Part shown: positions 1 to 31,674 of the stretch, in pieces
Layout: the number at the start of each line of letters is the position of its first letter
How positions within the stretch are numbered: the first letter of the stretch is position 1
DNA from: a virus
DNA length: 31,674 nt
IMG/VR virus record: IMGVR_UViG_3300037348_000059
Coordinates: 1-31,674 of that record
Strand: one strand, 5' to 3'
Made by a program: the position numbers and the translations under genes
The notes under the pieces: model-generated
Told to the model about the DNA's origin: nothing
Database searches by the model: none
What the model saw: the letters and a program-made list of their open reading frames with translations, nothing else

Positions 1-1
1 G

Positions 2-262
2 ATTGAGGTCGTTGTGGCAAGCCTGCCCGCCGAGATTTCGACGCCAACCGACTTGCTGAATATCGACGCCTACACCGCAGTCGTGGACCTGCAAGATATC
101 TACCGCAACGCGCTGGTGGACTACATTCTGTATCGGTGTTTTTCCAAGGACATGAACCTGCCAGGCGCAGCACAGCGGGCGCCGGCGCACTACCAGATGT
201 TTATGACCGCCCTTGGCATGAAGGCGCAGGGAGAGGCCGTCGCCGCCGTCCAAGCCTCGTAA
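2..262 (+). CDS. Phage adaptor-like protein (DUF6682-like), C-terminal part
   Basis: The frame is open to the left edge of the window, so this is probably the 3' end of a longer gene; a GTG at 14 is the first possible internal start but has no clear ribosome-binding site. The visible part has the pattern LVDYILYRCFSKD followed by AQRAPAHYQMF, which I recognise from DUF6682-type proteins encoded next to the tail adaptor and nozzle genes of podophages. The role there is thought to be structural, at the head-tail junction, but this is not established. It lies 18 bp upstream of the next tail gene on the same strand. The family call is from memory of the motif. Confidence 0.6.
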   Translation: MEVVVASLPAEISTPTDLLNIDAYTAVVDLQDIYRNALVDYILYRCFSKDMNLPGAAQRAPAHYQMFMTALGMKAQGEAVAAVQAS

Positions 263-280
263 TCAAGGGAAGCCAGCACC

Positions 281-943
281 ATGCCGATCAACACCATCCA
301 GCTTGGCGCGTTCCTGCCCATGGTCATGCCGCACGTCGCGGGCGTTCCTGAACCGGTCGCCACGTTCAACCTGCGCCTTGCGGCCATCGAGTTTTGCGAG
401 CGCAGCCGCGCATGGCGGCACATCAGCCAAGTCAACCTCGACCAGCAGAACGCTACGCTGGCCGCACCAGCCTTTTCCGCCATCCATGAGATTGAATACG
501 CCCTGCACGACAAGGTGCCGCTGGCGCCCATCCAGTTTTCCGAGATCGAGCATGGCCGCGTAGATGATTATGCCGGATCACCGCCGAAATTCGTCACGCA
601 GGTCACGCCCAACACCGTCTCGGTCTATCCATTCAAGACGGGCTTGCTTGAGGTGTCGCTGTTCCTCAAGCCGCGCTTTGGCAACCAGTATGGCGACAAC
701 CCAGAAAACCCGCTGGAAGATGCCTTTGACGCGGTGCCGCACTTCCTGTTGACGCAACACGGCGAACCCATCGCTTTCGGCGCGCTGGCCCGCATCTTCG
801 CAATCCCCAACCAGCCGTTCAGCAACCCGCAGATGGCGGGCCTCTACGGGCAACGCTTCAACATGGCGACCGACAGCAAGTTTTCCGCCAACCTTCGCGG
901 CCAGCACCGCGCCGCGATCCGGTCCAAATTCAACGACTTCTAA
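281..943 (+). CDS. Head-to-tail adaptor / tail tubular protein A-like
   Basis: A 220-residue soluble protein with a good ribosome-binding site (AAGGGAAG) before the ATG. The N-terminal part has the helical pattern FNLRLAAIEFCERSRAWRHI typical of podophage adaptor proteins, followed by a beta-rich region around residues 55-130. Size and position, directly before a nozzle-type protein, match T7 gp11 (about 200 residues), which forms the ring between portal and nozzle. The assignment comes mainly from length, gene order and general pattern. No diagnostic catalytic residues are expected. It could instead be an uncharacterised structural protein of the same module. Confidence 0.55.
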   Translation: MPINTIQLGAFLPMVMPHVAGVPEPVATFNLRLAAIEFCERSRAWRHISQVNLDQQNATLAAPAFSAIHEIEYALHDKVPLAPIQFSEIEHGRVDDYAGSPPKFVTQVTPNTVSVYPFKTGLLEVSLFLKPRFGNQYGDNPENPLEDAFDAVPHFLLTQHGEPIAFGALARIFAIPNQPFSNPQMAGLYGQRFNMATDSKFSANLRGQHRAAIRSKFNDF

Positions 944-955
944 GGCAAACACAGA

Positions 956-2665
956 ATGAAGATTGCGATCGACAGCTTTAGAGGGGAGATACCGCGCACA
1001 CACCCGCGGTTGCTTCCTGACGGGTTCGGGCAGGAGGCCGTGTCGATCCGCTTTGACAGTGGCGCCATGGTTCCCCTGCGCCGCGCAAGGCTTGTCCACA
1101 CATTCGCCAATACCGTCACCTCGATCTACAAGCACAACGACGAGTGGCTGGGCTTCGTGTCCGACACCAAGGTTGTTCCCGGTCCGGTCGACGGAGACAG
1201 GCTTTACTACACTGGCAGCCTGACGCCCAAGATGCGCTTCGATGGCGTCGACTATGAATTGGCTCTGCCAGCGCCCACAACGGCGCCCACAGTGGCTATC
1301 GGGGGAACGCTTGATGCATTGACGCAGGAGCGCATTTTCTACGCCTACACCTACGTGACCAGCTTGGGCGAGGAAAGCGCGCCGTCGCCTCTGTCCGTGG
1401 CGGTGGAGTGGTCGTCCGCGCGCAACGTGACCGTGGGTGGCTTTGCCGCGCCGGTTGCTGACCGCCTTGTCACGGCCCGCCGCATCTACCGGTCCCAGAC
1501 CGGCGCATCTGGCGACACAACGCTGTTCTTCGTGAAGGAGATACTTCTGGCGGTGACGACCTATGCCCATGACGTGGCCGCAGACCCGATGCAGGAGCCT
1601 ATTCCAACTTCCGACTTTGACCTGCCGCCCGCGACACTTCAGGGACTGACCGCCATGCCAAACGGGATGATGGTCGGCTTTGTCGGCAAGGAATTGATGT
1701 TTTGTGAACCGTATCAGCCCCATGCATGGCCGATTAAATACCGGCTGCGGGTCGACTATGCTATCGTGGCGTTGTCCTCGTTTGGCTCAATGCTGGCCGT
1801 CCTGACGGAAGGCACACCCTACATCGCGCAGGGCAACCACCCCGACAGCATCGGCATGGAGAAAATGGAGAGCGGGCAGCCGTGCATATCCGCCTCTGGC
1901 GTGGTCGATCTGGGCTTTGCCGCAGCTTACCCGTCTTGGGATGGTCTGGTGAATATCTCGGCCAGCGGCACACAGTTGATATCCCGCAACCTGTTCAGCA
2001 AAACCGACTGGCGCGACATAAGGCCGGAAACCATCTTTGCCGAAAGCTATGACGGACGTTACTGCTTTTCCTACATCGCCGACACCAACCTCAACATCGG
2101 GGGCGGTGCGGCAGACACGGATTTCACCGGATCACCTGTATACAATGCGGGTGCCGCGTTTACACCGAATGGTTTGCTCATAGCAAGCGGAGGCTTTGCA
2201 AATGCGCCCGACGAGGGAAACTCGCTGGGCATCATCGACACCACCGGAGAACAGCCGTTTTTCATCCGCACCAACGCAGGAAGTTCGATAAACCCCACAG
2301 GGCTGCACATGGCAAAAAGCGAGGGCGTCCTTTATATCATTGCGGAAGGTTCGAACGTCTATGAATTTGACAGTGCGGAGTTGGGTGCATCCGTCCTGTT
2401 ATGGCGATCAAAGGTCTATGACGTAGGTGCGCCGGTAAGTTTCGGTGCCTGTATCGTGGAAAGCGAAGATAGCACGACAGACCTGACATCCCTGATCACG
2501 CGCATCTATGCCAATGGCAATCTGATCCATTCATCCGCCCTTATAAACCAGCCTTTCAGGCTGCCGGGGGACCGGCTTTATGAGCGATGGGAAATTGAGG
2601 TTCAGGGGAATGTCAGTATCCGGTCGATCCGTTTGGCCGGAAGCATGCAAGAGTTGGGATCATAG
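956..2665 (+). CDS. Tail nozzle protein (T7 gp12-like / stabilization protein-like)
   Basis: A 569-residue protein starting 12 bp after the previous gene with AAGG upstream. The N-terminus has the hallmark of podophage nozzle proteins: an early proline-rich stretch (EIPRTHPRLLP), then a conserved segment ending in VPLRRARLVHTF, and beta-propeller-like repeats in the middle (for example YTYVTSLGEESAPSP near residue 130). Such proteins form the distal tail tube through which DNA and internal proteins leave the virion. No signal peptide or membrane segment is visible. Together with the preceding adaptor it forms the short-tail module. The general class is fairly certain, the exact family less so. 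Confidence 0.65.
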   Translation: MKIAIDSFRGEIPRTHPRLLPDGFGQEAVSIRFDSGAMVPLRRARLVHTFANTVTSIYKHNDEWLGFVSDTKVVPGPVDGDRLYYTGSLTPKMRFDGVDYELALPAPTTAPTVAIGGTLDALTQERIFYAYTYVTSLGEESAPSPLSVAVEWSSARNVTVGGFAAPVADRLVTARRIYRSQTGASGDTTLFFVKEILLAVTTYAHDVAADPMQEPIPTSDFDLPPATLQGLTAMPNGMMVGFVGKELMFCEPYQPHAWPIKYRLRVDYAIVALSSFGSMLAVLTEGTPYIAQGNHPDSIGMEKMESGQPCISASGVVDLGFAAAYPSWDGLVNISASGTQLISRNLFSKTDWRDIRPETIFAESYDGRYCFSYIADTNLNIGGGAADTDFTGSPVYNAGAAFTPNGLLIASGGFANAPDEGNSLGIIDTTGEQPFFIRTNAGSSINPTGLHMAKSEGVLYIIAEGSNVYEFDSAELGASVLLWRSKVYDVGAPVSFGACIVESEDSTTDLTSLITRIYANGNLIHSSALINQPFRLPGDRLYERWEIEVQGNVSIRSIRLAGSMQELGS

Positions 2666-2667
2666 CC

Positions 2668-2838
2668 ATGGCTGGCACCGAAATCACCACGCGCCTCAAG
2701 GAGCAACTGGAAATCCTTGTGGGCTATCGCCCCCGAAACCAGCAAGACGCAGCGGTTCGCGTGAAGGACATGGAAAAAGCCTTGACTGAACTTGAAACCA
2801 AGATTCTCGAAACGATCAGGCGGGAAATGAGTCCATGA
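2668..2838 (+). CDS. Small coiled-coil protein (56 aa)
   Basis: A short ORF starting two bases after the stop of the nozzle gene. It encodes 56 residues, nearly all predicted to be helical: charged heptad-like spacing of Leu/Val/Ile runs from TRLKEQLEIL to LETKILETIRREM. No membrane segment or catalytic motif is seen. Between the nozzle and tail-fibre genes it could be a small structural linker or assembly factor, but I do not recognise a family. Tight packing, codon usage like its neighbours and a plausible amphipathic sequence support it as a real gene. The spacing suggests translational coupling to the nozzle gene. Confidence 0.55.
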   Translation: MAGTEITTRLKEQLEILVGYRPRNQQDAAVRVKDMEKALTELETKILETIRREMSP

Positions 2839-2878
2839 GCATAAAAGTCTTTTCGCCAGATCAAGGAGCGCGAGTAAA

Positions 2879-3919
2879 ATGACGATCATCACACCAACAA
2901 AATTCAGGCTGCGCCAAGACACGTTGGCAAACTGGACTGCTATCAATCCAGTGCTGCAAGCGGGTGAACCGGCATGGGAGACTGACACGAATACCATGCG
3001 CGTGGGCGATGGTGTCGCGCAGTTTCTGGACCTTGTTGCCTTCCTTGCTGTAACCGATATCGACCAGATTACAGGCAATATTCTTGCTACCCTTGCGCCA
3101 TTGGGCAACGATAACCTTGGCGCAACAGCCCCATCAAATCCAGTGGCGGGCATGCGCTGGCGGGACACGTCTGTCAGCCCTTCCGTTCTTCGGATCAGGA
3201 ACGATGCAAATACTGCATGGCCGTTGCTCATGGCGGATAATGCCGTGACAAACGCCAAGCTGGCAAATGTGGCAACCGCCACACTGAAAGGCCGCGTCAC
3301 GGCAGCAACGGGCGATCCCGAGGATCTGACCGTTGAACAGGTGCAGACCCTGTTGGAGTTTGGCGGTCTTGCAACCCAAGACATCATCGACACCATTACG
3401 GGAACCAGCGCCGAAGCGCCCATGTCGCAGCGCGCGGCCAAGGAGCATGTGGCGGGGGCGATTGCTTCGGCGGCTGGCGTCCTCACTACAATTGCGCCGG
3501 TTGACACGACCAGTGGCACGTCGGTTGACTTTACAGGGATTCCGTCTTGGGTCCAACGGATCACAATGACTTTCGTCGGTGTGTCCAAAAACAGCACGTC
3601 AAATCCTCTTGTGCAGGTTGGTAATGCAGGCGGATATGTCACTTCGGGGTATATATCGGCCAGTGACGGGCTTATAACCCCTGATGGGTTCATCGTGGAA
3701 GCGACTGCGGCGTCTGATGAACTCTATGGGACCATGACTTTGACAAAGAACGCCGCCGGGGTTTGGGTCCAGTCCCACGTCGTAAAAGTGGCTGGCGGCA
3801 TAGTGTTCGTCGGTGCCGGTTCTATCGCTGGGGCCGGAACGGTTGACCGCATCAGGCTCACCACGATCAGCGGCACTAACACATTTGACAGCGGGTCTGT
3901 CGGAATAACCTATGAATAG
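2879..3919 (+). CDS. Tail fibre / receptor-binding appendage
   Basis: A 346-residue protein preceded by AAGGAG. Residues about 6-50 carry the pattern RLRQDTLANW, GEPAWETDT and RVGDG, seen at the start of many phage fibre and tropism-determinant proteins (Mtd-N-like domain). The middle (residues 115-200) is a helical connector with a LTVEQVQTLL-type stretch. The C-terminal 140 residues begin DFTGIPSWVQRITMTF and end in a YE motif, a beta-sandwich tip domain common to alphaproteobacterial and proteobacterial tail fibres. It probably contacts the host surface. Its position after the nozzle gene fits a fibre attached to the short tail. Confidence 0.75.
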   Translation: MTIITPTKFRLRQDTLANWTAINPVLQAGEPAWETDTNTMRVGDGVAQFLDLVAFLAVTDIDQITGNILATLAPLGNDNLGATAPSNPVAGMRWRDTSVSPSVLRIRNDANTAWPLLMADNAVTNAKLANVATATLKGRVTAATGDPEDLTVEQVQTLLEFGGLATQDIIDTITGTSAEAPMSQRAAKEHVAGAIASAAGVLTTIAPVDTTSGTSVDFTGIPSWVQRITMTFVGVSKNSTSNPLVQVGNAGGYVTSGYISASDGLITPDGFIVEATAASDELYGTMTLTKNAAGVWVQSHVVKVAGGIVFVGAGSIAGAGTVDRIRLTTISGTNTFDSGSVGITYE

Positions 3920-3927
3920 GAGATATC

Positions 3928-4287
3928 ATGCAAAGAATTGAAGTGAACTGCCAGACAGGCGAGCGCAGGATTGTTGATATGTCTGCTGCCGAAATAGCGC
4001 GGGCTTGGGCCAATGTCCCAGACCCCGCAACCGCACTGGCCGAAGCCCGAGCGGCAATGGTCTGCACACGCAGGCAAGGCAAGCTGGCCGTGGGGCAAGC
4101 CCTTTGGGCGCAGACAGAGGCGTTGCTGGAGGGCATGGGCGCAGACGTGCCGTGGGGCCTGCGCGTGGCTATCTATGACACACAGGAATGGCGGCGCACC
4201 GACCCCGACATGCAGGCGCTAATCTGGGCGCTGAACCTGACCGACGAGCAGGCCGACGATCTGTTCCGGCTGGCAGCAACGCTGTGA
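3928..4287 (+). CDS. Hypothetical protein, possible tail-fibre assembly factor
   Basis: A 119-residue soluble protein with a strong ribosome-binding site (TAGGAGATATC before the ATG), 8 bp after the fibre gene. The N-terminus (MQRIEVNCQTGERRIVDMSAAE) resembles small proteins encoded directly after fibre genes in Rhodobacteraceae phages, where a chaperone or capping role is often supposed. The C-terminal half is helical (LTDEQADDLFRLAA). No membrane segment is visible and no known catalytic motif. The suggested role comes from position only. Confidence 0.5.
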   Translation: MQRIEVNCQTGERRIVDMSAAEIARAWANVPDPATALAEARAAMVCTRRQGKLAVGQALWAQTEALLEGMGADVPWGLRVAIYDTQEWRRTDPDMQALIWALNLTDEQADDLFRLAATL

Positions 4288-4640
4288 CGCGCGTTGTCAT
4301 GGCGGGCTATGCCCTGTCCTGCCTTCTCAATGTCGTAGTTTTGCGCAGGCCACAGGACACCAGCGCGGGCGAAAGCACCAGCGGGCGGTCCTACTGGGAA
4401 AACAAGCACGGACGCGAGGCAGGTCACTGGTCGTGGGCTTTGGGCGTCTGGCTGATTGACGCGCTGTTTTTCTGGGACCGGCAGTGGCGGGCGGGGCGCA
4501 GTGTCGCGCACTGCGAGTTGTCGGATGAACGGGACTATCTGCGGGCCAAGGAAAAGGTGCGCCGGTATGAGGCGCGCGCCGCAGAGGGCTACCAAGGGGC
4601 GGCAGCTTGTGATATGACGACCCTAACCACCCGCGCATGA
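4284..4640 (+). CDS. Hypothetical protein, 118 aa
   Basis: I place the start at the GTG of the GTGA overlap with the preceding stop (4284-4287). The ORF extends further upstream in frame, but that part overlaps the upstream gene and looks like out-of-frame translation. An ATG at 4299 is the alternative start. The protein has a moderately hydrophobic N-terminus (AGYALSCLLNVVVL), a Trp-rich centre (HWSWALGVWLIDALFFWDRQW) that could associate with a membrane, and a charged helical end. I do not recognise a family. Coupling to both neighbours places it in the late operon. Confidence 0.5.
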   Translation: MTRVVMAGYALSCLLNVVVLRRPQDTSAGESTSGRSYWENKHGREAGHWSWALGVWLIDALFFWDRQWRAGRSVAHCELSDERDYLRAKEKVRRYEARAAEGYQGAAACDMTTLTTRA

Positions 4641-4675
4641 AGTGCGGGGCCAGCCGATCTGATCGAGGCCCCACC

Positions 4676-5176
4676 ATGCAGAAAACCGATATCATCCCCA
4701 CAACCAACCCCGCTTTTGACAGCGATGCGTGGCGCGAAATGCGCAATGCCAAGCTGCGCGAGTGGATTGTAGACGACAACGCCATCGCCTTCATTGTGCA
4801 GTTTTTCGACTTCTGCGAGGTGATTGACGATCTATGGGATGGCGATAAGCCAGTCACCAAGGACGATCTGACGCGCATCCTGTTCGTGGTGCTGACCGAA
4901 TTGCCGCTCAACCCGTTCTTCGACCGGTTCAAGATGCAGTTAATCCCGGTCATCGTCACGGGGGTCAACGCATGGCTGGACGCCAACGAGTTGGAGGGCG
5001 GCAGCGACAACGACAAGGTGTTCAGCTACGTCCTGCGAGACTGGTATGCGGAGTTGATCGCCTTCGTGATTTATCTGGTGCAGGGCCGCGACTATCTGCG
5101 CTCCGTCAGTATGGACGTGCGCCGGTTCTTCACCCACTGCGAAAGCCTTGAGCAATACATGGAGGATCTGACATGA
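4676..5176 (+). CDS. Conserved podophage structural-region protein, function unknown
   Basis: The frame opens at an ATG at 4637 that overlaps the upstream stop, but that codon has no ribosome-binding site. The in-frame ATG at 4676 has GAGG 7 nt upstream and is preferred, giving 166 residues. The sequence is largely helical, with the pattern FFDFCEVIDDLWDGDKPVTKDDL followed by LPLNPFFDRF and a C-terminal LRSVSMDVRRFF. I recall this arrangement from small proteins encoded just before the internal virion proteins of several podophages. No function is known to me. It overlaps the next gene by an ATGA. Confidence 0.6.
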   Translation: MQKTDIIPTTNPAFDSDAWREMRNAKLREWIVDDNAIAFIVQFFDFCEVIDDLWDGDKPVTKDDLTRILFVVLTELPLNPFFDRFKMQLIPVIVTGVNAWLDANELEGGSDNDKVFSYVLRDWYAELIAFVIYLVQGRDYLRSVSMDVRRFFTHCESLEQYMEDLT

Positions 5177-6186
5177 GCGGCGGCGGCGGCAAACCACCAA
5201 AGGCCGATCCGAACATCGGGATCGCCGCGATGAAATCGGCCAAGTTGGGCGAGGACTATCTTGGCTACATGAAGGAACAGGCAGCGGTCACGAACCGATG
5301 GGCGGAAGAAGATCGCACCCGCTACAAGAGCGTGTTCCAGCCATTGCAAGGCAGCTACATCGCGGAAGCGGCAGCCGGTCCCGATTATGCCAAGGTTGAC
5401 GGCGACGTTCTGCGCGCTGGCGCCGATGCCTCTGTGTCGTTTGCCAATGCGCGCGGCCAGCAGGATCGCCGCATGCAGTCTATGGGCGTCAACCCCGCGT
5501 CTGGGCGCGGCATGGAGGTCAGCCGCCGTGCCAGCACCGCCGAGGCGCTTGGCACAGCCGGTATTGCCAACAGCACCCGCCTTGCATCGCGCACGATGGC
5601 CGAAGGCAAGAACGATCAAGCCAAGGCCAATGCCATCAACATGGGGGCTGGCCTTGCGGTCAACCCCGGCACATCGATGGGGCTTTCCAACGGCGCTGCA
5701 TCGTCGGGCTTCTCTGGCGCAATGGGCGGCTACGGCCAGCAGGGCAGCTTGCTGAACACGCAATTCAATCAAGAAATGGCTGGATACGAGGCAAAGCAGG
5801 CATCAAACGCCGCTCTTTGGCAGGGTGTCGGCAGCGTGGCCGGTCTTGGCATGTCGATGATGTCCTCCAAGGAATACAAAGAGGACAAAAAGCCAGCGCG
5901 CGGCGTTCTGGAAACGCTGAAAAAAATGCCGGTCGAGGAATGGAAATACAAGGACGGCATTGCGGACGGCGGCAAGCACATCGGCCCGTATGCTGAGGAC
6001 TTCAAGGCAGCGACCGGCAAGGGCGACGGCAAGTCTATCGCGTTCCAGGATGCAATCGGCGTCACAATGGGCGCGGTTCAGGAATTGTCGGCCAAGGTCG
6101 ATAAGCTGGCCGGTCGCGGGGTCATGTCGGGCGCAATGTCAGGTTCCGGCCCGACGCCGCGCAGCATTGCAGGAGCAGCAGCATGA
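5173..6186 (+). CDS. Virion-internal protein with C-terminal peptidase S74 (intramolecular chaperone) domain
   Basis: A 337-residue protein coupled to its neighbours by ATGA overlaps at both ends and preceded by GGAGG. Residues 1-230 are Gly/Ala-rich and helical, like T7 gp14-type internal core proteins. From residue 231 the sequence matches the peptidase S74 pattern: SSKEYKED, then LKKMPVEEWKYKDG, HIGPYAEDF and a coiled-coil end VGTVMGAVQELSAKVDKL-like. The S74 catalytic pair (Ser, then Lys five residues later) is present as S231 and K236. In spike proteins this domain folds the trimer and is then cut off by autoproteolysis. Here it is attached to what looks like an ejection-core protein. 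A GRGVM motif at 314-318 recurs in the next two proteins. Confidence 0.7.
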   Translation: MSGGGGKPPKADPNIGIAAMKSAKLGEDYLGYMKEQAAVTNRWAEEDRTRYKSVFQPLQGSYIAEAAAGPDYAKVDGDVLRAGADASVSFANARGQQDRRMQSMGVNPASGRGMEVSRRASTAEALGTAGIANSTRLASRTMAEGKNDQAKANAINMGAGLAVNPGTSMGLSNGAASSGFSGAMGGYGQQGSLLNTQFNQEMAGYEAKQASNAALWQGVGSVAGLGMSMMSSKEYKEDKKPARGVLETLKKMPVEEWKYKDGIADGGKHIGPYAEDFKAATGKGDGKSIAFQDAIGVTMGAVQELSAKVDKLAGRGVMSGAMSGSGPTPRSIAGAAA

Positions 6187-6908
6187 GCAGTGCCGGTTCT
6201 TTCCTAAGCGGCTTTACTGGCGGTTTTGAGGGCGGCAGATCGGTGATCGACCGCCGCAAGCGCATGGATCAGGATCAAGAGCGCATTGAAATTGCCCGCA
6301 ACCGGCCACAGGAATCCGTGCAGCAGGTTGCCGGTGATGGAGCGCCCATGCGACCTGTCGCGCGCGGAGAGCAGCCGCCGCAGGCCGAGGCGGATCGTGA
6401 CGGGTTCATAGCCTCGATGATGCCCTATGCCATGGAGGTCAGCCAGCGCACCGGCCTTGACCCGCGCCTGATCATCGCGCAATCCGCGCAAGAGACGGGC
6501 TGGGGGCGATCCGCACCGGGCAACAACTTTTTCGGTATCAAGTCTCACGGACAGGCCGGTGGCAATAACCTTGCGACACAGGAAGTCATTGACGGCCAGA
6601 CGGTCAATATCAACGACAGCTTCCGTGCCTATGACAGCATGGGCGACAGCGTTCGGGGCTATGGCGAGTTCTTGCAGGCGAACCCGCGGTATGGTGCGAT
6701 GCTGGCCGCTGGTGATCTGGATGGACAGCTTGTTGCCCTTGGTGCATCGGGATACGCGACTGACCCAAACTATGCATCAAGCGTGGGCAGCATCGCGCGC
6801 AGCATCCAGATGCCGGTGCCAGCCAGTTCCAGTTCCGGCCGGGGGCGGAGCATCATGCCTGCGCAACGGACCGGCGACCAGATCATTTCACAATTTTACA
6901 AACGATAA
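6183..6908 (+). CDS. Virion-associated glucosaminidase (GH73/FlgJ-like)
   Basis: A 241-residue protein with AGGAG upstream and a 4-nt overlap with the preceding stop. Residues 73-205 form a GH73-type N-acetylglucosaminidase domain: LDPRLIIAQSAQETGWGRS with the probable catalytic Glu at 104, then NNFFGIK and a typical FRAYDSMGDSVRGYGEFL segment. It would open a hole in peptidoglycan during DNA entry. The first 25 residues (GSFLSGFTGGFEGG followed by a basic stretch) resemble the start of the next gene product, and GRSVI (18-22) and GRSIM (221-225) motifs flank the enzyme domain. No signal peptide is present, in keeping with delivery from the virion rather than secretion for lysis. Confidence 0.85.
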   Translation: MSSAGSFLSGFTGGFEGGRSVIDRRKRMDQDQERIEIARNRPQESVQQVAGDGAPMRPVARGEQPPQAEADRDGFIASMMPYAMEVSQRTGLDPRLIIAQSAQETGWGRSAPGNNFFGIKSHGQAGGNNLATQEVIDGQTVNINDSFRAYDSMGDSVRGYGEFLQANPRYGAMLAAGDLDGQLVALGASGYATDPNYASSVGSIARSIQMPVPASSSSGRGRSIMPAQRTGDQIISQFYKR

Positions 6909-6920
6909 GGAGGCGCAGGC

Positions 6921-8735
6921 ATGTCGGGTCTGGGATCATTCATTCAGGGCGCTTTCTCCGGTTACGAGTATGGCGAAAACGTCAAGGACCGCAAAACGCA
7001 GCGGGAGCGGGACAAGGAAAACTACGATTGGACCCGCGAAGGCAGGGATCAGCAGCGCACGGATTGGGACAACGCCAATGCGACCAACGAGCGCAACCGG
7101 CGCGAACAGGCCCGCACGGACGCCGCCGCTTCCGAGGAACGCTCTGTCCTTGCCGCCGCAGGTCAGCGCGCCACCGAAAGTTTCAACACCGCGCCGACGC
7201 CGGATGCAGGGCCAGAACAAGCCCCGCTCGATGCGCAGGCAGCGATCGAGGCGACAGAGGCACAGCCAGCGCAGGTGGGTCGCAGTGTGATGATCGACGG
7301 GCCGCAGATGCAGCAGCCACCACAGCAAGTTCAGGCGCCCGTTGCCCCACAGGCCGAGCAGGGACGGCAAAGCCAGCTTGCAGAGCAGGCCGCGATGCTG
7401 GGCGAGGATATGCGCGGCTACGGCCCCGGCATGGTAGACCCGCAGGCTTACGATGCCGCGCAGAGCGCACCGCAGGGTGGCCGGTCAGTGATGCAGCCAT
7501 CCAAGATGCAGGATCAGCAGATCCCCGCAGACGTTTCGGACGCGATGATTGACGATGTGTATGGGCGGCTGGGGCCAATGCCGACCGACGCCGACATGAA
7601 CGCACAGATCGCGCAAGCCAGTGCAGGACAAACGCCTGCGATACAGGCACAGGTGCAGGCAGACGCAGTGGCGCAGCAGGCACAGCAGGCGCAGCAGACA
7701 CAGCAGGCGGAATCGGATCGGGCGCAGCAGGCAACTGAATCTGCATCGTTCCGCCGCGCGGTCACAGCCGCGCCGCCAAGTCGGCCCGCCCCTGCACCGG
7801 CAGCAGCCATGCCCGCCGCCCCTGCACCAGCGCAGTCATTGCCCGAAGCGGCGGCGACAGCCGTTGAAGGTCAGACGGCAGAGCAGATGCACGACACAGC
7901 AGTCAACGCGCCTGTTGATCAGGGTGGCGCACCGTCCGTTGCCATCGCAGCTGAAACAGCGCCGACCGCTGGGCGTGGGGTTTTGGGCGAGGATGGACCG
8001 GTCAAGACGACCGAGGCACAGCGCACCCGCGCCGTCACGTCATTCCTCGATCACTACGCCGAAACAGCCGTGCCGGAAATCGTGCAGTTCTACGCCAGCA
8101 GGGGCGATATCGAGCGCGCCGAGGCTTTCGAGACATGGGCTACCAGTCGAGAGGCGCGGGGAACGATGGAAAGCTGGGCCAAGTCGGTTCACGCCGCAAG
8201 CATTGGCGACGACGAGGCTTTCCTTGATCACCTTGGTGATACCTTCAACAGCTTTGATGATGGCTATGAGGTGGTCCGTGACAAGTCTGGGTTTGATCGT
8301 GACGAGGAAGGCAAGATCGCAGGGGCAACCGTCACGTTCAAGAACACCCAGACGGGTGAGACGTTCGAGCGCAAATTTGAGGATCAGGCAGATATCATCG
8401 AAATGGGTATCTACGCCATGGCACCGGAACGCATCTTTGACCACCTGTTCGGCCAGCTTGCCAGCGCCAATGAAATCACCGCAGACGCATTGAAGCATCA
8501 ACGGGCCGTTGATCTTGCCATGATCCGCAGCGATGGGTTGGGCGAGCAGAACACCCGCAACGCCGCGCTGATTACATCTGCCAAAAAGCATCTTTCTGAA
8601 ACGAATTTTGCCACCTGGTCGCAGCTATCGACGGCTGAACAGAATGAAATGGCGCTGGAGTTTGTGCGCGCCAACCAATCGGCCGGCGCCCAGCTGGGGC
8701 AGGCTGACGCGCCGCCACCGTATCTGGGCGATTGA
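6921..8735 (+). CDS. Gln/Ala-rich internal virion protein
   Basis: A 604-residue protein with a near-perfect ribosome-binding site (AAGGAGG). The N-terminus (GSFIQGAFSGYEYGE, then a run of charged residues) echoes that of the upstream glucosaminidase. Residues about 60-345 are low-complexity Gln/Ala/Pro sequence with a Q/A repeat near 243-270 and GRSVM motifs at 120-124 and 187-191, plus GRGVL at 351-355. Residues 362-604 are a better-folded, mostly helical domain with a small beta element (GATVTFKNTQTGETFERKF). No enzyme motif is visible. Position between the glucosaminidase and the giant polyvalent protein suggests an ejected internal core component. It is the last gene before a terminator. 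Confidence 0.6.
   Translation: MSGLGSFIQGAFSGYEYGENVKDRKTQRERDKENYDWTREGRDQQRTDWDNANATNERNRREQARTDAAASEERSVLAAAGQRATESFNTAPTPDAGPEQAPLDAQAAIEATEAQPAQVGRSVMIDGPQMQQPPQQVQAPVAPQAEQGRQSQLAEQAAMLGEDMRGYGPGMVDPQAYDAAQSAPQGGRSVMQPSKMQDQQIPADVSDAMIDDVYGRLGPMPTDADMNAQIAQASAGQTPAIQAQVQADAVAQQAQQAQQTQQAESDRAQQATESASFRRAVTAAPPSRPAPAPAAAMPAAPAPAQSLPEAAATAVEGQTAEQMHDTAVNAPVDQGGAPSVAIAAETAPTAGRGVLGEDGPVKTTEAQRTRAVTSFLDHYAETAVPEIVQFYASRGDIERAEAFETWATSREARGTMESWAKSVHAASIGDDEAFLDHLGDTFNSFDDGYEVVRDKSGFDRDEEGKIAGATVTFKNTQTGETFERKFEDQADIIEMGIYAMAPERIFDHLFGQLASANEITADALKHQRAVDLAMIRSDGLGEQNTRNAALITSAKKHLSETNFATWSQLSTAEQNEMALEFVRANQSAGAQLGQADAPPPYLGD
7671..7735 (+). repeat. Degenerate CAG-rich tandem repeat
   Basis: Short imperfect repeats of the type GCGCAGCAGGCACAG encode the Gln/Ala run of the internal virion protein. 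This is ordinary low-complexity coding sequence and may vary in length between related phages. Confidence 0.7.
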
Positions 8736-8839
8736 TGGTTGCATTTTGTTCCAGATAGCGACAATACTTGCTTCAAGGTGATTTGGGTTCGACCTTCCGT
8801 TGCTACAGATCACCGTCCTTGTGTGTCCTCCTGACTTGA

Positions 8840-8875
8840 CGGCTTGCCCTTACCCAAAGGGTGAGCCGTTTTTTT
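8840..8875 (+). terminator. Rho-independent terminator
   Basis: A 10-bp stem (CGGCTTGCCC with GGGTGAGCCG, two G-U pairs) with a 9-nt loop is followed by seven T residues. It lies about 100 bp after the stop of the internal virion gene and before the next ATG, so it marks the end of the tail and core operon. Any in-frame start of the downstream gene inside this structure (GTG at 8861) is therefore unlikely. Confidence 0.85.
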
Positions 8876-8911
8876 ATTGCTGGATCGGCGGTAGTGGGGC
8901 AGGGTGTCGGC

Positions 8912-9190
8912 ATGATCAGCTTCCGCACCCGGATTATCCTCACAGACGTCGCCACCGCCGCGATCGTTATTGGCGTTCACGCGCTTTACGTCGCCGCAAT
9001 AGCGTTGGTGCTTGGGTCTGGTGTCTTGGGCGGCTTGATCATCGGCCTTGCTGGCGGCATCTTGGTGCATCGCTTTATGACGCGCAGCATCGACGCCGAC
9101 CGTGACCGCAAGGCAAATCGGGCGCACAGCGGCCACAAATCCCGCATGGCGTCACGCAGGCCCGATCCGTTCACCGCGGACCAAGATTAA
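8912..9190 (+). CDS. Small two-TM membrane protein
   Basis: A 92-residue protein. I chose the ATG at 8912 because the longer frame would begin inside the terminator hairpin. Two hydrophobic segments are visible (about residues 8-25, ILTDVATAAIVIGVHALYVA, and 28-50, rich in Gly/Leu/Ile), followed by a basic cytoplasmic-type tail with many Arg and Lys residues. I do not recognise a family. It sits alone between the terminator and the giant gene and could be a holin-like or superinfection-exclusion protein, but nothing in the sequence decides this. Confidence 0.5.
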   Translation: MISFRTRIILTDVATAAIVIGVHALYVAAIALVLGSGVLGGLIIGLAGGILVHRFMTRSIDADRDRKANRAHSGHKSRMASRRPDPFTADQD

Positions 9191-9315
9191 TCCCCACACT
9201 CTATTTTCGCTTGCTTCCCACGGCATGCTACTTCTGATATGGATTGCAACAATGTTGCTGCGCATGATGCTTGCGGCTTGTGCTTTCATCTTCCAAAAAC
9301 AGAGGTATCGCAGCC

Positions 9316-12300
9316 GTGGTCAAGAACGTCTTTGCACAATCCCCCGTCGATGCGGCCAACGAAACAGCCCGCAGTGTTCTTGGTGGAGCGGGTCGCACAG
9401 CCCCGCAGCGCGCCGCGCCGCCCCAAGCCCCCAGCACATATGACAGCGCCGCCTTGGCAAGCACCTATCAGGTGCCGCAGAACGTCATTGACGCCGTAGC
9501 GCAGACGTCCGGCATCCAAGACCCTGCCGAATTGGCCCAATTTGGCGACCGCTTTGCACGGACGATATCCGACCACCTGAAAAACGGCATGAAAATGAAG
9601 GACGCCATGACTGCGACCTTTGGCGAGGGCGAGGATCTGCAACCGATCCTTGATTTGGCCGTGAACCTTGCAGCCCCCCGCGATCCCGCACCGGCCCATG
9701 CAGATGGCGAACGGTCGCGTCTGGCCCAATCCTTTGAGCAGGGCATGGCATCTGCCACGGTGCGCGGCACGGACATGATGGTCGATATGTCTGCCTCGTT
9801 GGAAGAAGGCGCGCTTGGCCGCATGTTCTATGCCGCCCGCAAGAAGATCGGTCTTGATACAGACACTCCAGAGCAACGCGCGCAGGCATTGCGTGACGCA
9901 CCGCGTGGTGATGGCTACATCGCGGCCAAAGAAACCCTGGAGCGCCTTGATGCCGAGGGTTTCCAGATCGCAGACTGGCGAGACGTCCGTGGTCTGGGAT
10001 CGATGGTGTCCTTTGCCGCTGAAAACATCGCCACATCACTGCCACAGATGGGTGCGACATTGGCATCCGCTCCGCTGAGCGCACCACTCACAATCGCATT
10101 GCTGGGCGGTGAGGCCAACGAGGAATTGAAAGAGCGGACCGACCTTTCCGAAGCTGACCGCGTTGCAGTCGCGACCGGTGCAGGCACCCTGATGTGGGGT
10201 CTTGAGGTATTCGGTCTGGCAAAGGTGTTCGGCCCATTATTGCCGGGTCAGGTTGCAAAAAAAGCCTTGCGCGGCGAGTTGGCAGATCATCTTGTGCAGG
10301 GTGGCATCAAGCGCAGCGCCGCCCGCGTTTTGCAAGCCGCGGTTGCCGAAGGCAGCACAGAAACCATGCAAGAAGGCATTGTCATGGCCGCGACTAGCGC
10401 GTCTGGCGGTGAGTATACCCGCGACGAGGTAATGAAGCGCCTGACAGATGCTTTTGTCGCTGGCGGAGCAGCCGGTGGCGGTATCCGCGCCGGTTTGGAG
10501 CCAGTCGAAGCCGCGCGCGACAAGGTGTTTGGCCGAGGCGAACCGGCAGCCGCAGGCCCGACCGCAACTCTGGACGAGGTTCTTTCCGCAGCAGAGGCCC
10601 GCTTCAACGAGCTGACGGCGAAGGCGACGGGCGGTCAGACGATGGACCCCGAAACCGGCGAGGTTATTCGGACCAAAGGCGCAATTCTGACGGCAGAGGA
10701 AAGGGCCGAACGCGACTTCCTTGGTCAGAACATGAGCAACCCCGATGTGCTGGCGCAGGCCGCAGGCGTGACGATCATCGAACCGCCGCAGGCCGAGGCA
10801 CCCGCCGCAGTCGACCCGCAGACGGGCATGCCCCCGCAATCACCCAGCGCCGTTGTCCCTGCACCGGAAGCGCCGCCCGCTGGCCCCATGAGCCGCGCCG
10901 CGATGGCGGCTGGCCCACAGACGCGCCCTGACCTGAAACCGGACAGCAAGGTTCGCATTGCCATCCAAGGCGGCAACCCTGTCGAAGCCGTGTTCAAGGG
11001 CGAGAGCGGCGGCAGTCTCAATCTGGAAGTGAACGGAGAACGGGCGATCATCAGCCCCGAAATGATGGCGTCAGGCCAGTTTGAAATCACACCAATCGAC
11101 GCACTGGCCGAAGCGGCAAGGCCCGAGGCAACCGGCCTTGAGGATCTGGGCGAAGTCGCGGGCGCTATGGGTGGCAACCTGCGCGATATGCTGTTTGCAA
11201 AGGTCGAGTCAGGCGACACGACAGAGAACGGCGCAGCATCACCGATCTTGCAGATGGCAAAGCTGATCAAGACCAACGGCGGAACAGTCACCCGCAACGA
11301 TCTGGACGCGATCAACACCTTGACAGATGAAGTCATGGCTCTGCCGGTGGATAAGCGCAAGGCGGCCGCACTGGAGCGCGCAAAGGGCTGGACGCCAGCA
11401 CCGGCACCAGAGGCAGCGCAGGCCGAAGCAGCCAAGCCCTACAAGCCGCGCGAACCCAAGTTGATGAAGCGGCCCATGACGACGCAGATCAAATACATCA
11501 CTGGCGGGATTGATCCAGGCGGCAATGTTGGGCTTGAACTGAAAGCGCGCGGGATCACAGCGCAGACGCACCCCGGCCTATTCCGCATCGGAGGCCGCAA
11601 TGATCTGGACAACCTGCCGGAATCGGAATGGCGCGAGTATGGGGCCGCCGTTGAACTGGACGGAAATGGCTATGTCAGCCAGCAGTGGATCATCGACAGC
11701 ATCGAGGCCGAGGCGCGCGGAGAGCCTATCCAGAACACTGAACAGCAGGCGTTGCAGCAGATCCGCAATGCTAAACTGGAGAAAGACGATTACGAGGACC
11801 AGCTTGCGAACGGAACCGTGCGCGAGGACGTGGCTCCCGCGCCACTGCCGCCGATGGACCGCTTCTCATACATCGATGAAGCCAGCCGTGGTGACATGAT
11901 CGACCGGGAGATTGCCAAATTCGAGCAAGACACCGGCATGACACTGACCGGCGCCGAACGCGCCTTTGTGACGCTCAATTTCACAGAAAATGAATACAGC
12001 ATCGAGGATAGCATGTATTCATTCGGCCAACAGCAGATTGACGAGGGGTATCTTGATGAAATCGACCGACCAGAAAACAACGTCCCGTTCGGGGACGAGC
12101 CTGACGCCGGAACAGCGGCGCGCGATATCGAAGGAGAGCCGGAAGAAGGCGCGGGCAGTGATCAACGACCCCGCAGCCCCGCCGGAACTGAAACAGCGGT
12201 CGATGCGGATGCTCAAAATGATGAACGCCCTGGACCGCAGGACGGCGCCGAAAGCGTAACGCCGCCCGCGACCGAGCAGACACCCGAAGGTGAGCAAACA

Positions 12301-15300
12301 CTGATCGAGGGCGTGAAGCCCGTCACCGACCGCGACCGGCTGGAAGCGCAGGCGAAGAAGCCCAAGCGCGGCGGCGATGCTGCAACGGACTTTGGCCTGT
12401 TTGACACCGGCGCGCGGGACCAGACCGACATGTTCGCGGATGGCACTGCCCCAGCGGCCAAAAAGCCCACAGTGCCAGAACCGAAGCTTCAAGACGGCTG
12501 GCCAAACACGCTGATCAAATCCCGCCATGCGGCCAAGCAGGTCGGATTGACCAGCGAGGCAGTCGGTGACGCATGGTCGAACAAGGACGCGCTGATTGCC
12601 GCCGTTGATGCGCGCCTGAAAGTTCTCGGTTTTCCCGATCTGGTGTCGCAGTTTGCCAAGCCCGAAAACAGTCGCCCACCAATCGGTTCGCCAGAATACA
12701 CGCTGATCGACGCCATGAACGACCTGATGGACATGCAGGCCGAAGAAGCCGCGCAGGGCATGATTACTGACGGCCGCTTGGGATCAAGGATCGACGGGCA
12801 AAAGGCTCTGGTCAAGCGCATGCAGAAGGAAGCCGATGATCTGGCCGGTTCCGTGGCCGAGGCAGCATCAGATGCCGACCCGACGCCGACCGAGGGGCAG
12901 AAGGAAGCCGGAAACTATCAGCTTGGTCACGCGATCTGGAACGGGCTGCACCTGTCCATTGAGAACAAAAAGGGCAGCACCCGCAGCAAGACGACGCCAG
13001 ACGGCAAAACCGCTTGGTCAGTCGTGATGCCTGCGCACTATGGCTACTTCAAAATGACCAAGGGTGCGGATGGCGATCACGTCGACTTCTACATGGGCGA
13101 CGTGGAAACGTCCGACTATGTGATGTGGATCGACCAGGCAGATGCTGAAACCGGCAAGTTTGACGAACACAAGATCATGGTGGGGTTCACATCGCGCGGT
13201 GCGGCGCTGGCCGCATACCGTGCTGGGTTCAGTGATGGCAAAGGCAACGACAGGCTGGGCGGGTTCTTTGAGGGCGATGTGGCGCAACTCAAGGCATGGC
13301 TGGAAAGCACGTTAGATTCCACGCTCAGCGCCAAGAAGCCCGTCAACGGCGCACTCACATTCCCGTTCAAAGAGAAGCCCGTTGCAGCCGCCCAGATCGA
13401 GGCAGCAAGCGAACCCAAGATGCCAAAGGGTTATATTTTGGGTAGTGTTGTAAAGCTATCGAAGTCGCGGGCAGAAATGTCGGCTGGCGATGTTGACGCC
13501 AGCAGCGGTAATTGGGTGGAGGGCGATTACAAAGCAGTCATTTCAAGAGATAATCCATACTCGGTGGTTGGCGGATACGGCAAGACCCGCAACGAGGCCA
13601 TTCAGGACGCCGTAAAACGCGCGCTGCGCAAAGAACCAGATGCACCAAAAAGCGATCAGGCAAAACCGGCCGCGACTGGTATCCTTTCCGGCTTGTCGCA
13701 GGCAAAGCAGGACCGCGCCGCCGAGTTGAAAAAGCGGCTGGCCGACAAAGCCCGGACCCAGACCAGCAGCGGGCTTGATCCTGAATATATCACGCTTGGC
13801 GGCGAACTGGTCGCGCTCTACATCGAGGCGGGCACCAAGCGTTTCGGCCAGATGCTGCGCGACTTTGCAGAGACGACCGGCCTTTCCATGCGTGAGGCGC
13901 AGGCACCGATGCGCGACGCCTACAACCACATTCGCGACGAAATGGACCTTGATGGCAAGGACGTGTCCGACATGGATAGCGCCACCGAAGTCATGGCCGA
14001 TGTTCGCGCCGCACTGGCAGAGGCACTGGCAGAGGCAGACGCACCGGCAGTGGCCCCAGAGGCAACCCCAGCAGCGACACCAGCCCCAACCGGCAACCCG
14101 CTGGCCGACAAGCTGCGCGCCTACGCTGACGGCGATCTGGTGCAGCACACGACCAAACGCGGCAGGGTCTTGTCTGGTTATATCCTCAAAGGCGTGACCA
14201 AGGACGACGCCAAGAAGATTGACGAATACACGTTCAGCAAGGATGGCGGTTTTTTCATCCGCGAGAATGACGCCGCGCAATACTTGGCCGAAGCCGAGGA
14301 CGCAGCCACAGACGCACCAGCGGCGCAGCCGGAAATGGTTGGCGAAGCCTTTAGCGAGCAGAGCGAACAAAGCCAGACCAGCCAGCAGGCAGAGTCTAAA
14401 CCCAACGCCATATCTGGCCCCGACACTCGCATCGAACGCCTGCGCCTTGTTGATCACTTCGCAGAACGCTTGCTGGCTGGTGATGGCTATTCAACGATTG
14501 TCGTGGCCCGAAAGCAGGCCGAGTCCGTTCTTGGCCGGTCACTGACCGAAGCCGACTTGAAGATGATCGAGGAATCCATCGAAAGCGGGATCGTGAAGGC
14601 AGCCCGCGACATTGTGCGCCAAGGCAAAAATGCGGCCGTAACGTTTGACGCGCTGGTCGACCTGTATAAGCGCCAGCCCAAGCTGGCACAGCGCACGTCC
14701 ACGTCCATTGAAATGCAGGCTTACTCCACACCGGCGCCGATGGCCTTTATAGCGTCGACTCTGGCTGGTATCGCACCAGACAGCACCACGACCGTCTACG
14801 AGCCGACCGCCGGAACGGGCATGCTATTGATGAACGCGGAACCGGCCAACATCACGGCCAACGAGTTGCAGACTTCGCGCATGGTGTTGCTATCCAGCAT
14901 CTATGCCGGTGCCGATCTGCGCAACGGCGATGCAATGCTGGATACCCCGCCGAGCGGTGTCGATGTGGTCATTGCCAACCCGCCGTTCGGCAAGGTCAAA
15001 GACGCCGATGGCCGCAACAAGGAATGGGGCTTTGAGGGATCGACCGGCACGACGACCGAGGTCGACCACGCCATTTCCATGCGCGCACTATCTGCGATGG
15101 CCGACAATGGCCGCGCCGTTCTGATCGTCGGTGGACACCAGGGGGATGCCGACGCGCGCAAGCAAAGCTATCGGACTCCGAAAAACCGTGCTTTCTGGAA
15201 GAAACTATACGATAATTATAATGTGACCGAGCATTTCACGCTGGATGGTGGGCTTTATTCCCGTCAGGGCGCGGGCTGGCCGGTCGATGTGGTTGTGATC

Positions 15301-18300
15301 GAGGGGCGTAGCGCAAGCCAAAAAGCGTTGCCTATGAAAGAAGCGCCGACCCTGTATGGCGCATGGGATGAACTGAAAGGCCGCGTCGATGGACGACTTG
15401 ATAGCTTGGACCCCAGAGGGGGCCGAACCGCAGATAGCGATGGCACTGTTCAATCGCCCCAAGGGGGACTTGACGGAGGATCAGTATCTGGACGGCCTGC
15501 TACGCCGGTTCAAGATGCTGGTATCGGAGGAACGCCAACAGGGCAGCAATCCGCTGGCACAAGCGCAGGCTCTGATGCAACAGTGGGACGGCCTCGACCC
15601 ACAGCGGATGGAGGACGTGCCGGAAATGCTGGTGGCGTCGGAAACGCTGCGAACCCTTCTGCCGATGCATCTGTTCCCAATTCCGGCAGCGCAAATCAAG
15701 AACAGTCTGGACGACCGGCGGCTGACCAAACAAATGACCTTTTCGGACCTCCTAACGGCGATCTACCCAACAGCGTAAATCCTGCCGTCAAGACGGTAGA
15801 TCGGAACAACACCGAAGCTGAAACCGACTTTCAGGTTCAGTATTCGCCGCGCTCGAACGCGCGCTTTGCCGTTGGCACACTGGTTCCCAAGAACGTCGCA
15901 ACAGCCGTGGGTCAGGCGCTGGCCAACCTTGCCGACCGCGTGGGCGATATCGATACCTACGTTGCGAAAGAGTTGGGCTATACGCTCGATGAAATGCTTG
16001 GGACCGACAGCAAGCCCGGTTTTTTCTCTGCCGAACAGGTGGACGCCATTGCGCTCGCAATCAGCAATGTGAGCGAAAACGCGGGCTTCATCATCGGGGA
16101 TCAGACTGGTGTGGGCAAGGGCCGCATTGTTGCGGGCATGATCCGGTATGCGCTGCGCCAAGGTAAGACGCCGGTGTTCTTCACGGTCAAGCCGGGACTG
16201 TATGGCGACATGATGCGCGATCTGCGCGATATCGGGTCTGGCGACCTTCTGCCATCAATCATGGTGACGAACGAAGGGCTGCGCGCAGGCGAGGCCGTGC
16301 CTATTTCATCGAAGGCGGGCGACGTGATTTCGTCAGGCACACCGGCAGAACAGAAGGCCGCGATCAGGCACATGATCAACAGCAATAGGCTTCCCGATGG
16401 CAAGGAAGTGCTGTTCACGACCTACGACCAGATGAACACGCAGAAAGGCCAGCCGACAGACCGCATGCGGGCGATGATGGCTATTGCCGACAATGCCATG
16501 TTCATTCTTGATGAAAGCCATGAGGCTGGCGGTTCACCGGCTGGAGCGCGCAGCGCAAAGGACGCGGCAGAACCGCGATCTGTGTTCATGCGCAGGCTGT
16601 TGTCCGCATCCCCGAACGGCAAGATGTTTTCTTCCGCGACCTTTGCGAAAAACTCGACCGTCATGTCGCTCTATTCGTCCACCAACATGAAGAACGCACT
16701 GCCAAGCGAGGCGCAGCTTATCAGCGCCGTAGAGCGGGGCGGTGACGCGCTCTTGCAGGTGATCAGTTCAGGACTGGTGCAGGATGGTCAGTATGTGCGC
16801 CGTGAGCGGACATACGAGGGCATCAGCATGACGATGCAGGTGCTGGATTCCGACCCGATTTCCGCAGAGAACGGCGCGCTGGCTGTGCGTGAAATCTTCA
16901 TGCTGGATAATCAGTATATGGAGGGCGTAAGAGCCGCATATATCGACAATCTGGAAAGCGAAGGCGGCGGCGGCGGCGCTGACAATGCGATTGGCGAGTC
17001 CGGTGCATCTTCCACCAACTTTTCATCGACAATGCACAATGTCGTTTCGCAGTTGCTGTTGTCGATCAAGGCAAAGGAGGTCGCAGACAAGGCGATCCAG
17101 CTTCACAAGGATGGCAAAAAGCCGATCATCGCGCTGTCCAACACCAACGCATCGATCATCGACGACTATGTGCGCGACCGCGATCTTTCGCTGGGCGACA
17201 CTCTTACCGTGCCGTTCAATGAGATACTGCGCCGGTATCTGCAACGACTGCGCCGCATCACGATCAAGGACGAGGACGGCAACAAGACGCACCACTACCT
17301 GTCGGACGCAGAAATCATTGAGTTTGGCGGCGGTGTCGCATTGGACCAGATGCGCGCGACCGAACGCCTGATCGATGAATTGGACTTGGGCGATCTGCCT
17401 GGTTCGCCCATCGACTTTATCCGCGACAGGATGGCAGCCGCTGGCGTCGTCGTCGGTGAAATCACAGGGCGCAGCAAGGTGATCGAGAACGGCGTCCTAT
17501 CGACCCGCAAGGGAGGTCAGGCAGAAAACAAGCGGATCATGAACCGCTACAACTCTGGTGCCGTAAATGCGCTGATCATCAACCGATCCGGCGCGACCGG
17601 ATTTTCGATGCATGCGACAGACAAGGCCGACAATGACGGCAAGGTTCGTGCCATGCTGATCTTGCAGCCCGACAACAACATCGACATTTTCATGCAGATG
17701 CTTGGGCGTGTGAACCGGACGGGCCAAATCGTTCTTCCCGAATACTACATCATGGTTTCCGATCTGGCTGTTGAGAAGCGGCCAGCCGCTCTCTTGATGA
17801 AGAAGCTGGCAAGCCTGAACGCATCGACCACGGCGAACAAGAAATCAGCCGTGATGATGGAGGACGCGCCCGACTTCATGAACAAATACGGCGATAAGGT
17901 CATTCAGCAGTATTTGCGCGACAACCCCGAAGTCTCGATGGCGACCGGCGTTGATGCACCGGGAAATGATGCCTTGTCGGGCATCGCCGCAAAGCTAACC
18001 GGCAAGCTGATCATCATGGGGCCAAAGCGCACCGAGGAAATATACGAGGAAATCGAGGCGGCATATTCCAGCTATATCGAGGAACTGAACAGCCTTGGCA
18101 CCAACGACCTTGAGGCCACCGTTCTTGATGTCGATGCGCGCACCGACACGTCCGAAGTGATCGAAGCCGGAATCGCCACCAATAGCGCGTTCGGTCAGGA
18201 TACCGTGCTTGAAAAGGTCAACATGAAGATCATCGGCAAGCCATACACTGCCAAAAAGCTGGCGGAACTGGTGGACGAGAAGCTGGACGGGAAAACATTG

Positions 18301-21300
18301 GCAGCGTTCACCGCCGATCTGTCCAAGCAGCTTGACGAAATGTTCGCCACCCACGTTTCCGGTGACGTCGCGCGGCGGGCTGATCTGACGAAGCGATTGA
18401 AAGACGCCAAAACCGACAAGCAAAAGGACAACGCCGCCGACCTGATCCGCCGCCACGATGTTGCCGTGACCGAAAGCGCGGATCGTTTCAGGGAGGTCAA
18501 AGACAAGATCACCCGCGAGTTTGCCCCCGGCAGGCCGATGATGGTGCGCTTCCTGAAAAACGGCGCGACGGTCGATGTGATTTATGCCAAGTCTCTGGGC
18601 GTCGATCTAAGCCGCCTCAAGGGCAACCCAACGGCGGCGTCGCGCATATCTGTCAAGATTGCTCTGGCATCACCAGCGCGCCAGATTACACGGTCCCTGT
18701 CCAGCACGATGGACAAGTCCAATGATGCCGACATTTCCTTTGAGAACGCGCGTGACGAGACGGTTGATCGGGCATTTGAAAGCGGTCAGGCCGAGTCCCG
18801 CGAGGAACGCGAAATCATCACCGGAAACGTGATCAACGGCTATGCCAAGTTTGGAGGTTCGGGGCAGATCGTATTCTTCCGGCGCGACAACGGCGAGTTG
18901 GCCCAAGGCTTGCTTATGCCGAAGGATTTTGACGCGAAGAAAGCGATGGAAGGCCATGCGAAGATTTTCCGCACCATCGACCAGGCTGTTCGGTTCGTTC
19001 AGACGGCGGGCAACAACAATGCTCCGGCCATCTTGAAAACAGCCGACGAAGTAATGACCGTGCAGCGGCAAGCCGCGGCACCAGACACGTTCCTTCTGAC
19101 CATCGAGCGCAAGCGCGGCCACAAGCCCTATATCCTGAACAAGACAGTTACAGGCATGCTGGGCGAGTTTTCGTCGCGGTCTGGTCCGTTCAAGAAATAC
19201 GTCTACGGCATCGATCAGTTGTCGGCGGTGCTGGCCGAATACGAAGCCAGCATCGGCACCGAGTATCAGGCACCGGCGTTCAAGGACGAGGCGCAGGCGA
19301 TCATCGATGCAGACAACGTGCCGCCAGACAACGCGCCGCCAGATGGCGGCACGTTGAGCGCCAAGGTAGTCCGCACAGCGGACCCGAAACCCATGTCGTT
19401 CGCGGATCGTCTCAAGAAGATCGACAAGGGTGGCGTCACGCAACTCCACCGCGAACTGCGCGCGGAGTTGAAAGCCTTGGGTGTCGACCACCGGATCACG
19501 CTCGACGTGCAGCCCGATACGATCAACTTCCCCAATCTGGACCCGATGGACGGGTATTTCTTGGATACGGCCATTGGTGAGGGCGTGATCGGTGTTTCGG
19601 CAACGGCTGAAGAAGGGCCGAAAGGTGTCCTGCGCCACGAAATCATCCACGCCCTTCGCCGCCCTGAATTGTGGGGCGGAACACATGGCCTGTTCACCGC
19701 AGAAGAATGGAAAGCACTGGTGTTCGCAGCCCGCAAGGAAACCGCGCTGCGCGCAGAGGTCGATGAACTCTACCCAAATCTGGCCGAGGCGGGGAAGAAC
19801 GAGGAAGTGATTGCCGAAATGTTCCGCATCTGGTCGGACCGGCGCGACCAGATGGACGCGGCGCCGGCTGTTAAAAAGGCGCTGGCGCGGATCGGGGAAC
19901 TGATCGACGCCATCGTAAGGGCGCTTCGCAAGAACGGGGCCAACGATGCGGCCGCCGTGTTTGAGAGCATCCGCAGCGGCAAGATGGGGGGCCGCGATCC
20001 GCAGGGGCCAGGCGGGGCGCGCGGGGCGAAGCAGGGCAATTCCACCAACGCCCCGAGCGACGGCACATTGCAGGCCAAGCGTAAGAAAAGCGGCCCACGC
20101 GGATTTGAGGGCGCACCGAGCGTCTTTGCATCCGGCTACAAAGATGGATCGAAAACGCTGGTCACAAACACGCTCACCGAGGTCATGTCGGACAGGTTTG
20201 GCGCGAACATTCTGGCGCTTGTGCCGGGTCGCCCCTTGCTGGAAGAAGTGGCGCGCGGACTGCCATCGGCCAAGACCTATCTCAAAGCCAAGATGGAAAT
20301 GGATTCCCTGCGCAATGAAATGCATGCCGCAACGGACAAGCTGGCGCAAAGCTGGCGGAAGCTGGTGACAAGCAACAAGGCGCAGAACAGCAAGATGATG
20401 GACCTTATGCATGACGCCACCATTGCGCAGGTCGATCCGTCAGGCCCGTTCATGGCGATCATGGAACCCCGCGATGCCGATATCATGCGCATCTACAAGA
20501 AGCACACGGAGGAATATAAAGCCGCAGCTGCGCGCAAGGCCAAGCACGACCGCAACAAGGCGGCCTATGCCGAGTTGCGGCCACGCTACGATGCCCTGCC
20601 GCCCAGCTTCCAAGCGATGTTCGTCAACGTGCGAAACGCCTACACCAACATGGCAAACGAGTTTGAAAAGGCGGTTGAAGAAAACGCCGCAAAGGCCATG
20701 ACTGTCTCGGTGCGCCGCGCTGAACGCGCCTTTGATCGCAATGTCGAGAAATTCCGCGATGATGGGTTGACCGGCGACGTGTTGCAGGATGCGATCGACG
20801 GCGCCCGCCGCGAGTTGGAGACGGCCAAGGCGCAAAAGCAATGGTCGAAAATGGCCCGATTGCAGCAGCTACGGCAGCGATTTGAGGCAAACCGGATCGA
20901 AGGCCCCTACTTCCCGCTATCGCGGTTCGGGGATTTCTTTGTGACTTCGCGCGACGAAAACGGCAAGGTTGTCAGCTTTTCGCAATTCGAGAGGGTAGCC
21001 GATCAGAAGGCATATGCCGACGAAATGCGCAAAGAAGGTCTGAACGTCGAAACCGGCGTGATGAAGGAATTGCAGGCGCGCGAAGTGGTCGATCCCAACT
21101 TTGTGGCCGATATCGAGGCTTTGCTTGAGGGGATCAGCGCAGATTCTGCCGTCATGGATGCAGTCTGGCAGCAGTGGCTTATGACACTGCCGGATCAGTC
21201 GATGCGGACCAACCGTATCCACCGCAAGGGACGGCCGGGGTATGATGGCGATGCTTTCCGCGCATTTGGCAAGCAGATGTTCCACGGCGCGCACCAGCTG

Positions 21301-23001
21301 GCGCGACTGAAATACGCGCTGGACCTGACCGAAGCCCTCGATGAAATGCAAGGGCAGGCTCGCACCGCGCCAGATCCCGAGCGCGCTGGCCTTGTCTTGC
21401 GTGAAATCGGCAAGCGTCACGAATACACGATGAACCCCAAGGGTTCGGCATGGTCGCAGAACCTGACCAGCACAGCGTTCATCTTCTATCTGGGGATCAC
21501 ACCGGCAGCGGCCATTGTGAACCTGACCCAAACCACAGTGATCGGCTCCGCCGTTCTCGGCGCATATCAGGGCGGGGCCAAAGGGCCGGTTGTTGCTATG
21601 CGTGAATTGTCGAAGGCTCTGGTAGACTTCACGGGCGGGTTGGGCAGCAGCGATCCCGACCACAGCCCTGGGGCCATGACCAGCGCCCGCGTCACGGCGG
21701 AAGAACGCGCCGCGCTGGAGGAAGCCTATCGAGGGGGCATCATCGACAAATCGCAGGCGCATGACCTTGTGGGTGTCGGTGAAACCGGCGTGGAATACAG
21801 CCCCGCGCGCACGAAGGTCATGGGCTACATTTCGTTCTTCTTCCACCACGCAGAACGGGTAAACCGCGAGGTCACATTCCTTGCGGCCTATCGCATGGCA
21901 AAGGCCAAGGGTCTGGACCAGCAGGGGGCGATTGAAAAGGCGGGATCACTGACGTTCAAAACCCATTTTGACTATGCCAACACGTCGCGCCCACGCCTTA
22001 TGCACAACGATTATATGAGGGTGCTTTTGGTTTTTAGAAATCACAGCATTAACATGCTCTATCGCCTTTTTCGTGATACGCACCAGTCGGTTAAGGGTGA
22101 CACCCCTGCGGTCAGGGCAGAGGCGCGGGCGCAGCTTATCGGCATTTCGGCGCAGCTTTTGCTGCATGCCGGTGTGAAAGGTGTCTGGGGCTATGCGATC
22201 ATTATGAGCCTGATCGGTTTGTTCTTCGCTGGCGGCGAGGACGAGGCCGAGGAAGAAATGGAGAAAACATTGCTGGCGTTCCTGCCGCGCGATGCAGTCG
22301 GCATGCTCTTGAACGGCATACCCGGCCACCTGACCGGAATCGACCTGCGATCACGCATCGGCTTCCCTGAATTGTGGTTCCGATCCCCTGACCGCGAGTT
22401 GGAAGGCAGCGACCAGTATTACTATTGGGCATCGCAGTTGCTTGGCGCGATCCCTGAAATCGCGCACAGGGCCGTGCGCGGGGCCGATATGGCGGGGGAA
22501 GGCTTTGCGAATGGCGATTTCTGGGCCGTCATGCGTGGTGTTGAAACGGCATCGCCCAAGTTTCTGCGCGATATAATCAAGTCCGGCAGATACGGCGTTG
22601 AGGGTGCCAAGACGTTCAACGGCGATCCGATCATTGACGACTTCCGCACCGGCGAGTTGATCAGCCAGGTGATCGGGTTTACTCCCGCGCGCCTGTCTGA
22701 ACGGTATGACACAAACCGGCGATTGAAGAACGCAGAGGCGCGGATCACGGACGAGCGCCGCGCGATCATGGGCCAGATCGCGGATCAGATCATCGACGGC
22801 AAGCAGATCAGCGCGGCAAGCCAACGTCGCTGGGACGCCTACAACGCGGCGAACCCAGATTACCCGATCACACCGGCCAACCTTCGCCAGTCGATCCGCA
22901 GCAACGTCCGATCCAGCTTGCGCAACGAGTTTGGTATCCAGATCAACCCGCGCCTGAATGACAGGCTGCGAGAAAATGCAGCGGGGCCTATTTCGCGCTG
23001 A
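9316..23001 (+). CDS. Giant polyvalent protein: ejection, pyrophosphatase-like, N6-MTase, DarB/Sno helicase, zincin, PLxRFG
   Basis: About 4,561 residues from GTG 9316 (AGAGG 10 nt upstream; the frame opens at TTG 9271 without a ribosome site). In order: hydrophobic, Gly/Ala-rich membrane-interacting segment about 230-330 (AAENIATSLPQMG, EGSTETMQEG); linkers; inorganic-pyrophosphatase-like polyvalent domain about 1190-1333 (GNYQLGH, GDHVDFYMG, FDEHKIMVGF); small polyvalent domains about 1486-1550 and 1610-1650; N6-adenine methyltransferase about 1700-2010 (EPTAGTG from 1829, NPPFG 1888-1892); strawberry-notch/DarB-type SF2 helicase about 2160-2900 (Walker A TGVGKG with K2268, DESH from 2399, LGRVNRTGQ 2796-2804); zincin with HEIIH 3441-3445 and a downstream NEEVIAE; PLSRFG 3867-3872; and a C-terminal TM segment near 4285-4305. 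Such proteins are known to be injected and to protect DNA from restriction. Two linkers contain overprinted genes. Confidence 0.9.
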   Translation: MVKNVFAQSPVDAANETARSVLGGAGRTAPQRAAPPQAPSTYDSAALASTYQVPQNVIDAVAQTSGIQDPAELAQFGDRFARTISDHLKNGMKMKDAMTATFGEGEDLQPILDLAVNLAAPRDPAPAHADGERSRLAQSFEQGMASATVRGTDMMVDMSASLEEGALGRMFYAARKKIGLDTDTPEQRAQALRDAPRGDGYIAAKETLERLDAEGFQIADWRDVRGLGSMVSFAAENIATSLPQMGATLASAPLSAPLTIALLGGEANEELKERTDLSEADRVAVATGAGTLMWGLEVFGLAKVFGPLLPGQVAKKALRGELADHLVQGGIKRSAARVLQAAVAEGSTETMQEGIVMAATSASGGEYTRDEVMKRLTDAFVAGGAAGGGIRAGLEPVEAARDKVFGRGEPAAAGPTATLDEVLSAAEARFNELTAKATGGQTMDPETGEVIRTKGAILTAEERAERDFLGQNMSNPDVLAQAAGVTIIEPPQAEAPAAVDPQTGMPPQSPSAVVPAPEAPPAGPMSRAAMAAGPQTRPDLKPDSKVRIAIQGGNPVEAVFKGESGGSLNLEVNGERAIISPEMMASGQFEITPIDALAEAARPEATGLEDLGEVAGAMGGNLRDMLFAKVESGDTTENGAASPILQMAKLIKTNGGTVTRNDLDAINTLTDEVMALPVDKRKAAALERAKGWTPAPAPEAAQAEAAKPYKPREPKLMKRPMTTQIKYITGGIDPGGNVGLELKARGITAQTHPGLFRIGGRNDLDNLPESEWREYGAAVELDGNGYVSQQWIIDSIEAEARGEPIQNTEQQALQQIRNAKLEKDDYEDQLANGTVREDVAPAPLPPMDRFSYIDEASRGDMIDREIAKFEQDTGMTLTGAERAFVTLNFTENEYSIEDSMYSFGQQQIDEGYLDEIDRPENNVPFGDEPDAGTAARDIEGEPEEGAGSDQRPRSPAGTETAVDADAQNDERPGPQDGAESVTPPATEQTPEGEQTLIEGVKPVTDRDRLEAQAKKPKRGGDAATDFGLFDTGARDQTDMFADGTAPAAKKPTVPEPKLQDGWPNTLIKSRHAAKQVGLTSEAVGDAWSNKDALIAAVDARLKVLGFPDLVSQFAKPENSRPPIGSPEYTLIDAMNDLMDMQAEEAAQGMITDGRLGSRIDGQKALVKRMQKEADDLAGSVAEAASDADPTPTEGQKEAGNYQLGHAIWNGLHLSIENKKGSTRSKTTPDGKTAWSVVMPAHYGYFKMTKGADGDHVDFYMGDVETSDYVMWIDQADAETGKFDEHKIMVGFTSRGAALAAYRAGFSDGKGNDRLGGFFEGDVAQLKAWLESTLDSTLSAKKPVNGALTFPFKEKPVAAAQIEAASEPKMPKGYILGSVVKLSKSRAEMSAGDVDASSGNWVEGDYKAVISRDNPYSVVGGYGKTRNEAIQDAVKRALRKEPDAPKSDQAKPAATGILSGLSQAKQDRAAELKKRLADKARTQTSSGLDPEYITLGGELVALYIEAGTKRFGQMLRDFAETTGLSMREAQAPMRDAYNHIRDEMDLDGKDVSDMDSATEVMADVRAALAEALAEADAPAVAPEATPAATPAPTGNPLADKLRAYADGDLVQHTTKRGRVLSGYILKGVTKDDAKKIDEYTFSKDGGFFIRENDAAQYLAEAEDAATDAPAAQPEMVGEAFSEQSEQSQTSQQAESKPNAISGPDTRIERLRLVDHFAERLLAGDGYSTIVVARKQAESVLGRSLTEADLKMIEESIESGIVKAARDIVRQGKNAAVTFDALVDLYKRQPKLAQRTSTSIEMQAYSTPAPMAFIASTLAGIAPDSTTTVYEPTAGTGMLLMNAEPANITANELQTSRMVLLSSIYAGADLRNGDAMLDTPPSGVDVVIANPPFGKVKDADGRNKEWGFEGSTGTTTEVDHAISMRALSAMADNGRAVLIVGGHQGDADARKQSYRTPKNRAFWKKLYDNYNVTEHFTLDGGLYSRQGAGWPVDVVVIEGRSASQKALPMKEAPTLYGAWDELKGRVDGRLDSLDPRGGRTADSDGTVQSPQGGLDGGSVSGRPATPVQDAGIGGTPTGQQSAGTSAGSDATVGRPRPTADGGRAGNAGGVGNAANPSADASVPNSGSANQEQSGRPAADQTNDLFGPPNGDLPNSVNPAVKTVDRNNTEAETDFQVQYSPRSNARFAVGTLVPKNVATAVGQALANLADRVGDIDTYVAKELGYTLDEMLGTDSKPGFFSAEQVDAIALAISNVSENAGFIIGDQTGVGKGRIVAGMIRYALRQGKTPVFFTVKPGLYGDMMRDLRDIGSGDLLPSIMVTNEGLRAGEAVPISSKAGDVISSGTPAEQKAAIRHMINSNRLPDGKEVLFTTYDQMNTQKGQPTDRMRAMMAIADNAMFILDESHEAGGSPAGARSAKDAAEPRSVFMRRLLSASPNGKMFSSATFAKNSTVMSLYSSTNMKNALPSEAQLISAVERGGDALLQVISSGLVQDGQYVRRERTYEGISMTMQVLDSDPISAENGALAVREIFMLDNQYMEGVRAAYIDNLESEGGGGGADNAIGESGASSTNFSSTMHNVVSQLLLSIKAKEVADKAIQLHKDGKKPIIALSNTNASIIDDYVRDRDLSLGDTLTVPFNEILRRYLQRLRRITIKDEDGNKTHHYLSDAEIIEFGGGVALDQMRATERLIDELDLGDLPGSPIDFIRDRMAAAGVVVGEITGRSKVIENGVLSTRKGGQAENKRIMNRYNSGAVNALIINRSGATGFSMHATDKADNDGKVRAMLILQPDNNIDIFMQMLGRVNRTGQIVLPEYYIMVSDLAVEKRPAALLMKKLASLNASTTANKKSAVMMEDAPDFMNKYGDKVIQQYLRDNPEVSMATGVDAPGNDALSGIAAKLTGKLIIMGPKRTEEIYEEIEAAYSSYIEELNSLGTNDLEATVLDVDARTDTSEVIEAGIATNSAFGQDTVLEKVNMKIIGKPYTAKKLAELVDEKLDGKTLAAFTADLSKQLDEMFATHVSGDVARRADLTKRLKDAKTDKQKDNAADLIRRHDVAVTESADRFREVKDKITREFAPGRPMMVRFLKNGATVDVIYAKSLGVDLSRLKGNPTAASRISVKIALASPARQITRSLSSTMDKSNDADISFENARDETVDRAFESGQAESREEREIITGNVINGYAKFGGSGQIVFFRRDNGELAQGLLMPKDFDAKKAMEGHAKIFRTIDQAVRFVQTAGNNNAPAILKTADEVMTVQRQAAAPDTFLLTIERKRGHKPYILNKTVTGMLGEFSSRSGPFKKYVYGIDQLSAVLAEYEASIGTEYQAPAFKDEAQAIIDADNVPPDNAPPDGGTLSAKVVRTADPKPMSFADRLKKIDKGGVTQLHRELRAELKALGVDHRITLDVQPDTINFPNLDPMDGYFLDTAIGEGVIGVSATAEEGPKGVLRHEIIHALRRPELWGGTHGLFTAEEWKALVFAARKETALRAEVDELYPNLAEAGKNEEVIAEMFRIWSDRRDQMDAAPAVKKALARIGELIDAIVRALRKNGANDAAAVFESIRSGKMGGRDPQGPGGARGAKQGNSTNAPSDGTLQAKRKKSGPRGFEGAPSVFASGYKDGSKTLVTNTLTEVMSDRFGANILALVPGRPLLEEVARGLPSAKTYLKAKMEMDSLRNEMHAATDKLAQSWRKLVTSNKAQNSKMMDLMHDATIAQVDPSGPFMAIMEPRDADIMRIYKKHTEEYKAAAARKAKHDRNKAAYAELRPRYDALPPSFQAMFVNVRNAYTNMANEFEKAVEENAAKAMTVSVRRAERAFDRNVEKFRDDGLTGDVLQDAIDGARRELETAKAQKQWSKMARLQQLRQRFEANRIEGPYFPLSRFGDFFVTSRDENGKVVSFSQFERVADQKAYADEMRKEGLNVETGVMKELQAREVVDPNFVADIEALLEGISADSAVMDAVWQQWLMTLPDQSMRTNRIHRKGRPGYDGDAFRAFGKQMFHGAHQLARLKYALDLTEALDEMQGQARTAPDPERAGLVLREIGKRHEYTMNPKGSAWSQNLTSTAFIFYLGITPAAAIVNLTQTTVIGSAVLGAYQGGAKGPVVAMRELSKALVDFTGGLGSSDPDHSPGAMTSARVTAEERAALEEAYRGGIIDKSQAHDLVGVGETGVEYSPARTKVMGYISFFFHHAERVNREVTFLAAYRMAKAKGLDQQGAIEKAGSLTFKTHFDYANTSRPRLMHNDYMRVLLVFRNHSINMLYRLFRDTHQSVKGDTPAVRAEARAQLIGISAQLLLHAGVKGVWGYAIIMSLIGLFFAGGEDEAEEEMEKTLLAFLPRDAVGMLLNGIPGHLTGIDLRSRIGFPELWFRSPDRELEGSDQYYYWASQLLGAIPEIAHRAVRGADMAGEGFANGDFWAVMRGVETASPKFLRDIIKSGRYGVEGAKTFNGDPIIDDFRTGELISQVIGFTPARLSERYDTNRRLKNAEARITDERRAIMGQIADQIIDGKQISAASQRRWDAYNAANPDYPITPANLRQSIRSNVRSSLRNEFGIQINPRLNDRLRENAAGPISR
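12056..12259 (+). CDS. Nested +1-frame gene inside the giant ORF (67 aa, basic)
   Basis: This reading frame lies entirely inside the giant gene, shifted by +1. Its ATG has GAGGGG 7 nt upstream. The product is basic and helical, with the coherent segment LTPEQRRAISKESRKKARA followed by PAAPPELKQRSMRMLKMMNAL, while the giant frame here is an acidic Pro/Glu/Asp linker. By hand count 55 of 68 nested codons end in G or C, against about 36 of 68 in the giant frame, so the nested frame looks more like an ordinary gene of this phage. I do not recognise a family; size and charge would suit a nucleic-acid-binding or inhibitor protein, which is inference. Confidence 0.55.
   Translation: MKSTDQKTTSRSGTSLTPEQRRAISKESRKKARAVINDPAAPPELKQRSMRMLKMMNALDRRTAPKA
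15389..15778 (+). CDS. Nested +1-frame gene inside the giant ORF (129 aa)
   Basis: A second +1-frame gene, between the methyltransferase and helicase domains of the giant protein. The ATG has AAAGG 8 nt upstream. The product looks like a compact helical protein: LTEDQYLDGLLRRFKMLVSE, NPLAQAQALMQQWDGL, VPEMLVASETLRTLLPMHLF and KQMTFSDLLTAIYP. The giant frame over the same bases is a featureless Gly/Ala/Ser/Pro linker rich in GGA and CGA codons. By hand count 94 of 130 nested codons end in G or C, but only about 50 of 130 in the giant frame. This inversion of codon bias is strong evidence that the nested frame is under selection. No family recognised. Confidence 0.65.
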   Translation: MDDLIAWTPEGAEPQIAMALFNRPKGDLTEDQYLDGLLRRFKMLVSEERQQGSNPLAQAQALMQQWDGLDPQRMEDVPEMLVASETLRTLLPMHLFPIPAAQIKNSLDDRRLTKQMTFSDLLTAIYPTA

Positions 23002-23096
23002 CACCGCATGTGGTATGAGGTTGGGTATCGACGTGCATGATGCGCGTGTTCCCGCCCCTGATAGGGGTTGAATACTGCACATGAGGCGTCACCGAC

Positions 23097-23372
23097 ATGA
23101 ACAATCCCTTTGTATCTCCATCCAGCGCGCGCAGCCCGATTTATGCGGGCATCGCGTCTGATGCTGTTCCAGTTATTCCGTCCGATAGCGTCGATCTGCC
23201 CCAGGCAGCCAGCGGCCTCTACATCGAAGCCGCAGGCGCTGTCGCGTTCATCACGGCATCGGGCGTAGCCAGAACCGTCAACGTCCCGGCGTTCTTCGTC
23301 CTGCCCTGCGGCGTTTCGCGCGTTCTGGCATCCGGGACAACGGCAACCGGCATCCACGCGCTTGTGATCTGA
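23097..23372 (+). CDS. Head-spike base-like protein (GTA RCAP_rcc01079-type)
   Basis: A 91-residue beta-rich protein with GAGG 10 nt before the ATG. The pattern PSDSVDLPQAASGLYIEAAGAVAF, then VPAFFVLPCGVSRVLASGTTAT, closely follows the layout I remember for the spike-base family of the Rhodobacter gene transfer agent (ITPSD, LYVGxAGD, TLLPVRVxRVxATGTTA). In that particle the base protein attaches fibres to capsid vertices. Similar small proteins occur in many tailed phages of alphaproteobacteria. It follows the giant gene by 95 bp. The homology call is from memory. Confidence 0.6.
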   Translation: MNNPFVSPSSARSPIYAGIASDAVPVIPSDSVDLPQAASGLYIEAAGAVAFITASGVARTVNVPAFFVLPCGVSRVLASGTTATGIHALVI

Positions 23373-23423
23373 TCACAGCCATCCAGTCGACCACACACCC
23401 AGCGAAAGCAATGGAGCGGATAG

Positions 23424-23744
23424 ATGGACATTATACTACCCGACGCAATGAAAGTCACATTCAGCGCGCTGGCGGCGTTTCTAACCATCTTTGCCAGCAT
23501 CATCGGTGTTTATTCGAGGCTGCGCGCGCAACTCGACCAGCTTCAACAGCGGTTTGAGAAAATGGAACGGCGCAATCTTCACGCGGATCAGGAGACAGAA
23601 GGCGTAAAGCGTGAGCAGGCTTTGCAGAAAACAACGGTGGCTGTCATGGCGCAACAGGTCAGCGGAATTGACAGATCAATTACGGAAATGCGCGGCGAAT
23701 TGAAAGAAAACAACCAGCTTTTGCGGCAGTTTATGCAGGGCTAG
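23424..23744 (+). CDS. Membrane-anchored coiled-coil protein, possible i-spanin or lysis accessory
   Basis: A 106-residue protein with GGAG before the ATG. Residues about 12-31 (TFSALAAFLTIFASIIGVYS) form one N-terminal membrane segment; residues 32-103 are a continuous charged coiled coil (LRAQLDQLQQRFEKMERR, then MRGELKENNQLLRQF). This topology matches inner-membrane spanins and various phage lysis accessory proteins. It lies directly before the endolysin gene, but the lipoprotein partner is 2.6 kb away, which is unusual for a spanin pair. The role is inferred from topology and neighbours. Confidence 0.5.
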   Translation: MDIILPDAMKVTFSALAAFLTIFASIIGVYSRLRAQLDQLQQRFEKMERRNLHADQETEGVKREQALQKTTVAVMAQQVSGIDRSITEMRGELKENNQLLRQFMQG

Positions 23745-23768
23745 TAACGGCTACAAAAGGAGCATGCC

Positions 23769-24545
23769 ATGACCGCATCCAACTTCGACGCCGTGATGGC
23801 CGAGGTGTTCGCCCATGAAGGTGGGTTCGTCAACCATCCATCTGATCCGGGCGGGGCCACCAATTACGGGATCACCATCGGCACGCTGTCCGACTTCCGC
23901 GGATCAAAGCAAACCGTCAGCCAGGTCCGCAACCTGACTAAAGCCGAGGCGCGCGAGATATACCGCCGGAATTACTGGTCCAAGGTGCGCGGCGACAACC
24001 TGCCCGCCGGGATTGATCTGGTGGCGATGGACGGTGGCGTCAACAGCGGCATGCGCCGCGGGGCACAATGGCTGCAACGGGCGCTTGGCACCACTGCTGA
24101 CGGCAATGTCGGCCCTATGACCATCAACGCGGCACTGGTGGCCGATCATGCCGCTGTCATCGTCAAGGCCTGCGCGATCCGCATGGGCTTCCTGCGCGGC
24201 CTTCGGACATTCTCCACCTTCGGCAAAGGCTGGTCGCGCCGCGTGGCATCGGTTGAGGCTGTCGGGGTCCGCATGGTGGCCGAGGCGGGCAAACAGCGTG
24301 CACGGCCCGTCCTGCTGGACCAGAAGGCCAAGGCAGCCGCAACCGCGCAACGTGAGCAGGCGGGGGCCACCACGGTCGGCGCTGGCGGCGTCGGCACCAC
24401 AACACTGGCTGACCTGCCCACATGGGGCCTGATCGGCATCGGTGTCGCTGCCGTGGTCATTGTCGTCATGCTGCTCGGCCGCGCGCGCCACGACAATGAA
24501 CGCGCAGACGCATATCAACGCATCGCAGAAGGAACTAAATCATGA
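23769..24545 (+). CDS. Endolysin: GH108 N-acetylmuramidase with C-terminal membrane anchor
   Basis: A 258-residue protein with AAGGAG upstream. Residues 5-95 form a glycoside hydrolase family 108 domain: AHEGGFVNHPSDPGGATNYGI, with the probable catalytic Glu at 17 in the EGG motif. Residues about 97-165 resemble the type 3 peptidoglycan-binding domain that usually follows (WLQRALGTTADGNVGPMT). After an Ala/Gly linker a strong hydrophobic segment (about 216-237) and a short charged tail follow. There is no N-terminal signal, so export would depend on a holin or on the C-terminal anchor. The gene ends in an ATGA overlap with the holin-like gene. Confidence 0.85.
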   Translation: MTASNFDAVMAEVFAHEGGFVNHPSDPGGATNYGITIGTLSDFRGSKQTVSQVRNLTKAEAREIYRRNYWSKVRGDNLPAGIDLVAMDGGVNSGMRRGAQWLQRALGTTADGNVGPMTINAALVADHAAVIVKACAIRMGFLRGLRTFSTFGKGWSRRVASVEAVGVRMVAEAGKQRARPVLLDQKAKAAATAQREQAGATTVGAGGVGTTTLADLPTWGLIGIGVAAVVIVVMLLGRARHDNERADAYQRIAEGTKS

Positions 24546-24733
24546 AAACAACAGACCTGCGCGTCGGCCTCTACTTCGGCCTTCCGATCATCGCGCTCAT
24601 CTTCCCCTGGTTCTCGTATGACGTTGCGACAGGGCTGGTCACGATCCAGTTCAGCATCGAAGCTGCTATCGCATCTGTCGGCACTGCTGGTGCTGCGGTG
24701 GCGGGTATCTACGCCAAGTGGGGCAAGCGATGA
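24542..24733 (+). CDS. Small two-TM holin-like protein
   Basis: A 63-residue protein overlapping the endolysin stop by ATGA, with AAGGA upstream. Two hydrophobic segments are separated by a short polar turn (about residues 8-25, VGLYFGLPIIALIFPWFS, and 36-57, Ala/Gly-rich), and the end is basic (KWGKR). Size, topology and position directly behind the endolysin fit a class II holin or antiholin. No family-specific motif is visible. It overlaps the next membrane protein gene by ATGA. Confidence 0.6.
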   Translation: MKTTDLRVGLYFGLPIIALIFPWFSYDVATGLVTIQFSIEAAIASVGTAGAAVAGIYAKWGKR

Positions 24734-25092
24734 TCCGCACCGTCCTGAAATGGCTGACCGGGGGCGCGCTTGATCGCGTCCTGCGAACCGTCGAGGCCAA
24801 CGTTGCCGCCAAGACGGATCGGGAAGCCATCAAGGCCGAGATCATCAAGGCTCACTATGCGACGCGGCCGGATTTCATGCGGGCAGGGGGGGTCTGGCTG
24901 ATGCTGCTCTTCGCCCTGCCGCTGGCCTTCTGGTGGTCGGCGGTTCTGATCTACTCGGTGTTCTGGTGCGCGCGGTGCGCCTATCCCGTCAGCTGGTCGA
25001 TCGCGGCATTGCCTGCCCCACTTGACGATTGGGCTGGAATCATCGTGCTGGCAATCTTCGGCGTGCTGGGCGTGGACCGACTGCGCCGATGA
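24730..25092 (+). CDS. Holin-like membrane protein (GTA 3TM-holin-like)
   Basis: I start at the ATG at 24730, which overlaps the preceding stop (ATGA), giving 120 residues. An N-terminal amphipathic, charged helix of about 45 residues is followed by RPDFMRAGGVWLMLLFALPLAFWW and two more hydrophobic stretches (about 72-85 and 98-115), ending in DRLRR. The pattern of RP followed by three membrane segments resembles the 3TM holins that release Rhodobacter gene transfer agents and related phages. With the 63-residue protein upstream it may form a holin pair. The family call is from memory of the pattern. Confidence 0.6.
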   Translation: MIRTVLKWLTGGALDRVLRTVEANVAAKTDREAIKAEIIKAHYATRPDFMRAGGVWLMLLFALPLAFWWSAVLIYSVFWCARCAYPVSWSIAALPAPLDDWAGIIVLAIFGVLGVDRLRR

Positions 25093-25138
25093 TCGTCGTG
25101 GCACTCATCATTTACAACATCGCATAGGGGGGCCGGAC

Positions 25139-25915
25139 ATGGCTTTTGGCTTTGGCCTTGGCATCGGGCGCGGCAGATTGCGGCGGTTTTTACTCTCGCA
25201 GCTATTTAACGCAGGCATACAGGGCGCGTGGTATGACCCCAGTGACCTGAGCACGTTATTTCAAGACAGCGCAGGCACAACACCTGTTACTGCCTCGGGG
25301 CAACCTGTCGGCAAAATGCTGGATAAGTCGGGCAACGGCAACCATGCGTCACAGTCTACATCTGCCAAGCGGCCAACCTACACTGCAGGCGGCGGGCTGC
25401 ACTGGTTAGCTTTTGATGGGGCTGACGATGCAATGGCAGTGGCCGATGTGTCAGGGATGCGGCAAAGCGTCATGACGTTTTTCATTGGGGTTGATTCACT
25501 CTCTGTGTCGTCACGTGAGGATTGGTTTGCGTCCGGTAACGCTGCCGCATATGCTACAAACAATTATGTTTTTGGGAATAGCGCGTCAGCATTTCAGGTA
25601 TTTGGAAGAACGCCCACCTCACCCGTTTACCAAGGGTCAATGACAGCAAACACAAAAGTTATCGTATCCGCAAGATCGGATGGAACTAATATTAATTCAA
25701 GAATTAACGGTGTTGCGCAAACTACGGCGGCTCTTACGTTAGGGACCGACGAAACATCGGGATTTACCCTGGGTTCATCGAAAAGTAACGTGGTAAATTA
25801 CTCTTTTACGCGGATGAATATGTTTGGGCTGATCGTGCGCGGATCAACATCTAGCGCTGCTGAAATCGCATCAACCGAGGCTTACATGGCCGCAAAGACG
25901 GGAGTGACACTATGA
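25139..25915 (+). CDS. Lectin-like (concanavalin-fold) tail or head fibre protein
   Basis: A 258-residue protein. The open frame extends upstream, but the ATG at 25139 has a GGGGGG ribosome site and starts a sensible protein. After a short Gly/Phe/Arg-rich attachment-like N-terminus, residues 28-75 read GAWYDPSDLSTLFQDSAG and DKSGNGNHASQ, the start of a LamG/concanavalin-like carbohydrate-binding domain common in phage receptor-binding proteins. The rest is beta-rich. The segment 25540-25830 is visibly richer in A/T than surrounding genes, a usual sign of frequent exchange in host-recognition genes. It lies with a 125-aa partner gene in the middle of the lysis region. Confidence 0.7.
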   Translation: MAFGFGLGIGRGRLRRFLLSQLFNAGIQGAWYDPSDLSTLFQDSAGTTPVTASGQPVGKMLDKSGNGNHASQSTSAKRPTYTAGGGLHWLAFDGADDAMAVADVSGMRQSVMTFFIGVDSLSVSSREDWFASGNAAAYATNNYVFGNSASAFQVFGRTPTSPVYQGSMTANTKVIVSARSDGTNINSRINGVAQTTAALTLGTDETSGFTLGSSKSNVVNYSFTRMNMFGLIVRGSTSSAAEIASTEAYMAAKTGVTL

Positions 25916-26289
25916 GACTAACAATAGCATGCCCCGCCGACCTCCGCAGTGACGCAAACAACCTAGCGATGATCCTTGGCTATGGGCCATCTGACGCGAT
26001 GACATACGGCGCACCAAACTGGCAAGACGGGGACGGCAATCTCTACGCCGTCGCAAGCCTGCCCGTGTCCAACACATTCACCACAACAGCACAGAGCGGC
26101 CTACAGCGCCCCGCTTGGGACACCGACAACGTAATCAGCATGGCCGCAGCCAATCGCGCACAAGCGGCGCTGGTGTTCAGCCTGACGCCTGTGACGGCCA
26201 TGCCCGACAAGTTGACGGCATGTGCAGGTGACGACGCGCTAGCAACGCTTGCCGCGATGGGCCTGACGCAGGTTCCGGCTACCATTTAA
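25912..26289 (+). CDS. Hypothetical protein next to fibre gene (125 aa)
   Basis: Overlaps the fibre gene by ATGA. The protein is soluble, with a start RLTIACPADLRSDANNLAMILGYGP and a central GAPNWQDGDGNLYAVASLPV. I have seen similar small proteins beside lectin-like fibre genes in Rhodobacteraceae phages, but I know no function; an assembly partner of the fibre is possible. There is no signal peptide, membrane segment or known catalytic motif. Confidence 0.5.
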   Translation: MRLTIACPADLRSDANNLAMILGYGPSDAMTYGAPNWQDGDGNLYAVASLPVSNTFTTTAQSGLQRPAWDTDNVISMAAANRAQAALVFSLTPVTAMPDKLTACAGDDALATLAAMGLTQVPATI

Positions 26290-26312
26290 GCAATGCCACA
26301 ACCCCGCGCCCC

Positions 26313-26456
26313 TTGATTGAGGCTGCGCGCGCATCAGAGGCAACACGCGACCGCCTGCGCGGCGCTGACCGGAGTATTGGCAATGTGGATGAAGATCGTG
26401 ACTGGCTGTGTCGTCGCTACAACCTTGACTGCCTGCCTGACACCGCCGCCGATTGA
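26313..26456 (+). pseudogene. Short frame overlapping the o-spanin gene, possible i-spanin remnant
   Basis: From TTG 26313 a 47-residue frame runs into and overlaps the lipoprotein gene in another frame. It reads as a charged helix (EAARASEATRDRLRGA) followed by DEDRDWLCRRYNLDC. Nested or overlapping i-spanin/o-spanin genes are standard in phages, and this frame has the charged-helix character of an i-spanin C-terminus but no membrane segment. It could be the end of an i-spanin whose start was lost when the fibre module was inserted, or a chance frame. It has no clear start of its own. Confidence 0.3.
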
Positions 26457-26580
26457 AACGCCGGTCCTCGATGCGCTCGATCAGCCGGTGTATCGCCTTG
26501 GCCGTGGCGTGGCGCTGCGCGATTGGGACGCCACCACATCAGCCACGCGGGATATCGTGGCGATTATGGATGCGAGGTGA
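26383..26580 (+). CDS. o-spanin-like lipoprotein (Rz1-type)
   Basis: The open frame is longer, but the ATG at 26383 has GGAG 8 nt upstream and begins a clear lipoprotein signal: a Lys, a hydrophobic core (IVTGCVVATTL) and a lipobox LTAC. The mature part of about 43 residues starts with a Pro-rich stretch (LTPPPIETP), as in Rz1 proteins. It would sit in the outer membrane and fuse the two membranes at the end of lysis. The gene lies behind the endolysin and holins and overlaps another short charged frame. The following metallopeptidase gene overlaps or abuts its stop. Confidence 0.65.
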   Translation: MWMKIVTGCVVATTLTACLTPPPIETPVLDALDQPVYRLGRGVALRDWDATTSATRDIVAIMDAR

Positions 26581-26585
26581 TTGCC

Positions 26586-26924
26586 TTGCCTAAACGCGCG
26601 CGCTTTGATGTGATCTACGCCGATCCATTCCGGGTTCAGATCGCCCTTTTCCGAAAGTTCAGCCATCTACAAAAGGAGTTTCCGAAAGCGCCCCAATTGC
26701 GATTGGCAAACGCAGGCTGCGTCATGTGGGTGGATGATGGGCGGGCTTGGTTCGCGCTGATCGTGCCACGTGGAACGCCGATACCCACCATCGCGCATGA
26801 GTGCGTTCATGCCGCTGATTTCGTCATGGATCACGCCAATGTTCCCGCAGAAGGCAACAGCGAAGTCAGGGCATACTTGATGCAGCACACCTTGGAGCAG
26901 GTGCTTAGGTTCACCAATCCTTAA
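26586..26924 (+). CDS. Small zinc metallopeptidase-like protein
   Basis: The best start is TTG 26586, 8 nt after GAGGTGA; a GTG at 26577 overlapping the upstream stop is the alternative. The 112-residue protein contains an HExxH motif (IAHECVHAADF) and, some 20 residues later, a Glu-containing helix (NSEVRAYLMQHTLEQVL) that could supply the third zinc ligand, as in minimal gluzincin-like folds. The beginning (RFDVIYADPFRVQIALF) is polar with no signal peptide. I recall similar small HExxH proteins in phages but not their substrate. It is the last gene of the rightward late operon. Confidence 0.6.
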   Translation: MPKRARFDVIYADPFRVQIALFRKFSHLQKEFPKAPQLRLANAGCVMWVDDGRAWFALIVPRGTPIPTIAHECVHAADFVMDHANVPAEGNSEVRAYLMQHTLEQVLRFTNP

Positions 26925-26949
26925 CAACATATCCGGCCCGCGCTGATCT

Positions 26950-26982
26950 GGGATACCGTTGGGATACCGATAAGCGGTATCC
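26950..26982 (+). promoter_or_regulatory. Left attP arm: paired GGGATACC repeats plus inverted copy
   Basis: GGGATACC occurs at 26950-26957 and 26961-26968, 11 bp apart, and an inverted copy GGTATCC at 26976-26982 forms an 8-bp hairpin with the second repeat. The second repeat continues as GGATACCGATAA. The same arrangement is found on the other side of the tRNA segment, so these are probably arm-type integrase or excisionase binding sites. Confidence 0.65.
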
Positions 26983-27048
26983 GGTGGGGGCGAACGGGCG
27001 TTACACCCCTCTAAAACAACTGAAAACGGCGATATGAACCCTCTTGCA

Positions 27049-27098
27049 TTGCCCTCCGAAGGCAGAGGCCACAAGTTCAAATCTTGTCGGGTGCACCA
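27049..27098 (+). other. attP core: 3' half of a tRNA-Arg(CCG) gene
   Basis: The segment folds exactly as the 3' part of a tRNA. The anticodon stem is TTGCC/GGCAG with loop CTCCGAA (anticodon CCG at 27056-27058), followed by a 5-nt variable loop, a T-arm ACAAG-TTCAAAT-CTTGT, an acceptor strand CGGGTGC, discriminator A and CCA. The matching 5' acceptor strand GCACCCG and a D-arm are missing upstream, so this is not a functional tRNA. It is the piece a phage carries to restore a host tRNA gene on integration. The core crossover probably lies in the anticodon arm. Confidence 0.85.
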
Positions 27099-27133
27099 AT
27101 AAAACAAGGCGATTGTGAGTTTCAGATTTTGGC

Positions 27134-27157
27134 GGGATACCTTTAGGATACCGATAA
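27134..27157 (+). promoter_or_regulatory. Right attP arm: paired GGATACC repeats
   Basis: GGGATACC at 27134-27141 and AGGATACCGATAA at 27145-27157 start 11 bp apart, exactly as in the left arm, and share the extension CGATAA. They lie between the tRNA segment and the integrase stop codon. Same-face phasing on both sides of the core supports protein binding sites. Confidence 0.65.
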
Positions 27158-27170
27158 CCCCAAAATCGGC

Positions 27171-28259
27171 TTACTTGGACCGCCGGTTGATCGCTATGAC
27201 CGCGCTTTTCTGGTGATCGGGCGAGTGATGGCCGTAGACGCGCTCGATGGTGTCAACGCTTGTCCCGAAGTATCCCGCTGCATCCCAGATCGTCGCGCCG
27301 TTTTGCAGCGCCCAGGTTATCGCGGTGTGCTTGAGCGTGTGCGGCGTCACGTCTGACAGATCGAGGTCGATCCCGCGCGCCCGCGCCATGTCCTGCGCGA
27401 CCTGCTTTGCGTTCTCCCATCCCTTGCGGATATCGCCCACACGGTTGCCCCTGTGATCCTCGACCACGAACCGGCGACCCTTGGCGGCCTGCCGCCGCAG
27501 CCGCGCCAGATAGACTGTTGGCAGGCGGGCAGGCGTCTGGCGCTTGGCGGTCATTACCTTGCCTTGTGGCTTGCGGTAGAGGACGCCTGAGACCGTATCG
27601 ACGTATCCGCCGTGGATCGTCGGCATGTTGATGTGCAGATTTAGGATCGTCTGCTTCCGGCTGCCGGTGTAGAGGCCGCACAGGATGAAATAGGCGAGGT
27701 GTCGACCATCGATGCGCAGGGACCGCGCCGCAGTAAGCAGGAACGCCGTTTCCTGCCGTGTCAGCCACCTTTCGCGGGGCGCAGGGCGCGCGGGCAGGAC
27801 AACCGCTGGTGCGGCTGTCAGATAGCCTTCCTTGAAGCAGTGATTGATCGCGGCGCGCAGCGTTCCGAGTTCACGGCGCACGGTGCCATCAGAGGCACCG
27901 CGTTCGCGCGCATATCGGCGGCAGGTTTCGCCACGGATCGAGGATATGGGCTGTTCGCCCCAGAAGCGGTATAGCGCATCGATCGCGTAACCGATCCGTT
28001 CGGGGCTGGCGACGTTGACCGCGTGTTCTTCGCCATAGAGCGAGAGACACCGGCCAACCGTCATTTCATCGGTTGAAGCTGGACCAGCTGGGCGGTGTTT
28101 CCGCTCAATGTATTCCGAGAGGGCTTTTTCAGCTTCGTCGCGGTTGTCAGTGCCGGTGGAGACGCGCGCCGTGCCGTCCCTGATTTGCCAGTAGGAATCG
28201 CGCCCGTAGGCTGATCGGTCGATCCAGAACAGTCTGGCGCTCTTGGCCCTACGCGACAT
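27171..28259 (-). CDS. int: Tyrosine site-specific recombinase (integrase)
   Basis: A 362-residue tyrosine recombinase. Residues 1-55 form an arm-binding-like N-terminus (WQIRDGTARVSTG), 65-150 the SAM-like core-binding domain, and 165-362 the catalytic domain. Visible catalytic residues are R201 in YTGSRKQ, a candidate Lys at 239, H307 and K310 in HTLKHT, and the nucleophile Y342 in ERVYGHH. The usual second Arg is Lys here, and the usual late His is T333 (YFGTS). I recall the same variants in other alphaproteobacterial phage integrases. The gene points toward the tRNA-derived core 70 bp away and is the last gene of the leftward operon. Its start is overlapped by the excisionase-like gene. 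Confidence 0.92.
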   Translation of the reverse strand: MSRRAKSARLFWIDRSAYGRDSYWQIRDGTARVSTGTDNRDEAEKALSEYIERKHRPAGPASTDEMTVGRCLSLYGEEHAVNVASPERIGYAIDALYRFWGEQPISSIRGETCRRYARERGASDGTVRRELGTLRAAINHCFKEGYLTAAPAVVLPARPAPRERWLTRQETAFLLTAARSLRIDGRHLAYFILCGLYTGSRKQTILNLHINMPTIHGGYVDTVSGVLYRKPQGKVMTAKRQTPARLPTVYLARLRRQAAKGRRFVVEDHRGNRVGDIRKGWENAKQVAQDMARARGIDLDLSDVTPHTLKHTAITWALQNGATIWDAAGYFGTSVDTIERVYGHHSPDHQKSAVIAINRRSK

Positions 28260-28423
28260 TTCTCAATCAGCTTCCCTAGATCATCTGGGTGCAGGCGCAC
28301 GGATCGACCGATAAGAAGGGTCAGGCCGTGCCGGTCTGCCATCTTTCGCAGACCAGACTCCGAAACGTCAAGGATTTTCGCGGCTTCGTCAAAGCGGAGC
28401 AGCTTGGTTGCGCGGTCTGTCAT
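28061..28423 (-). CDS. Excisionase-like HTH protein
   Basis: A 120-residue ORF. Residues 1-56 form a MerR/HTH-17-type DNA-binding domain (LLRFDEAAKILDVSESGLRK, then GRSVRLHPDDL), typical of excisionases and small phage regulators. The remaining 64 residues are low-complexity and lie over the start of the integrase gene in another frame, a 199-nt overlap. The domain-bearing part is certain; the tail may simply be read-through into the integrase. It overlaps the upstream gene by ATGA. Its position beside the integrase suggests control of recombination direction through the GGATACC repeats, which is inference. Confidence 0.7.
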   Translation of the reverse strand: MTDRATKLLRFDEAAKILDVSESGLRKMADRHGLTLLIGRSVRLHPDDLGKLIEKCRVGPRAPDCSGSTDQPTGAIPTGKSGTARRASPPALTTATKLKKPSRNTLSGNTAQLVQLQPMK

Positions 28424-28851
28424 TTCGCACCCCCCGCCATCATCCTGGCGACTTCCTGTTCATAGAATTGCGCCAGCGTGATCGTTCCTTCCCACATGAC
28501 GCCATCGACCACGGTGGTTGCTCTTTTGCGCGGGGGCAGTCCCTGACGGCGCCTGCGACAGCTGACGCCGTTGATGCTCTGATACCCGCAAACCTTGGCG
28601 ATATCTTTCATCGCCAAGCCTGCCATCCACAGGCGGGCAAATGTTTTATCATCAACACGTTTGCTCATTTCCCTGTTGCCGTGCCGCGACGGGAGGCCGA
28701 GGGCGCGGGCTTTTTGGCCCAATGCCGACTGCGTGACGCCCAATGGTGCTGCGATCTTTGATATCGGGATATCAAGGCGCGACCACAGCGGGCGCAGGTC
28801 GTCGGCGGTCAATTTCTTCAATGGGCGGGGGCCAAGGGCGCAGGGTGTCAT
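28420..28851 (-). CDS. Tandem GcrA-like helix-turn-helix protein
   Basis: A 143-residue protein with two similar DNA-binding repeats. Residues 18-56 (LRPLWSRLDIPISKIAAPLGV, then ALGQKARALGLPSR) and 68-108 (LWMAGLAMKDIAKVCGY, then GVSCRRRRQGLPPR) both follow the pattern of the GcrA N-terminal domain, which in Caulobacter and relatives activates promoters with sigma-70. Only the DNA-binding pattern is repeated; no sigma-binding C-terminus can be recognised. A phage regulator is likely. It is coupled by ATGA to both neighbours. Confidence 0.6.
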   Translation of the reverse strand: MTPCALGPRPLKKLTADDLRPLWSRLDIPISKIAAPLGVTQSALGQKARALGLPSRHGNREMSKRVDDKTFARLWMAGLAMKDIAKVCGYQSINGVSCRRRRQGLPPRKRATTVVDGVMWEGTITLAQFYEQEVARMMAGGAK

Positions 28852-29030
28852 GTGCAGTCTCCGTCATTCTTTTGGCGCAGAGCGCCAACTTTGATCAGGC
28901 TGTCGAACGCATCGCCCTGCCGATCCATGAAATCGCGCATTTCAGCGCGGCTGTAGGCGCTGGACCGGCCACCGCTGAACGCGATCTGGACAAGCCCATC
29001 GGGCAGGGTGAAATGGCTAAGATCAATCAT
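28848..29030 (-). CDS. Truncated PP-loop (PAPS reductase-like) protein
   Basis: A 60-residue ORF whose start (LVQIAFSGGRSSAYS) is the nucleotide-binding PP-loop of phage PAPS-reductase-family proteins. Those are usually several hundred residues long. Here the sequence departs right after the loop into a short charged helix (RAEMRDFMDRQGDAF) and stops. It may be a degraded remnant or a small protein that keeps the loop for another use. The ORF is intact, has ATGA coupling to the gene after it and overlaps the wHTH gene before it by 8 nt, so it is still translated in all probability. Confidence 0.5.
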   Translation of the reverse strand: MIDLSHFTLPDGLVQIAFSGGRSSAYSRAEMRDFMDRQGDAFDSLIKVGALRQKNDGDCT

Positions 29031-29343
29031 CGGACGCCACCCTTACCCATTTTGAGGGATCTTTCTTTGTGCCGCTACCGTATGACCGGACGAGGCCGGA
29101 TTCTTCCAGCGATCGCAGGTGGTATGATACCGACTGCTGTTGCAGGCCGGTCGGCTCCATAAGCTGCGATGCATGCTTGGGCGTATCCAGCAATTCGTAG
29201 ATAGCCTTTCTGCTGCCGGTCATTCTGGCCTCGGTGTGCTTGACCCAACGATTTCTGCGCTTGGGCCGAAATTGGAACGCGATTGTGGCGGCCCAATTTT
29301 GCGCAAGGTGGTTTTCAGCCGCGATATATTCATCCGGTGTCAT
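29023..29343 (-). CDS. Winged-helix DNA-binding protein
   Basis: A 106-residue protein. Residues about 42-100 have an ArsR/MarR-type winged helix: SRKAIYELLDTPKHASQLME, LQQQSVSYHLRSLEESGLV, then a wing with GSGTKKDPSKWVRV. The N-terminal 40 residues are a basic extension. No metal-binding cysteines are visible. It starts in an ATGA overlap with the methyltransferase stop. It could be a transcriptional regulator of the early operon. Confidence 0.65.
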   Translation of the reverse strand: MTPDEYIAAENHLAQNWAATIAFQFRPKRRNRWVKHTEARMTGSRKAIYELLDTPKHASQLMEPTGLQQQSVSYHLRSLEESGLVRSYGSGTKKDPSKWVRVASDD

Positions 29344-30863
29344 GTTAAAACATCTCCATCTGGAACGCCGGTTGCGTCTCCACTACTGGCGGCTCCCAAA
29401 TCCAAGGACCGGATGCCGTGGGCAGCCGAGAGAGTGCGCCACGCATATGCTGCCTGAATTGGGACCACTCCGTTGCCGAGCAAGCGCAAAGCGCGTGACC
29501 TGTAGGCCAGCCCATCAGCCACGTTACGAAGGCGGGATTGAGCCTCGCTTTGGTCCACCAATGCAGCCTCTTTGCCGACCAGCGTTGATAGCTGCGAGAG
29601 GCTTGATACGCCGCAGATGATGGGTTCGAGGGCTTCCGCCTGCTGGGCGGTGAGTATGGCCGCGAAATTGAGCGCGGTGGCTGCGGCATCGCGGCGCGCA
29701 AAAGATGGTGCGCGATCCGGGCTTGCGCCAATGACAGATCGCCATGCACCGGCGTCTCCCGGGCTGGGGGGGAAAAGCCCTGTTCCGCGCGATAGTCCAG
29801 TTGATCCATGCGGCTTTTGCCGTCCTTGCGGGTAACAGTCGGGCCGCCGCCCTTCTGGTCGCGGGATCTCGGTGTCGGCCACTTGTCCGCTGTCGTTTGC
29901 AGATCCTCGCCCCCCTGCTGGTTGCCGCTCACTCCATTCGCCGATTGGACACGAGGGCTGGGCCATTGGTTGACCTTCTGCGTCAGGCTGCTGCCAGACA
30001 TGCCATCCGTAATCCCAATCCCGCCCCTGTTGGCATCCGTCGCTGATGGCGTTGTCCACATTTTTGCTTGGTTCTCCAAGCCGACCTGCCCCTTGGTCCC
30101 ATCCATCTTCCGGCCTGTCAGTGTCATTCCTTCTGGCATCGACCGCCCGCCATTCGGAACGTCTGGCGTTTTCCAAAGCGCCCCCTGGCCCTCCAACGTC
30201 AGGCGCTGGCTGTCTTTGCAGCCTCGATCGCGTGTGTATCCCCCAGACACAGTTCGCGGCGTCTGCCACTGCGATATCACCGCGGTCAACGTATCCGCCA
30301 CGCCCCTGCCGTGCCGCATCCCCGCGGACTCCGAGTCCTCGGCCCTCGCGGTGGGCCACGCAAAACCAGCGTTGCCGTTCATGCGTAGCGCCGACTTCTT
30401 GCGCAGAGAATATGCCAGCCGCAGGCGTAAAGCCCATGTCGCGTAGTTCTCGCAAGACGGCTTCTGCGCCAAGACTGACGTGACCGGCGACGTTCTCAAG
30501 AATGATCCATCGCAATCCGTCGCCGAGTTCTCGGGCGACACGCGCGACGTGTGGCCAGAGGTGTCTGGGATCATCGGCACCCTTGCGCTGCCCCGCCATG
30601 CTGAACGGCTGGCAAGGATAGCCAGCCAGCAAGGTGTCGATTGCGCCAGCAAAGCGTGTGGCGTCGAATGTGGTAAGATCATCCCAGATCGGGGCGGGGG
30701 CGAAGTATCCGGCCCGCTGGGCTGCGATGATGGCTGATCGAGGGTATTCCTCCCATTCGACAAAGCAGCGGGTGTGGAATTGCGGCTCCGCAAGCAGGAG
30801 GCCCATATCAAGGCCACCGGCCCCGGCGCAGAGGGATAACCCGTTTCTGGGACGTGTTTCCAT
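29340..30863 (-). CDS. C5-cytosine DNA methyltransferase (frame A)
   Basis: A 507-residue protein from the ATG at 30863; in-frame GTG codons at 30875 and 30878 would overlap the upstream stop. Motif I LSLCAGAGGLDMG (9-21), motif IV PCQPFS with catalytic C84, motif VI ENV (123-125) and motif VIII QEVGATHERQRWF (155-167) are all present, and motif X LGNGVVPIQAAYAW starts at 462. Between VIII and X lies a long, variable, polar region with repeats of the VADA/VADT type instead of a compact recognition domain. It probably protects phage DNA from host restriction. The same DNA is open in a second frame over the same length. The stop is coupled to the next gene by ATGA. Confidence 0.88.
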   Translation of the reverse strand: METRPRNGLSLCAGAGGLDMGLLLAEPQFHTRCFVEWEEYPRSAIIAAQRAGYFAPAPIWDDLTTFDATRFAGAIDTLLAGYPCQPFSMAGQRKGADDPRHLWPHVARVARELGDGLRWIILENVAGHVSLGAEAVLRELRDMGFTPAAGIFSAQEVGATHERQRWFCVAHREGRGLGVRGDAARQGRGGYVDRGDIAVADAANCVWGIHTRSRLQRQPAPDVGGPGGALENARRSEWRAVDARRNDTDRPEDGWDQGAGRLGEPSKNVDNAISDGCQQGRDWDYGWHVWQQPDAEGQPMAQPSCPIGEWSERQPAGGRGSANDSGQVADTEIPRPEGRRPDCYPQGRQKPHGSTGLSRGTGLFPPSPGDAGAWRSVIGASPDRAPSFARRDAAATALNFAAILTAQQAEALEPIICGVSSLSQLSTLVGKEAALVDQSEAQSRLRNVADGLAYRSRALRLLGNGVVPIQAAYAWRTLSAAHGIRSLDLGAASSGDATGVPDGDVLT

Positions 30864-30868
30864 GCCAT
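29345..30868 (-). CDS. Second open frame over the methyltransferase gene, with W-x-T/S-P repeats (frame B)
   Basis: This frame starts in a TAATG overlap with the upstream stop, 5 nt before the frame-A ATG, and stops 5 nt before the frame-A stop; both are 507 residues. Its first 160 residues look like out-of-frame translation (Ser/Pro/Arg-rich). After that it has five W-x-T/S-P repeats (WQTP, WKTP, WTTP, WPSP, WPTP, each followed by a polar stretch) and from 443 LNPAFVTWLMGWP and CSATEW, both of which I know from phage methyltransferase proteins. In 29844-30059, 53 of 72 frame-B codons end in G or C, against 44 of 72 in frame A. It could be expressed alone, by frameshifting, or be a relic of an older frame. 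Confidence 0.45.
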   Translation of the reverse strand: MAWKHVPETGYPSAPGPVALIWASCLRSRNSTPAALSNGRNTLDQPSSQPSGPDTSPPPRSGMILPHSTPHALLAQSTPCWLAILASRSAWRGSARVPMIPDTSGHTSRVSPENSATDCDGSFLRTSPVTSVLAQKPSCENYATWALRLRLAYSLRKKSALRMNGNAGFAWPTARAEDSESAGMRHGRGVADTLTAVISQWQTPRTVSGGYTRDRGCKDSQRLTLEGQGALWKTPDVPNGGRSMPEGMTLTGRKMDGTKGQVGLENQAKMWTTPSATDANRGGIGITDGMSGSSLTQKVNQWPSPRVQSANGVSGNQQGGEDLQTTADKWPTPRSRDQKGGGPTVTRKDGKSRMDQLDYRAEQGFSPPARETPVHGDLSLAQARIAHHLLRAAMPQPPRSISRPYSPPSRRKPSNPSSAAYQASRSYQRWSAKRLHWWTKARLNPAFVTWLMGWPTGHALCACSATEWSQFRQHMRGALSRLPTASGPWIWEPPVVETQPAFQMEMF

Positions 30869-31299
30869 TACACACCACCCGTATATCCGCCGCGCTGGCG
30901 GTGTTGGTCGTTCATGGCGTCTGCCTTGGCAATCTCGCGCTCGATCATTACGGGATCGGTGCCGTGAGCGGTCACCGGAGCCAATAACAGGTGATCAAGC
31001 ACGGCTTTGACCTGATGTTGGGCGTCTTTTTCGTGCGCCCATTCGTGTGTGATCCCGACGCCGCCAGGCAGCACGACACGGAGCATCGCACCCCCTCCGA
31101 GTTCAACACTCACGGCGGCCGCATAGCCCCACCTGATGCCGTCCAGAATTGCGCCGTTGAATATGTCCTCTGCATCATCCTCGGCCATTTCGTCGGCCAC
31201 CTCGGCAATCAGATCAGCCGCCTCGTCCACATCGAGGCACTTCAAGCCATCGATCGTGGCGACGATGTTTGCTTTGAGAATTTCTCGTGGGTCAGTCAT
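30868..31299 (-). CDS. Hypothetical protein (143 aa)
   Basis: Starts with GGAG before the ATG and ends in TAATG overlap with the methyltransferase locus. Residues 1-55 are acidic and helical (DVDEAADLIAEVADEMAEDDAED), the centre is hydrophobic and beta-like (GYAAAVSVELGGGAMLRVVLPGG), and an ITHEWAHEKDAQHQ stretch resembles a metal-binding HExxH-like sequence but lacks that exact spacing. No family recognised. It is the second gene of the leftward operon. Confidence 0.55.
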   Translation of the reverse strand: MTDPREILKANIVATIDGLKCLDVDEAADLIAEVADEMAEDDAEDIFNGAILDGIRWGYAAAVSVELGGGAMLRVVLPGGVGITHEWAHEKDAQHQVKAVLDHLLLAPVTAHGTDPVMIEREIAKADAMNDQHRQRGGYTGGV

Positions 31300-31326
31300 G
31301 GGTTTTCTCCATCTGTGTTGTTTCGG

Positions 31327-31539
31327 TCATGTCTTTGCCCTCTCGACGCCCGATAAACGCGGGGTGTAGCCCCTGATTTCATAGGTCGCGTCTGTTGTTT
31401 GATTGATCACTGGCCGTTCCGGCTCGCTACCCGCCCGATCAAGGCGCATATGTCCAGGTTGAACACCGCAACGGCGGCAGCTAAATACGCCAGCACGTCG
31501 CCTCGTAATTTGTTTCGCACCGCATTTGCGACAGTTCAT
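31327..31539 (-). CDS. Small zinc-ribbon protein
   Basis: A 70-residue protein starting with MNCRKCGAKQI and, 16 residues later, FSCRRCGVQPG: two CxxC pairs typical of a zinc ribbon. The remainder is polar and probably flexible, with no other motif. It may bind DNA or RNA polymerase, as many small phage zinc ribbons do, but that is inference. It is the first gene of the leftward operon visible in the window. Confidence 0.6.
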   Translation of the reverse strand: MNCRKCGAKQITRRRAGVFSCRRCGVQPGHMRLDRAGSEPERPVINQTTDATYEIRGYTPRLSGVERAKT

Positions 31540-31566
31540 TGTAAATTCCAGATTTGGGTGGCGGCG

Positions 31567-31623
31567 GGATAAAAGATCAGATGGCTACGCCTTCAAGCCC
31601 CACGCTCGATTGATCTTTTATCC
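31567..31623. promoter_or_regulatory. Long inverted repeat upstream of the leftward operon
   Basis: A perfect 13-bp inverted repeat, GGATAAAAGATCA (31567-31579) and TGATCTTTTATCC (31611-31623), with a 31-nt spacer, lies just upstream of the zinc-ribbon gene. It could be a pair of operator half-sites, a transcript stem-loop or a replication signal. No good promoter can be named; a TTGAAG element in the spacer (minus strand) has only a poor -10 at the right distance. Confidence 0.5.
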
Positions 31624-31653
31624 CCGCTACGCGAATTGCTTTTACGCTCTAAT

Positions 31654-31673
31654 AAGAACCCGCATGGGTTCTT
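31654..31673. terminator. Hairpin at the window edge, probable terminator
   Basis: AAGAACCC, a GCAT loop and GGGTTCTT form a perfect 8-bp stem ending one base before the window edge. Its shape is that of a Rho-independent terminator, but the base run that would follow on the + strand is outside the window. On the - strand no T-run follows. Confidence 0.5.
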
Positions 31674-31674
31674 C

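Follow-up and report, generated by a model that had tools for sequence, protein, structure and literature searches.

A probable overprinted gene in the methyltransferase-helicase linker of a DarB-like polyvalent phage protein

The linker between the methyltransferase and the helicase of a giant phage protein very probably doubles as a gene. In the window (the whole stretch of DNA analysed, 31,674 nucleotides of the IMG/VR virus record IMGVR_UViG_3300037348_000059), the open reading frame at 15389-15778 lies in the +1 frame relative to the giant open reading frame at 9271-23001 (Table 1), and comparison with relatives makes us highly confident that it is a real, overprinted dual-coding gene. 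This confidence applies to the dual-coding gene; its function is graded separately. The preliminary description had proposed a separate gene overprinted in the linker, and this view is supported by selection, by a conserved start, and by nested homologues in 91 distinct sequences. The nested gene is old and widespread, selection on it is stronger than on the frame that conceals it, and its product is predicted to fold. One stretch of DNA would have two jobs, the second of which had been missed.

Table 1. Positions of the giant protein, its domains, its linker and the nested gene in the window
Feature	Position	Strand	Remarks
Giant DarB-like polyvalent protein, open reading frame	9271..23001	+	4,576 aa by ORF limits
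N6 adenine methyltransferase domain match (PF02384) of the giant	14848..15129	+	aa 1860-1953
AAAGG, Shine-Dalgarno-like site of the nested gene	15376..15380	+	8 nt before ATG; inside methyltransferase end
Gly/Ser/Pro-rich giant-frame linker, methyltransferase to helicase	15388..15777	+	probable passenger frame, kept open
Nested gene, probably overprinted	15389..15778	+	ATG...TAA, 129 aa, 14.7 kDa, pI 4.6
Strawberry-notch-type helicase N-terminal domain (AAA_34) of the giant	16015..16845	+	aa 2249-2525
Strawberry-notch helicase C-terminal domain (Helicase_C_4) of the giant	17449..17928	+	aa 2727-2886

Two reading frames in the linker

The giant frame matched PF02384, PF13872, PF13871, LPD39, InPase, a PLxRFG tail and the DarB-like family phrog_10089, and is predicted to encode a DarB-like polyvalent methyltransferase-helicase, with an N6 methyltransferase and an SF2 Strawberry-notch helicase in one chain. 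Phages L005 and L006 have extra giant segments of at least 100 residues after the nested stop, and phage L004 has one of at least 100 residues inside the helicase N-domain; these segments are absent from the window. On the minus strand of the window, a 580-aa open frame with an ATG start (18670-20412) is antisense to the giant open reading frame, probably as an effect of codon bias. A separate DNA methyltransferase-like gene (29345-30868) and an integrase-like gene (27171-28259), both also on the minus strand, suggest that the phage is temperate.

The GC content by codon position was 0.67/0.39/0.73 in the nested frame and 0.73/0.66/0.38 for the same bases read in the giant frame, matching an earlier hand count in which 72% of nested and 38% of giant codons ended in G or C. 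For the whole giant open reading frame, the values were 0.63/0.46/0.69. When 390-base windows were slid along the whole giant, this codon-position switch was unique to the nested stretch. Four other +1 open reading frames in the same giant (108-140 aa) did not carry the coding signature, as exemplified by 16985-17371 with values of 0.38/0.74/0.56. Shuffling of giant codons among synonyms, with results covering ten loci, left the nested frame open in 21% (own codons) to 65% (codon usage of the giant) of cases. With a chance of 20-65%, openness in one genome is weak evidence. An open +1 frame in a single GC-rich linker is not rare, and a claim of dual coding therefore needs relatives.

In 23 independent close pairs, divergence at the giant wobble position was 0.36 and 0.34 in the two flanks, but only 0.09 in the overlap, where the variable position was the nested wobble (0.21). 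An overlap-aware count in the style of OLGenie (PMC7531306), in a simplified implementation, gave a dNN/dNS of 0.27 (0.22-0.34) for the nested frame in the overlap; in the flanks, this frame had ratios of 0.74 and 0.77. For the giant frame, dNN/dSN rose from 0.20 and 0.10 in the flanks to 0.91 (0.79-1.04) in the overlap. These ratios show that the nested protein is under purifying selection independent of the host frame, as in an embedded gene, and that the amino acids of the linker are nearly free. Nested identity also exceeded giant-linker identity in every pair with more than 40% nested identity. The giant frame had been suspected to be the passenger in this stretch, and the frame-wise comparison that had been suggested as a check agrees: homologues keep the nested frame, and substitutions follow the nested wobble. 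Among close relatives, there was no case of a nested frame broken by stops beside a retained linker.

In the giant frame, it is mainly openness that is selected. With two broken, pseudogene-like copies (L126 and L131) set aside, the giant frame was open in all 91 sequences, compared to 15.8 expected when nested codons were permuted synonymously, indicating that the continuity of the fusion is selected. The linker thus matters as a connection and not through its own sequence.

The AAAGG that had been noted upstream of the nested ATG was confirmed; most relatives have a stronger site, AAGGAG. In 90 of 91 loci, a start could be assigned together with a Shine-Dalgarno site, mostly as AAGGAG-7-ATG, but this count alone is biased, because the start was picked partly on the Shine-Dalgarno score. 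We therefore also considered the giant Lys-Glu pair just before the start. It was encoded by AAGGAG in 64 of 67 loci, compared to 25.9 expected from the codon usage of each giant, and the largest of 20,000 simulations reached 41 loci. Since the loci are related, this comparison with the simulations does not give a strict probability. A conserved ATG and an AAGGAG beyond the expectation from codon usage show that the nested gene has initiation signals of its own.

In the proposed mechanism, ribosomes on the giant message would read the linker as an unstructured, Gly-rich tether from the methyltransferase to the Strawberry-notch helicase. Other ribosomes would start internally, at the Shine-Dalgarno site within the last methyltransferase codons, a translation that we infer from the signals above. 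The internal start would give, in the +1 frame, a distinct small protein that is acidic and folded, and whose amino acids are under selection.

Relatives and distribution of the nested gene

Direct tblastn queries of phage, plasmid and viral collections with the nested protein gave no match, and a pattern search with the nested alignment was impracticable, as the alignment is too variable. Since the nested protein itself finds nothing, relatives were fetched via the methyltransferase-helicase region and a helicase alignment. A cyanobacterial family member used as tblastn query gave one plasmid match, beneath an annotated helicase.

The closest five phage relatives were 46-71% identical in the helicase part. 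All five had a +1 open reading frame of 126-131 codons in the linker, with the common motif M..IAWTP...PLT...Y...L..R..RL and an FL.ALYP-like C-terminal end. An iterated profile, run on six frames of all fetched loci, identified 116 loci, corresponding to 91 distinct near-complete nested sequences. In all of them, with the exception of one frameshifted copy, the nested gene was in the +1 frame between methyltransferase and helicase. The exception, in Leptolyngbya sp. SIOISBB (L126, 5326-11304), is a probably decaying copy in which helicase and nested homologue share one frame, while the end of the methyltransferase is in a different one; an intact locus (L124) is present in the same genome. 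Among 80 viral loci, 69 matched the profile, 10 had, at the corresponding position, a diverged +1 open reading frame of coding composition, and the remaining one was cut by the contig end. In 85 aligned nested sequences, Trp7 was invariant, and Arg40, Pro97 and Leu118 were at least 90% conserved.

Carriers were found among alphaproteobacterial and other phages, prophage-like loci, a Thalassospira plasmid, and cyanobacterial plasmids and genomes. The cyanobacterial carrier proteins (about 2,000-2,500 aa) contain little beyond the methyltransferase-helicase dyad, indicating that the nested gene occurs beyond this phage and beyond giant polyproteins. Diverged +1 open reading frames were also present in the linker of Desulfovibrio loci. 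Three of them (L094, 5357-6001; L097, 5423-5971; L128, 5531-6031) were strongly diverged, with lengths of 167-215 aa and coding composition, and possibly encode a different or much altered nested protein. A Bacteroides phage provided a weak candidate. The nested gene was absent from the fused dyads of proteobacterial plasmids and of an Acinetobacter phage, and is thus not essential to every such enzyme. P1 DarB was considered as a carrier and rejected, as it had neither the motifs of this methyltransferase/helicase type nor a coding-like +1 open reading frame.

In 386 cyanobacterial and 385 alphaproteobacterial genomes, unbiased searches with the profile gave nine matches. All nine were nested within an open methyltransferase-helicase reading frame, and there was no standalone homologue among the profile matches from the 771 genomes. 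At unfused Bacteroidota loci, no standalone gene was recognised between methyltransferase and helicase. In a helicase tree of 72 rows, built by a quick method and with several plasmid rows dropped out, carriers of the nested gene formed one supported branch. Two changes account for its presence and absence on this tree, the second of them because of the Bacteroides phage candidate.

Long overlaps on the same strand are usually discarded by gene callers. The RefSeq gene caller independently called the nested gene on the Gloeobacter morelensis plasmid pGMOR1 (WP_230844304.1, "hypothetical protein"). The RefSeq helicase of this plasmid starts after the nested gene, with the methyltransferase-helicase frame open throughout. 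Around these two calls (L158, 2932-3381 and 3378 onward), the open methyltransferase part has no listed RefSeq gene, a gap that is probably a mis-annotation caused by the overlap. For Chroococcidiopsis, Picosynechococcus and Leptolyngbya, the large protein alone is listed, in a plasmid gene table that is incomplete.

The predicted product and its possible role

AlphaFold2 modelling of the nested protein with 84 related sequences gave a pLDDT of 93.4 and a pTM of 0.86, and predicted a short N-terminal beta pair followed by helices. A diverged short class of 12 sequences was modelled with a pLDDT of 91.9 and a pTM of 0.82. Its helix order was similar to that of the nested protein, with the beta pair absent, and a profile comparison supported a link between the short class and the main family (P 4.5e-5, probability 69%). 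Foldseek and VIA-align searches with both models identified no convincing PDB relative, and the window protein had no relative in BFVD. The best match of the short-class model, the N-terminal domain of CENP-N (Z 4.7), was too weak to use, and a PDB sequence match to eIF4G at E 0.26 was ignored. The window protein and four relatives matched no Pfam, PHROGs or NCBIfam family above the curated cut-off, and had no PADLOC match.

The small protein was never found on its own: all its occurrences are between the methyltransferase and the helicase, whether or not the rest of the giant is present. Its most likely role is therefore that of a partner or regulator of the methyltransferase-helicase dyad. 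We give this reading an even chance; the evidence for it is the location of the gene and the parallel with Rz/Rz1 described below. In phage JC1, a related DarB-like giant is part of the virion (PMC9144972), and incoming DNA is believed to be what proteins of the DarB type act on (PMC5512222). The same DNA would provide a separate dose of the small protein, which might, for example, hold the dyad in an inactive or correctly assembled state inside the producing cell until the dyad acts on DNA that enters. Against this reading, the overlap by itself could lock an unrelated gene in place.

Small acidic proteins of mobile elements are often anti-restriction proteins. The nested family, found in mobile elements, is acidic as well (median pI 4.44, net charge -10), and the product might be an anti-defence or host-takeover effector in its own right, sharing no more than DNA with the linker and possibly packaged with the giant, as the JC1 virion protein could suggest. 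We consider this unlikely. A free-standing form would be expected outside the linker, but the matches from the unbiased searches were all nested. Moreover, comparisons with Pfam, PHROGs, NCBIfam, PADLOC, PDB sequences and Foldseek revealed no similarity to known anti-restriction, anti-defence or defence families and no fold match. A co-delivered anti-defence factor, as suggested in the preliminary description, is possible but unsupported.

We judge it similarly improbable that the nested protein is an antidote, i.e. an inhibitor resembling a DNA mimic that shields the producer's own DNA from the methyltransferase-helicase. This would be a special case of a partner of the dyad. Acidity and tight linkage to the dyad would fit, and a separate start would allow an excess over the giant. 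However, acidity is common, and no DNA-mimic family or fold was found.

Other explanations concern the two frames themselves. The fusion might not be made; methyltransferase and helicase would then be two products, and it would be incidental that the giant frame is open over the linker. The RefSeq start of the Gloeobacter helicase and the nearly unconstrained residues of the giant linker point in this direction, but the giant frame is open far more often than expected under nested-synonymous shuffling, and in the window it has no Met codon between the nested stop and the start of the helicase domain. We regard this explanation as very improbable. Slightly less probable still is programmed frameshifting, by which the nested frame would extend the methyltransferase at its C-terminus and give a helicase-less alternative product. 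The nested frame is indeed open further upstream in some cyanobacterial loci. Yet 72 of 91 loci have a nested-frame stop at most 18 nt upstream of the conserved ATG with its Shine-Dalgarno site, which argues against entry by frameshifting, as does the conservation of AAGGAG at the synonymous level. A chance open frame arising from the Gly/Ser/Pro codons of the linker would agree with the frequent openness in single-genome shuffles, but is contradicted by the low dNN/dNS and the conserved fold and opposed by the Shine-Dalgarno and distribution results, so that we consider it practically negligible.

Returning to the partner or regulator of the dyad, a more far-reaching proposal is that of an unrecognised family that exists only in overprinted form, with a fold perhaps not in the PDB, that arose or was trapped once, before the phage-cyanobacterial split, and that regulates in trans, at a dose of its own, the enzyme whose tether is encoded by the same DNA. 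We put this proposal forward tentatively, at slightly less than an even chance. As to its origin, neighbouring methyltransferase, small-gene and helicase genes may have been fused by stop loss, trapping the small gene, or the small gene may have been born within a linker that already existed. The fusion route would be favoured by a standalone homologue or by three such genes in unfused arrangement, neither of which was found.

Comparison with known systems

To our knowledge, few long overlaps on the same strand have been proven in DNA phages and plasmids. The nested gene suggests that a gene can lie behind the "disordered linker" of a giant protein, and would add an overlooked component to the DarB-like methyltransferase-helicase dyad. 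Lost wobble variation in the giant frame, a GC3 switch and an internal Shine-Dalgarno site provide a signature with which others could be sought.

The giant frame belongs to the DarB-like polyvalent proteins with the methylase-helicase dyad, in which an N6 methyltransferase is fused to a SWI2/SNF2-related Strawberry-notch helicase in a large polyvalent protein (Iyer et al., 2017, PMC5512222). The text sections considered make no mention of an overlapping gene or of the linker, and none of the large-polyvalent-protein domains matched here corresponds to the nested protein. The view that a linker doubling as a gene had not been described for the polyvalent family agrees with our searches of the open-access literature, in which we found no description of an overlapping gene in polyvalent proteins.

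Ocr/ArdA-type anti-restriction proteins are likewise small and acidic, and are found on mobile elements near anti-restriction functions. Unlike them, the nested protein is always tied to the methyltransferase-helicase linker, and no sequence or fold match was found.

The closest parallel in arrangement is provided by phage lambda, where Rz1 is embedded in the +1 frame of Rz and the embedded product is a physical partner (PMC6139136). As in Rz/Rz1, the nested gene is a complete gene in the +1 frame of a phage gene with its own start, and genes of this embedded type are usually missed by gene callers. Rz and Rz1 are spanins, lysis proteins of the envelope encoded as an embedded two-component system, whereas the host frame here encodes a DNA methyltransferase-helicase, the product is predicted to be soluble and folded, and the outer frame is a nearly unconstrained linker. 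As far as our searches reach, the embedded gene is of a known kind, while its family, its place and its apparent fold are new.

Follow-up and report, generated by a model that had tools for sequence, protein, structure and literature searches.

The window analyzed here is a stretch of 31,674 nt (IMG/VR virus record IMGVR_UViG_3300037348_000059, positions 1 to 31,674). Reading its sequence, we found two long overlapping frames on the minus strand, named frame A and frame B, of which B is read +1 relative to A. The first-pass annotation had described two 507-codon frames whose starts and stops each lie 5 nt apart (TAATGGCATGG at the starts), and this held. The TAA stop codon of the upstream ORF overlaps the ATG of B (30866-30868) in the sequence TAATG, and the ATG of A occupies 30861-30863. 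GTG codons also occur in frame A 5' of this ATG, and the listed ORF starts at GTG 30878 and encodes 512 aa. Equality of A and B to the codon is a peculiarity of the window copy, while near-shared ends recur in close relatives. All features are listed in Table 1.

Table 1. Features of the dual-frame locus and its surroundings (window coordinates).
Feature	Position	Strand	Basis
Frame A, ATG 30863 to TGA 29340; C5 cytosine methyltransferase, motifs I-VIII and X, 507 codons	29340..30863	-	PF00145, phrog_363, motif positions
Frame B, ATG 30868 to TAA 29345; +1 overlapping gene, WPTP/LNPxFVxWLMGWP protein, 507 codons	29345..30868	-	phrog_27243, phrog_1008; open in relatives
Initiation site common to A and B, TAATGGCATG	30861..30870	-	Sequence; paired starts in relatives
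Segment under A constraint, A codons 26-150, lying between motifs I and VIII	30414..30788	-	p3 0.353 vs p1 0.105
Segment under B constraint, A codons 176-350, carrying the W-x-T/S-P modules	29814..30338	-	p1 0.347 vs p3 0.138
B motif RKDGKSRMD, kept across diverse phages	29804..29830	-	Alignments A1 and A3
B motif LNPAFVTWLMGWP, motif IX-like position	29504..29542	-	Near-invariant columns in alignments A1 and A3; p1 > p3 at codons 401-450
A motif X (LLGNGVVP), overlapping the conserved tail of B	29460..29483	-	A residues 461-468; substitution rates
B tail SATEWSQFRQHMRGALSRLPTASGPWIWEPP, kept in close relatives	29387..29479	-	66% identity in L061 over B 440-507
A stop TGA overlapping ATG of next ORF	29340..29343	-	Next ORF 29023-29343, ArsR-type HTH protein
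ArsR-type HTH protein, next gene 3' of the methyltransferase	29023-29343	-	
Integrase	27171-28259	-	
GH108 endolysin	23769-24545	+	

The integrase, the ArsR-type HTH protein and the GH108 endolysin point to a temperate phage, whose host, judged from relatives, is probably an alphaproteobacterium. The window also carries a single ORF of 4,576 aa (9271-23001, plus strand) that matches DarB-like antirestriction proteins (PHROG 10089) and contains LPD39, inorganic pyrophosphatase and strawberry-notch-type helicase domains and a weak N6-methylase match. It is a very large phage polyvalent protein encoded on the strand opposite to the methyltransferase.

Frame A matched PF00145 over residues 9-175 in a Pfam search (E 2e-26) and phrog_363 in a PHROG search (E 1.6e-46). 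Its recognizable motifs are SLCAGAGG, PCQPFS, ENV, HERQRWF and LLGNGVVP; C5 methyltransferase motifs I, IV (PCQ), VI (ENV) and VIII (RxR) are all present, and the motif X requirement (GNxVxP) is satisfied and under constraint. The earlier assignment of the catalytic motifs and motif X to this frame was therefore correct. The conserved small domain, i.e., the target-recognition domain (TRD) plus motif IX, is absent from the A chain, where the Pfam match stops at residue 175 and the middle is unconstrained.

Frame B matched phrog_27243, a family of unknown function (E 5.5e-43), and its WPTP and WLMGWP parts matched phrog_1008, 'DNA methyltransferase' (E 1.4e-17), both in PHROG searches; no match was found in Pfam or NCBIfam. 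The five W-x-T/S-P repeats noticed in the first reading are WQTP, WKTP, WTTP, WPSP and WPTP, to which WPTA can be added. As had also been noticed, the WPTP of B (29870-29881) is the VADT of A (29871-29882) shifted by one base, and the VADG of A lies under the WLMGWP of B. The likeness of LNPxFVxWLMGWP to motif IX rests on its position and on in-frame homologues, without a fold match for B. The length of B varies at its 3' end: in Microcystis phage Mae-JY24 (L150, 1938-3131) it stops straight after WLMGFPEGWL, so the tail 3' of the IX-like motif is possibly dispensable in some lineages. In two other loci it is about 200 codons longer, through an insertion ahead of the conserved tail (L063, 2987-4846) or read-through into the apparent next gene (L064, 2993-4765).

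Searching for relatives, we found 59 loci in viral contigs by frame B and 5 by frame A. The B profile gave 80 further loci in bacterial genomes, mostly Rhodobacterales, and phage records supplied additional ones; searching these records at the DNA level was too insensitive to contribute much. The B match lay at +1 of the A match in 145 of 149 phage and prophage loci, and to this extent the earlier proposal held that one stretch of DNA, read in two frames, gives both the VADA-type and the WPTP-type regions. Since most of the 149 loci were recovered via frame B, this is not a frequency among all phage C5 methyltransferases. The four exceptions (L057-L059 and L141) have a one-base shift joining A to B, and L061 likewise carries one; these shifts may be genuine or assembly errors. 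At about locus position 3025, L021 has 10 consecutive G where L057-L059 have 9, a change that merges the catalytic part of A with the C-terminal part of B into one ORF and could reflect either phase variation or a shared indel. In a tree of the catalytic domain, dual-frame members were scattered and the in-frame and canonical groups were separate, leaving the number and direction of dual-frame origins unresolved.

In all 145 loci A and B share a common open stretch of 124-637 codons (median 383), whereas the third frame is never stop-free (median 11 stops). When the A protein of the window was held fixed and its synonymous codons were permuted, 7.8 B stops were expected but none occurred (p 0.0025); the converse permutation under a fixed B predicted 8.7 A stops, and again there were none. 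Across the 145 loci the corresponding expectations were about 2-9 B stops (A fixed) and about 3-19 A stops (B fixed), with none seen, and full-length relatives gave the same result as the window. It was replicated in elements of E. coli, Klebsiella, Salmonella, Citrobacter and Marinobacter (p 0.0005-0.025), and both frames are also open in phage loci of 37-43% G+C. Chance is thus ruled out as the source of the double open frame. The family takes in E. coli prophages and E. coli phage Bas71; a relative of the gene of Salmonella phage SEN5 is present in 69 of 5,426 complete E. coli genomes, and the +1 frame was there in all five E. coli copies read. In several low-G+C viral loci (L010, L012, L029 and L051 among them) the overlap has about 50% G+C within surroundings of 37-38%, possibly as an effect of two-frame coding or of gene transfer.

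The start of B adjoins that of A in most members. Paired starts are 2 or 5 nt apart, and the ATG of B lies upstream of the A start at one of these distances in many members. The pair reads ATGGCATGG in the alphaproteobacterial group and ATGTGG in many marine phages, with ATG for B and GTG for A. Enterobacterial members have no shared start; their B is open only from about codon 38 or later, and most of them conserve an internal Met around codon 40 (MTLxDS or MSxxxT). Judged from sequence alone, enterobacterial B would start internally at about that codon, a point against the split-enzyme model set out below.

We then compared 84 close relatives (2,975 pairs), counting differences at each A codon position (p1, p2 and p3). 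The third position of an A codon is the second of a B codon, and the first of an A codon is the third of a B codon; the position that changes fastest therefore shows which frame is under selection. Between motifs I and VIII (codons 26-150) p3 exceeded p1 (Wilcoxon 3.9e-17), indicating selection on A, and p3/p1 was 2.5-5.3. Over the W-x-T/S-P modules (codons 176-350) the order was reversed (Wilcoxon 2e-10; p3/p1 0.28-0.79), indicating selection on B, as it was at codons 401-450 (p1 0.217, p3 0.083, Wilcoxon 0.00089), with a ratio of 0.26 at codons 426-450. At codons 1-25 and 451-480 both p1 and p3 were low, as expected if both frames are selected; all positions were low and p3/p1 was about 1.2 at codons 1-25 and 451-475 (at the latter, p1 0.109, p2 0.029, p3 0.129). 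The Wilcoxon p values serve only as guides because the columns share ancestry.

The same frame switch appeared in independent diverse viral loci and in the enterobacterial set, where motif X returned to the A-type pattern (p3/p1 1.9); diverse A proteins offered too few conserved stretches for an alignment scan. No switch was seen in the controls, 45 canonical Streptococcus-phage methyltransferases and 28 mycobacteriophage in-frame enzymes, and ordinary phage C5 methyltransferases displayed A-type selection only. Selection along the gene is thus a mosaic, on A over motifs I-VIII, on B over the WPTP region and LNPxFVxWLMGWP, and on both at the start and at motif X. Synonymous constraint in both frames had been named in the first-pass annotation as a measurement to make, with early B stops and no B-specific conservation in relatives as one refuting outcome; the opposite was found.

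Stops in B were counted separately at codons 26-150, where A third positions vary freely. The 85 close loci together had 1 where 68 were expected, and the 50 diverse loci had 2 where 87.6 were expected. The +1 frame of in-frame relatives had 86 stops against 92 expected, and that of canonical enzymes 74 against 275, a depletion that we attribute to shared ancestry. From the 3 stops against about 156 expected, we infer that B is translated through the catalytic region. Both frames are open beyond chance and under purifying selection, and the pair meets the criterion for an overprinted gene pair.

The two parts also occur joined. In Wachhund gp69 and prophiGD91-2 gp27, the catalytic domain and the C-terminal half of B form one polypeptide, followed by motif X; the B HMM matched them in frame 0 (E 2.8e-12 and 1.3e-12, respectively). 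In Nyxis 78/77 the catalytic domain and the B-type half are two adjacent genes. These mycobacteriophage enzymes share with the window the catalytic domain, (L/W)PTP modules and an EWMMGWPxGW motif, but are encoded as one polypeptide or two adjacent genes, with stops in the +1 frame and selection on a single frame. Frame switching between relatives, which the first-pass annotation had offered as one explanation, thus held in the form of in-frame fusions. In two mycobacteriophage loci (L151 and L157), the +1 frame keeps an LPTP module just 3' of motif VIII and then stops, a pattern that would result if a one-base shift had brought the later modules in frame.

Taking these observations together, we consider it likely that the locus encodes a split C5 methyltransferase, with A as the large domain and B as the small target-recognition domain, both read from one DNA stretch. 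The open frames, the mosaic selection, the paired start codons and the existing fusions are shown; translation, heterodimer formation, activity and specificity are inferred. A would supply the large catalytic domain (motifs I-VIII and, past a long linker without constraint, motif X). B would supply the small domain, with the W-P-T-P modules as target-recognition region and the motif-IX-like LNPxFVxWLMGWP, preceded by a Ser/Pro/Thr-rich leader with few constraints past its first 25 codons or so. In the subgroup with paired starts, one initiation site may serve both frames, the ATG of B being coupled to the upstream stop and that of A lying 2-5 nt on. A and B are predicted to associate in trans into one enzyme in which B would set the specificity, with phage DNA self-modification as its putative role. 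That they are two halves of one enzyme is inferred because their selected parts are complementary and are fused or adjacent in mycobacteriophages. In solved C5 methyltransferases most motifs lie in the large domain and the variable region and motif IX in the small one, and a model of M.SssI places motifs I-VIII and X in the large domain (PMC3404938). The partition between A and B matches this division and supports the split-enzyme model.

Structure prediction neither supported nor refuted this model. AlphaFold2 on B (77 sequences) predicted a few helices at a mean pLDDT of 52. For L141, a natural fusion of A and B, the prediction was confident in the catalytic domain, which matched the large domain of M.HhaI (171 columns, E 5.7e-15), whereas the B-derived part stayed below about 67 and was not confidently folded; the best PDB alignments covered little beyond the catalytic domain. 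The predictions are uninformative on the recognition domain. With no protein-level evidence for either product, the split model rests on sequence.

Three other explanations were weighed. In programmed ribosomal frameshifting, ribosomes would pass from A (motifs I-VIII) by +1 into B (TRD and motif IX), and maybe back for motif X, yielding one canonical polypeptide. The frame-by-frame selection pattern is what such a fusion predicts, natural in-frame A-B fusions are known (Wachhund, prophiGD91-2, L141 and L057-L059), and the G9/G10 run lies at the fusion point of the L021/L057 group. However, frameshifting needs neither an open, start-bearing B in the catalytic region nor an open A through the TRD region, and both are found; the B tail past motif X is also conserved, and no common slippery site was noticed at the transitions, though no systematic search was made. 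We consider this explanation unlikely. Among the three mechanisms that the first-pass annotation had listed, dual coding is best supported, with B nearly stop-free in the catalytic region and its start beside that of A, and frameshifting is unneeded, yet not excluded.

Alternatively, both proteins might be made, with B serving a separate overprinted function as a regulator, anti-restriction factor or inhibitor. B alone indeed has no recognized fold or Pfam match, and PHROG 27243 is of unknown function. Against this, mycobacteriophages carry the constrained part of B as an in-frame fusion with the catalytic domain, and the middle of A is unconstrained, so that A alone would lack a conserved TRD; we regard this reading as very unlikely. 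The remaining possibility is that only A codes and B is a shadow ORF, its openness and conservation following from the A protein and high G+C. Long open shadow frames do occur in G+C-rich DNA, and the B profile, in its N-terminal half, also finds the +1 frame of Javan577, an ordinary methyltransferase, for which reason N-terminal profile similarity was dropped as evidence. Yet in the gene middle A third positions are conserved and first positions free, the reverse of a shadow, and stops are absent despite many expected, including in loci of 37-43% G+C. The shadow reading is all but excluded: codon-position rates, set against the controls, refute it for the gene middle, and its rejection is less firm for the N-terminal leader.

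Natural two-polypeptide C5 methyltransferases are known in M.EcoHK31I and M.AquI (PMC3404938). In M.EcoHK31I, which recognizes YGGCCR, the larger chain carries motifs I-VIII and X and the smaller chain motif IX (PMC3404938), and the gene for beta is reportedly nested in that for alpha, in another frame (Lee, Kam and Shaw 1995). A fits the large chain, and B carries an IX-like motif, albeit without a fold match; a second chain inside the first gene in another frame, as reportedly in M.EcoHK31I, is seen in 145 of 149 loci. The TRD of M.EcoHK31I is predicted in the large chain (PMC3404938), whereas the selected TRD of the phage family is in the second frame. The phage overlap, moreover, spans nearly the whole gene, with a shared initiation site in many members, and occurs in many phage groups. 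In M.AquI, motifs I-VIII are on one chain and part of the variable region plus motif IX on the other (PMC3404938). By analogy, A and B would likewise form one enzyme from two polypeptides, with catalytic motifs I-VIII on one of them. The beta chain of M.AquI carries motif X, which in the phage family is in A, so the M.AquI criterion for the second chain is not met; and M.AquI divides its variable region between chains, whereas the phage family reads one DNA stretch twice. M.EcoHK31I is the closest precedent, judged by motif layout rather than by sequence comparison; overlap along the full length, a start site common to both frames and the breadth of the family appear to be new. Paenibacillus phage Rani has a similar pair, gp50/gp51, in which gp51, in the +1 frame of the methyltransferase, is annotated 'g50 Internal gene'; this record claims no mechanism or generality. 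A search of the open-access literature returned no account of this dual-frame family, most subscription papers being outside its coverage.

Dual coding explains an oddity of the databases, in which identical loci are annotated in different frames, usually only one of the two. Of two near-identical Synechococcus phages, JY39 is annotated in B ('hypothetical protein') and Yong-M2-251 in A ('cytosine-specific DNA methyltransferase'). The annotated frame of Acidovorax phage Alfacinha1 is B; on a Roseicitreum plasmid B is named 'DNA methyltransferase' and the catalytic A is missing from the gene table, which is incomplete. PHROG 27243 and similar families thereby gain a likely role. Long same-strand overlaps coding two parts of one enzyme are rare, and nature has replicated this one well over a hundred times, also in E. 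coli elements, so that it can be tested at the bench. A bolder reading, toward which we lean only slightly, is that of a widespread phage enzyme class whose heterodimer subunits are overwritten nearly from first to last base and share one initiation site that would set their ratio; recombination of modules would alter recognition in one frame and be tolerated as free linker in the other. Should specificity lie with B, its modular WPTP region would be a readable code for phage DNA methylation.
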